Source: Limanda limanda
Lineage: Eukaryota > Chordata > Actinopteri > Pleuronectiformes > Pleuronectidae
Assembly: GCF_963576545.1 (NCBI RefSeq)
Contig: NC_083638.1
Location: forward strand, 28,989,900 to 29,053,899
Direction: 5' to 3'
DNA: 64,000 bases
Part shown: positions 1-64,000 of the stretch, in pieces
Position numbering within the stretch: the first letter of the stretch is position 1
How the letters are laid out: each line of letters begins with the position of its first letter
Program-made: the position numbers and the translations under genes
Notes under the pieces: model-generated
Told to the model about the DNA's origin: nothing
Databases searched by the model: none
Seen by the model: only the letters and a program-made list of their open reading frames with translations

Positions 1-124
1 TTATTATAAATCAGCTATCAGGTTGAGACTTGCATGTAATGGTTAGTTGAAATAAGCAGCCCGTGATATCATCGTGAATTATTTGGTTTGAAGGATGAGC
101 TAATGAGGCATTGACATTAACAAT

Positions 125-335
125 TAAAGATTCTATAAACACACACACACACACTCACACACTCTCACACATTTGTCTCCATGACGTCAGAGGATATTAC
201 ATTGACTCCCATTACGTTATCCTTAACCACAGTTACTACGTGCCTAACCTGAACCAAACCTGAACCTAAACCTTAACCTTAACCTTAACCTTAACCTTAA
301 CCTAATCCTAATCTTAACCTTAACCTAAACCAAAC
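125..335. repeat. CA microsatellite and (TTAACC)n array
   Basis: A CA-rich run near 137-172 is followed by about eight units of the hexamer TTAACC near 262-325. The hexamer resembles but is not the vertebrate telomere repeat. The sequence between them matches, from memory, a dispersed teleost repeat of unknown class. Confidence 0.7.
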
Positions 336-3250
336 TTTAAAACATGTCTTCACCTTAACAATCAATGATTTAATGACAACAGCTTTTTCCCACGAGCCAT
401 CACTGAACTGAACTCTAATAAACACTCACCAGTACGACCACCACCTCTGCATCATCATAATATCTCAGGACAAACTTATTACTTATTTATGAATTATGAA
501 TGTGGACAGATGTGTGTGTGTGTGTATGGTTTTTAGGTGCTGCTCAGCAAATATCATTGTACTATTTATGCAATGACGATAAACCTTTCTAATTGTAATT
601 TACTTATGGGGACTTGATTTTTGTCCCCATAAGGAAGACAACCCACCATAATGTCACTGACAAACACACACACACAAACAAAAGACTCTTGAAAACACAC
701 AAATAAAGCCATTGAAATATATAAACATTGGCCTATACTTTACTATCTGGTTGTCTACTGTGCTGTCTCTATTCTCTATTTGCACATCAATTTGTTTGAT
801 ACAATAAATCCTGCAGACTTACATGTGTGTGCTGTAGCGATGCAGACCCCAGGTAAAACAAAGTGAGATCCTCTCTACAGAAGTATCAGGGTCCGCTGTG
901 GCTCCATGCCCCTGCTTCTGTCCTCATCCTGACTGTCTCAGGTCTGTCAGAGTCTGCTCCGATCACTCTCCAGTGCACAGACGGTCAATGGTCCTCACTC
1001 ACTCTCAATTCACGGTCCACTCGGGAGGTCTTCAGTGCGCGTCACATTCGCTGCGTGGGCGCGGCCACGAGCATCTCAGAGGATCCGCTCATCCACAGTG
1101 AACGCGCACAAGACAGCGCTGCTCCTGAGTGTCATTTTCAGCCGGACCAGAGAAGCCTGCTGCTCTTTACTGCGTGTTAAAGGACAACATCTGCACTAAA
1201 CAATGCACGCAGCCCAGTGTGCAGGAGGTCTCCTGAAACGGAATCAGACAGCGGTTGAATTCACTTGTGAGTGCACATTTTGTGGTGTTGTTGCACGAGA
1301 GCGTGCATGCGCATTATATTGCTACATGTTTCTAACTTGTCCACTCATGTATTATGTATTCAATATGGTACATGTCATTAGTATCATACAATGTAATAGG
1401 CTGCACAGCGTTCTTGTTTCCTGTCCTCATATGTCCACATTGAACTTCCATAAATGAAATAAGCCTATGAAGTAAAAGTATTTGCCAGGTATGTATTATA
1501 CATTGATATATATGTTAAGCCCATACACCCGAATTATAAAGTTATATATTTGACACATATTTCATGTATATACTAATTTATACATCTAAAATATATGTAT
1601 TTATGAGCAATAGACAAATTACACATACACGCATCTATTGGGGAAAGAGTGAACCTAACTTTGTTCAAGGTACATCTATCAGACTTATTTTTTTTATTCC
1701 TGCATCAAATACCATAAAACCACACTTTGTGTAAAAACTAGCACTTGGACAAACATCAGTGTAATAAGAACTACCTAAAATGACAAAAACATCAGAAAAA
1801 GTACAATATGTTTCTGCTTTTTCTTTGGTCTATGCCCCCTCCACTAACATGGAAGAGGTGGGGTTTATGAGCTATACTGCTGACAGCCACCAGAGATGAT
1901 CTGGTTTCACATTTAGGAAGCTTTCATGGCCTCCATCTTTATATATAGTCTGTCTCATTCATGGGGCTGAACCTTCATATTTACCATAGAGCCATGAAAG
2001 TGTTATCTTCTCATCTAACTCTCAGCAAGAAAGAAAATAATTACATTTTTAAAAAGGAGACGGAGAAAAATTAATTTAATCCAAATCTTAACCAAGCAAA
2101 TTCAACTTGTGACAATAAACGGATTCTAACAATGAATGAAGCATTTATCTTTTATACTGTAGATTTGAATGTTTGAAAGTGGTCACCAATTCTTGCATTC
2201 ACACATTCAGTATATTACACCCTCCCATAAGAGCTGCTTGACATATTACTGTATAAAGTAATAAATAGGTGAAAGATCCTCATAGGGTTGTGTTTTAGCC
2301 AACAAATACTACACAGTGTTGTCTTCACTACTTCAAAGTGGATGAGTAGGTCATTTGAGTTATTTATAGTAAGTAACATAATACCTCTTATGTGTTTTTC
2401 CAAGAAAGACTCTTCAGAAAAAAGAGAGGGGAAATAGAAAAGGCACCTTATCATGAAGAGAGACAGATAATACCCCAGCTGTTAGAGATTATCACAGCTA
2501 AACAAGTGCTGATGTAATAAGGTTGTGTTGATATGAAATGTATAGATCTTCCACACTTTCAAATCTCAAACTGAACCACAAACATGGTTGTTTTTCCATG
2601 TGTTGAAAAAGGGAGAAAAAAAACTGCAATAATGATCAAAGTGAAAACCAATGAAAGAATTTTGCTTTTAGACCAGGGCATCTCAAAGTGTGGTCCAGGG
2701 ACCTTTTCATGTACTGTCGGCTCTAAATTTGCCTGTTCGGAATGGGTTTGATTTGGCCTGTGGTGATTCTGGTTGCAGTTTTCTTTCTGAAATTAAAAGT
2801 GAGCTGCAGTAGTTGAGCCACAGAAAGCTAAGACCTGCAGCTGGACCCTGAGGCTGCACCACCACCGCTACACAAAGAGCTGTTCACTTGTTCGCTTAGA
2901 GTTCAGTGAAGTTCAACTCAGAACTTGAGTTAGTTGTCGTTGCTTTGTTGTGACACATCTGTTGTTGTGATCAACGACATCACAAACTTTGATGAACGTG
3001 CTGGTACAGAGCACTGGTCACCTGTTTATTCGAAGTTTAATAACATTGACCATCTCAAAAGTCCATGTTAAACACTACACTTCCTTTGGCCCTTAACAAT
3101 ACAAATACCAAGTGTGAAGCTGATAAGATCAGGGTTTCTTGAGCTGTGCGAGCCACAGACAAACAGACTGAGAGGGATTTCTTTTTCTGTTTATTGTACT
3201 TTTAGAAAAATGTAATTCATCCATCAAACTCACTGACAGAATGTTTACCT
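336..3250. other. Unassigned stretch without a supported gene
   Basis: Open frames here, such as one of 105 codons at 863-1180, show no domain I recognise and have no supporting splice or homology signal. Around 545-600 a sequence ending in a short ACGATAAA motif looks like the tail of a non-LTR element. At about 2677-2710 a segment resembles the terminus of a Charlie-like hAT, but I could not find the opposite end. The rest is AT-rich and featureless to me. Confidence 0.4.
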
Positions 3251-3257
3251 GTTATGG

Positions 3258-3620
3258 CCCTGAATTTCATTACATTACATTTAGCTGACGCTTTTATCCA
3301 AAGAGACTGACATTTTGTCCATTCAACCATGAGGGAACAAACCCAGAACAGCAAGAATCAAGCAAGTACAATTTTCTTCAAGAAAGCCAAACTACAAAGT
3401 GCAATAAGTAAGTGCCATATAAGTGCTACTAAATATAGTATTTTTAATTTTTTATCCAAGGTGTAGTCAGAAGAGATGTATCTTCCATCTGTGGGGGTAG
3501 ATGTGTAGAGTCTCTGCTGTCCTAAGGGCAATGGGGAGCTCGATCCACCCTTTAGGAGCCAGGACAGCAAAGAGACAGGATTTTGTTGAGTGGTTAGCTT
3601 GCATTGAGGGAGCAGCAAGC
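3258..3620. repeat. Dispersed teleost repeat, partial
   Basis: The motif TTTAGCTGACGCTTTTATCC at 3280, and the downstream stretch about a rounded number of bases from a gene-like 'gagctcgatccaccctttag' segment, are recognised from memory as parts of a very common repeat of bony fish. I cannot name its class with certainty. The copy is diverged and has no intact coding frame. Confidence 0.5.
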
Positions 3621-3991
3621 TCATACACTTTAATACACTTTCTGTCATAAAACCTCTGTAAACTATTTTTTGTCAAAATTCTATTTCGTTGTCCTTGATT
3701 TGCAAAAAGTTACTGAAATGATGTTGAGATGACATTGTGGTACAGGTTGTGATCTAGGGCTGCCGCGATTAGTCGACGTCATCGATGATGTCGACGCTGA
3801 AAATGCGTCCACGTCAATATTTGAAATCAACGCATTTTTTTTTAATTTTATGAATTTACCTTTTCGATTTCTAAAAGATTTCATTTCAATTCATTATAAC
3901 AAATGTTCTTCTTTCATTATCACTACGTAATTGCTGCGTGCATGACGTCAGTCGTTTTCGGCACCAGTCAACTCTCCAGTTTTAAAAAACC

Positions 3992-4218
3992 ATGGCAGAG
4001 GCAGCAGAGTCCGACTTGGTTTCGAAACGTTTCCAAAGACCCAAGGCTTCGAAAGTATGGGAGTACTTCAACTTATCACCAAACAATTAGGTGGTTTGTA
4101 ATCTGTGCAAAGTTTCGATGGCATGCCACAAAAGCACCAGCGCTATGCACGAGCACCTGAAGAGAAAACACACAGGCGCTATTCTGGAAGATGGACCGCC
4201 AGAAAAGGCAAAACCACC
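3992..4218 (+). pseudogene. BED zinc finger exon of hAT transposase
   Basis: A frame starting MAEAAESDLVSK encodes the motif order of a BED finger: the aromatic patch KVWEYF, then CNLC, then a His pair ending in KRKH. Known BED fingers bind DNA and sit at the N terminus of many hAT transposases. An in-frame TAG at 4088-4090 lies between the aromatic patch and the first cysteines, so the copy is broken. A good donor site (GTAAGT) follows at 4219. The exon is the usual size for this family's first coding exon. No downstream transposase exon is found nearby. Confidence 0.75.
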
Positions 4219-4567
4219 GTAAGTCGACTTTCACCGATGTCATTGGCCGATGTTTGTACATTTGTATTTGTGGTAAAACCGCTGGGCACATGCCACGGCT
4301 GGGGGAGCAGTCGCCCCGTCGTCCTCCTCTCCACGCCGCCGGAGGCTTGCAGTGCGGCCCGCCTCAAGTTTTTTACTGCAGTAAAGTGAGCCCTCATACG
4401 GGAAGCCAGCCGCAACTCAGGTTTTTGTTGCGCGTCTACTCGTGCCTCATACGGTAAAGATAGTCGGAGCGCCTTAAAAGTACGAAAACACAACTAAATT
4501 TTAGTTATAGCCTCTCATTTGATCTTTTTTTTATCTTCATGGCGTATCTGTTCATGTAAATTATGTA

Positions 4568-5040
4568 TTTTTACTGCAAAATGAAGGGCAAGTGTTTACA
4601 AAAGGACCAATGTATTCCTAATGTAACCATTTTTGGAAGCTGATTATAAATATTCCCTGAGAGGTTACAATTTACTTTGAGTGGATTCCTGTTAGTGGTG
4701 TCTCTGACTATGCTGAGATACATTTTTGTGTATTTTTACTGCAGAATAACTGAGAAAATTAAAGGGCAAGTCAGTGAAAGTGGCCCAATGTATTCCTAAT
4801 GTAACCATATTTGGAAGCTGATTAAAAATGTTCCTTGAGAGGTTACAATTGATTTCGAGTGGATTCCTGTTCATGATGTCTCTGACTATGCTGAGATACA
4901 TTTTTGTGTATTTTTACTGCAGAATAACTGAGAAAATTAAAGGGCAAATCTGTGAAAGTGGCCCAAAATACATATTTGGATGAATTTTAAAGATATTCCT
5001 TAATAGGTTATGAGTATTTACAGTTGATTCATGTTCATAG
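4568..5040. repeat. 178-bp tandem repeat, about 2.6 units
   Basis: The phrase CCAATGTATTCCTAATGTAA occurs at 4607 and 4785, giving a period of 178 bp. A third, diverged partial unit follows from about 4963. Each unit includes a stretch reading TGTGTATTTTTACTGCAGAA. The array lies in the intron side of the truncated ZBED hAT. Confidence 0.85.
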
Positions 5041-7473
5041 ATTATTTGACTATGCAATGTCCACATTAAAATTTAGAAGAAACCTCCTGTTTTCACAGAC
5101 TCATTCCACTTCAACATGAACTAAATTTTCAAAATGAATGCCCTTTAAACTGTGAAAAGGGATTTTGTTATATTTTTTAAACAATTAAATAATTGTTACT
5201 GAATATCAATAATGTCTTACCTTCCTCCATGTTGTTTGATGTACTCTCAAAAAAGCATTTCCAAATACATGTACAAGGATATGAGGTGGAGTGTGACAAC
5301 TTTACATTTGTCAGCTTTGTTAGCACTAGTTGAACCTGTTACCCACATTAATAGACTGCATGAGAAGCTACAGAGACAGGGAGTGGAATCAATAAAATGC
5401 AAAAGAAACAATGGGGAAATATTGAACCACTTTTTTGGTACTGTAGATATTTTTTTTTAAATTACATTTCAAATATGTGAATTTCACACTGCCGGGAGCA
5501 AATAATAAAGCAACAAACAATTACAATAAACTTTTTTCATTTTGCAGATAGCCGTGTCAGACACAGTCCCGGATGGTGGGATAGTGTGCTGGGGGAGGAG
5601 ATGAAGGGGATTTTAGCGCATAAACAGCAACTCCACCCTTGGTCGCTGCAGCTCCTTGGTGTCCATATCCAAGCACTGTTCATGGAACCATCTCCCACAC
5701 TTGTCACACTGAATCTGTGCGTGACAATGTGGAAATGTAAAATATGATTTTCAGAGTATTCTCTTACATTTAAGTGGAATTGTTCCACAGTTAAATTATC
5801 TGGGGGAATAAGTACTGTTGAAATTGTATGGACACTGCAGAGGTATGCCTTGTGCGTCGATGAGACACAGAGGGATGCCACAGACCCAGTGGCAGATAGA
5901 GTTGCATTGTAAGCAGAGACTTATAGGGAACCAATCGAAATCAAGATGTTAATTTCTTCACAGCCATGACATTGTGCAATCATAATTTACTCATAATAAT
6001 CTGCATAATAGTTACTAAAAAGCATGAAAACATGTCATGGATGATCAGTGTAAATACTTTGCTTATATGTTTTCAATTAATGTTGAATTTCCCAGTCAAA
6101 TTTCTGCTTCCGCAACACCTGCAAATGCTACTATAAATGCTATTACATGAGTTTTAAGGCAATGTAACTAATATTACTTAATATCAGTTCAATCCTACCC
6201 CATTTTTCAACTTGAAAAAGGTAACAGCAGCTTGTCTTGCAATACTCTCATTGATCTTCAAAAATATTAATCAAAACAATAAAAAAAAAACAAGGAGAAA
6301 TTAAAAATACTCACCCAATGTATTAATGGAGGCCCTGATCCAGGTGGTTTTGCCAGCGAACACATGGCACAATTATTGGCCAAATCAAACACTCAAATAT
6401 AAGCACAACCAATAATAAATTAGAAACACCAACATGTGAAATTTATTCTTACATACTGTAGTGTACATACTACATACTAAAACCTCCACCCTTGTTTTGT
6501 AAGTAAGTATAAATACAAATAAGTTCTAGAGGCAGCATATTTACATGTTGTGGTAAACATAGATCTAATAAATAGCTCTATTCACCTTTGTCATCACCCA
6601 GACCTATGGATTAGCATGACCCATAACTACAATTTTTAGGCAATCCTTAATCAAAAGCTACACTGTTAAAGCTCAGAATGTATATCTTAAGAGGAGATTG
6701 TATGACTGCTCTGAACCCTCCCTTAGCTCCACAGTTAGTATCACTTTCCTCTGAAGATTACGTAAAGATTGTCAGTAGAAATTCAAACCACAGACAAATA
6801 CTCTTCACAAACCTGATGCTTTCAATATTTGAAGAGCCATTTGTTTTCTCTCAGTGGCCATTTCATTCCTGGATGTCCCAAATGTTAGGACTGGTACGGC
6901 TGGAAATGCCTCCATAACTGCCCTGGCCATCTAAACCAACACAAACATTCAAATCATAATATGACTGAATGTATCATTGCTCTATGGTACAGATACACAG
7001 CCTGGTTCACTGCATTTATGTACTAAAATTTTTAAAATCAATTCAATTAACCAAATATTTAATAGACCTTTATAATAATACCAAAAATCTGCAGGATTAT
7101 ATATTAAATTCACATACTAACCAAAAGATTCCAGTGTACATTTGAAATATTAACAAATGAATTAATGCTCTGGAAGTTGTCCAAGTTCACCTATTATTAT
7201 TTATTTTAGTTTCAGTATGAATCATTATTTTGACATATTTCCAGTGATATAAAATGATGCATTTCACTATTCACAAATAAAACACAAAATGTATCTAATT
7301 CTCGCCTCTATTACATTTGTAGTACCTAAAACTCCAGCTCACAAACACACACACACACGCACACACACTTAGCATTCAGATTACCTTGGATACATTTTGT
7401 CGGGCAACCTGCTCTCTCTTCCCAAACAAGATCACACCTGCTATATAGTGGTTGAGAATATAAAGGTTTTTCC

Positions 7474-8726
7474 CAGTGCTTAATTTGTAAATCACAAGGT
7501 GCCGGAACGCAAAGTACATATGACATCGCAGGGGTGACAAGACGGGCACAGGTCCCGGAACGCATACAGAAAACGGTGCTGAAAAAAACATTCAAATGCC
7601 CACTGACAATGCTGTGGGACTTACAAGCCTTAATTTCAATTAATATCCATGGTATACATTTTATGACAATAATTTACAATTATTTTAGGCTATACAGCAC
7701 AGGCAAATGCCCACATCAACACAGGTGGGACTTACAGTCAGCATTCATTTCTCAACATAGATCTAACTTGTAAAACATAAAAAATAAAAGTTCAAAGCTT
7801 ACAATAAATCACATAAATCTTCCATTATTATTATTTAAAGATTGGCACGGCGGCCTATTAATAGACAGTATGCTCATCATATTTAGTCCAAAACACCCCA
7901 CATCACGACCATGTCCGGATTCTCCTCCTCCTCCCGGAGGTTTTACTGCGTGTGTCTGTGGCAGTTCTGTGTCCTTTGGCCACCCACGACCTCACGGACT
8001 GGATTGAATTTAGCCAGGGGGGGTCCAACAAGATTTAGGAAGAGTAAAGATGATATGGTGGATGTGAAATTAAGTTCATTTGCGAAAATCAGCGCTCACA
8101 TTCAGCACTCGCAATAGGAATGCTGTTGACAGCAACAAGTCACTCCATCAGTTCATCGGGGATGTCTTTTCCATCCGAGTCTCTGTGTTTCCTGTAGTCC
8201 CGTATGACTGCGGGCGGGTTGGTAATGTTAAAGCGCTGGCACAGCGACTCAACCTCAGTCTCTCCATACAGCGCACCTGCGTCCTCGGGCCAGTACTGTG
8301 CGTAAAGCACCTTCAGCTCCTCAATTAACTTGTTGCACAAGTTGCAAACACAAAAATCAAATGAGAGATTTATTACAAAACGTCACATCAGCGGCGGTGT
8401 GTCTTTAGCCGCCGCCCCCGCCACCCCCTGCCCTGGACGATGTAGCGAACCTCGTCCGCGGCGGACCTCTTGTCGGGGGGCGGCGTCGGCCCACACAGCA
8501 TTCGCCATCGACGTATTGGCCACTTGTAAGAAATCACTTTTTTTTTGGCGTGACAAATTGGATGTGTGTCACACGCCGAAAGCACGAGAGTTGGCAGCTC
8601 TGTATTCATATTTTTTTCTATACGAGAGGTACCGGATCAGCACAAATAAGTCCCGGAACACGGGCAGGCCAAAACCAAGAGGTGCCGGATCCTGTTCCGG
8701 CATGATCCGGCACAAATTAACCCCTG
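7474..8726. mobile_element. KIAA1586-like hAT, 1253 bp, with TSD
   Basis: Termini CAGTGCTTAATTTGT and, reversed, CAGGGGTTAATTTGT are flanked by identical 8-bp copies GTTTTTCC at 7466-7473 and 8727-8734. This is the hallmark of a hAT insertion. It interrupts a coding exon of the Ulp1/PHD gene. The piece around 8535-8608 is nearly the same as the right end of the hAT at 10292-15797, so this element is a mosaic. Confidence 0.9.
7960..8340 (-). pseudogene. hAT transposase C-terminal remnant (KIAA1586-like)
   Basis: The minus strand encodes a frame with LIEELKVLYAQYWPEDAG and, after a stop codon, VNSIPIASAECER followed by FSQMN. The last part matches the conserved hAT dimerisation region (SAECERGFSQMN in relatives, from memory), here with a stop in place of the glycine. 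At least three in-frame stops are seen. It lies inside the small hAT element and presumably was its own transposase gene, now mostly deleted. Confidence 0.7.
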
Positions 8727-9309
8727 GTTTTTCCCAACCTGTAGCTGATTTGCCTCAAGCTGTAAAAGGCCTTCAATTGCCTAAATCAGAGGAATTCTTG
8801 TGAGAAACACAATTTGTAATTTCACAAATCTAAACATAAAACATATGTGAAACTTTAAAAGACGAATGTAATTCCTTGAACACATGATAAGATTACATTA
8901 CACTACATTTTAGAACAGATTTATTTTTTGGAACTACAGCTGTAAAAAAAAAAAAAAAGCTAAAAGTACCTCGCCTATCAGCCACTTGTGAGGTTGAAGT
9001 GACTTCAGCTCACTGTGGTGGATAACAAGACTGCCTTTTATCTGGCAGGGGACCAAAGAAACCACAACCTCTGTGTCCTGCTTCTTCCACAATGTGGTGA
9101 GCTGAAACTTAGAGAGGTAAGCAAAACACAATACATATTTGGTAAAACATAACAAATCTCTTTTTTGATGGAAACACGTGTTTCTTCGTCCATTTAATTT
9201 TGGAAATGATTTGTGTTTTTTGGGGGAATAATAGTTTTACACTGTACCTCTTCTTGAGGAGTTTGAAGCCTGGAACTGGCTGATGATGATGTTGGCTCCT
9301 GGGATGTTA

Positions 9310-10291
9310 TTTTGTGTGTTAAAAAAAACCCTAAAAAACAGTGTGGGCACAAACACATCACTTAGGAGCATAATTTACTACTGCGTCCTTTTGTCCATCG
9401 ATCAAAGTTGTATTAGGGCCAGAGCACCAAACATTGCAAGGATGCATTAGGCCCAAGGTATTTTTATTTTATTTTACCAAAGAAATCACATCTTTGGAGG
9501 GCTACATGTACTTGAAAACTCATGAAACAGGAAGTTGATGTAACTTAACTGTACATGCTGAACCTGAACCTTCAGGTGTATGACAGAAAGCCCCCCCAAG
9601 AACAAGTCTAGATGCAAGATATGTACTGTCGCATTGACATTTTTTGCAGTAGATTACGAAACATTGTATTCTTTGATGCCACAGGACCATAACTCTTGAC
9701 TTTAGCTAGGTTCTAGGCATGGGTCTGAACTTGCATTTAAATATAAAATTGCAATATCCTTACATGGCGCCTCCTAGTGGCCATTGTTAAAAAGTACACC
9801 ACAGGTTTGCCCCTATGCTTATACAGTATAATCTTTGGCTGATTGAGTCAATTCCCACGCTTAGGTCAAGATTAGGCTAAGGTAAAGCGAGCGACGGAGC
9901 CCGAGCTGCCGGTGACCGGCACCGGTTCGTGCAGCTCGGGCTACGTGGAACAAATCTGTACGAGCCACAAAATTTATAAGGCGCAGCTCTCTCCCCCCCT
10001 TCTCCTCCTCCGCTTCGCCACCCGGGCATCACAGGAGAGCCTGCCTCTGAGCAAGCGCCCCGGCAAGGGGGGGGGGGGGGGGGGGGGGTCCTTGAACACA
10101 TTCCGGTGCTATTTTCTAACAAAGACAGACACACACAGAAGCTACGAGTCGGGTTAGCCTCCGAGTGCATTGTTTTCTATGTATACCTGCTGCATGCCCG
10201 GGGCGCCCCACACACACACAAGCTAGACTCCGAGAGCATTGTTCCTCCACTCCGGACTCGAAATAGGATCTCTCCCCCCACCTTTTAGTCC
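9310..10291. other. Non-coding, GC-rich patch with hairpin and poly-G
   Basis: No gene is supported. A perfect 12-bp inverted repeat AGCCCGAGCTGC at 9898-9909 pairs with 9931-9942 across a 21-base loop. A run of about 22 G lies at 10067-10088. The stretch up to 10291 is the left flank of the intact hAT. It may continue the sequence at 15804-16054 and 24604-25336, which would be one older element split by two insertions. Confidence 0.5.
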
Positions 10292-11446
10292 CAGAGCTGC
10301 CAACTTTTCAAAAAACCTTGGAGTGAGATTTTTGTCGGGGGTGACCAAAATTTTGCCGCGCACGTGTAACGGGGTAAATATGTTAATTGTTAAAATCCTG
10401 TTCAACTTGGAACTGCAGTCATTGTTTTTTGTGTATTTCTTTTATTTTGCAGTGTTTATTTTATTTTGAAGGGCCACAACAGGAACTTCCGGGGATTAGT
10501 GGGGATTAGCGGGAGAAAACCTCTTTTTTCCCTCAGATGCAGTTTCCACTACACCGAGTAAGTTGTGTCCCTTCTGTCTGTCAGTGTTTTAGTTGATTAT
10601 GGTTTATTTAGTGTTTAATAATATGCATCTTTTGTAACTTTTCTTTTATAGATGATTGTGTTCCATTTGTGATTACAGGTATGTTTGTTTATAGTAGTTT
10701 AAGGCAAATCTATACGATCACGTGTCAGAGAGATGCAGTTTCCACTACACCGAATGATTGTGTTCCATTTGTGATTACAGAGAATAAAGTTTAATTGTTC
10801 TACCAAGCCTGAGTCATGAGAGATGAGTGAAAAGAGCAGCAGTACAAGCACAGACCGTCACACACGCAGCCACACACGCAAAGACATAGCTGAAGGTCCA
10901 CCCCCAGGAAATTTTGGGTTAAGTAGATGTTATTTCCTGCATTTTAGTGGATTTTTGGGTGGTATGCTAAAGATGTGCAATACCTGAGCTTATTCTGATT
11001 CATGTTCATCAAATCATGACTTGTAGGGCCATCTAGACTTGAGCTGAACATTCAACCAGAAAACTATTGTTGTGCCTCAATGACTGTCTATGTACCACAA
11101 TATAGCCTTATTAATAGACCTGTGTTTAAGATTTGACCAAGGTAGGTTGATTGACATTTTGATTACAATGGTATTCAACTAATTCTTAACTGAAACCTAA
11201 CCTATATTGTTAATAATTGTATTCTTAAGAGCAGTTAATGATTTATGTTCAGCAAAAAATGACACAAAATGAGTTGGGGAGAAATATTTTTCATTATTCA
11301 AAGCCACACGTTCCATCAAACAAAAAAGTGCAACAAATAAAGTGCTTAAAGTGCTTAAAGGGCTTAAACAGTAGCCTTTTTAAGCAAGAACAATACAATC
11401 AACCAGAACAAGAATAACTAAAAATGAGGTATCGGATGCTGATTAG

Positions 11447-14400
11447 TCATTTTCTGTGGGCAAGGTTGTACTGGCCTGTGGCCTTCTTGGAGGCCTTGAT
11501 TACTTCTGAGGGGGGCTCCCATCTGAAACAGGGCTCCAGGTCGGCCATCTTTATTGCCATTATTGAGGACAGGGTGCCATCCAATGCCAGGCTATTTCTG
11601 GTCTTAGTTTTATTCAGTCCCACAACTGAAAACACCCTCTCAGGGTCTGCATTTGAATGTGGCAACACCAGGACCAGCTTGGCGATGGCAGCAAGCCTCT
11701 CAAATTCTTTGGCTCCTGTCACCTATGGAAAATGAACCAAGAACAAAATGGAAAAACATAGCATATTTTGATTAATACTGTAAGAATACTGTAACAAAGT
11801 TCAGATACAACATGCATAGTTTGCATCATGTATGACACAATATATGCATCAATAAAAGCAACAGATGTAGCCAAACCACATCTGCCAAAAAGAAATACAA
11901 AAAGAATGTATACCTTATGTTTGCGTGTTGCCATTCCAGCCCAGAAGCTTTCCATCTCAGTTTGGTCCTGAAGGGAGGTTGTTGGCATGGTCTGGAAATT
12001 TAGAAACTCCTCACCCAGGTGGTCATGCTCCTCTGGTCCATGGTATGGGAGGAGATGGGGAAACCTATTTATGAAAGTAGAGTTACAGGTTGTTAAGTTA
12101 TAGGTATATTGTCATCAACCAGCATTTCATACACATCTTTGAGGGAAAGCCATATAAGAATAACTCATGTGCAGTTTAGGAGTGAACATACCTCATCATA
12201 AGCATTTTAGCTAAGATGATAGACAATAATTGAAGAAAAAAACTAACCTTTCAACAAAGTACAGGACATCTTCAATGCCACTTTCAGCCCTCTGCCGCAC
12301 ATCTACAAATTGTGCGTGCTTGATCAGTGGCTCTTCCAGTGGCAGCTTCTTAAGTGCATAGCCCACAGCACTTGTCAGGAAACTCAACACAGCTTCATGG
12401 AATGAATCCACCTGCCGTGGTGTGATGTCACCCTCATCAAGATACCTGTTAAGTGTAGCCCTGGTTGTGAACCCAATGTTCAACTTTTTCCCTGTACATA
12501 TACAACACATTAGGTTAACAGAAATGGTTTAACATCCTGATACAGCAATATCAGCTTGACACATAGGGCAATAAATCCAACCAGAAGCTCACTGTTGGAA
12601 GGACTACCACAAACCTTAGGTTTCTACTCATGAAGTGGCAAAAGGCTAGGTACAAGGCTAAATATCACATTTTATCTATCACATATCACAGTGTATAATC
12701 ATAATAATAGTCAAACACTAACCTGGCAAATGGTTTGCCTTCTCTTCATAGGCAATTTCACAAGGATCCTCATTGCATTGCAGAGCTGCTGGAACCATAA
12801 ATTTGGAACATAGCTTGCGTACGAATTTTACCATCTATGAAAGACATTGACAAAAATAGTATGAGATCCCTGCAGATATCAGCAAGAAACACAGAATGAA
12901 AAAAAACAGCAAATGGATCCAAACCCACCTCATCATGTAACAAATATATTGCTGACTGCTCTCTCTGGAGAAGCAAGTTGAAATCAGTGAAGGTTGGTAA
13001 GGTGGCTTGGTAGAACAGCAGGTACACTTCTGTCATGGGGTCAGTAAATGCCTGCACAAGCCTCTTGAATCTAGCCTGATTTTCATCTTGAATCAATTAA
13101 TAAATAACACAAAACAAGAGGTTGTCAATAAGTATGTGACTAACAATCCATGTAGTTGCTGCATAATGAAATTGAAAATTGATGACCATACTAGCAGATT
13201 TGAAGTAGCTCGCAAGAGGTCCGTAAAGCCTCAGGATTCTGGTCACACAACGTTCAAGGCTTAGCCATCGAACTGAGATGTGCAGGAGGACCTCCATGTA
13301 CTCAGCTTCATGCAGCTCACAAAACTCTGTTTCAAACATTTAATTCCATATCATATCTTTTCTAAAGCTCTGCATTTCAATATTACACATAATAGTATCA
13401 AACATGCATACCTGTCAGGTATCCTTTCCGATTTGTGCTACCTTTGAACCAGTAACCGATGTCCACTACCATGTCCTCCAAATCAAAACCAGACACCTGC
13501 AATGCATTAATCAAATCATATCATTCAGTCAATGCATGCAATTAGGATACAAATATAAAGTTACGTGTAGAGATAAATCAGGCCTTAACTCACTTTGAAA
13601 AATCCCCCTCCTGCAGCTTTGGCGGTGTTATGTGCCACATGACAAGGACAACCATGAATATAAGTGTTGGGGTGTTTCTGGAGCACCCTAGAGGCGATGG
13701 AATTGCGTGGTCCGATGTTCACAGCTGCATTGTCCACCGAGAGAGCAACGCAGTTCTCCCAAGGGATACCATGCTCCTCTAGGGTGGAGTTAATCTTGGC
13801 GAAGATCTCGCTTGCTGTCCCACATGTCTTCCCACTTGTTGTGCACATGCTCAGAAATCGGTGGACAACTTTGCTTCCCATGAAGACCCGGACAGTAAGC
13901 GGGTTCATCTTTTGCACTCCTATAATGACGAGTTAGAATTATACAAATGTACATGTTGTTCGATGTTTACACAAAGCAAATGTTTTTCAGAAGAGAAAAA
14001 TAGTTTGGGAAATACCTGTGTCATTTGACCCATCTGTAACAAGGGTGTAGGGGCTGATTTTGAGCTCCTTCACAAGCTCTTGTGTGAAATAAGGCGCAAG
14101 CGCTTCGTTAATAATGCAAGATGACTTAGTCCTGGCACACCTGTAGTCCTGCGCTGTCTTCGAATCTCCAAAACAGTCTTTTAGGAGAGGCCCCAGGTGG
14201 TCCGCAAAGGCTAGAGGAACGTTATGAGCTACCAACCCAGCTGTCATTTTGACCTCAGCCCTTCTTGTCTGTAAGAAATTGAAAATGATTAATCCTCCCA
14301 AAAGACCATAGTTTATTTCAAATAGACACCTGTGATAATAGGACACAGGCAGAAAAAAACACATTCAGCAACTAAGATCTCAAATTAAGAAAATTGGACT

Positions 14401-15122
14401 GTAATACACTGAAATACAAAACACAAATTAGTCAAAACTATCAACCATGACTTTACCGCGATCAACTAGAACACAAAACTCTTGACTGAACCTTGACAGG
14501 ACTATTACACATATCATACCTTAACCTCTTGTGCAGACATCCCTCCAACAGAAGGAACGGGCATTGCATATTGGGCTATTGTGGCTGTGGACTGAAGAGC
14601 TCGTTGCTTTTCTTGGTGGCCTTTGGTTTTTATGTGGCGCACTACATCTGCCACACCCTGGTGGCAACATGAGTTTTCACTCCTGCAGACTGCACACCAG
14701 TAGTGCGTGTTGAGGCTCCCTCTTGTAATAAATGGCCATGAAGAGGTCCACTCATTTTGGAACAGGGTTCTATATGTTGCTGCTCCAGCCAGAGCACGCC
14801 TCTTCTGGCCCTGCTGTTGAATTGGGGGAGTCTCTTCTGTCTGTCCCTCTGTGTCTTCTTCCATCTGCACTGTTGGTCCTGCCTGTTGCTCTTCTGCATG
14901 TGTGTCTGTCTGTCTTGTCTGTTGCTCTTCTGCATGTGTGTCTGTCTGTCTTGTCTGTTGCTCTTCTGCATGTGTGTCTGTCTGTCTTGTCTGTTGCTCT
15001 TCTGCAGCAACTGACTGTTCTGTCAGTGTGTTTGTCTGTCTTTTCTGACTTGGCTGGTTCTTTAAATAATATAAAATATTTCCCTTTTGTCCTGGGCCTG
15101 GCAAAGGTCTTTTACGTGACAT
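11447..15122 (-). CDS. Intact 10-exon hAT transposase, about 780 aa
   Basis: Exons on the minus strand: 15122-14520, 14268-14016, 13919-13594, 13496-13412, 13326-13192, 13086-12929, 12834-12723, 12491-12248, 12064-11914, 11722-11447. All introns have GT and AG ends, all phases agree, and the sum is 2343 bp with no internal stop. Exon 1 encodes a low-complexity head and a zinc-finger-like part with CAVC followed by His-rich [10 protein letters not shown]. Exon 3 has the hAT core phrase [11 protein letters not shown] and CPCHVAHN. The last exon has the dimerisation motif [15 protein letters not shown]. The family cuts and pastes its own element in the nucleus by binding the terminal repeats. 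Nearest relatives are probably the ZNF862-like fish hATs. An intact gene suggests recent activity or selection; which is not decided here. Confidence 0.85.
14886..15005. repeat. 36-bp coding minisatellite in exon 1
   Basis: The 12-residue unit [12 protein letters not shown] is repeated three times in tandem, followed by a partial fourth unit, at residues of about 40-80 of the hAT protein. The length stays a multiple of three, so the frame is kept. It lies in the disordered head upstream of the zinc finger. Confidence 0.85.
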
Positions 15123-15803
15123 CTTTGCTACCTTAAAGAATTCAAATGGTTTTTAATAACTACTCTCAGTTACAAAAACATGCTTACTTACTTCTATTGC
15201 ACAAAAGTTCCTGTCTTTATGTTAAATTATTTGGAATACATCGACTTACCTGTATAAAGTGCTGTTTGGAAGATCTTCAGAGTGAGTTTTTGGCCTGTTG
15301 ATAAAAAAATAAATGCTATGTGATCAGCCTAAATAAAAAATGATGCTATGATGTTTTTGAGCATGCAGTATAGCCTACCACAAGGTGAACAAGGTGCTCT
15401 CCTGCTGTGTGTTATGACAGCTGAGTTTACATTCACCACACAAAATCAAGTTCACACTCAAAAACACAAACGAATAATTTCTTTCAAGATTTAAAGTTAA
15501 AGAGAGTGAGTACTTAATTGAAACACATGTCACATACCATTGTCTCTGCTCAGACTGAAGATGAAGACTTTCTTCAGCGGTAGATTCCATGTAGATACTC
15601 GCTTGTAACTCTTCTTCTGCAGCGAATAGTGTTACAAATGCGCTCATTAGCGCCATCTAGCGTCGGGGAGGAACGCGTCTCGGCCCAAAATCAGATATTT
15701 TTTTTTGGCGTGAGAAATTGGGTGTGTGGCGTGAGTGCGTGTGAAAACATGCAAATGCGTGTGTCACACGGCGAAAGCGTGAGAGTTGGCAGCTCTGTAG
15801 TCC

Positions 15804-16054
15804 GATGCTACCCGGTTGGGGGGCCACATGCAATACTTCTATAAATACGTTCACAAGCAACCATTCCAGAAAGTGCTGGAACTTTAAACAAAAACTAGCA
15901 GGTAGCTAGCGTTAGCTCGCTACTGATAACGTAAATCATCTAAGTGGCCACAGCGGCAGAGACACGGTCCCCAACACCGGCAACCCCGGAGCTAACACCA
16001 GCACCTCCAAGGAACCATCACCGGGACGTGCATGGAGGTGCATGGAGGTGCCGG
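15804..16054. other. Short gene-free flank between hAT and Ginger
   Basis: The stretch carries GCTAGC/GTTAGCTC-like words seen also at 24604-24730, and a 10-bp direct repeat GTGCATGGAG just before the CCGG target. It appears to be the older sequence into which both neighbours inserted. Confidence 0.4.
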
Positions 16055-16323
16055 TGTTCCAGTTTAACTGGCGATCATGGCTTCTGGCGATATGTTTACC
16101 TTTTTGTTGATTTTTTTCCAGATGTTGATGGTCAGTTGCAGAGCTGGTCGCAGATTCGTCATTTTCACAAAGCGCCTGTGTGTGAAGTGCGGTGATCTAT
16201 TGAAGGTCTCGCTGAAATAAAAATCATACAGAAACCCTTCACGAGTTCATGTGTCCGTGTCAGCATCACGTTGAGACAGCAATATATATTAAATGTTAAA
16301 AAAAAAAAAAACAGTACAAAATT

Positions 16324-16402
16324 CTCGACCGGGATTCGAAACAGCGACCAAGAGCACTATTAGCTTCAGGTCAGATGACGATCTGACTACGCCACCGAGC
16401 CG
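16324..16402 (-). other. tRNA-like module A, left arm
   Basis: Read on the minus strand, GGCTCGG is followed by an A-box-like TGGCGTAGT and, about 50 bases on, a B-box-like GTTTCGAATCC. CTCG and CGAG near the two ends can pair as part of an acceptor-like stem. The T-arm does not pair well, so it is not a functional tRNA gene. It may be a relic SINE head or a polymerase III promoter. Confidence 0.5.
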
Positions 16403-16519
16403 CTGAATTCTCCGTCGCACAACAGATAAATGTCTCGTTCCTTGCTTTGTCAGCTGTATAACACCAGATGTGCTTTAAAGTAACGCCCGTGTCATCTGGT
16501 GATAGTCCCAACACAGAAT

Positions 16520-17112
16520 AAACGCATATATACATAATACCAGGCTTTACAATCTATTGCTCCTCTTCATAGGAGACACAGGGAGCTCTGAAGAACACAC
16601 ACGCGTGACCAGCTCCACGCAAACTGCTTGTGTTTGACGCTGGTGATCATTACAACGTGCACACACAGAACAAGTGTCAGATGTAAACATCGCCTCACAA
16701 CAAGGCGGAAGCTCCAGCGGTGTTTTTATGAGTAAAGTTGGTGAACGTGCTTCTAATGGACGGGTGAAGCTTCACGTGTCCTCCTGTCGCTGCTAGTTAG
16801 TCAGCAGACGTGATTTTAAAACACATGTGTAACAAGGCAAGTCTGAAAAACGAACTTAACGTCTTCATTGTCGAACAACGTGTTGTGTATTACTTCTCTT
16901 CTGTCAGATGGCTGTGCGCTTTGTTGGTGCTGTGTCAGTCGAACGAGTAAATAAAGTTCCCTGTGTAAATATGACAACACTGGCAAATTATAATAGTGAT
17001 AAATAATAATAATAAAACTATTTATATTTTGTTGTATTTTCCCAAACAATGTGGTGTGGTGATAGAAGCAATTGAGGACGCTTCAGGAAACATCAACATT
17101 AAAAATAAAGTG
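16520..17112. other. Extra 0.6-kb segment in left Ginger arm
   Basis: No coding frame is supported in it and no terminal inverted repeat is obvious. It is bounded by AATAAA on both sides. It could be an unknown insertion or a part lost from the other arm by deletion between the repeats. Confidence 0.6.
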
Positions 17113-17160
17113 CCTTTTGTGTCAGTATCATCTTCAGACTAAATATAAATGTGAGAGAAT

Positions 17161-17247
17161 TCCCACCACGGGAATCGATCTGCTGTGGTTCACATAAAAA
17201 TTAACGTAGTGCCCATGGCACTGCCCACTGCGCCAGTGATCGGGGAT
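17161..17247 (-). other. tRNA-like module B, left arm
   Basis: On the minus strand an A-box-like TGGCGCAGTGG stands about 60 bases before a B-box-like AGATCGATTCCC. The start of the module recalls the D-arm of initiator methionine tRNA. Pairing elsewhere is poor. The same module is found in the right arm at 24004-24090. Confidence 0.5.
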
Positions 17248-17644
17248 AATTACAGAGTCACATTTATGGATGGGTGACTGTGAAGCCTGTGCACAGCTTA
17301 CCATGAGTGATGGTTTCAGGGAACACGCCCAGGTTAACTTGTGACAGTCACAATTTCCCCGAAAACTCAGTTATCGGTCACACGTCACACATTTGGACAC
17401 CGCTGCGCCCGTGTGCTTACCACACTCACGACATCAAAAACTGCTATATCCTGCGCACAGACAAAGCAGTGCTTACTATTGTCTGCATTGCGTGTGCTCG
17501 TTGATATCATGGTTGGTATGAAGCAGGTATACAAACAGTAATGAGAGGCTCGTAAGAGCTTGTAGTCGGGAAAAAAATGCTAGTAACATGGTTTGGTGTA
17601 AGGTCTTTTATTTAGTGTCTTCATGTAATACATATGCACATCTT

Positions 17645-17885
17645 TACTTTTATCAATCAAATTTTATTTGTATAGCCCATATTCAAAAATCACAATTTGT
17701 CTCATAGGGCTTTAACATGGTGTGACACCCTCTGTCCTTAACCCTCAACAAGAGTAAGGAAACTACTAAAAACCCTTTTAACAGGGTAAAAATATGTAGA
17801 AACCTCAGAGAGACACATGTGAGGGATCCCTCTCCCAGGACGGACAGAAGTGCAATACATGTCAAGTGTAGGAAAACATCATCAG
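17645..17885. repeat. Dispersed teleost repeat inside Ginger
   Basis: The phrase TTTTATTTGTATAGCCCATA and the later GGGATCCCTCTCCCAGGACG are recognised from memory as a repeat common in perciform fish. It is non-coding, and its class is uncertain to me. It lies between the left arm and the last exon of the Ginger gene. Confidence 0.5.
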
Positions 17886-19559
17886 GAAAAAGGTTTTAGC
17901 TGCATTGATGAGGGTAAACAAGTCTGACATTATATCAATCAAGCTACCTTAAAAGCAATGAGCCGGTTAAACAGAAATTCTAATGTTTATACGCACAATG
18001 GGCAATAAAAAGGAGCATCGAATGGTGGTTGCCCAACAAAGCTGCAGTGGAACCATCCATCACAAAGTGTGTAAGCAATCTGGAAGTAGAGAAAATAATC
18101 TTTATGGCAGTACCATAAGTAAGACTTGCATCAACTGAAAGTGCTTAAAATCTGCCTTACCCATTGCACATCAGTGTCATATGAACCACACACACTCGGC
18201 ATAGGTCCGACAAATCATCTGTTCATGAAACATAGTTATGTTATTTTTTCCATAAATAGCTCTCGTTTTACAATAGCCAATAAAACCAATAAGGAACAAA
18301 CCTGTTTCTTTGATCAGCCGTTGGCTAATCTGCAACCTCATCCGCAAAATGGAGGACTTATCAAAAATGTCCTCCAAGTCCTCTTCATTAAGAATCATGT
18401 CTGCTAACTGGAACAAGAAACAAGTGGAAAACACAGGGATGCGTAAACGGTCCAACCATTATTTCTGAACTTGTTGATTGAAAGCTCCTTCACTTACTTT
18501 ACACACAATGACACCGCATGAGGTTGCATCTATTTGTCGAGCGTGTGGTACCGTTTGAGTGGACCATCGGGAGCAGTTGTGGCCCTGCTGCCTCATGAAA
18601 GCCCTATGCCAGGGATGCCAGGGTGAAATTGGACAGGGGGCCAGATTTTTTCAAGCAAGACCTCAGGGGGCCGGATTACACTTTCGGACTGAAAAGGCCA
18701 AACACTGACTCAACACATGGATAGGTAGGTTATTTGAAATTATTCATGAAGGCCTACACATCAATAAGAAATTGCATCGGCACCAAAATAGCCTCACAAT
18801 GAGGCCTAAAATTACATAGCCTAAAGCAGGAGACAGTTACCCTCTAAAAACGTTACATTTTCCTATCCATGCAAGTAGCCTACATTTATAAATTAGAAAT
18901 GCAACAAAATAGACTAGGTGCCAACAAAACACATTTCCTATAAATAACACAAGTGTAAACTGTTAATTACTTTTATTATATTTATTGAAGGCTTGCACAT
19001 GAAAACAAGTCAATGCAAAATAACGCCAATTAAAAGAAGGCCAGGCCAAGTAGGCCTAAACGAGTCACAGAAAGAAAGCGCCAGAATAAAGTAGTCCAAC
19101 ATTAGACCATATGATTGAATATCCAGTAGGAATTAGTAAAACAAAACGGTTCTTGAAAAAATAGGCAAATATGAGCTATCTAAAAACTAAATTGGCTCAA
19201 TAACAGATGAGGCACATTAACTTTGCCGGTCATCACCAGTCACCAACCCATATTTCCACACACCCATGTGCCTTTATGGCACTAGCCTGGCTATCAGTCA
19301 ACCCCAGCCCTTTTATTCCCTCCCCCCCATATCACAGTGGAAATTATAAAATATATCATACTCTCTGTATATTCTTTGTATACATAAGTCTATATACACA
19401 TATTTATACATGTGTACATGTTATAATTACTATTATTATATCACTATTACTATTATTATTATATATACTGTTGCTGCCATTATTACTATATACTGTTTTT
19501 ATATTGGTATAATTACTATCATATATAAATATATATTATGTTATATTATATACTATATA

Positions 19560-19722
19560 TACTGTACTATTCTTATATACTGTCTAACAATAACATTACC
19601 ATCTGTTTTTTATTCTTTCTACCTCAATATTTTTTATTTTATTCTATTGTATTGTATTTTTGTATTTTATTGTATTCAAATGTACCGGCTGCTATGACAA
19701 CTTAATTTCCCTTCGGAAAGTA

Positions 19723-19781
<59 letters not shown>

Positions 19782-19782
19782 A
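19560..19782. repeat. LINE-like tail followed by (CTAT)n
   Basis: A tail reading GACAACTTAATTTCCCTTCGG leads into about 14 units of CTAT from 19724 to 19780. Fish L2/CR1-like LINEs often end this way, but no coding part is present. The tail lies in the nested hAT. Confidence 0.55.
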
Positions 19783-20009
19783 ACACTCGTCTTCTCCCTC
19801 CACTTCCTCATTCACCCCTGACACGCCAACGAACCAGCCAATGAGAGCCTGTCATTCCACACAGCCATTGGTCAAGAACTGTCACATGTCCGACCCCGAC
19901 CTATTCACAGACACTCAGGACATCTCAGTACTTATTCAACACGGTGTACTTAGCGGAACATTCATAACAACAACATATCAAGCAGTCAAACAGAACAGAA
20001 CTCAACTAT

Positions 20010-20375
20010 CAGTTCGTTACAATATGTATTAAAATAAAACGAACCTTCATGTGTATCTCGACATTTGGAGAATACGGCTTGCTGTTTCTGTAGCGATGAT
20101 GCTAGCTCGTTTAGCTTTTGAGTCCGGAGTTGCCCTGTGTACTCGCCGTATTTCTCGGCGTGGGTCTCGTAGTGTCGTTTGATGCTGTACTCCTTTAGTA
20201 CAGCCACTTGTTGACGACAGATAAGACACACGGGTTTGCCTCCTACTTCCCAAAAGAAATAATTTTCTCTCCATCTATCCTGAAAGATGCGAGCTTCAGT
20301 GTCGACCTTCCTCTTCTTTGACAACATCTCGATCAGCACTACCGGCGCTGCTGCAGCTGAGGCGGGCAGCAGCAA
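20010..20375 (-). pseudogene. hAT transposase N-terminal exon (GTF2IRD2/SCAND3-like)
   Basis: The frame contains KKRKVDTEARIFQDRW, a cysteine pair in CLICRQQ and a His pair in IKRHYETHAEKY. This is the N-terminal finger of the Charlie-like hAT proteins related to the GTF2IRD2 and SCAND3 domesticates. No core or dimerisation exon follows inside the element. The copy is a remnant. Confidence 0.7.
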
Positions 20376-23300
20376 CAGACCAACTAACGGAGTCCACCGA
20401 AAATTTTAATTTTTTTTTTTTTTTTTAAATTCCATCAAAATTAAATTAAAATTTATATTCTCCCCTTATCACCCTCGGGCCGGATGTGATGTACAGTCGG
20501 GCCGGGTCCGGCCCGCGGGCCGTAACCCTGGCATCACTGCCCTATGCAGTATAGAAATAATAAATAGCACGTTTAAAATTCTATGAACCCCCTCCACACC
20601 ATGGCCCCCCTTACCTGGTCACTGCACTGCATTTTTTTAACGCCGCCTCCTGTGCCCCAAACGGATCCACATACACTGACTGTCTCTTTTTAGGATACAT
20701 CACCTGGACAAAGTAAAAAAGTCAACAAGGAATAAGTCTAACAGGAGCTGTATATTGTGATTCTAGCCAGAGCCCCTTACAGTTAGTGTCAAGTGTTGGT
20801 GCTCACAGACAGCTCCAATCATGACGTCGTACTCCATGGGATCTACCTTCATTCATGCAATATAGAACACATAAAATCAAACAGGTTTTCTCAGGAGCAA
20901 TTTGCCCTAATATTAAGATGCCGAATATATAATCATATGATCAAGATAAAAAAGTCCTACAAGTGAAGGAGCATGATAAAAAAGATCCCCCCTCATATGC
21001 AGTGTATTCACATTTATCACTTACCTTCCTCAGTCCTTTATTCTTTCCTTTCCAAATGTCGGTCATTTGGAAGGAGTCCAGTAAAAATCCCCTGCCTTTG
21101 CCTGCCTCTTCGAAATGTCTCAGCGCAATCGTGATGTATGCATTTATGAGCTGTAATGGAATCAAATTTTAACCCACATCTAAATTCAAATTGCTGAAAA
21201 CTTAGCTTACCTCACCTTCCACAAGTGCATCTGGACAAAGATGTTCACGGATGTTCTGCGTAAACAGTGTGTATGGGCCCGCTTTGCTCCACAAAAGCTC
21301 TGGCTTTTCACCAGCCCAAATGTTCTGTACCACTATGTAGAAAAATGTTGACACATTACTTGCAATAAACATTAGCAAAATAACTTCAGTCATAATTAGC
21401 TATTACCTGTTTCCAAAGTGTCTGAAGCGACATAAACTGCTGGAGATGGAGATGAGGGTGAGGCGACCGGAGATGAGAGTGACGGGGCTGGAGCTGAGGT
21501 TGAGGCTACCAGAGATGAGGGTGAGGGAGCTGGAGATGAGGGTGACACGGATAGTGTGGACGGTGATTCTGTTATCCATTTGTGGGGGATGCGCGGTGTA
21601 GGCTCGATGTATGGGTTAAGCTGGTCAATGTTTACTTTATGAATAACTTTGCTTTTCGGCGTGACTAGATCGGCACTTTTCCCCTCCAGTTTCACAATTG
21701 TGAAGGGGCCGAGCATGGAGGTCTCCATTTTGCCCCCCTTTCTCTGCTCCTGGCGAATATTTGCCCTCATCACCTTTTGGCCAACTCTGAAATTGTCATC
21801 ATGACCAGTCTCCTCTCTCTTTCTTTCTTTTTATCTTTTCCCTCACTTTCCCCATGTTGGCTTGAGCCACGCTGTAGTGGGCAGGGAGGCTCTCCATTCC
21901 CGGGGATTGAGTCTCCTGGGCAATAAGAGCCTCAACACCATCATCCGTCACCTGTGTCAAGAAACACATCAGAATGTTGAGTTACAGCAGCCATGAAGTG
22001 AAACATCCTAATTTTACAGGTTTTCCCACAATACACACATTACATGTGTACTTTCCTACATACCACATACTCCTCTGGAACCTCCGTAGGGTACCTGGCC
22101 TTACGTCCAAACATGAGGAAAAAGGGGGAGTATCTGGTGGTCAACTGCTTTTTGGTCCTTAAAGCAAAAAGGGTTGCTTGGAGGTGGCCATCCCAGGTGT
22201 TTGGTTTTTCACCCACTAATTTAGTCAAGGTGGTCCTGTAAGGTCATACACACAACATTGAGACCTTAAGATTGCAGTGTTTAAAAAGTCACAAACAGAC
22301 ATTTACAATACCTTTGAATGGTTCCATTCATTTTTTCCACAAAGCCGTTAGTCTGGGGGTGGTAGGGAGAGCAGAGACTTCTCTTTATGCCCAGCTTCTC
22401 ACAGACATTATAGTTGAGCTGAAAGAAAAGTGGAAACATTCACCATAACATTTATGATACAGATGGCATGAGGAGTTCTTACCGTATTAACAAATTTTCT
22501 TCCTTGGTCCGTGAGAAGCCTTTTCGGAGCACCAAACTTATAAAATAAGTCAAGGATACACTCTGTGACCTCAGCAGCACATTTGGTCCTCAAAGGATAG
22601 GCCTCTGTCCATTTAGTAAAGTAGTCAATCATGACACAAATGTACTGGTGGCCGTTTTTGGTTGGTGTGAGCTTGCCAAACAAATCCATCCCCACAAGCT
22701 CAAGTGGCTCAGTTACCTGAGGAAAGAGAGGAAAGAGAGCATGTTATGGAAATGTGTTGTTATTCTGGGATAGGGACTTATTTCAGTGCAGTCACCTCAA
22801 TGTAAGCCTTCTTTATTTTGAGGACATTCCTTCTGGCCTGGCATTGAGGACACTCCAATACCTACACAAATTTGAGAATTCAGTAAATTAGAAAACAACC
22901 AAATTGAATATGAAAGAGAATGTGTAATTTACACCACCATGCACAGAGATTACTGACAAAATTAAATCAAGCTCACCCATTTCCTTATGTCCTCTTGAAT
23001 CCCAGGCCAGTAGTAGCGCAAGGAAATGGCACCCAGTGTTTTTTCCATCCTGCAATGGCCTCCATGCTCACTCGCAAGGAAGGCCACAAACACATCGTTT
23101 GCCTCCTCTGGCGAGGTAAGTACTTTGGCGAGATACTCGCCCTGCTTTCTTCTACGGCATACATAGTGAAGCTGCCCATCTGAGGGCCATGATGATATTA
23201 GTAACTCCACATCAGTGCATTATTGTTTGGAAAGACAAGGCCACTACTTACCCTTCAAGATGTAGTTTTCACATCTCCTCTTTATTGAATATCGCTCTTT

Positions 23301-24003
23301 TGAGGATAAACCAAAAGGATAGGCGTTATGCCCCAGGAAGTCTTTAATTTCCCTGACCATTTTACGTTCCATTCTAACTATCTATCTATGTGTCCCTGAC
23401 TAAACTGTCACTAATATGAATACTACCCTGTGCTAATTTATGCTTATTGCTACTCAAATCTAGCCTATATCTAATATATACAACAATCTGTCCTTTATCT
23501 ACAATATTTTTTCTATACTATCCCTTCTCTAAATACTTTCTCACCTGAATTAATCTTACCTCAACAATCTCCCAAACTCTATCACTTTCTCAATTCTCTT
23601 TTGCTATTTGTATTTCTCTCGCTGTCTCTCTCTGAATATCCTTACTCCCTACAAATCAAGTGAGCTGAAAAATCCATATAAGTAGGCCTTGCCACCAACA
23701 GGTGACTGTGATTGAGCGAGTGTGAAATTACCTTCCTAATTATTTGGGCAAATGCTTTGATCATTGTAATTAGCCAAACGTTTCACACATGCGCAGGATA
23801 TAGCAGTTTTTGATGATGTCGTGCGTGCGGTAACACACGGGCGCAGCGGTGTCCAAATGTGTGACGTGTGACCGATAACTCTGAGTTTTCAGGGAAATTG
23901 TGACTGTCACAAGTTAACCTGGGCGTGTTCCCTGAAACAATAACTCATGGTAAGCTGTGCACAGGCTTCACAGTCACCCATCCATAAATGTGACTGTAAT
24001 TAT

Positions 24004-24090
24004 CCCCGATCACTGGCGCAGTGGGCAGTGCCATGGGCACTACGTTAACTTTTATGTGAACCACAGCAGATCGATTCCCGTGGTGGGAAT
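24004..24090 (+). other. tRNA-like module B, right arm
   Basis: The plus strand shows GATCACTGGCGCAGTGGGCA, with the A-box-like part, and AGATCGATTCCCG about 60 bases further. The mirror copy is at 17161-17247. Confidence 0.5.
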
Positions 24091-24258
24091 TCTCTCACAT
24101 TTATATTTAGTCTGAAGATGATACTGACACAAAAGGCATTTATTCTGTGTTGGGACTATCACCAGATGACATGGGCGTTACTTTAAAGCACATCTGGTGT
24201 TATGCAGCTGACAAAGCAAGGAATGAGACATTTATCTAATGTGCGACAGAGATTTCAG

Positions 24259-24338
24259 AGGCTCGGTGGCGTAGTGAGATCGTCATCTGAACAGAAGCTA
24301 ATAGTGCTCCTGGTCGCTGTTCCGAATCCCGGTCTAGA
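24259..24338 (+). other. tRNA-like module A, right arm
   Basis: The plus strand shows GGCTCGGTGGCGTAGTGAGA and, 46 bases on, CTGTTCCGAATCCCGG. One extra C lies in the B-box-like part relative to the left arm. The mirror copy is at 16324-16402. Confidence 0.5.
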
Positions 24339-24603
24339 TTTTTATACTGTGTTTTTTTGTTTTTTTTTAACCATTTAATATATATTGCTGTCTCAACGTG
24401 ATGCTGACACGGATACATGAACTCATGAAGGGTTTCTGTATGATTTTTATTTCAGCGAGACCTTGAATAGATCACCGCACTTCACACCAAGCGCTTTGTG
24501 AAAATGACGAATCTGCGACCAGCTCTGCAACCGACCATCAACATCTGGAAAAAGGTAAACATATCGCCAGACGCCATGATCGCCAGTTAAACTGGAACAC
24601 CGG

Positions 24604-25340
24604 TGCCGGAGCTAACGCTAGCAGCAAGCTTATGTTAGCTCCCGACAAAAAGCTGTTTTCTATTTATACATGCTGCTTCTACCGGGGCAAAACACACACA
24701 CAGAAGACAGCGTTAGCTCGCTGCTGCTACCCGTAAACAAACACTGACACGTCCAACCTGGACAAAGTCACATCCAGCTGAGGCAGCACAGGCACAGCAG
24801 TGACACACAGACAAACAGAATCACAGCAGCCACAGCATCAACACAGTGAAGCAGCTCCGAACTCCTACCTGGAAAAAACAGCAACACGTCCACCAGAAAC
24901 AAGCCGCTGACATGGAGCAAGCAGCCCGCGACATCAACCAGCGAGCCTGAGCTGAGGAGGGAGCTGTGGCAGGTAACTCACCCCGACCGCAGGCTCTGTT
25001 TCCTCCGCTTCTCACCCGGCTCCCTGGCTGGTTAGCGTCCCCCCTCGGCTAGCTCCCCAGCTAACACCCCCCCCCCCCCCCCCCCCACTCGGGTTGAGGA
25101 GGGTGGTCTGGCTCGTACTTCACCCTGGTCTCCGCCATGCAAACCCAGTGTGACGTCGGAAAAGCCCATAATCCCATAGGACGCACTGTAGCGTAGCGTT
25201 TCTGACAGAGAGGAACCACACCAAATCGCGGGAGTTGTATTTTTCCAGAGTTTTTGGGACGGTAGACATGCCAGATACCCAAATTAACGTATAGAAGCAC
25301 TACAAAAGTGGAATTTGCATAATATGGGCCCTTTAAACAA
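24604..25340. other. Older element flank with poly-C and TTAA end
   Basis: No gene is supported. A run of about 20 C lies at 25067-25086. The segment ends near 25336 with GCATAATATGGGCCCTTTAA, which I recognise as the terminus of a common fish MITE; TTAA at the edge would fit a piggyBac- or Kolobok-like target. The other end of this MITE was not found. Confidence 0.45.
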
Positions 25341-25627
25341 AATTAAGGTAACTGAGCTTAATAACAACAAGTTAGAGTTATAAATCATGCTGGCTATATT
25401 GAAGCGGAAAAAACTTTGAAAAGTCACACTGACACTAAAAGCGCATAAAGAAATACCTTTATTTTCTGTCCTCCTAAAGGCAGGCGACTCAAGAGCGGTG
25501 AAACGTACAGCCCTTTGCCTCGCTCACTTCTCTTTCTCCATTTCAACTCGAAAGGACTTAAACATATATATATATTGTATGTCAGGCATATACACTCAAT
25601 GACACATTTGTAATATTACTTCTTTGG

Positions 25628-28600
25628 TCAAGAATATTGTCTTAAGTATCTTAGGATAAAGTGGGAACCTTGTTTCTTAATAGATTGCTTATTGACAGTA
25701 ATTCTTACCTTCTTTCGTGACCTTTCTGTGTCGGCATACTCAAGCCGAAGGGCATCGTGCATTTCTTGATATATTTGCACAAAGTCCTCCATCCTTGAAA
25801 ATCGTCTTCTTTGAGACCTTATGGTCTTCAGGTCCCACTGACTCTTTTCCATTATGCCCTGGGTCCGATTATCTCGGGTGTAGTTCTGAATAATTAAATG
25901 TAAATCGATTAAAAGACACCAAAGATACGTATATACGTGTATACACTGTATGTATATATTTTTTTACACGCGTCCTCATTTAAGTAAATGGGAAAATGTT
26001 TTGAGTGTTACTGTGTGTATATATATATAATCATATAATAAATTTGATATATACCATATATATCATATATAGAAGACAGAAAAAATAGAATGCAAGGTTT
26101 TATCTGTGTTTTTGACTTCCTGACCTCGTTGTGGCGCTGACTCAATTGATGGTATGCTGGTCCTGTCCCATGGAATATTTAGAGGTCACTGTTAGTATGA
26201 GATAATTGACATTTAGGTTCCTTAAATCACAGGAATAGTGTACAACTTTTATTTAAACTAACCTAGCATCAGTCCAGACCACAAGGTGGCATGTGGGAGG
26301 AAATGTTTCGCCAAACACGGAACAAAATTTGGTGCATGGTATGGGTTCACTTCACCAGTGAGATCAAGTGGTGCCTGATCAATGATCTCCTGGAAGTGGC
26401 TCATCAAGGGTGTGGTTCCTACATCCAGCTATAAGATAAAACATTCAATCAAAGACTTGTAGGATACTATTTCATAGAAAACCACATCCACCACAGTGTA
26501 TTTAACATCATCAATATATTTTTAAAATTACTTTAGAGAGACATTTGATTATTAGTACATTAGTACAATATTCAAAGTCGTACATATTAGCAGACATCCA
26601 TTTATCCATTCTATGTGACACTCCAATTCACGGACATTTGGTATACCAATATTAATACATGTGTTGAGATTATATGTGGTTGCAGTTTGTTATGCACAGT
26701 AGGTACTAAAGTGATGCTCTCTTGTGATCATGTAGTGGTAAAAATATGTTTGACATATTTCCATAAGGCTCCATTTTGATAGTTTTGACAGAAAATTTAG
26801 TAAAAGTAATTGTAAGTAAGCTGTGAATCAATCATGCTAAATAGTTAGCCCACATCAATGTATTAAAATGGTGTTGATTCTAGTTTATAAAAGCTAAATA
26901 ATGATTGAAAGTGCTTACAACAGTGAATAACCTAAATCGAATTTTATAAAATCTTTACTATGGGTAATCTGCCTGTGCAGTGGTACCATAGATATACTTT
27001 TCAGTATTACCTTGTAGTCTCCGGGGACGATTTGTTCATCTTCTATCTCCAAGGTCCCCCTTTTTGCCATCCAGAGATGCAGGTTTTCAAGGTGCTATTG
27101 AATGTTCTTCCCAGTGCACGGACTGCAGAAGAGTACAGTCGTACTGAGAAGAACCTCATCCAAGTCTGTAAGACTTGAACTGCATGCAAGTAGGCCAAAG
27201 GTGTGCATTGCCAGCTTGTAGTGTTTTGCATTCCTAGAAACACAGTATAAATAACAAAGTTATTATCATCAGTAATTAATGTTATAAATCTATTGTTCCT
27301 TATTTAAAATACAATAATACATACTGTTTTTTGCAGAGGTCCTTGGCATTCTTCATGATGTGGCTGAGACATCGATGAAGAATGGGCAGGTAGATCTTTC
27401 TAGTGGGATGTTGTCCAGTGACAATTCTATGGTACTTCTGCAATAAGTCTTCCAGACTTGACTTGCAAAATGTCATTGCAAGTGATTGCAGAAGTACCAT
27501 AGAGCCATCACAGACAATCATCACAGGCCTTTTGTTGGATCTCCCCCTGTACATCCTGACAAGATCTGTCTGAAAGGAAGTAGGTCACAGATGCTGTGGT
27601 GTGGTCACATGTTACATACGATGCAACAGGAAGTGGTGACGCCCCCTTCAATGGATTTCTCAACACTAACTCATACACATAGAATGGGGGACTTTGCGAT
27701 GTTTCTTTACGGATCACACTACCTGTTGCATCAAAGTAGATAATATCCTCCCTACACCTTTTATAAAATATTGCAAGGGTCTTCTTTGACCAAAGCATTA
27801 CTCATTTAGGCTGCATGAGGACCTTCTGCAAAACCTGATTGTCTGTGTTTTCTTGTTCCGCAAAGATTTTCTGGAGGCTTAAAATCTCGTTGGAATGACG
27901 TCTACGCAGCTTTCTTTGGCTTGCCGATATTGTTTTTAGAACGTCTTTTGTTGGGGCTTCATCCCTGCATCCAGATTCAATTACCTTTTCTGGAATTCTA
28001 ACCAAAGACTCCAGATATACAGTCCTGGGCAGTTTGGTCTCCAGAACTACTCCAGCAGACCTGCGTGCATCAGCACGGACTGGGCTTCTTTTCAAGTCAT
28101 TGACATTGTGGCAAACATCTCCCCCGGAGAAAATGACTGTTGCCTTCAGGGTGGTTTCATCCTTGACCTTAACATCCACAGTAACTGGGCAATCCGAGAA
28201 ACAGCAGTGGCCACTGCACTTGAAAATTGCTGCCTGGGTCTAAGACAACAGGGTTTTCACACAGTGTCTCTTGAAGCCAAAGCTGCAGTAAGGATGAATT
28301 TGGCAATTACATTTGTCCACTGCAGTTCTTGGAAAAGTCTGCCCTTCTGACTTTCCCTTAACCTTTGCCATTTATGTCTGTCGATAAAAAAGACACAGGG
28401 CTGCTGTGGCAAACCACATCGGAAGAATTTCTCCTCTGTCTCGCTGCTGTCTGTGGAGTAACCTGGTTCCTTGTCACTAACCTGTTAAATGGGAAAAAAA
28501 ATCATAGCAAGCATCAGTGATCGAATTCTAGATGTTTTTGCTCAATAGAACAAAGTAGGTCAGTCTGCCTCGTAGTGAACATGGGTCACTACGAGAAGAG

Positions 28601-29582
28601 TGGGTGCACAGTGTGCAACTTTGAAGGCTGGATGTAAACTACCCATCCAATCAGTATTTTGAGACAGTAATAGTATTTTCTGTGCTTTCTTCCATTGGCT
28701 GAACACTTTACAATTGAATCCATTAATTGTATGGGCAAGACACCTGTGTGCTGGGGCTCATTCCGGGACTGTCACTATGTAAGGTTAACAATGCACTTTA
28801 TTTACAATAATAGGTGCAATTACCTTTGCACAGGTGGATTGCAGCGAATATCTGTCATCACTCTCCTGTGTCACCAATGATGCAACATCAGTGGGAGAGT
28901 CATCATCCAAGTCTTTCTCCCGCACATCCTGGAAAGACAGATGGGGTGGGATTAGGGTTGCAAAATAGCCCTGCTGTAGAGTGAAGGATGCTGGGAATTA
29001 TCTGTGCATGTGATGGAAGAATGCAGAGTGAAGGGTTGAAATTCAACATGCAGCGTGTGCTGCATTCCATACATCTTTACAATAAAGTTTTGAATGATGT
29101 TTTTATTGCTCAGCGTTTAATTTGCGTATTTTAGTTTTTTTTCAAAATTCCCAAAATTCCCGAGGTAAACTTCCCATGGAAAGTTTCTGGAAATTTACCG
29201 GAAACTTTCCGCCCCTTTGCAACCCTAGGTGGGATAATTAATTAAAAGGCCACAAGGAAGTGCATAGACGAAACACATTAGAAAGTTGAATGAACAATTA
29301 CATTTTAATCATCTTACAGTTCTTATCTCTCAATCAATTTAAGTACATATCAATCATACACCAATTACGTTATAGACCCGCCAAAAGGATTCCGTTTGCG
29401 TGTTACAAAGTTCTCCGTAAAACATCACTGGATAAACCTATTTTTTAAAAAGCACCCTGTAATAACCGCTGTCTTTTTTACTTTCGATGAAATGACACAA
29501 TACGTACCAAAGAGGATGTTTCCTCTGCAGTGGTTCTCTCCTCAACCTTGTCATTCGTCACTTGGGTATCGCCTGAGGTGCG
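25628..29582 (-). pseudogene. N-terminal half: DDE transposase of Ulp1/PHD element
   Basis: Exons run on the minus strand from 29582-29508 and 28929-28825 (acidic head), through about 28480-27500, to about 27315. They encode a Cys-rich patch FKCSGHCCFSDC, then IIYFDATGSVIRK, VICD-like IVCDGSMVLLQSLA and LHRCLSHIMKNAKD. The first two Asp residues and the Cys/His cluster are consistent with a DDE-type transposase core. Exons at about 27240-27005, 26430-26268 and 25890-25710 follow; the last has MEKSQWDLKTIRSQRR. Stops and frame changes are frequent, for example after GKNIQ and near 28250. The family is common as an 'uncharacterized protein' in fish, from memory. The missing C-terminal part is found at 5537-9298. 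Confidence 0.65.
28953..29227. mobile_element. 275-bp hAT MITE
   Basis: TAGGGTTGCAAA at the left and TTTGCAACCCTA at the right form a perfect 12-bp inverted repeat. GGTGGGAT stands at 28945-28952 and again at 29228-29235. There is no coding frame. It lies between two exons of the large transposase gene. Confidence 0.95.
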
Positions 29583-30165
29583 CTATAGAATGTAAAACAT
29601 AATAATTGTATGAAAAAATGACATATATCACACATGTATCGATAGTTGTGTTGTGCAATAATGGTTAGGAGTGATACCATAAGCTGGTGTGCCTTTAGGT
29701 GTTCAATAAATGTGGTTATCAAAATAAAATATAAAACATTAATATTTAAAACATTAATATCAAATCATAACTTAAGTTTGTTTAAGTTCTCGCGGGGCAC
29801 CACTCTCACAGAAGGGAAAAGATAGCGAGATTCACTTAGAAATCTTAATATTTACTATTACAGACTATATAATGAACAGTTAAGGTTTATAGAGTTCTTG
29901 ACAGTGTACAGTTGGCAAAATTCACTTATGCAACATTAATGAAGCGACAAGTTTAAAAGAAAACATTTATTATGGACATAATAAAGTATCAAAAACACAA
30001 GTTACTAACAAAATGTACAAACTAACAAGGATTGTGATTGTGCGTGTGTGTGTGAGAGGGGCTCTCTGGTAGTTAACAAAGAGAGTCATACCTTCCTGTG
30101 GGCTCCTAAGAAAGCAGCCCCCCCCCTCCTTCTGGAGTGGGACATAGTTAAGTAGGTGTACAGAT
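29583..30165. other. Gene-free stretch, LTR-like character in part
   Basis: AT-rich sequence with a TTTATTATGGACATAATAAA palindromic patch near 29965. It may be an LTR remnant, but I found no partner, primer site or coding region. A short TG array lies near 30040. Confidence 0.3.
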
Positions 30166-30250
30166 TAGGGACGCACCGATCTGCTTTTTTCACCTCCGAT
30201 ACCGATACACATATCTGAGGTTTAGTATCAGCCGATACCGATCCGATACT

Positions 30251-30290
30251 AATTAAACAGTCGGATTCCCCTGGTCCGCACCAGTTCTAA
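30251..30290 (-). pseudogene. 28S rRNA fragment, 3' piece
   Basis: Read on the minus strand this is the conserved 28S stretch that starts TTAGAACTGGTGCGGACCAG and runs to GACTGTTTAATT. It is nearly identical to vertebrate 28S rRNA from memory. It continues directly, after the inserted 30291-30857, the fragment at 30858-31115. Confidence 0.9.
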
Positions 30291-30857
30291 CGCCGTAAGC
30301 GCAGCGCCAAGCCTTAAATAACAGCTGTCTCCCATCCACCCCCATGTTAATCCTTTGTGCGGGTCCCACCAGAGGCTGAAGCCCCGGGTATACAAAATAT
30401 GCATCCCATAGTTTGTATTCCCCTTCTGTTGTCCTGGAGTTTTAATTTGACTTATCACATTATTAAATGTCCATCTTTGCCCATCCAGACACAAAAGCAG
30501 TCATAAAGATAAAAAGAGAGGGGGGGGGGGGACATAGGCTTGAGTGGAGAATACGTAATTTACCCTCGACACCCAACATGGAACGGAGCAAACAGCGGTG
30601 AAGTCCTTGAAGATGGATGACATTAAATTAATAATTGTGGAGTGGAGAAGTAGTACAGTGAGCTGTATGATCCTCGGCACATGTTGTATAAAGATAACAC
30701 CAAAAAGGACAAATGCTGGGACGCTGTTGCAGTTAATGACAAATATCAGCTGTATGTGTGATCACGGAGAGGAATCGCAGGATGACTGCCGCGGAGTTAA
30801 GAGTGTCCGGACCAGCGTTTACGCGACGCTTACGCGTCCTGTGTGAACCCGGCGTTA
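30291..30857. mobile_element. Small element inserted in the 28S fragment
   Basis: Removing this 567-bp segment restores the normal 28S order at CAGCTGAC|TTAGAACT. The ends read CGCCG at the left and CGGCG at the right, with TAA and TTA just outside. This would fit a PIF/Harbinger-like insertion with a TWA target, but the two triplets differ by one base. No coding frame is supported. Confidence 0.6.
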
Positions 30858-31115
30858 GTCAGCTGCTAGGCGCCAGCCGAGGCGCATCGCCGGAGTAGTC
30901 CCCTACGCAAACCCCCAGCGGGCGCCTTAGCTGAAGTGATCCGCGAGAAGGGCCCGACGCGCGTCCAGAGTCGCCGCCGCCGACCAACGTACCCGGTCCC
31001 CTCCAACGGCCCGCCTTCCGGACCGGCGACGGACACCACCCCGCGGCCCAAGAAAGAGAAAAGCCCCCGCACCAGCGACGCCGTGAGGCGCCACCGGACG
31101 AGGACCCCCCCAGTG
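30858..31115 (-). pseudogene. 28S rRNA fragment, 5' piece with variable domain
   Basis: On the minus strand the sequence contains GGCGGCGGCGACTCTGGACG, then CGGGCCCTTCTCGCGGATCA and GGCGCCTAGCAGCTGAC. This is the part of 28S rRNA just upstream of the 3' piece, including a GC-rich expansion segment. It cannot yield rRNA here. A related copy is at 37255-37381. Confidence 0.9.
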
Positions 31116-31745
31116 TGCTGTTAAACTCAAAAGTGACACGGGGGAGCCGATCCTTTCGCTCGCTCCATTTTGTAAACACTGTAGGCTCCGCACGGCGTGT
31201 TGCTTGCGTATGACGTCACTCACAGCACACAGCATAGAATTACACTGAATAGATCAGCTGATATGGATCGGCCCATTGTCACCGATACCCGATCTAGAAA
31301 TTTCTTCAATATCGGTACCGATACCGATACAAATATCGGATCGGTGCATCCCTAGTAGACAGTGGAGAGTCTGCGTAGAGCGTAACTCACATTAACTTTC
31401 ATTTAGCTTGTAACTACAATAACACCACATATATCAAACTTATCAACACCATGCAGAATCGAATAAACAGTCTTGCTTAGTCTAGTCTCATTATTAAGCC
31501 CAGTATGTTACCAGTCCTGCTTCCGCGGTTCTGTTGAGCTGTGATGCTCTTGCTTGTTGAATTCCTTACCTGCAGGATATCAAATTGCTGCTAGGAGTTT
31601 GGTAGAGCTTGAAGGGTTGAGGAGATTTCCTTGAGAAGGTGAGCTGGAAAACTGCACCTTTGCGCTCCTCTCATATAGTGTTGCACGGTGTACCGGTACC
31701 AGAAAGGTACCGCGGTAACCTTATGTTAAAAACGATACGGTTTAG

Positions 31746-32760
31746 CAGGGTTTCCCCCAGTGCTGTATAGGCCTGGCGGGCCGCCAGGCTTTTCTCCCCC
31801 CCCCACCAGGCTAAGCGTCGCTTGTTTTTTTTATTTAAAAAAAAAAAAAAATCCGTCACTCGCGCACATCAACACCACTTCACTTCCTCATTGAGCCCCG
31901 ATCCCCAAGCAACTCCATCCTATTGGTCCAAACAGTCAAATGTCCCTACCCGACCCATTCACTGACCCTCAGACATCAGAACGCTCCTTCAACACAGTGT
32001 TTTACTGAAAATACGTTCCCTTCACTGACCCTCAGACATCAGAACGCTCCTTCAACACAGTGTTTTACTGAACATAAGTCAAAACCAAACATAAACATAA
32101 ACCTAGTCCGTTACACTATTAGGCTGCAGTTATTTGGTTTTATTTATTTAAAAATAGGGTACTTCTTATTTCATACATTTTCCACAAATATGGGGAGGAC
32201 TCAAATAGCCCTACAAAGTTCTGTGTTTCATTTATTTCAAAGTAGGCCGACACTTGCCTGTGTATTTTGTTTGTTTGTTATTTTGTTGCTTGTCTGTTTG
32301 AGTAGCTGCCTGAAAGCAAAGAAGTAGTAGGCTTACCTTTTATTGGTAACCAAACTGTTACGGTTCACTGTTTCTGAAATAAGAGGCCTGACTGCTATGT
32401 TCACAGCAAACTTGAATTTTTTTTTTATATTACAATATATTACAATTTTTCTATCGATTAATCTGACGACTATTTTATCGATTAGTCGATTAATCTAAAC
32501 GATTAATTTTCCTCCAAAAAAATCAAATTGACCATTTCAATTCAGTTAATTTTATTTTGCTAACAACAAACTGTATGTCACCGTATAATGCAGCACAAAA
32601 CAAAGGCTCAAATATTAAAGTGCATATTAAACAAAGTGCAACATGTTTAGAGTATAAGAAACAATGGTGTCCAGCTCAAAATCCGACTCAACCCCCCCCC
32701 CCCGCCGCTTCTCTAGCAGCGCTACCACCAGGCTTAGCAAGTTTTCTGGGGGAAACCCTG
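31746..32760. mobile_element. Nested element with CAGGGTTTCCCCCAG ends
   Basis: The inverted repeat CAGGGTTTCCCCCAG is perfect over 15 bp. GGTTTAG stands immediately outside both ends. Inside are a tandem duplication at 31962-32070 of about 56 bp, a segment 32110-32310 that recurs at 44690-44840, and a minus-strand 3' end of the ZBED hAT (32440-32690). It has no coding frame of its own. Confidence 0.8.
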
Positions 32761-32853
32761 GGTTTAGCATATTTTTAGTACCGGTACTTTATTATTATAG
32801 CACGCTATCAGAGCGGACTCACTGCTCCGCTCCCTGTCCCGCTGCCTGCATTC

Positions 32854-33012
32854 TAGGGCTGCTCGATTATGGTAAAAATCATAATCACGATTATTTTTGA
32901 CAATATTGTAATCACGATTATTCAAACGATTATTTTTGAGTTGGAAACATGAGGCATTTATTCAGAATTTTTCTCCAAAAAAACACAAATTTTTTTTTTG
33001 AACATTAACAAT
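32854..33012. mobile_element. Second hAT terminus (TAGGGCTGCTCGATTATGG)
   Basis: The terminus is followed by repeated 'aatcacgatta' words, typical of a fish hAT. CTGCATTC just outside could be its target copy, but the right end was not found up to 36307. The transposase downstream may belong to this element. Confidence 0.6.
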
Positions 33013-33500
33013 GAAATAAATATACTTACAAAATGAAATAAGGCATAGAAAAACTTAAATGTATCCAAAATAAACTATGTATCCAGCTGTTCTGCAGTTT
33101 CTATAAAACATTTAACAAATAAAATAAATATACTTACAAAATTAAATAAGGCATAGAAAAACTTCAATGTATCCAAAATAAACTATGTATCCAGCTGTTC
33201 TGCAGTTTCTATAAAACATTTAACAAATAAAATAAATATACTTACAAAATGAAATAAGGCATAGAAAAACTTAAATGTATCCAAAATAAACTATGTATCC
33301 AGCTGTTCTGCAGTTTCTATAAAACATTTAACAAATAAAATAAATATACTTACAAAATTAAATAAGGCATAGAAAAACTTAAATGTATCCAAAATAAACT
33401 ATGTATCCAGCTGTTCTGCAGTTTCTATAAAACGTTTAACAAATAAAATAAATATACTTAGAAAATCAAATAAGACCTAGAAAAACTTAAACGTATCCAA
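33013..33500. repeat. 108-bp tandem repeat, about 4.5 units
   Basis: The word TATACTTACA occurs at 33021, 33129, 33237 and 33345, with a diverged copy at 33453, each 108 bp apart. The units differ at few positions. The array lies in the 3' untranslated side of the transposase gene. Confidence 0.92.
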
Positions 33501-33635
33501 AATAAACTTTCTCATGTTTTAGTGCACTGCCACAACATTCTGAACCTAACATTTTTGTAAACGACACTCACTGAAATGAACTTGAACTTAAGAATAATTT
33601 TAGGTGAATGTGGCAAATGCTGGTAGGGTTACTTA

Positions 33636-34927
33636 AAGGTTTTTTGCCAGAAATACCAGCCTGTTAACGTGATCAGGTTTCAGAGATGAGCGCAAGCAGG
33701 AAACAATATTTCCACTAGTGCTAAAGACTCGCTCTGAAGAGGAACTTGTGGCAGGAATACACAAATATTTCCTGGCCAGATTTGAAAGACGTGGGTACAT
33801 CATTCTGACATCTCTCCACCAAGTCAGAGGGTTCTCCTCAGGATCTAGTGTCTCCGTCTGGAGGTAAGACTGGATCTCGAGAGCAATGGCTTGGTCCTGA
33901 TGCGGAGGAGGCCCTGCAGCCTTGTCTGCGGTGACCTTGAAGAAGCTGCCCAGGCCCTTCTTCCTCTTCTTACAAGCACCAGCATCCTCTGTATCAGCAG
34001 GCAAAGCAGCTGTTTCCAGAGGGGCTTTCTCCTTAGGGGCAAAAAAGAAAATGGGTATCATATTTAACAGTTGTGTGTTAATATCACAATATTTGCCAAC
34101 ACATAAATTCACTTAATGTGATATTATTATTATAATTATTGTTATTGTTATTACCATGGCACTGGCAGTAATCAAATCCCTCATCTCCACTTTCAGGCGA
34201 TCTACAATGGATCCAGTCTTGTCTTCATCCACATATTTTAACTTGAACCTTGGGTCCAGGGCAGAGGCCATGTCAAGTAGCTCTTGTGTCGCTCTGTCAC
34301 TGTATTTCTCATTGAGATACTCCAGTATTTTGTGTTTGATGGTTTTTGCAAGTTCTGTGTCATCCTCCTGGTCTTCCAAGATTGTATTGTTAAAGAGGTG
34401 AAGGGTTGGCTTCACAAAAGACACACTAACATATTTCTCTCCTGAAAGCGCATCTGTGAATTCAACCAGAGGGCTTAGTGACTTATTGATGGCCTCTAGT
34501 ACTTCAACATCCTGCCAGGAGAGGGTGAGATGTCTGAGTTTCCGGTCAGTAGAAAGAACCTGGGCAATGGCCTTCTGCTGCTCAAGGACCCTCTCGATCA
34601 TGGCCTGCCTAGATCCCCATCTGGTTAGACATTCTGTCTTCAGGGAGTGTTCAGGCAGATTCAACTGCTTCTGCACCACTTCAAGTTCCCTCTTTTTTTT
34701 CCAGCTGTAGGAAAAACTGCTGACCAACTTCTTGCAGACCCCCATTACACGGCTGATCCTGGGATCCGTCATTGCATTCTCTAAGATAACAAAAATAAGA
34801 TTAAAATTAAAACATATTTAGTATCACATTGGCTAACAGCACTGTGACGCCAGGAAACACTCTGAAAATGTTTCCTCATTATGAAATGTCCCCATCTGCC
34901 CCCCTCCCCCCACTATAAGCACACATG

Positions 34928-34959
<32 letters not shown>

Positions 34960-35600
34960 GAGAAAGAGAGAGAGGGGTGGGGGGTGGCTATGAGGAACAT
35001 CATCGTTTACCCCCGAACCAACATTGAATGGTTTACATACAACAACAAGCGGAGAATCGTGGGTCCGGTGTTTACAGCCAGACGGCTGCGCGCTTAAGAA
35101 TGGCGCGGCGCTTCAGAGCCCTGTGTATCATCACTAATCTAACCCTCATGCCATTTTTCACATAAGAATAATTGCTACTCACCTATGGCCAGGTGGAGTC
35201 TGTGCCCGAAACATTGGAGCCTCATCCATCCATTTATTTCAACTGCCAGCTTCATGTTAGCGGCATTGTCCGTGGTGATGCAGACCAGTTTTCCCTCGTT
35301 GAGTCCCCATTCCGCCAGAGCTTCTCTCAGTCCATGGGCGATGTTTTCTCCAGTGTGGTCTTCAGGCATGAAAGCCGTTTGGAGACATCTGACTCTTAAA
35401 CGGAATTCACTGTCGATGAAGTGGAGAGTCAGGCTGATATATGGCTCCATTTTGCGGCTGGACCACAGGTCTGTCGTCGCCGCGAAGTCGTCCGCTTGAG
35501 ACACTTCTTTTTCCACTTCTTCTCGACATTTCTTGTACATATTAGGAAGAACCACTCGGAATGGGATGCGAGGCGGGACTGAAACGTCCGCATCTCTTTC
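33636..35600 (-). pseudogene. ZBED1-like hAT transposase, N terminus missing
   Basis: Three exons on the minus strand: about 35600-35190, about 34787-34154 and about 34037-33636. They encode the core phrases DDFAATTDLWSS and ITTDNAANMKLAVE, then TRWGSRQAMIERVLEQQ and ALDPRFKLKYVDED, and finally the dimerisation region LCIPATSSSSERVFSTSGNI. The reading frames are open over each exon with plausible splice sites. No BED finger exon lies upstream of 35600; the region up to 36000 shows stops and a CA array. So the gene is 5'-truncated but otherwise well kept. It sits inside the 4.6-kb hAT. Confidence 0.8.
34935..34975. repeat. GA microsatellite in an intron
   Basis: A run of GA units with few interruptions lies between the first and second preserved exons of the ZBED1-like gene. 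Confidence 0.85.
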
Positions 35601-36837
35601 ACGGCGGAACAGTAAAAAAAGTCGTTGTTTCTCCGGAGCCAGGGGTGGGGGGGTGTCTCATCCCGCGACTCTTCGGCCCCTCTGCAGTGCTCCCAGTACA
35701 GTGTTCATATGTTGAATGGGAACGTCACGTTCATCTGTCAAATCAGCATCGTATCAGACCAGCATGAAAAAACCAGGAGCGGGCATGTGTGTGTGCGTTT
35801 GCGCGAGCGCACGCGCACAGACAGCACACTCACACACACACACACACACGGGGCCCCGCCCCCACTCACTTGCTCAGGTGGCATGTTTTTACTTTTTTTT
35901 CACCTCAAACACACATCTGTAAAATTATGTAACTCATACTTAACTAAATAACTATGTAGTCATATAGTCAGACGGACAATAGGCCTACATAGCCGTGTAT
36001 AATCAATGCTATGATGTCACCATGTAGTTTTCAATAATATCTTGCTGTAGGCTAATACTAATATGAATACCATTTGTTAAGTGTTCAAAAAGCTGGGCAG
36101 GAACAAGCTGGTAAAAAAGGGAACCCTGCAGATGTTTTATTTATTACTATCATAGATAAATATACCAGTATCGTATCGTATTTGTGGTATCGTACCGTAT
36201 TTGTGGTATTGCATCGTATTTGTGGTATCGTATCAAAAGTATCGAGTACCGTGATATTTTGGCAGGTATAGTATCGAAGTCATAATTTTGGTATCGTGAC
36301 AACACTACTCTCATAGAGTTGGATGCGAAGAGAAGATGCCCGGCAGGAGCAGTCAGGCCCCCCCTAGGTGATGCAGGAGAGGAGAGGCTGGACAGCCGGC
36401 TGTCCTCAGTTGTGGTCGGTGGAGAAAGAGAAAGAATTGGGGGAGATGTTCCCTTATATTGGCCCAGTGACCCCCAGGTCATGGGGCCAGATTGACCAAT
36501 TGGATTTGACTTTGGTTGCTTTTCACAGCTCTGTGGGACATTTGCTGAAACAAAGAGAACATGTTGCACCCTGGGAGGCAGAGTTCTTTAGCTTTCCAAG
36601 AACAAAGAAAACATGTTGTCCCTTGGGAGACTGAGTTTGGGAGGCTTGGTCCAGCACATGTGGCCATGTGGTTTCAGCTTTTGTCCACACATGTAGGCCG
36701 AGAAGGAAGCCTTTAGTTTCATAAAACGTGTTTCAAAACAGTTGATACTATTTCTTGGAGGCTTCTTTTCAGGTGTCTTCCCTTTGAAATGAAATAAGGC
36801 CACAAAGCATTTGCATGACATAATGTTTTGAAGCAGT

Positions 36838-37232
36838 AAAGTATGTCAGTTATTCTGCAGTAAAAATACACAAAAATGTATCTCACCATAGTCAGAGGCA
36901 CCATGAACAGGAATCCACTCGAAGTCAATTGTAACCTCTCAAGGAATATTTTTTATCAGCTTCCAAATATGGTTACATTATGTATTTTTATATATATATA
37001 TTTTTTTTTTACAGACTTGCCCTTCAATTTGCAGTAAAAAAATACATGATAATTGACCAGAGCAGATACGCCATGAATATTTAAAAAAAAATTCCAATAA
37101 AATAAAGCTGTGTTTTTTTCGTAATTTTTGGCCGTTTCAACCAACCATGCTGTTTTACCGTAAAGCCACAAGTAGACGCGCAAAAAAACCAGAGGGGCGG
37201 CTGGCTTCACACATGAGGGCTCACTTTACTGC
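36838..37232. repeat. Inverted copy of ZBED hAT intron repeats
   Basis: The reverse of this stretch matches 4380-4960: it has the 178-bp repeat words and the sequence GTAAAGTGAGCCCTCAT. It leads directly into the second 28S-like fragment, which is not present in the copy at 4 kb. Confidence 0.8.
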
Positions 37233-37254
37233 TGTACGTTTTTTGGAGGGTGAG

Positions 37255-37381
37255 GTCCTGGTCCACGGCGTCGTTGGTGCGGGGTCTTTCTTTCTCTTGG
37301 GGCGGTGTCCGTCGCCGGGCCGTTGGAGGGGACCGGATACGTCGGAGGCAACTCTAGACGTGTGTCGTGGCGCCCGCTGGG
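37255..37381 (+). pseudogene. Second 28S-like fragment
   Basis: It aligns to the reverse of 30930-31115 through GGTGTCCGTCGCCGG, CCGTTGGAGGGGACCGG and CGCCCGCTGGG. An internal deletion removes the conserved GGGCCCTTCTCGCGG part. Sequence after 37381 no longer matches. It is more diverged than the first copy. Confidence 0.75.
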
Positions 37382-37439
37382 AGAACCCTCCGTTCGCGCG
37401 GGGGGCCCCCTCCGGGGTTTGAATAATTGTGATCAATAA

Positions 37440-37870
37440 AATTAAAGGTGTAACGGCCCCCCAGCTTCTCCATACACAACGCTGAGTTTCTTTACTGATG
37501 GTTACACGGCTCTTTATTGTTGCTTCATCGTCGCCGTAAACACACCATAAAACTGTAATGACAGTTACAAGTTACACAATATTTAATCAATAAAACCAAA
37601 CACAAACGTTAAAATACAATAAACAAACAAATCACCACGTGAGACACATCTGATGCATTAATGTGACGTAGCAACTCCCTTCCACGCTACCTGCAGCAAA
37701 GTGAATGGGACCAGCTTCCTTACCTCGTTCCGCTGGCAAGGGGTGTTAAGCTATAGTTGTTTGGGTTCGATAGGTCGGAGAAATGCCGCAAAGCTGGCGT
37801 CCGGTCTGGTTCTGCTCCTATATAATTATGATGTATTTGTTTTTCTCCTCTCTTTCTCTCACGTGGCTCT
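37440..37870. other. Unassigned stretch
   Basis: No coding frame or terminal repeat is recognised. It separates the 28S-like fragment from the transposase remnant. Confidence 0.4.
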
Positions 37871-37879
37871 GTAAAAGGC

Positions 37880-39412
37880 AGAGCCACGTGAACGAATTCC
37901 TGCAAAAGAAGGACTGCTCACCACAATTTGCAGCAGCTCTTACTGATAGTGTCCTCACCATGATCATCAAAGACATGAGACCCCAATGGTAGAAGATGAG
38001 GGTTTCCGTGCTGTGGTGAAAACATTCCAACCAGGCAACGTTCTCCCTAAAAGAACATGCTTCACCAGCATGATGGAGAAGAAATATGAGGACGAACTCC
38101 AGAGAGTCAAACTTGCCCTCTCCTCATCCAGTTCCATGGTCAGTTTAACAACAGATGCATGGACAAGTATTGCCACAGAAGCATACTTGGGCATAATCTG
38201 CCATTTTATTAACAATGACTGGGAGCTCGTAAGCTATAGTTTGACTACTATGCCACAGAGCGACACACTGCAATGAATATTGTATCCTGGATTGAAACAG
38301 CAATATAGAAGTTTGGAACTCCTGCAAGTAGAATCAAGGCTGTGGTGCATGACAATGCAGCTAATGTAGTAGCAGCCATCAAGTTGTTAGAAGAGAGGCA
38401 TGGGATATCTTCCATCCGCTGTGCTAGCAACACATAACAACTAGTGGCAAATCAAGCATTGAAGAATCCTCAAATTAACGAAGCAATTGGAGCTGCAAGG
38501 TGCTTGGTGGAACATTTTAAAAAGAGTGAAATGTCCAGCTCAAAGCTGAAAATAAAAAAAAAACTGGTTCAAGATGTTAGTGTAAAATGGAACAGCTCTT
38601 ACTATATGATCAGCCGCCTGCTAGACTAGAGGTGGCCTGTTACAGCAACTCTGTCAGACCCAGATGTTACAAAAAGAGCAAACCATTTCCTTGACCTCAA
38701 AGCTGAACATTGGTTTGAGTGTGCTACTGTTTATCTTAGTGGGGGGTCATATGTGACCCTCTCCTCTCTACCTGCACTCATTAAAGGACTGATGAAGTCC
38801 ACACAGAATGCAGCCTTTGACAACACCTATGTGCAGGTATTTCAGGCTGCTGCAGCAAATTAAATCTAAAAGAGGTGGGAGGTTGGCAAAGATGCTGCTA
38901 CAAACACCAGTGTAATTGCAGCTGCCCTGGATCCCAGGTTTTGCACACTGAAATTCCTGTCCCCAGATGAAAGCCTGAAACTGCAGGTGAAAGTGCAAGC
39001 CCTTGCCCTAGAAGCAAAGAGGAGAATGATAGAGAGTCAGCAACAGCAGCATACAACAGAGGCCCAAACATCAGCAGGTGTTACAGAGAAGAGGTCTGTG
39101 TCGTTGCTGGACACATTGCTTGGGTCGGACTCAGAAGAAACATCCAGCCAGAATGACAGTGGGGACGAGGCAGATGTCATCAGTCATTCAGTGAGAGAAG
39201 AGATTCTCAAGTATTTGACATCAACAAATTCCGAGCGTCTCTTCTCCGCAGCTGGAAACATAGTTTCCAAGAAAAGAGCTAGCCTGAGTCCAGAACATGT
39301 GGACATGCTGACATTCTTACATTACAACACACATGTCTACCTGACGTTTGAGTCGGATTTTGAGCTGGACACCATTGTTTATTACACTTTAAACATGTTG
39401 CACTTTGTTTAA
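37880..39412 (+). pseudogene. ZBED-type hAT transposase, degenerate
   Basis: Pieces in several frames encode KRTCFTSMMEKKYEDELQ and the catalytic phrase SLTTDAWTSIATEAYLGI, then VVHDNAANVVAAIKLLEE, SVKWNSSYYMISRLLD, IAAALDPRFCTLKFLS and the dimerisation motif SERLFSAAGNIVSKKRASL. At least five stops or frame changes are seen, and the Trp-rich segment before the dimerisation motif is deleted. The normal protein would cut at the hAT termini. The first exon of such a gene is preserved at 3992-4218. Confidence 0.8.
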
Positions 39413-39695
39413 TATGAAGACTTAACTTTTTAATTTTGATAAGGGGTTAAATAGAAACTTTGATATCTTTTTGAGTTGCACTGCTGACTTAACTAATAAG
39501 CCCTCTTTTTTCTTTATTTTTATCACGTTGGAGTTGCTAGTTTAAACCTACAGTTTTGCACTTTAATATTTGTGCCTTTGTTTACATTTTGTTTTGAACT
39601 GCATTATACAATGACAGTTTGTTGTTGTCAAAATAAAATTAACTGAAATGAAATGGTCAATTTGATTTTTTTGGAGGAAAATTAATCGTTTAGAT

Positions 39696-40813
39696 CAGGG
39701 GTGTCAAACTCAAATACGCAGTGGGCCGAAATCAAAAAATTGCTTCAAGTCGAGGGCCACATGGGTTCAACGTTTATTGAAAACTTATTGAAAGAACCTT
39801 AGTGCACATATTGAACCTGGAACTAACAAGGCCTATAGAGTATGCCGATAAAACAACATTAATTATGAAAAAAATGAAATACAAATAATAAATAATACAT
39901 AAATAAATATAAAAGTAATAAAATCAGTTTCATTAATTGCTTTCTAGCTCTATCTGCAGTATTTCCAGAGTAATTTCCAGCGAAAACATTTTCTACAGGC
40001 AAACAACAGCCAAAAATAATTGACTTTAAAGAAAAATCAAATGTCCTGTTGTTGCAAGAGAAAAACAAGTTTCCCTGCAGCATCTGCGTCTCCCACAGGC
40101 GCAGCTTGGTTTTAAAGCCCTCACTGTAGAGTACATGTCAGTGATGTCACGCCCCCCCCGAAGCTGCAGGTTGAGCGCATTCAGGTGGCTCGTGATGTCA
40201 CAGGAACGTTTTATTTCGGAGCTCTGTTGGGCCTTTCCCTGTGCTTTCAATAAACTCACAGATCTCCTCACGCAACTGGAACCATCTTTCCAGAAACTTT
40301 CCCTGGTTCAGCCATCGCACCTGTGTGTGATAGTGCAAGTCACCATATTCTGTACTTAACTCCTCCAGAAAAGACTTGAACTGGCGGTGATTTAAACCTT
40401 TGGCTCTGATAAAGTTAACCGCTAATGTTATGATGCTCATCACATGTTCATTTTCAAGGCTTTGCCACACATCGACTCCTGGTGTATGATGCCGTGATAA
40501 GCTGTCAACTCACTTTTTTCCTCACTATTTTCCTCCTTCATCTTTTCTCGGATCCACCCTTTACATCCGCGAATGTATACTGTTCCTCCCACCTGTCTTG
40601 AAAGCTCCTGTTTTCAAATGCCACCTTCGTTTAGACATTTTTGGGAGCGGGATAGTTGAAAGTGTTCACTGACCCTCAGGAATTCTCAGTACTTATTTTG
40701 TATTGAGAACTTGCAAAACACTGCCGGCAGGCCAGCTCTAATAGTAAATAGATTTTATCATGCAGGCCACATATAATTCATGTGGCCCGCGGGCCTTGAG
40801 TTTGACACATGTG
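39696..40813 (-). mobile_element. Charlie-like hAT with exact TSD, 1118 bp
   Basis: CAGGGGTGTCAAACTCAA at the left matches the reversed right end CACATGTGTCAAACTCAA. GTTTAGAT stands at 39688-39695 and 40814-40821. It is inserted in the 3' region of the ZBED hAT. Confidence 0.95.
40040..40470 (-). pseudogene. hAT transposase remnant (GTF2IRD2/SCAND3-like)
   Basis: The minus strand encodes LNHRQFKSFLEELSTEYGDL and HTQVRWLNQGKFLERWFQLR, followed after a frame change by CDITSHLNALNLQLRGGRDI. These phrases are typical of the core-to-C-terminal part of Charlie-like transposases. The rest of the gene is absent from the element. Confidence 0.75.
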
Positions 40814-40889
40814 GTTTAGATTAATCGACTAATCGATAAAATAGTCGACAGATTAATTGATAGAAAAATAGTAATTAGTGGCAGCCCTA

Positions 40890-43191
40890 TTATGATCAGG
40901 ATCAAACTTAACTGAACATGACATATTGTGCTGAGCTGCTCCTCCTCTGTTACAGGATAATTACGAGAAAAGCTAGTGTTCATTCACCTTTGTCCACGGA
41001 CTCATGTAAGAGCCACTTTGGTTTGAATCAATAATGGCTTCACCAGGTCATTCAGGCTTTACTGTGCATGTTACATACAACTGTAGTTATATATTTATTA
41101 AAAGTATGCTAGTCAACCTTTAGATATACTACATCTCACACAACACCTATATTGAAGCATGATATCTGCATAATAATAGTTTTTATTTATTTATTTTCAA
41201 AGATTGAACAAAAATGTGATGCTTTGCATCGTCAGTCACTTCAATCAATTTAATTAAAACATGCTGTCTTTAATGTAGGTGGAAACAATTATTTGATACG
41301 ATCTCTGAAGAACTAAAAGGTTCATGATAAATACGATAAATCACAGAGTATATTTCCATCAGTGGAGTAATTGGATGCACTGGGCAGGGAAGATGCATAG
41401 GAGGAGCTGTATTGTTGATGTGTTATTGCCTGAGCCCTCAGCCACATATTCTCCTGTCTCTCCTCAGCAGAGGTGGATAATCAGCTGTGCAGAGTGACGG
41501 AGCAGCTGTTGGTTTATGCAGATGTTCGACTCTGGGACACAGTCCAAACAGGCTATGACCTTCCCAGATCCACACATATCACAACACAGATGTGTTTTCA
41601 CGTTAATCCACAGTAATTGAGCTGCTTGTATTGAGGTTAAGTCATGTGATCATTCATTGCTTCACTCCGATCCAACCTGAATTCTTCCACAACCAAGAGA
41701 TGGGACTGCACCCGGCTGCACCACAGCCCTGACACATCTCTGTCTCAGCACCTCTGTCCTTACACCATTAAGGAAATTGTTGATTGGTGCCACCTTGTTC
41801 CCATTTCTTATTCATTCATCAGAGTGGCCATTTCTGTGTCATTGTTGTCATCTTCAAAGTTACTTCACTGAATTGATCTTACGAGCTCTGTCTCAAATGT
41901 GAATAACAGCAGTTCAGTCAGACAACTCACGTTCAATTATTTATTCAACAGTAGAACAGGTTTAGTGTTTGGAGTCTATGCTCCAACTTAATCACTCCCC
42001 CTATGATTACATGGGAATGATGGGAGTGATGAGCTAATACTTTAACCCCCCCGTTGGAGCCTACAGGTGGATGCTGGGGTGGTGGAGGGGCTGAGGCAGT
42101 TGTCTATAGTAATGCGTAGAAGTTAGGAATCAGAGAGAGAGTGATGGGAATTTCCTCTGCTTAAATAGACCGCCTAATGAGTGGATGAGGCTATGGCTGG
42201 TTGTGGCAAGTGAAGTATATCACATGATGTATGTCACATGATGTATGCCACATGATTGAACCGCGCAGCTCGAGTTGCCTGCCAGAACTAGGTCGCCGGC
42301 GTCGCTCCATAAATGGAAAAGAATGTCTTCAGGATAAATGTCACTGTTCTGGGCTTATTTTATTCTTTGTAACCTATTGTTTACCCTTGTTGTGTTTCCT
42401 GATTTTGTCTGCAACTTTTTATCCCATACAAAAGAGGTTTCCAGTCAATGTGACTTAGGACTATCCTCGCTGAATAAAAGAAGCACAGTGACGCAGTTGT
42501 TCATGGGAAGAGGGCTCTGGGCAAAACACAGGAAACAAATGTTCTTTTCTGTCGCCTGTTCCTCAACACTAAGTTGTCTTACCTGTAGGAATTATTTATT
42601 TAACCCCAGACCTCCAAAACTTTCCCGACAAGTAACCAAGTTGTTGTGGTGCCTAAACCTAACCATTTATTGCACTATTGTTACCATGAAGACAATGGCC
42701 TGCCACGTAGGGGGCGCAATGTGAGGAGACATAGGGCCTGTCTTGATGTGGTTTTACTTGAGATTTACCTTTTTCATCTCCAAGCCCTTGTCTCTAGACA
42801 CACTGGTCTTCTTTTAATACAACAACAAAGAATTGTTTGTCTAAGCACAACATGTTCTTTTCTTTTCGCCATGATGCTTGTCAGAAATGACACAAATCAT
42901 TTGTCAGGTTCGCCTTGACTGTGAGAACATATGCATACAGACAGAAGGGACCACAATGAAAGACATGTTAAGGTTCATTCATATTCAACGTTAGATAATC
43001 ACATGGAAACGGTTCTATCCTTCTGTCTGAACTCTGCGTTCATTTCGTCCATATTTGTGCACATCTCCTGAAACATTACAAATACGGACGAGACAGATGA
43101 AACGGAGCAGTACCACCAAACAATCATGGGGGGCAGGTGAGCTACTAATTCATGTGACATCATCCTGGGACACAAGGAAGAAATTTAATTT
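40890..43191. other. Unassigned 2.3-kb stretch
   Basis: Open frames up to 128 codons (42338-42724) show no recognisable domain. The phrase GTTGTGGTGCCTAAACCTAA near 42635 is familiar as a dispersed fish repeat. I see no terminal repeats bounding an element. It could be unique host DNA. Confidence 0.4.
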
Positions 43192-43265
43192 CTACCAACC
43201 AGTGTTAATTTCGTTGACGATAACGATAATGAAAAATATTCGTTAACGCCCCTTTTCCCATGACT

Positions 43266-44228
43266 AAAGGCTCTTATATACTTCTACGTATCCGTTTCTC
43301 GGAGAGGTCTCAGCGGGAGACAAAGTGTCTTTTTGATTTTTACTTCTCCGACGACTATCCGTCTAAAAACAATTCCCCGCCAAACCCATAGGTGGCGCAA
43401 CGGAAGACGAGCTCAGAGAAGCCTACCCCATTTGGGAAGAAGAAGTCCACGTGTCTCTGTTGACATGTTAGCTTGTCCCACACACTGAACCATGGCAACT
43501 AACAGATCTAAATAAAGTGACACCCAGCGTGTCAAAATGCTGATGTAATCGTTTCTTAGCGCAGCGGTTCCCCGGTCTTGTTTCCGAACTGTGTTGCTGA
43601 TTCCACAGCTTGAATCTGCTTGAGGCTACATGTAGCTAGAAGCTACCCGGACCTAGCTCCCCCCCAGCTTCCACACACAGTCAGCAGGGACTCCCGACAC
43701 TAACTACTACCCAGTGTTTGCTTCTAACCTGACGGTATTATAGAAACAGTGTCATGATAGAAGTGGAATTAAAGTCGTGACGGCGGGTTATTGCACTGTT
43801 ACCACCGCAGTTAGCATGGTGGCTAGCCTAGCCCGCTAGCGCCGTTTTGAAAGCTCGTTATAACCGTATGTGACCGTGCACACATGCCCTCAGTGCTCTA
43901 ACGAGCCAACGTCAGCCGGACAACTCCGCTGGCTTAACACACACGTCACATTAATCGTAGAATCATAGTTGTGTTCGTGTTTGTTGCTACAAGTAAACAG
44001 AAAGTTTGAGGTCCGGAAATACGGAAATGACGTCATACGGAAATGATGTCGTTCGCGGACCAATCACAGCCAAGAGCGGTCCGTCGGGTCTCCAAAATGA
44101 AGACGGATAGTTAGAAAAATCAGACGTGTACGAAAAGCTGTCGGAGGCGCTCGGAGACGTTTCACGACGGATAGGGCGGTCTTATCTGTCCGTAATAGAA
44201 ATAACGGAGAGGCATAAATTGGCCTTTA
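43266..44228. mobile_element. Nested element with TAAAGGC ends
   Basis: The left end TAAAGGCTCTTATATACTTC and the right end AAATTGGCCTTTA form a short, imperfect inverted repeat, with GAC outside both. Words such as CGGAGA recur near both ends. It has no coding frame; class uncertain (PIF/Harbinger or Mariner-like). Confidence 0.5.
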
Positions 44229-44689
44229 GACGAGACGAAGACGTAACGAAATGGATCTTTGAAAATAAAAACTATGACGAAATCTATTTTAATTTTCGTT
44301 AACGAGACGAGACGAAACGAAAATGTTGGCGGTTGACTAAGTCACAACAATTTTTAAAAACATAATCGTATCAGGCCGTCATGAAGTACCCGGAGCTGCG
44401 AGTGTGTGTGTCTGTGTGTGTGTGTGCTCTCAGACGGCGCACCGGTCCCGAGGCTCCGCCCCCGCGCACTCGCTCAGAGAGACAGTGAGATCAGGCTCGT
44501 TCATGTGAAGCAGGCCGGTCACTGACTCACCAGTTGCTTCTTAACTATGGAAACAGTGAAAACACAGAGTTTCTCTGGTCTCAGCTGCGCTGAGATCAGC
44601 GCCGCAGCTTCTTGATCAGAGCAGAGGCTCCTCCTCCAGTCTGATCTGCTTTCACTTTTCGTTTTCACATTTCGCCAACTAAAATATAT

Positions 44690-45090
44690 AGGCTGCAGCT
44701 ATATGTTTTTATTTATTTCAAAATAGGGTACTTCTTATTTCATACATTTCCCACAAATATGGGGATGACTCAAATAACCCTACATAGTTCTGCGTTTAAT
44801 TTATTTCAAAGTAGGCCTACTCTTGCCTGTGTATTTTATTCTCCTCTTCATAAGCATTTGGTGTTTCCCTTTGTTGTAACAGGTAAAAATAAATAAAATG
44901 TCAACAGTTTTCTTTATTGTTGTTCTATAATTTCATAAATGCAATAATCTTCAGATTTGTATAGTATAACTTTATATAAAATTTTATCAGCTTTGTTATC
45001 AAATATGTTTTGCGGCTCCAGACAAATTTTATTTGGGGGAAGAGGGGGCAAAATGGCTTTTTTGATAGTAAAGTTTGCCGACCCCTGCTA
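44690..45090. mobile_element. hAT right-end fragment
   Basis: It ends GTTTGCCGACCCCTG near 45090, a terminus I recognise from Charlie-like elements. Its first 150 bp recur at 32110-32310. The left terminus is missing. Confidence 0.5.
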
Positions 45091-45805
45091 TAGACCTATA
45101 GAAGGGACATCTAATGGACAACCTAAGTACTGCAAGCTAGACTAGTATGCAGTTGTAGACACAACACAGGGGGTCCCTGGACCTGAGAAGGGACTAAAAC
45201 TAGACTAAAATGAAATTCGTTTTCGTCGACTAAAACTAGACTAAAATGTAATTTGTTTTCGTCGACTAAAACTAGACTAAAACTAAGAAGGATAAAAATG
45301 ACTAAAACTAGACTAAAACTAATATGCATTTTCGTCAAAAGACTAAGACTAAATCAAAAATAGCTGCCAAAATTAACACTGCTACCAACCTCCACCACCA
45401 TCCACATGTTTGTTGTTGTAAGAAATTCTCGCCTCTGCACTGCCCTCTACTGGATGAATTGCACAACAACCATGCAAACGTAAGGGACACATGAGTGCAG
45501 TGATAGTTACATGGTTTAAAACGGACGCACTTTTGTTCATGAATCATCGTGTTAGTTCATACAGGACACTGAGCCATGTGGTCAGCTGTCATAAGCTGTT
45601 AGCTACAGACTGCTTATGGGTGCTCTTCACTACCTTACCAATCACAGGCCGTGCTCTCAACAAAGTGGTCCCGTTAAATACGACCTCCACCTCACTTATC
45701 CCTGATCAGCTACACTGCCACTCATGCTCCGCTATCGGCAACTGGCCTCCACCACCCCAGCTTCCACCTTTTTGCACTGAGTCCAAACATGGTTGTAGTA
45801 AATGG

Positions 45806-46009
45806 TAGGGATGAGCGAGCACAGCATTATCTATATCTGTATCTGTTAACCATATGAATTATCCGTATCCGTACTCTGAGTGGGCGGGGCCTAACCCGGA
45901 AGTGGGTGTGATTTAACCCGGAAGAGGGCTGGTTCAACATAACTTTCTTTATTAACTTTGAAATTTTTTTATGATTCTTTTATTTTTTTTAAATTTATTT
46001 CCACACCAG

Positions 46010-46062
<53 letters not shown>

Positions 46063-46338
46063 ATGCGAGGGACGTTCACTGTCTCCCGGAGAAATGAACA
46101 CTCTGTGTTTTTAGTATAGAAAGACGTGAATTATATTCGTTCACAAGTCATACAGACTGGTTTTGTTATTTTCACTTTACATTAACACTTCAAGTTTAGT
46201 GCAGTGTAATTGTTTGCCGTGATAATTAAATGCCAGTGTGATAATAGATGACAATTTCAAACCATACAAACTGTCATGTTGTACTGTATTTAATAGAGGT
46301 TTACTTTACTGTAAAGTAAGTGTAAGTGCTCATCTCTA
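45806..46338. mobile_element. 533-bp hAT MITE with TSD
   Basis: TAGGGATGAGC at the left and GCTCATCTCTA at the right are bounded by GTAAATGG at 45798-45805 and 46339-46346. A TG microsatellite lies at 46014-46060. The part 46060-46330 recurs at 49955-50220. Confidence 0.93.
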
Positions 46339-46346
46339 GTAAATGG

Positions 46347-49300
46347 TATTCATCTTGAACCAATATATCTTGCCTGCTATGCCCACTGGGGGGTTCTGCA
46401 CGTGTTCCCTGTTTTATCTTAGCATGCTGCTTGGCTAATCCAGGGAACATCCAAAGAATGTAGCTGTCCGTGCCACGTATAACTGTATTCCCATTTGTGC
46501 AATAAATAGTTAAATCATGAAGAAGTGTTCGTGACTGAGCTACTGTTTTATGATTTGTTCTGTTTTATAACAAAGAAAAAAATTATTAGATTAACAAGGT
46601 TTTTACTTTATGAATTTGCCTTGTGCAAGGGCATTGGGAAGAGGACTGTATGTCCACAACTTCTCCAAGTGTCTTAAGATCAATCTATATTGTTTCTTGT
46701 CCTTATTTTTGTCGTTTATTTGGTGCTTTTCATACTTCATAGAATCATAGGTCGTACCCTCCACCCCCTGTGATCCAAGTAGGTGCAGTCTCACCACTGA
46801 GCAATGAACTGTTTAATTTGAAGTGATTCGACTTTTTTCCCTTCTCTTTAGTTCATGCACTTAAGGCAGTTTGATGGATGCACTTTACTTTTTCTGGAAA
46901 CAGCTAATGTTCCCTGTCAGTCTAAATATATCTAATGCAATCTGCTGCATCCCAGCTCTGACTGGAGTCCTGCCTTTACTGTACTAAGCTGTTGTTGTTC
47001 ACTCTGAGGTTCTCAGTGAACTCAGATATAGTTAGTGCTGCTGTTGAATTATTTGTTATATTCTAAAGGTGTGTCAAATCTTTTCTCAGCACCCGCTGAC
47101 TTAAAGACAGTGTATGTAGTTAGTGAATGTATGTTTATAACATAATCTAAAAATTCAAGCTAGTATTAGGGCCACTTAAAGGAAAAGCAATTTTTAGATT
47201 TTAAGATGAAAGTCATAATAATAGGAGATCATCACCAAATTTTGAAAGTAGTGGTGAAAAGGTAGCATTTATAATTCATGGAAAACAGCTTAGTTTGCCA
47301 TTGACATGTGAATATGATGCCAGTATTTTGGGAGGACAGATATTTTTATGGAAAGCCGGTAGAAGTTTGGAGCTTACAGGACACAGACACATCATACCCA
47401 GCATCTTTTCTTCCTGTTGAGCGGATTGCTGGTAGATGTGTGGTTAACAAATCCTCTGTGCATTTAACCAGCACAATTGAAAAACTGACTGTAATCATGC
47501 CACTCTGTACAGTGGTTGAGATTCAGGATTGTTTTGGATGATGTTGAGAAAAACAACAGCGTGTTCTTTACTTCTTTAATGAGAAGAAGAGCCAAACTCA
47601 GTTTTGCTCAATTTAAGAATTTATTTAGGAAAGCAATGAACAGGTTACGGCAAAAGACAATGGGTGCCAGTACATTAAGTGTATCAGAGCGCGATGGACA
47701 TCCGGTGTCTGTCCATTTTATACTGTAGATCTTCGTTCCTCCCTCCTCGGAAGTGCGCACGCGTAGGCCATCCTCCTGGCTTTTGGAATACGGAAGTAGA
47801 ACAGGGAGACACTCCCAATGCATCTATAGTCGCTAAGACAACGAGTTTTACTACAAGAACGTCCTTCACCCAAAGATGCGATGTGGGCCAAAGGTGTTTA
47901 CAATTGGAGAAAAGATTATTATGTTTCAACTATTACAAAACAAACCTTCCTGTGTAAACATTCGCAACAACTTCACCAAAACAATGTCCCAAAATGTAGT
48001 CAACAACGTCACTCTGTCCAACCTCGAGACTTATCAAGACAGCTGTGGATTGACCAGTCTGAGACTGAAAAGATGATTATTTCGCTATATCGGCTGTAAG
48101 TTCTATTTGTACAGACATTCAAACGACTATACCAAATCAAGGCAACAGCAAAGTGACGTATATACATTCTAATTTGTAGATTAACCATTAGGAAGGAAAA
48201 GGTTATTATTCAATCATTTGTATAAAGCATAATATCTAACTAAAACTATTCCTAGCTTTATTGCTTAAGAGTTCAATCAGACACAGACTATAGTTAAAAG
48301 TTTAGAAATCCCAACAATGACAATAAAATTTTGAAACAAAGTGCATTGTTTCATTTGACAGCATTGACCTTTGTTCGTGGTATACAATGTAATTCATTAT
48401 AGCACACTTATATATTTTAAGCCTGGTGTACTCAGCCAGATAGTTTAGTTGGTGCCTCTTAGAAAAAGGTGTCATCTGCTCTGAGGGAAACTATCCTGAT
48501 TTGCATTTGTGAAGCTCAGAGAATTGTCATTTGCATGTGAAAACCTCCTCCATGCGTAGGAGCAGGGGGTCACCTCACAACAGATATCAGGCTTGAAAAC
48601 TGCAGGAAACAGGAGAGTTTCCTTTGCTGCCTGCAGATTCGTGTGAAAATCTGTTAACTGAAAAATGCGCCAACAATTTCCATGACACTTAATGACACAA
48701 ATTCTTCTTTTCACGCAGTCTTATTCTCTTGCTTCTCATTCATGTCATCATTTTGAAATATTTCTCTAAATTTAAATAACTACTTTTATCATTATGGCAC
48801 TGCCGTACTGAAAATTGGGGAAGCAAATGATTAAACAAAACACAGAGAGTTGGATTAGTGCGTAGGATTCATACTAAAAGTGTATGAGCAAAAAAAAGAT
48901 TCAGATTTATAAATCTATAGACATATAAGGCAGTGTTCACTTTATAAATCCTCTACCTTGAAACGTGTGTATAGTGAATCTGCCTCAAAGTCCCTACACG
49001 CCTATATTCAATTTTAAATGGTCAATACAAAGCACTTCATGAATATTAAATTATCCTGCTGACCAGTGGGCATCAAGCGATAAGAGGAAGAAGCACAACT
49101 CTCTAACACTGACACCGTGGAGCTTGTCAGTAGGTGGAGGTGAAGAAAGACAGATTGTTTGGTGGCCACAGAAGTGATGTCACTAATAGCGAAAATACAC
49201 TGATACACTGCTGCTGCTGATAATACAGCGAGTGAAAGTGAAAGTGAATAACTAAAACTCTAATTCAAAGGTGGAGACAAAACATTATCACTTCACACTG

Positions 49301-49930
49301 TCAGACTGTGGGGGAACTTGTATCGCCTGTTCGTACTTTCACATCTTCACATCAGTGGATCCTAACCTCCACTATGGGATACTATTTTGAAATAGAAGTT
49401 TGAAAATGAATAGATTTTCTTAATTTTAGTGAGTGATCTCCTGTACGCTCTGTGCACCGGATGGCACAGCCACGTTCACTGCAGCGATGTTACTCATACT
49501 TGATGAAACACGCACAGTCTTAGAAGATATAAAACTACTAATGACTCTGCTGTTTACTATTATCTGAACGTAATTTGCTGTAAATTGTTTATAAGTTTAT
49601 CAATTGAAGGTTCTTATGGATAGTTTTGTCACACAAGCACAACTAAAGCTGCTGGTTATAATGTTAACGATGAAGTAGATCAATAATCTGGCTTCAGTTC
49701 ACCTCCTCACGTCAGCATCGTCATTTTCCTGTTTCCAAGATGTTCTTAATGGCCAGACTTTTTGTGGAAGAGCGCACATTCTCCCTTCATGTTTGTTGTT
49801 ATAAATCCCAACGTTTGCGCGGGAAGTGGCGTACGCAATGGTTATAAGCAGCATGATGTTACAGCAGCATGTACGCAAACCTCTCTACTAACTTCCCACT
49901 GCTGTCAAACCTATGACACACTCTAACTAT
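46347..49930. other. Unassigned 3.6-kb stretch
   Basis: No gene is firmly supported. A plus-strand frame at 47308-47541 (MNMMPVFWEDRYFYGKPVEV and on) is richer in charged and aromatic residues than chance frames nearby and might be a transposon protein tail, but I do not recognise the domain. Conventional repeats are not obvious. Confidence 0.35.
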
Positions 49931-49954
49931 AGCTGCGTGTGTGTGTGTGAGTGA

Positions 49955-50684
49955 GATGCGAGGGACGTTCGCTGTCTCCCGGAGAGATGAGCACTCTTGT
50001 GTTTTTGGTGTGGAAAGACGTGAATTGTATTCGTTCGCAAGTCATACAGACTGGTTTTGTTATTTTCACTTTACATTAACACTTAAAGTTTAGTGCAGTG
50101 TAATTGTTTGCCGTGATAATTAAATGTTAGTGTGATAATAAATGACAATTTCAAACCATACAAACTGTCATGTTGTACTGTATTTAATAGAGGTTTACTT
50201 TACTGTAAAGTAGGTGTGAATGTTAAGTGAAAATAACGGGGCCAGTCATTGTGACTTGTGGACGGATGTGGTTCGCGTCTTTCTGTGCTGGAAACACGGA
50301 GTGTTCATTTCTCCGGGAGACAGTGAACGTCCCTCTCATCTCCAGCGCTCCTCTACTGAGCCAATGCAGGTCTCGTGAAACATTTTCCAAAGACTCGTAC
50401 CCGAAGACCCAGTCGGGAAATGAACGAATCATTTCTGCTTCCTTGACTGAGCCTATGGAACAGTCCCGATGCGCAGTGAACCTGAGTGACTGAGAGACAG
50501 AGAGCTGTTCTGTGAGTGAGTGAGCAGAGCCGTGTGTGAATGGGAGGAGCGCTGTGACGCTGTGTGAGGATTTTCATTCAGTCCGAGCACAGATAATGAC
50601 TCCGATTACTCATATTATAATCGTACTCGGCAAAAGTGCTTTATCCGTACCGGATACTCGTTTCAGCCGAGTATCCGGCTCATC

Positions 50685-50693
<9 letters not shown>
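49955..50693. repeat. Fold-back repeat related to the 45.8-kb MITE
   Basis: The arm 49955-50080 is repeated in reverse at 50222-50345, with words such as GAGGGACGTTCGCTGTCTCC in one and its complement in the other. The right end reads GGCTCATCTCTA, the same terminus as the 533-bp MITE. Its left terminus is missing, so no target duplication can be scored. Confidence 0.75.

Positions 50694-50716
<23 letters not shown>
50692..50716. repeat. AT microsatellite at the LINE edge
   Basis: A run of TA units joins the MITE terminus to the truncated LINE reverse transcriptase frame. Confidence 0.85.
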
Positions 50717-50721
<5 letters not shown>

Positions 50722-52800
50722 AGGACATCATCTGCAAATAAGGAAATAATGTGGTTTTCCTCACCCATCCCAAATATATCAGGGTTAGTTCTGATGACCT
50801 CGGCCAGAGGTTCAATAAACAGTATAAACAGTAAAGGTGACAGGGGGCACCCCTGTCTGCATCCCCTGCGCACCGGGAAGCCATCAGACATCAAGCCATT
50901 TGTATTAACTGTGGCTATTGGGTCTGAATAGAAGGTTTTAATCATGTTAATGAAATTAGAGCCCAGGCCGAATTTTGCTAACACCAGAAACAGAAAAGAC
51001 CATTCTACCCGGTCGAAAGCCTTTTCAGCATTAAGGGAGACTATAAGTGCTGGATTTTTATGTGTGTTAAGATACTGAACAACATTAAGAACGCGACGTA
51101 CATTTTCTGTGCCATATCTTGATTTTACAAACCCTGCTTCATCTGGGTTTATTATTTTCAGAAGGATGTTTTCCAATCTCTGAGCCAATACCCTTGCAAT
51201 AATTTTGTTACCCACATTGAGGAGACTAATAGGCCTTAATGATGAACAATCTAAAGGGTTTTATCTTTTTTTTAAAGTAAACTATTGGAAGCGTATCTCC
51301 AGGAGGGGGGCATGCCATCTCTCAAGATACCATTAACGGCAGGCATAAAAATTATGCGGATCTCTGGCCACAATTTCTTAAAATATTCCAGTGGAAACCC
51401 GTCAGGGCCTGGACACTTCCCATTTGGCATAGACTGAATTGCAGCCTAGACCTTCTCTGGAGTGAATGCAGCGTCTAAGCTGGAGCGATCCTCCTCTGCA
51501 ATAGTAGGTAAATGGACATTGTTCAAATATGAAGCAATATCAGTCTCGTCAGCCTTATCTGTACTATACAGGGATTTATAAAAATCCCAGAAAGTACTAT
51601 TGACAATCGTTGGATCATATGTGACATCCCCATTCTGTGTTCTTATCATATTAATTGAGCGATCATTATTTTGATTTTTCAGTTGGTGGGCAAGCAGGCG
51701 ACTGGACTTATTGCCAAATTCATAATATTTCTGTTTAGTGTAAAGTAACTATTTCTGAACATGACGAGTACGATCCAAGTTAAGTGCAGTCTTGACAGCG
51801 ACTAGCACCTTTAAGTTTGCTAGAGTAGGTGACTGTTTATGTATCTGCTCCAGCCTAGTCAATTCTTTTTCTAAGGTTCTTTCTGTTTTCCTAAAGCTTT
51901 TTTCTGATGAGAGCTGTAGGATATAAGGTAACCACGTAAAGTGGCTTTAGCTGCATCCCAGATCAAAGCAGAGGACACTGGAGAGCTTTTATCGTCAAGC
52001 CAGAATTGTGATTAGTTGTTCCGGACAAAAACGCAAAAAGAGTCACTATTTAAAAATGACGTGTTGAATCTCCAAGTGGGAGTTATAGGAATGTTAAATA
52101 ATGGGTTAATGCATAGATGTACCGGAGCGTGGTCTGATAAAACAATAGAGTCTATACAGCAAGTCTGGACAGAGTGTAAAAAGTCTTTGGGAATAAAAAA
52201 ATAGTCAAGTCTAGAATACGAGTTGTGGGGATGTTAATAAAACGTGTAGTCTCTCATTTTAGGATTTAAATGTCGCCATATATCTATCAATCCGGTATCT
52301 GTGCATACAATTTTAAGGACAGCAGACGCTCTTTGCAGAGGAGGATTTATCAAGAGAAATGTTCATTATACAATTCAAATCGCTGGCTAGGAAGCCTAAG
52401 CCCTTGCAGTGATGGTTAACCATCAAAATTTTTGCGACATAAACTGGGGTGAATCAATATTTGGTGCATAAATATTGAGAATAGTTATATGTTGTTCAAG
52501 AATCGAACCCTTAATCAAAATAAATCTCCCCTCTGAGTCCTTTTCTTCATGTTCCAAGATGAAGGGAAGGTTCTTATTTATAAGAATGGCTGTACCTTTT
52601 TTTATTCTGTGAATGGGAAAAAAAGTAAACTTTGCCTACCCAGTCCCTCTTAACTTTCAAATGTTCTGTATCAGATAGCCTAGTTTCCTGAAGTATATAA
52701 GCCAGATGAGATTTTTGTTTTTTCAAATATGTTAAAATCTTCTTCCTTTTAATTACATGGCCCAGTCCCTGGACATTCCAAGTAGTAAGTTTAAGTGAAA
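50694..52800 (-). pseudogene. L1 ORF2: endonuclease and RT remnants
   Basis: The region 52800-51700 carries endonuclease fragments in several frames, with many stops. From 51215 to 50694 one frame is open and holds reverse transcriptase motifs: DEAGFVKSRYG, VSLNAEKAFDRVEW (normally VSLDAEKAFD), GCRQGCPLSPLLF and the catalytic SLFADDVLLF. The Asp in the DAEKAFD motif is Asn here. The thumb and C-terminal parts are missing. The original enzyme copies LINE RNA at a nicked chromosomal target. Confidence 0.85.
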
Positions 52801-53401
52801 TGAAACACGAAAAATGTAAACAGCAGTGCTTACCTCCTCTATCCTGTCCCCGAACGACAGGAAAAAACTACCCCAAAAGAAGTCACTGGGCATACTTAAC
52901 CTAGTCCAAATCCTAGTTAGCAGATAGATCACAGGAACAACTAGGACACCCAAAACAGTGTCCACAACCCAGGCTGAATAATATACAGCACTAAGAGACA
53001 CCCCAGAATAATGGGTTTCCAAGTTTTGCTTGGACCACAACATTAGTGCAAAGTGAATACAGACTACACACAGAGCTGATACGATAAGGATATATGAATT
53101 AACAAAACTAAATTAAAAGTGCAAGTGCTGTATTTGTGACAAAAAGAGAAAAAAAAGCACTGCAGTAGAGTATGAAATCACTCTAAATATAATACAAAAT
53201 GAGAATAAAATAAAAGCACCTTATTCCCAAGGGAAAAAACTAAGAGTTGATCAATCAGCTCTGTTGATATTAAACTATTCTCTCAAAGTCCATGTGGTGC
53301 TCACAGAGAAATACACAATGTTCAGTGGGGGCTCCGTGTGCATGTGAAGTCTTTCCTTTTCCATTGTAACTGGTAACAACAGAGATGCAGAAGAAATTAC
53401 C

Positions 53402-54338
53402 TCATTTAAGGGTATCCAGAAATGCGGCCGCAGACTCAGGGGTGTCGAAAAGGCAAATCTGCCCTTCATGGAGACACCGGAGGTGGGCTGGGTAGGCAAA
53501 TCCACGGTATTTATTATGACGAGCCAGCGCTTTCCCCATGGTGTCAAACTCTCGCCGCCTTCGCAGGACCGCCGCTGACAGGGTAGAACCGCAGCAGGGA
53601 GCCGCCATGGTGGATGTTGCGTTTCTTTAGCGCTGCTCTGAGCACAGCCTCTCTTTGGGAATATCGCAGAAACCGGACCAAGACGCTTCTCGGGGGCTTG
53701 TCCGGGGCCGGAGGGGGAGCCAGGGCCCGATGGGCAAGTTCAATCTCTAGCGGGGGGTAATCAGCAGGCAGGCCGATTAAAGTTGGTAATGTTGTCTGAA
53801 GAAAGTCTACAAGCGGGATGGTGCCCTCCGTCTTCTCTGGTAGGTTGATAATTTTCAGATTTTTGCGACGGCCACGGTTTTCTAGGTCGTCAATTTTCAG
53901 CAGCAGCTGCTTCCCTGTTTTTTCCACGGCGGTTGTGCAGGTGTCATGGGCACTGTGGCTGTCCTCCGTGGCAGAGACCCTCTCCTCGACCTCCTCCATG
54001 CACTTTTCCAGGTCCGTCACTCGGTTAGACAGAGCCGACAAGGAGCTCTCCACCGAAGTGACAGATACTTTTATTTCGTTCAGTGCACAGTCAATGGTGT
54101 CTAGGCGAGCGCCGACTGAGTCATCCATGTCGTTCACCCGAGAGGCCACAGACTTTACTTCGGCTAAGATCTGCTCCATAGTTGCTTGATCAGTTAGCGT
54201 TAGCTCTGAGACGTTAGCCTCACCTTGGTTGGCCTCACTCGGGACACGTGGGACCGTTTGTCGAGTGGTTCTCTTCTTAGCGGCGGGGCCCGACGGTGAA
54301 AAAATAGGTAAATCTTTATCGCGTTGCGGTTTGGGCAT
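53402..54338 (-). pseudogene. L1 ORF1 protein, one frameshift
   Basis: The frame starts MPKPQRDKDLPIFSP and gives 264 residues. Residues of about 50-150 form a heptad-rich coiled coil (for example ALSNRVTDLEKCMEEVEERV). This is followed by LENRGRRKNLKIINLPE, the start of the RNA-binding RRM-like domain of L1 ORF1 proteins. Near 53570 the frame shifts, and the C-terminal domain continues as FDTMGKALARHNKYRGFAYP to about 53402. ORF1 proteins bind LINE RNA as trimers. Apart from the shift the sequence is well preserved. Confidence 0.85.
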
Positions 54339-54422
54339 CGCTGAGGTACAATTCGACCGACGGTGCTGAGTTTATATAGAAAAAGTTATTAATTTATTTG
54401 TAGCCTGGAGCGGAGAAAAGTC

Positions 54423-55925
54423 TCAAGCGTCCATCTTGATCCGGATCCGGAAGTGATGAGTAAGTAGGTTTAATGAGCTTTAGTTTTGAAAAACTTCGCT
54501 CAGCAGAGGCAACTGTAACAGGGAGAGTTAATGCAATTCGAAGAGCAACCCAGAGATTTGGATACACCTCTTGAAGGCATTTCTCATCGAGAAATGTGAG
54601 CACCTTCATGGCAGTTCTCTGTGGTGGCAGTTGTGGAAGGTTGATGATTTCCTGAACCATCTCAAGTCCATCAATATCAGAACTTCCTTTCTCAGTCAGT
54701 GTCTTCTGCACTTCAATGCAGTTTTTTTTGTAAGTCCTCCTTTGACATTTCGTCCACTCTGCTGAAATCAAGCAGCACTCCAAATTTGTCTCTGACCTGG
54801 GTCATGGTCTCAAAACGCTCCTGCAGTGACATCAAAGCTGAGTCCACAACACTATTGAAAATTTTTACCTCAAGCCTTTTGAGGGCATCACTGAAGGGTT
54901 CGTCAGCAGCCTCATATGCAAACTGCCTTTTTGTGTTCCTGAGCCTTTTCTCCTTGAGCTCCGGCTCTATGTTCATGGCCTTGCAAAGGTCCTTGGCAGT
55001 TGACACTGCCTCAGCAAACCCAGAGTGCCTGTATCTGGAGAGGGAGGTTTTGGCATTGTCAATGAGCCTGATAGCAATGTCAAGTTGCATTGAACTAGTC
55101 TGCAGAAGCTTGTTTACTTGGTTAGTTGCCGTAAGAATTTCACACCAGACAACAGAACAGATCAGAAATCTAAAAGAGGCCACCTCTTCTGCCAGGGCTT
55201 GAGCCTCTATTTTTGCGACTGGCTCATTGACTGTTTCCCTAGCCTCGATGAGCGCATTTCTGATTTCTTTAATTTGGCTTCTGGCAGCTGTGACACTCTT
55301 AAGCCTGCTCTCCCACCTCACATCACTCCATGATTTCACAGTCAGGCTTACGTGTTTTGTCAAGATGATCCATCGCTGTGTAGCTCCTGAGAAGAAACGA
55401 AATAGCTTCTGCAAATAGCCAAAAAAGCCAGTGGCATCCCTGGACGACTTGGCAGCATCAGCTATGACAAGATTCATCGAATGAGCTGCGCAAGGAACAA
55501 ACAACGCCCTCGAATAACATTGTAACAGCTGGGCCTGAACTCCTTGCTTCTTCCCCTTCATGTTTGCTCCATTGTCATAGGCCTGTCCGCAGCAATTATC
55601 AAACGGGATGTTGAGTTCCTTCAACTTGTCTAGAAGGACAGTAGACAGGTTCAGGCCAGTTGCTTCAACCACCTCCATTAAACAAGCCAACTTCTCATGA
55701 TCTTCTATCCATTTGAGAGTGTTTTGAATTGTAGGCTACTATGAAACGCCCTGCCATCTAATCCCCTTGGACAATTAAAATCTGATGGGATTTTAAATGG
55801 ACCTCTTCGTACTATTTCAACACGATCTGCGTCTAAAACGTGTGGCGGCCAAAGAGCAGAATCAGTTGGAGGGGGCACACAGGTCTCTACATTGTCACCT
55901 GCTGATGGACTCTCAATGACAGGAC
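54423..55925 (-). pseudogene. ZMYM1-like hAT transposase, core and C terminus
   Basis: A 325-residue open frame (55690-54713) encodes KELNIPFDNCCGQAYDNGAN, VPCAAHSMNLVIADAAKSS and VRWESRLKSVTAARSQIKEI, the central part of a hAT transposase of the ZMYM1-like group. After a frame change it continues to LTLPVTVASAERSFSKLKLI, the dimerisation motif, where the LINE begins. Upstream, 55925-55690 holds a TTF-type finger start (DRVEIVRRGPFKIPS). An internal segment between the finger and the core is missing. Further N-terminal pieces lie at 56167-56240, 59546-59633 and 63349-63436. Confidence 0.8.
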
Positions 55926-56166
55926 TTGTAAATGGTAAATGGATTTGTATTTATATAGCGCTTTGCTAGTCTGATGATGACCACTCAAAGCGCTTTACAG
56001 TACAGTTTCACATGCACACACACATTCATACAGTGCATCTACTTGCAGCACTTATTGAGGGTTCAGCATCTTGCCCAAGGACACTTCGGCATGCAGATGG
56101 TTCAGGCCGACCTTCAGGTTGGAGGACGACCACTCTACCCCTCAGCCACAGCCGCCCTCTTGTGCT
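55926..56166. repeat. Dispersed fish repeat in the hAT exon
   Basis: It begins GGTAAATGGATTTGTATTTA with TATAGCGCTTT and includes ACTCAAAGCGCTTTACAG and a CA run, a repeat I recognise as widespread in teleosts. It interrupts a coding stretch. Class uncertain. Confidence 0.6.
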
Positions 56167-56240
56167 TTCAGAGGTGGTGGTTCTCTGCGGATCTGTCCCT
56201 AAACTGCTGGTTGAGGGTTGTTCATCATCAGGGCTTGGTA
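56167..56240 (-). pseudogene. ZMYM1-like hAT, acidic N-terminal piece
   Basis: One minus-strand frame reads SPDDEQPSTSSLGTDPQ, a low-complexity head typical of this hAT group. It lies between the dispersed repeat and the hAT at 56249. Confidence 0.5.
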
Positions 56241-56623
56241 ATCTAGAGCAGAGGTCTTCAACAGGGGGTCCGCAACCCCTATGGGGTCCGCGGAGGTACT
56301 GCAGGGGGGTCGCGAAATCTTTGGTTGATTAGACAATTTTTTATAATTTTTTTTTTTTTTTTCCACGAATTTAAATGTCTTTCAATACACATTAACATGC
56401 ATCCAACATATTGTGAGGCTGATTTGACCCTCTGCCTGACAACCTCCATCCATCCAAGATTAGATAAGTTGTGTGCTACCCATCAGGGTCCGACATCTCC
56501 CTAATGTGGGAGTATGTGTGCCACCCACAGATAGCTTAAGGATTCACTGTCTCTTCTACATCTATGTTTAAAATAAAAACATGAATCTGTGAATGACTTT
56601 AATAGCTCAGTATGCAAGATGTA

Positions 56624-58121
56624 CAGTGGGTATGGAAAGTATTCAGACCCCTTTAAATATTCCACTCTTTGTTTCATTGCAGCAATTTGCAAAAATCAAA
56701 AAAGTTAATTTTTTATCTTGACAGAAAAAACAGAAATGTAGAAATTTTTGCAAATTTATTAAAAAAGAAAAACTGAAATATCACATGGTCATAAGTATTC
56801 AGACCCTTTGCTGTGACACTCATAGTTAACTCACATGCTGTCCATTTCTTCTGATCCTCCTTGAGATGGTTCTACTCCTTCATTGGAGTCCAGCTGTGTT
56901 TAATTAAACTGATTGGACTTGATTAGGAAAGGCACACACCTGTCTATATAAGACCTTACAGCTCACAGTGCATGTCAGAGCAAATGAGAATCATGAGGTC
57001 GAATGAACTGCCCAAGGAGCTCAGAGACAGAATTGTGGCAAGGCACAGATCTGGCCAAGGTTACAAAATAATTTCTGCAGCACTCAAGGTTCCTAAGAGC
57101 ACAGTGGCCTCCATAATCCTTAAATGGAAGAAGTTTGGGACGACCAGAACTCTTCCTAGGCATGGCTGTCCAGCCAAACTGAGCAATCGTGGGAGAAGAG
57201 CCTTGGTGAGAGAGGTAAAGAAGAACCCAAAGATCACTGTGGCTGAGCTCCAGAGATGCAATAGGGAGATGGGAGAAAGTTCCACAAAGTCAACTATCAC
57301 TGCAGTCCTCCAGCAGTCGAGGCTTTATGGCAGAGTGGCCCGACGGAAGCCTCTCCTCAGTGCAAGACATATGAAAGCCTGCATAGAGTTTGCCAAAAAA
57401 CACATGAAGGACTCCCAGATTATGAAAAATAAGATTCTCTGGTCTGATGAGACCAAGTTTGAATTTGTTGGCGTTAATTCTAAGCGGTATGTGTGGAGAA
57501 AACCAGGCACTGCTCATCACCTGCCCAATACAATCCCAACAGTGGTGAAACATGGTGGTGGCAGCATCATGCTATGGGGGTGTTTTTCAGCTGCAGGGAC
57601 AGGACGACTGGTTGCAATTGAAGGAAAGATGAATGCGGCCAAGTACAGAGATATCCTGGAAGAAAACCTCTTCCAGAGTGCTCTGGACCTCAGACTGGGC
57701 CGACGGTTCACCTTCCAACAAGGCAATGACCCTAAGCACACAGCTAAAATAACAAAGGAGTGGCTTCGGAACAACTATGTGACCATTCTTGACTGGCCCA
57801 GCCAGAGCCCTGACCTAAACCCAATTGAGCATCTCTGGAGAGACCTGAAAATGGCTGTCCACCAACGTTCACCATCCAACCTGACGGAACTGGAGAGGAT
57901 CTGCAAGGAAGAATGGCAGAGGATCCCCAAATCCAGGTGTGAAAAACTCGTTGCATCATTCCCAAGAAGACTCATGGCTCATGACCCGTTTTTTTCTGTC
58001 AATATGGGGTGCTGAGTGTACATTGATGAGAAATAAAATGAACTTTTTTGATTCTAGCAAATGGCTGCAATGAAACAGAGTGAAAAATGTAAAGGGGTCT
58101 GAATACTTTCCGTACCCACTG
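56624..58121 (+). mobile_element. Full-length Tc1 element, 1498 bp
   Basis: Both ends carry CAGTGGGTA(T/C)GGAAAGTAT and match for about 100 bp. TA stands at 56622-56623 and 58122-58123. An inner direct repeat GTATTCAGACC at about 56793 in the left end recalls the IR/DR layout. The interior has one uninterrupted transposase gene. Confidence 0.97.
56972..58015 (+). CDS. Tc1 transposase, 347 aa, second Asp lost
   Basis: The protein starts MSEQMRIMRSNELPKELRDR. Residues of about 10-115 form the paired helix-turn-helix region (GYKIISAALKVPKSTVASII is the first recognition part). The DDE core has LWSDETKFEF with the first Asp, and NPIEHLWRDL with the Glu. The second site reads QQGNDPKHTA where Tc1 enzymes have QDNDPKH; the codon at the catalytic Asp is GGC instead of GAC. 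The frame is otherwise complete and of normal family length. The enzyme normally excises and integrates at TA sites. With the Asp replaced by Gly it should bind its ends but not cut. The upstream sequence has no other likely start. Confidence 0.93.
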   Translation: MSEQMRIMRSNELPKELRDRIVARHRSGQGYKIISAALKVPKSTVASIILKWKKFGTTRTLPRHGCPAKLSNRGRRALVREVKKNPKITVAELQRCNREMGESSTKSTITAVLQQSRLYGRVARRKPLLSARHMKACIEFAKKHMKDSQIMKNKILWSDETKFEFVGVNSKRYVWRKPGTAHHLPNTIPTVVKHGGGSIMLWGCFSAAGTGRLVAIEGKMNAAKYRDILEENLFQSALDLRLGRRFTFQQGNDPKHTAKITKEWLRNNYVTILDWPSQSPDLNPIEHLWRDLKMAVHQRSPSNLTELERICKEEWQRIPKSRCEKLVASFPRRLMAHDPFFSVNMGC

Positions 58122-58378
58122 TATGTTTATAAATGGCAGTGGCATGGCCACCCTGTACCTTGCACATGTTAAAATTAAAAACATGAATATATGTTCCCGT
58201 GTATTAATTGAATAGCTTAGTATTGAATGCACAATATCAGGGTAGTTATGTTTATACATGGCACTAGGCCCAATGTAATATAAAACACAATTTTATACAA
58301 TATATATAGTAGGGGGTCCCTGCTCCATCTCTCCATCTGTTTGGGGGTCCTTGGCCTGAAAAACGTTAAAGACCCCTG

Positions 58379-59005
58379 GTCTAAAGCAATAGCCTTATGG
58401 AAAGGTAATAATTGTCAGGGCAGCATTAGTTTTTCACCAAAACTGCTCCCTTGTGGAAAAACAGACATTTGAATTTTTAAAAGTAGCGTTATTCGTTTAT
58501 TTCAGTATCTTGCAGAGTGCTGTGCAGCTGCACCCTCTGTTGGAGACAGGGTTAGGTGTCCACCCGTAGTCACTAGGGTCCAAAGACATGCTCTTAAGAA
58601 GGATCCAGTCCCGGGTTTGTATATATGCACGGTATATATGCACGGAGAGAGTGCTGTGCAGCTGCACCCTCTGTTGGAGACAGGGTTAGGTTAGGATTAG
58701 GGTTAAAACTTTTAAAGGTTTCCTTGTAAGCAGGCAAAGTTTCGAGTTGCTTCATGAGTTGACAGTACAGCCGTGCCCCCTTGGCGTATTGGTGATGCCC
58801 CGCAGCTGCTCAGTTTGGAGAAGACTTAGACATTGACACATGAAGCGTGTGGCAGAGTGGATCAGTATTATGCAAGATACTGAAATAAACGAATAACGCT
58901 ACTTTTCAAATTCAAATGTCTGTTTTTCCACTAAGGAGCAGTTTTGGTGAAAAACTAATGCTGCCCTGACAATTATTACCTTTCCATGAGGCTATTGCTT
59001 TAGAC
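58379..59005. repeat. Fold-back: 135-bp arms around 356 bp
   Basis: The arm 58379-58514 is repeated in reverse at 58871-59005 with only a few differences. A partial third copy lies near 59158-59190. The middle contains two copies of GAGTGCTGTGCAGCTGCACC. No coding frame is supported. Confidence 0.92.
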
Positions 59006-59545
59006 AAATAGAAAAAAGATAGATTTTTTCCTGGTGTTAACTGGGTTATTTTTATTTTTTATTGTTTTTGGGGAGGCGGGGGGGGTTTGGAACCCTTTAT
59101 TCGTGAATAATGGCTGAAAATGCAGTGAGTGGGAAAAGTGGGGGTGGCTGGTTTTGCACTAAGGAGTGGTTTTGGTGAAAAACTAATGCTTGCAATCAAC
59201 TCAGAATCATGAAAAACCCCTAGTTTGACCCCTCACAAGTTACTTAAAGCCAAATTTAACATTTTCGATTTTTCAAAAATCGGTTACAGGTACCCCAACT
59301 TTGAGCAATTTTTTAGGAGGTTTCCCACGGGAGTTGAATTTCAACATTTTAAGACATGATATTACACACCTTCCTAAACACAATTGTGAAGAAATTTCTT
59401 GGTAAGGATTTACTTCCCAGATTGGTCAAATATCTGCTAAAATGCCCTTACTAAATACATATATATAGTAGGGGGTCCCTGCTCCATCTCTCCACCTGTT
59501 TGGGGGTCCTTGGGCTGAAAAACGTTGAAGACCCCTGATCTAGAG

Positions 59546-59633
59546 TCTACAGAACTGCAAGACGGTTGCTCCTCGTCTGCATCTTCGTCTTGGTCACGTG
59601 CTTCCGCTTGCACATATCTCAGAATAGACCCTG
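59546..59633 (-). pseudogene. ZMYM1-like hAT exon 2 piece
   Basis: After an acceptor-like TTTAATGCAG the minus strand reads GSILRYVQAEARDQDEDADE and on to CSSVDSR, an acidic head. It would join exon 1 at 63436-63349. The Gypsy element occupies the intron between them. Confidence 0.55.
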
Positions 59634-59669
59634 CATTAAATTAGGAATATGACTGTAACAAGATCTCTC

Positions 59670-59781
59670 TGTCACCGGGGTTCTTAGTCAGGAATCAGGG
59701 AGACCACAGGTAAGTGTCTCAGTAGCTTCTTTATTTCTACAGGCACTTCACAAACAAATCTCACAAGCATAGGCTGTCACA
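59670..59781 (-). repeat. LTR-like end of the Gypsy element
   Basis: On the minus strand it starts TGTGACAGCC, has an AATAAA signal about 45 bases in, and ends CCCCGGTGACA. Its position fits a 3' LTR or part of one. No matching 5' copy is seen near 62950-63340. Confidence 0.5.
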
Positions 59782-59798
59782 ATTAGCTTTGCAGCTGA

Positions 59799-59886
59799 GC
59801 GTCCCTCGTCCGGGTGTGGACTGGCTCCTGTGATGCTTGTCCCGAGCCCCAGCTCGCTACTGCTGATAAGGGGAGAGAGTCATTAG
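59799..59886. repeat. 88-bp exact direct repeat, copy 1
   Basis: It is identical to 62767-62854. It begins GCGTCCCTCGTCCGGGTGTG. This copy follows directly on the truncated RNase H part. Confidence 0.93.
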
Positions 59887-62766
59887 GGCGGTCCACGCCC
59901 CTCACCTGCTGAGACAAAACCGCCCCCAGCCCCCTGTTCGACGCGTCAGTCTGCAAGAGAAAGGGAAGAGAAAAGTTAGGTGTATGGAGAAGTGGTTCCC
60001 CGCAGAGGACCTGTTTTACCCTCTCGCATGCCTGCTGGCACTGCTCCAACCACTGGACCGGATCTGAGGCACCTTACCGGGTCAGATCGGTCAGTGGGCT
60101 GGTCAGGTCAGCGAACTCGGGGATGAACCGCCTGTAGTACCCCTCCAGACCCAAGAACCGTCTCATCTCTTTTTTAGACTTGGGCCGCGGGCAGGCTGCG
60201 ATAGCTGCCGTTTTATCCACCTGGGGGCGCACCTGCCCGCCGCCAAGTGGTAGCCCAGATACCGCACCTCCCTCCGTCCAACTGCACACTTCTTCGGGTT
60301 GGCCGTGAGTCCGGCCTGCCTCAGAGACTCCAGCACTGCGGCCACCCGCTGCACGTGCTCCGCCCAGGTGTCACTGTGAATGATGACATCATCCAGGTAG
60401 GCGGCAGCATATGCAGCGTGCGGACGCAGCACCCCGTCCATGAGACGTTGGAAAGTGGCCGGAGCCCCGAACAACCCGAACGGCAGTGTGACAAATTGGT
60501 ATAACCCATACGGAGTCGCAAAGGCCGTTTTCTCCTTAGACTCTGGAGATAAGGGAATTTGCCAGTAGCCCTTGGTCAAATCCAGTGTGGAGAAAAAACG
60601 TGCAGTGCCTAGCCGATCAAGGAGCTTGTCGACCCGGGGCATTAGATATGCATCAAACCGTGAGACATCGTTCACCTTGCGATAGTCCACGCAGAACCGT
60701 ACAGACCCATCCTTCTTGGCGACAAGAACGATGGGGCTGCACCAGGCGCTGTTAGACTCTTCTATTACCCCCATCTTGAGCATAGCTGCCAATTCTTCCT
60801 GAACAATTTTTCTTTTACGTTCAGGAAGCCTATAGGGTCGTGAACGCACACTCACCCCAGGGGAAGTCTCAACGTGATGTTGTATGAGCTTTGTGCGTCC
60901 TGGCAAGGGGGAAAACACGTCGGCAAAACGCTGCTGCAACATGGCAATTTCTGCTCTCTGGGCTGGGGAGAGATGGTCATCACAAGGGAGGGAGGCCGGA
61001 TTGATAGAATTTGGTACCTCGGGTCCCAACTCATCTCTCTCACTCACCAGCGACACCAGAGAAACAGGCTCTGCCTCTCTCCATGCTTTAAGGAGGTTGA
61101 GGTGGTATATCTGTGTGGCTCCACCCCTGTCAGAACACACAACCTCATAATCGACATCCCCCACCCGCTGTGTGACCACAAAGGGCCCTTGCCACCTGGC
61201 CAGTAATTTAGAGCTAGAAGAAGGAAGTAATACAAGTACTTTTTCTCCCGGTGTGAATTGTCTCAGCTTGGCTCCTCTGTTGTACAGGCGCTGTTGACGT
61301 GCCTGGGCCTGGAGCAAATTCTCCCGTGATAACCGCCCCAGTGTGTGGAGTTTCGCTCCCAAGTCCAGGACGTACTGAATTTCGTTCTTACTGGGGCTTG
61401 GACCTTCCTCCCAGTTTTCTCTAAGTAGGTCCAGTATGCCCCGTGGTTTTCTGCCAAACAAAAGTTCAAAGGGAGAAAATCCTGTGGAGGCCTAGGGTAC
61501 CTCCCGCACTGCAAACAACAGAGGATCAAGCCATTTAGCCCAATTGCGCTCGTCTTCGTGAATGAACTTACGGATCATGGATTTCAATGTCTTATTCAGG
61601 CGCTCGACCAGCCCATCAGTCTGTGGGTGGTACACGCTGGTCCAAATAGATTTGACTCCAAGTAATCCGTAGAGTTCCTTAAGTGTTCGTGACATAAACG
61701 AGGTGCCTTGGTCAGTCAGGATCTCTTTTGGGATCCCGACTCGGGAGATGACCTGAAACAGTGCCTGCGCAACACTCTTTGCAGAGATGGTGCGCAGCGG
61801 CACTGCCTCTGGATATCGCGTTGCGTAATCCACCAGGACCAACACAAAGCAATACCCACGTGGAGACGGGTGAAATGGCCCGATGAGGTCCATACCAATG
61901 CGCTCAAATGGAACCTCCATTAATGGTAGCGGGCGCAATGGCGCTCTCGGGATGGCTGGTTGGTTTACCAGTTGACATTCACAGCAAGACGCGCACCAGC
62001 TGCGCACCTCCCCGCGAATGCCAGGCCAATACAAACGGGTCATTATCCGGCTTAGTGTTTTATCATACCCCAGGTGGCCCGCCATTGGGTTAAAATGAGC
62101 CGCCTGGAAAACCATTTCCCGTAGCTTTTAGGCACCAGCAACTGGGTGGTTTCTCCTCCTAATTGAGTGTCACGACTCACTCGGTATAGCCTGTCCCTGA
62201 TCAATGAAAAATATGGGAACGTCTGCACAGCGTCAGGGCGCACCATGTGACCATCAATTTGTATCACCTGATCAAAGGCTGAGCGTAGAGTGTCATCACG
62301 AGACTGTTCGAGTGGAAAATCTTCCATGGAGTGAAATTCAGGGACCAGCGGCGCCTCCTGTGGAGTCACTGCTGGTTCCTCCCCCCTGTCTGCAGTGTCG
62401 GACAATCTCGCATCACCGCTGAGCACAGCGCACACGTCACATGTCCCTGTCTGTCGTGAGCGCACCCCCACACATTGCCCCACTACAGAATGAAACCCCG
62501 GCCAATCAGTCCCCAGGATTAGGGGGTGCGTCAGGTGGGAGCTAACCGCGACCTTTGTTCTATGCTTTTTCCCCCGGTGTCTAATTTCCACTGTCACCAT
62601 CGGGTATCTGTGAATATCCCCATGCACACACCTAATATTTACCCAACAAGCCTCCACCAAAGCCCCGGGTCGAACCAGGTTCTGGTGAATCATGGACTGC
62701 ATGCAGCCTGAGTCCACCATAGCCTGATGTACAGCCCCCTGAATTCTTACCGGGATGCTGTATGTC

Positions 62767-62854
62767 GCGTCCCTCGTCCGGGTGTGGACTGGCTCCTGTG
62801 ATGCTTGTCCCGAGCCCCAGCTCGCTACTGCTGATAAGGGGAGAGAGTCATTAG
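62767..62854. repeat. 88-bp exact direct repeat, copy 2
   Basis: This copy lies just upstream of the protease part in the element's reading direction. In both copies the minus strand can be read as NDSLPLSAVASWGSGQASQE. Confidence 0.93.
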
Positions 62855-62951
62855 TGGAACTGAAACACCTGAGTACAATTAGACTCTCTCCCAGGCACCG
62901 ATCCCAGCACCCTATCTCCACTCCCTCCCTTCTGTAGCCGACGCTGACCAT

Positions 62952-63348
62952 CCCCCACTACCACAATGACAAAAAAGGGTCAGTATAGAAAGAGACAAAA
63001 TATTCAAACAAAGAATCTTATACTGAAAAAATTATAAACATTTAAAACTGAAAGCATGCAGCCAAGGCGCTCTCCCCCTTTATTTATCAACTATTTGATA
63101 AATCTAATCTAATATAAAAGCACAATAGAATGTAAAGTAAAGTAACATCTAGCTGGCGTCAGTTAGGCCTACTTGTAAAATGCATAATGTTTAACAGTAA
63201 AATCTCAATTTAGCTTGCATCTAAGTTATAACATATTTGAGTGTGCTAAAATTAGCAATAACGTCAGCTAGTTTGAGGTGTATGCATAGGCTAACCATTA
63301 AATTAGCAGCACATTTCCCATATTTAACAATGATTAAACATGGACTTA
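62952..63348. other. Gene-free stretch, intron side
   Basis: AT-rich sequence between the Gypsy pol region and hAT exon 1. I expected a 5' LTR and primer-binding site here but see neither. Confidence 0.4.
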
Positions 63349-63436
63349 CCTGAAAGTGATGCACGGGCATCATCTCACAGTTTTTTTCTCTTTCTTTTTT
63401 TTGCCCCTGACTCCTGTTGTCTTTTTGAGGCCATTT
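63349..63436 (-). pseudogene. ZMYM1-like hAT exon 1
   Basis: The minus strand reads MASKRQQESGAKKRKRKKL, then a TGA, then DDARASLS followed by a GTAAGT donor. A short Lys-rich first exon of this kind is typical of the group. The stop breaks the copy. Confidence 0.6.
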
Positions 63437-64000
63437 TCGAAAAGTTGAATGCCTACTGTCAAAGTTCGTCAGGCCAGGGAGATAGGAAATGGCACCCACG
63501 GCGAGCTTGGGAAGTTGAGTGTGTATTTTTTTAGGGGGGGGGGCACGCACCATTGTAACTTTTTTGGAGCAATTAAATATTTCTCTTTTCTGCCTGTTTT
63601 GTGATATACATGCCTAAAAGGGGCCTAATATTTATATACTGAAATAGTATCGATATTATAGTTGTAAGCTATTTTATTTAATGACGTTATTGTTCAGGAT
63701 TGATTTGTATTTCCTGTTCTAAGCTGGTTGTTGGTAGTGACTCTTATTTTGAAAGGGGGTTTTAAAGGAAGTGGGTTCTGTGACGAGTGAAGTTGTAAAG
63801 TGAGCGGAGAATAAACGGGTGTGCTGTCCCGAGCGCAAGCCCTGCTCACGTGTCTTTTGTCGGCTGAGGCCGGACCTATGATACAACCAAACACTCTGAT
63901 ACATAATTATATAATTATAACTATGATGATGTTTCAGTTGCCTATTTTTTGGTGCCCTCTCAGGACTTGGTTCCCTATACACAGCGCGTAGTGCGTGTTA
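63437..64000. other. Unassigned end of window
   Basis: A G-run at 63533-63543 may mark the outer end of the ZMYM1-like hAT. Around 63800 an AATAAA is followed by a GC-rich stretch that looks like an LTR R-U5 region, but no partner is in the window. Confidence 0.3.

Follow-up and report, generated by a model that had tools for sequence, protein, structure and literature searches.

The window, the whole stretch of 64,000 nucleotides of Limanda limanda DNA analysed here, raises the question of what kind of element lies at 16055-24599 and which enzyme moved it. An inverted-repeat DNA element with CCGG adjoining on both sides could be read directly at this place. The left CCGG (16051-16054) is followed by TGTTCCAG...CTGGAACA (16055-24599), with TG...CA termini, and then by the right CCGG (24600-24603), so the earlier note was right that the termini touch CCGG on each side.

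The element is bounded by a left arm at 16055-17624 (plus strand) and a right arm at 23790-24599 (minus strand). Alignment of 23790-24599 with 16055-17457 gave two blocks, one of 477 columns at 91.0% and one of 359 columns at 95.8%. This is a genuine inverted repeat and not a chance one: the arm pair reached a top score of 666 bits, whereas 45 pairs of equally long pieces drawn at random from the window gave 47 bits at most. About 588 bp of the left arm (roughly 16523-17110) were missing from the right arm, with AATAAA common to both arms at the break. It was the right arm of the window copy that lost sequence, in two losses, since the whole of 16055-17624 is homologous to the entire 1.6-kb arm of a sister copy, C4. 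Thus the inverted repeat length of about 810 bp proposed earlier fits the right arm of the window copy (810 bp), while it is an underestimate beside the C4 copy (about 1.6 kb). CTGGCGAT was found as a repeated word near the arm end.

In each arm, two stretches (16331-16393 and 17170-17234 on the left, with their mirror images 24268-24330 and 24015-24079 on the right) carried words resembling the pol III A-box and B-box. The words were largely kept in 37 and 16 aligned arm sequences. A pattern written from them gave 4 matches against 0 in 100 shuffles, an unfair test because the pattern was derived from the same sequence. Neither the window nor 23 loci gave a tRNA with ARAGORN in its bacterial setting, and Rfam gave none at E up to 10 on the two box-bearing stretches; a tRNA or tRNA-derived sequence in the arms was rejected, and the box-like words stand as an observation.

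Between the arms a gene with 15 exons and 14 introns (GT-AG) was identified on the minus strand. Exon 1 (23252-23372) contains the presumed start codon and a YP motif, exon 2 (22977-23179) the H2C2 zinc finger (Integrase_H2C2, E 7e-10), and exon 3 (22796-22861) the zinc-finger CPQC, with two residues fewer than in relatives by alignment. By eye, AYPF...NYILK...LHYV in exons 1-2 is a candidate for the YPYY motif expected upstream of the zinc finger. The catalytic D141 and D200 are encoded by exon 4 (22483-22716; rve, E 8.7e-13) and the third catalytic residue, E236, by exon 5 (22312-22418). Exon 6 (22064-22235) continues the integrase, and exon 7 (21407-21951) holds both the GPY/F motif, in the form LGPF, and a stretch rich in Ser and Pro. 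After exons 8 (21211-21332) and 9 (21025-21150), the Ulp1-like part follows with its histidine region in exon 10 (20781-20846), VDPFG in exon 11 (20615-20703) and Q...TSCGV in exon 12 (18498-18603). Exon 13 (18302-18407) comes next, then the PHD-like part begins in exon 14 (18161-18218) and ends with the stop codon in exon 15 (17987-18079). Exons 3-5, 7-13 and 15 were aligned with relatives.

The gene had been described as integrase, Ulp1-like peptidase and PHD-like tail, and this was borne out by a domain scan of the window copy (Integrase_H2C2, E 4.5e-14; rve, E 2e-16) and by alignment with seven relatives, in which the integrase, GPF, Ulp1 and PHD parts align end to end. D141, D200 and E236 were invariant across the 8 aligned sequences, with 35 residues separating the last two, as were the G and P of LGPF. 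Ulp1 in the window copy was below the Pfam cut-off (E 0.21) and PHD was absent from its Pfam listing. The Ulp1-like part aligned with the relatives through the catalytic words, and PF02902 was listed for 5 of the 7.

The word complete, which had been applied to the element, is not supported in the functional sense, because the gene is frameshifted twice, in an AAAG/GA run near 21830-21845 in exon 7 and at a GTGTGTG run in exon 14. In addition, intron 11 contains a hAT-like element of 1.93 kb (18610-20539), with an 8-bp duplication CCCTATGC at 18602-18609 and 20540-20547 and a zf-C2H2_12 frame at 19986-20405, which leaves close to a quarter of the 8.5 kb as non-Ginger sequence.

Relatives of the element were common in the same genome, and the inverted arrangement with CCGG flanks recurred in many copies. 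These copies had the same boundaries, with ends of TGTTC or TGATC, and 25 of the 32 distinct family ends were flanked by CCGG, on which the left CCGG of the window copy also rests; 7 of the 32 were not CCGG, and one end had ACGG. When ends in one host sequence were merged, 21 of 28 were on CCGG, against a background of 0.18-0.26%. Four repeat-borne empty sites, accounting for 5 of the 10 copies tested, each carried a single 4-bp target, and therefore the CCGG duplication is real; all four belonged to other copies, none being found for the window copy. The gene was present at 90% or more in at least three genomic places (window, C4 and C15). Most copies were shorter and gene-less, with arms of about 0.5-1.1 kb, and none of ten exons tested was present in 20 stretches of the shorter copies.

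In the C4 sister copy (G000:C4:87917-95957) the gene lies between the longest and best-matched arms, which are about 1.6 kb and 99.4% alike; its flanks are CCGC/CCGG, and the integrase exons were open where read. Among 22 arms, 15 clustered by copy and 7 did not pair with their own partner. The arms were mostly closer within a copy than between copies, which implies homogenisation, and gene conversion or repair copying may keep them alike. It could be objected that the arms are alike merely because each copy is young. Some copies are young indeed, as in L037, where the outer 480 bp of the arms are identical, and in C4, and no clustering by copy was seen for the arms of L031/L032 and L042 or for one arm of L036. 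However, arms ageing separately since the origin of the family should differ within a copy at least as much as between copies, whereas the two arms were each other's nearest in the window copy (7.1% difference) and in L047 (2.9%), against 9.9% on average between copies. Youth without homogenisation is thus improbable.

The window element is very probably a decayed autonomous teleost Ginger1 DNA transposon, moved into CCGG by an integrase-like DD35E transposase, and the Ginger1 plan named in the earlier note agrees with the ends, the CCGG duplication, the domain set and the tree. At CCGG the transposase would have made a staggered cut and joined the TG...CA ends there, giving the 4-bp duplication. 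The encoded protein may recognise the arms, excise the element and insert it, with the Ulp1 part possibly stripping SUMO- or ubiquitin-like tags to aid movement, and the PHD part perhaps contacting chromatin. In the integrase tree, which was built without hydra Ginger1, Ginger2 and Maverick, the window integrase grouped with 26 teleost Ginger1-like rows (SH-aLRT 100), and with an OTU-bearing row and a sponge Ulp1-bearing row (SH-aLRT 93). Of the two results that, by the earlier note, would have spoken against its reading, differing boundaries in other copies and an integrase placed within ordinary LTR retrotransposons, neither was obtained.

The integrase is of Gypsy type, its best solved relative being foamy virus integrase, TG...CA ends are also those of LTRs, and Gypsy elements are abundant in this genome. 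It could then be supposed that a Gypsy-type LTR retrotransposon, or a fragment of one, was left with two LTRs inverted by chance around an integrase gene. This is very improbable, and was rejected on the recurrence of inverted CCGG-flanked copies, on the 14 introns, which the RNA stage of a retrotransposon would remove, and on the tree, in which the Gypsy rows fall outside the teleost clade and 18 RT- or RNase H-bearing rows are separated from it. No reverse transcriptase domain was found in the window-element frames scanned or in the Pfam lists of the seven relatives.

A Ginger1 gene might also have been captured by a fold-back element with long arms that belongs to another superfamily and depends on a different enzyme for its movement, since most copies in this genome lack the gene and long arms are known in fold-back elements such as Galileo, according to an excerpt of PMC4079207. 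There is hardly any chance of this, because CCGG duplications together with TG...CA ends make up the signature published for Ginger1 and because in C4 the gene sits between the arms that are longest and match best.

A relation to host genes was suggested by a GIN2-like exon in the same genome (C17), whose two phase-0 splice boundaries are identical to those of exon 4, so that two of the 14 introns of the window gene also bound it. It has 29 of 78 residues identical to exon 4; the second aspartate is lost, with an aspartate four residues on. By these features the exon would probably belong to GIN2. No second exon was seen by eye in its flanks of 0.5-0.7 kb. Among the best 120 of 205 protein matches to a 301-aa query none was clearly named GIN1 or GIN2, so the comparison with GIN2 rests here on one exon. 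The intron-rich gene and the common boundaries of exon 4 would also fit an immobile GIN-type host gene flanked by an unrelated inverted repeat, but this has a negligible probability and was ruled out by copies that carry the gene at scattered places and share their ends (window, C4 and, for the gene, C15), by the matching arms and flanks of C4, and by arms with the same ends that occur elsewhere without the gene.

Ginger1 forms a link between DNA transposons and integrases of the retroviral type, and its excision step was stated as unknown (Bao et al. 2010, PMC2836005). What was found in print on vertebrate Ginger1 consisted largely of relics, domesticated genes or entries in tables, and no teleost Ginger1 that is long-armed or intron-rich was found in titles and abstracts of the openly licensed literature. 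The earlier statement that such elements are little described in fish is fair for the structure, but the table of a grayling genome paper has a Ginger1 entry (59,568 bp in one column and 66,177 bp in the other), and public databases already contain many such teleost proteins, under names that do not refer to transposons. A C4-like copy, with near-identical long arms and readable integrase exons, would offer a vertebrate system for testing Ginger1 excision. Whether the introns of GIN1/GIN2 were brought by the transposon or arrived later was left open in an excerpt of PMC3424704, and the exon boundaries common to the element and the GIN2-like gene bear on this. It is conceivable, though on balance unlikely, that teleost Ginger1 is a still-mobile intron-rich lineage whose kilobase arms are copied onto one another in movement or its repair, and which was the source of domesticated GIN2, introns included. 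If so, arm copying would amount to a fold-back or a template switch, which integrase-type transposons are not known to use, and the GIN2 introns would be inherited transposon introns instead of later host gains.

Compared with known systems, Polinton/Maverick elements have DNA polymerase B and capsid genes (excerpt of PMC5753468), whereas the window element has no frame of at least 150 aa within 16055-24599. Gypsy LTR retrotransposons share a related integrase and TG...CA ends, but direct LTRs and RT were not found in the window element, its gene has introns, and the tree sets it apart. Long arms of varying length are also found in Galileo and other fold-back elements, and Tetris shows signs of arm homogenisation within copies (excerpt of PMC4079207); Galileo belongs to the P superfamily, while the present family targets CCGG and includes a gene for an integrase. 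Ginger2/TDD has an integrase-type transposase, TIRs and TG...CA ends, yet its targets are AT-rich (RTATAY) and it lacks GPY/F (PMC2836005), in contrast to CCGG and GPF here. GIN2, a domesticated Ginger1-derived vertebrate gene (excerpt of PMC3424704), would be represented by the exon with the two splice boundaries of exon 4; it is reported to be a fixed gene in which the second catalytic aspartate is missing, whereas the window element keeps D, D and E and has arms plus Ulp1 and PHD parts.

The closest likeness is to Ginger1, in the H2C2 zinc finger, DDE core, GPY/F, Ulp1 and PHD parts, the 4-bp CCGG duplication with its ACGG/CCGT minority, the TG...CA ends and the GT-AG introns. Ulp1 and PHD occur in Ginger1-9_HM, and Ginger1-5_HM has 4 introns (PMC2836005). 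Published Ginger1 elements are 2.6-7 kb with 0-4 introns and TGTNR termini (PMC2836005), against 8.0-8.5 kb, 14 introns and TGTTC/TGATC ends here, and the host is not among the four species listed in 2010 (PMC2836005). Both ends have C as their fifth base and TGATC has A as its third, which is read as divergence within Ginger1 because a terminal pattern, not a domain, is concerned. The 40-270 bp given in the earlier note for Ginger1 inverted repeats matches the printed range (Bao, Kapitonov and Jurka 2010, PMC2836005), which is a descriptive one; with C4 arms of about 1.6 kb lying beyond it, the element is a Ginger1 variant and not an ordinary member.

The window copy of the Ginger1-type element (16055-24599) lies on contig C3 of a 717 Mb genome in 336 contigs, the window being C3:28989900-29053899. 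Read directly, its first bases are TGTTCCAG and its last bases CTGGAACA, and CCGG adjoins the element at both 16055 and 24599, as the earlier note had claimed. The inverted repeats (arms) were also borne out by arm-to-arm alignment, which gave two blocks of 91.0% (477 columns) and 95.8% (359 columns) and reached 666 bits against at most 47 bits for size-matched random pieces of the window (45 pairs). About 588 bp existed on the left arm only. The left arm matched the entire arm of a long-armed sister copy on contig C4 at 85.5% and the right arm matched it in two blocks only, thus the shortened arm was the right one. CTGGCGAT was present twice within the first 40 bp of the element end and may be a binding site. 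Pairs of words like the A-box and B-box of pol III were seen in two stretches of each arm (16331-16393, 17170-17234, 24015-24079 and 24268-24330), all oriented outward to the ends and mostly conserved among family copies; neither ARAGORN nor Rfam recognised a tRNA in these stretches.

The gene was on the minus strand, running from 23372 to 17987 in 15 exons, with all 14 introns bounded by GT-AG. In the spliced model, Pfam identified Integrase_H2C2 (E 4.5e-14) and rve (E 2e-16), while Ulp1 stayed under the Pfam cut-off (E 0.21) and PHD was absent from the matches; the top PDB sequence match was foamy virus integrase (E 3.2e-24). The protein search gave 290 proteins at E <= 1e-3 among 7986 scored candidates, 120 of which were listed, and seven (P0002, P0005, P0006, P0007, P0009, P0010 and P0020) were aligned with the window protein. 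Judging by the named relatives, the host is probably a teleost. D141, D200, E236 and the G and P of LGPF were invariant in all eight, VDPFG and TSCGV of the Ulp1 part lined up, and so did the PHD-like tail; Ulp1 stood in five and PHD in three of the seven precomputed Pfam lists. The integrase, Ulp1-like and PHD-like parts named in the earlier note were recovered, the first by Pfam and the others by alignment. The description "complete" failed in the functional sense, since the gene was broken by frame shifts in exon 7 and then in exon 14; exon 3 also ended two residues short, and one or more of the PHD cysteines had been replaced. A hAT-like element (18610-20539) with a zf-C2H2_12 frame was nested in intron 11, and its 8-bp duplication CCCTATGC straddled the 3' splice site of that intron.

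Integrase exon 4 led to four Ginger1 places among the 150 of 622 candidates that were scored, namely the window, C4 (94%, open), C15 (90%, one TGA) and C13 (66%, one TGA); the remaining 146 matches had at most 46% identity. Exon 6 matched the window, C4 and C15 again, with weaker pieces on C2 and C13. The C4 copy (C4 87917-95957) was flanked by CCGC and CCGG, and its arms aligned over 1600 columns, four of them flank, with 8 mismatches and 1 gap. In the compared parts of C4 exons 1-8 (exon 7 up to its Ser/Pro-rich end), the frames were open and the splice sites corresponded, and exon 7 was unshifted at the frameshift point of the window copy.

For the tree, 92 of the 120 listed proteins met the 170-column cover rule, and with 11 long frames of the genome (putative Gypsy, by length and integrase) and the window they made 104 rows. 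Six teleost rows (P0021, P0024, P0025, P0033, P0034 and P0040) were removed as partial or badly aligned, and 33 more to limit size. In the resulting 65-row tree, built by a quick method with SH-aLRT support only and from a set without Ginger2, Maverick, GIN1/2 or hydra Ginger1, the window integrase and 26 teleost rows formed a set of 27 (support 100), and all 18 rows bearing RT or RNase H and the 11 genome frames stayed outside, which argues against placement within ordinary LTR retrotransposons. A wider grouping with an OTU-bearing protein and a sponge Ulp1-bearing protein had support 93. The nearest row was P0010 of Labeo rohita (77% over 239 columns), a cyprinid protein, which could reflect old lineages or interspecies transfer. 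In the Pfam list of P0025 (Oreochromis niloticus), Gypsy domains of RNase H type stood alongside an integrase part like that of Ginger1, which would come from a fusion of elements or from an artefact of prediction.

A left-arm query of 471 bp matched 40 of 40 scored candidates (166 in total), and 20 stretches around these matches were examined. None of ten exons sought there was found at E <= 0.01, so these stretches are gene-less copies or pieces; 11 were two-ended copies of 2.1-3.5 kb with arms of about 0.5-1.1 kb. Among 72 alignments of the element tip in the DNA compared, 57 extended to the first four bases and gave 32 distinct ends, 25 of them flanked by CCGG, so other copies share the boundaries; the other seven flanks were CCGC (two), ACGG, CCCG, CCGA, CCTG and CGAG. 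CCGG remained at 21 of 28 once ends in the same host sequence were merged, the background being 0.18% of window positions and 0.26% across all DNA compared. Several copies on C12 and C13 (L042, L043, L047 and others) had flanking host sequence in common, so they multiplied within a larger duplicated unit and not by separate insertions.

Joined flanks of ten copies were compared with the same set of DNA as the element tip, and four empty sites, each with one 4-bp target and without the element, served five of the ten: L038 at window 43296-44079 (97% over 800 columns, target TCGG), L049 at window 40662-40821 (89%), L042 and L047 in L034 (98% over 178 and 93% over 326 columns), and L033 in L040 (87% over 608 columns). 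These sites are further copies of host repeats, not orthologous alleles. The expected empty sites were thus found for other copies, while none was found in the DNA compared for the window copy, L031, L032, L036 or L037. Two of the sites (L038, L049) happen to fall inside the window, and the L049 and L050 copies sit in a repeat related to the nested hAT-like element.

The outer 480 bp of 22 arms from 11 copies differed by 0-7.8% within a copy and by a mean of 9.9% between copies, and 15 of the 22 were nearest to the opposite arm of their own copy; the exceptions were L031 and L032 (four), L042 (two) and L036 (one). Since separate ageing of the two arms from the start of the family would not yield such pairing, several lineages have probably homogenised their arms, and gene conversion or repair copying would be the ordinary answer as to how. 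Recent movement is suggested for L037, whose outer arms were identical and lay 1.7% from C4.

Mobile elements were abundant in the window. By eye, frames resembling transposon genes of the hAT, LINE and Tc1 types were seen at 33633-35657, 50610-51260, 54713-55735 and 56927-58015, and Gypsy-like frames at 60163-62957 were ordered protease, integrase, reverse transcriptase, the order of Gmr1-like elements.

The Ginger1 family of this genome has defined ends, target duplication, catalytic residues, and both gene-bearing and gene-less copies. By analogy with the Ginger1 group, the integrase part would cut and join DNA, the Ulp1 part would work on SUMO- or ubiquitin-like tags and the PHD part would work on chromatin. 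In print, Ginger1 appears in a grayling genome table (PMC6505133), its relics have been reported from alligator, turtle, coelacanth and frog (PMC9004415), and crustacean Imagin is a domesticated Ginger1 (PMC12863088). Published Ginger1 elements, as given by Bao et al. 2010 (PMC2836005), have arms of 40-270 bp, lengths of 2.6-7 kb and 0-4 introns, whereas the C4 arms align over 1600 columns, longer still than the about 810 bp of the earlier note, and the window gene has 14 introns. Bao et al. also describe three introns common to GIN genes and a hydra Ginger1, and Chalopin et al. 2012 (PMC3424704) left undecided whether GIN introns were transposon-derived or gained later. One weak exon 4 match, at C17:7013012-7013245, spans exactly 78 codons between its AG and the next GTGAGT, in phase 0 on both sides as in element exon 4, with 29 of 78 residues identical and TDQG replaced by SRLP. 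Its second aspartate is absent and another stands four residues further, as described for GIN2 in PMC3424704. With the window element comes a vertebrate transposon whose introns are far more numerous; two of them bound the GIN2-like exon.
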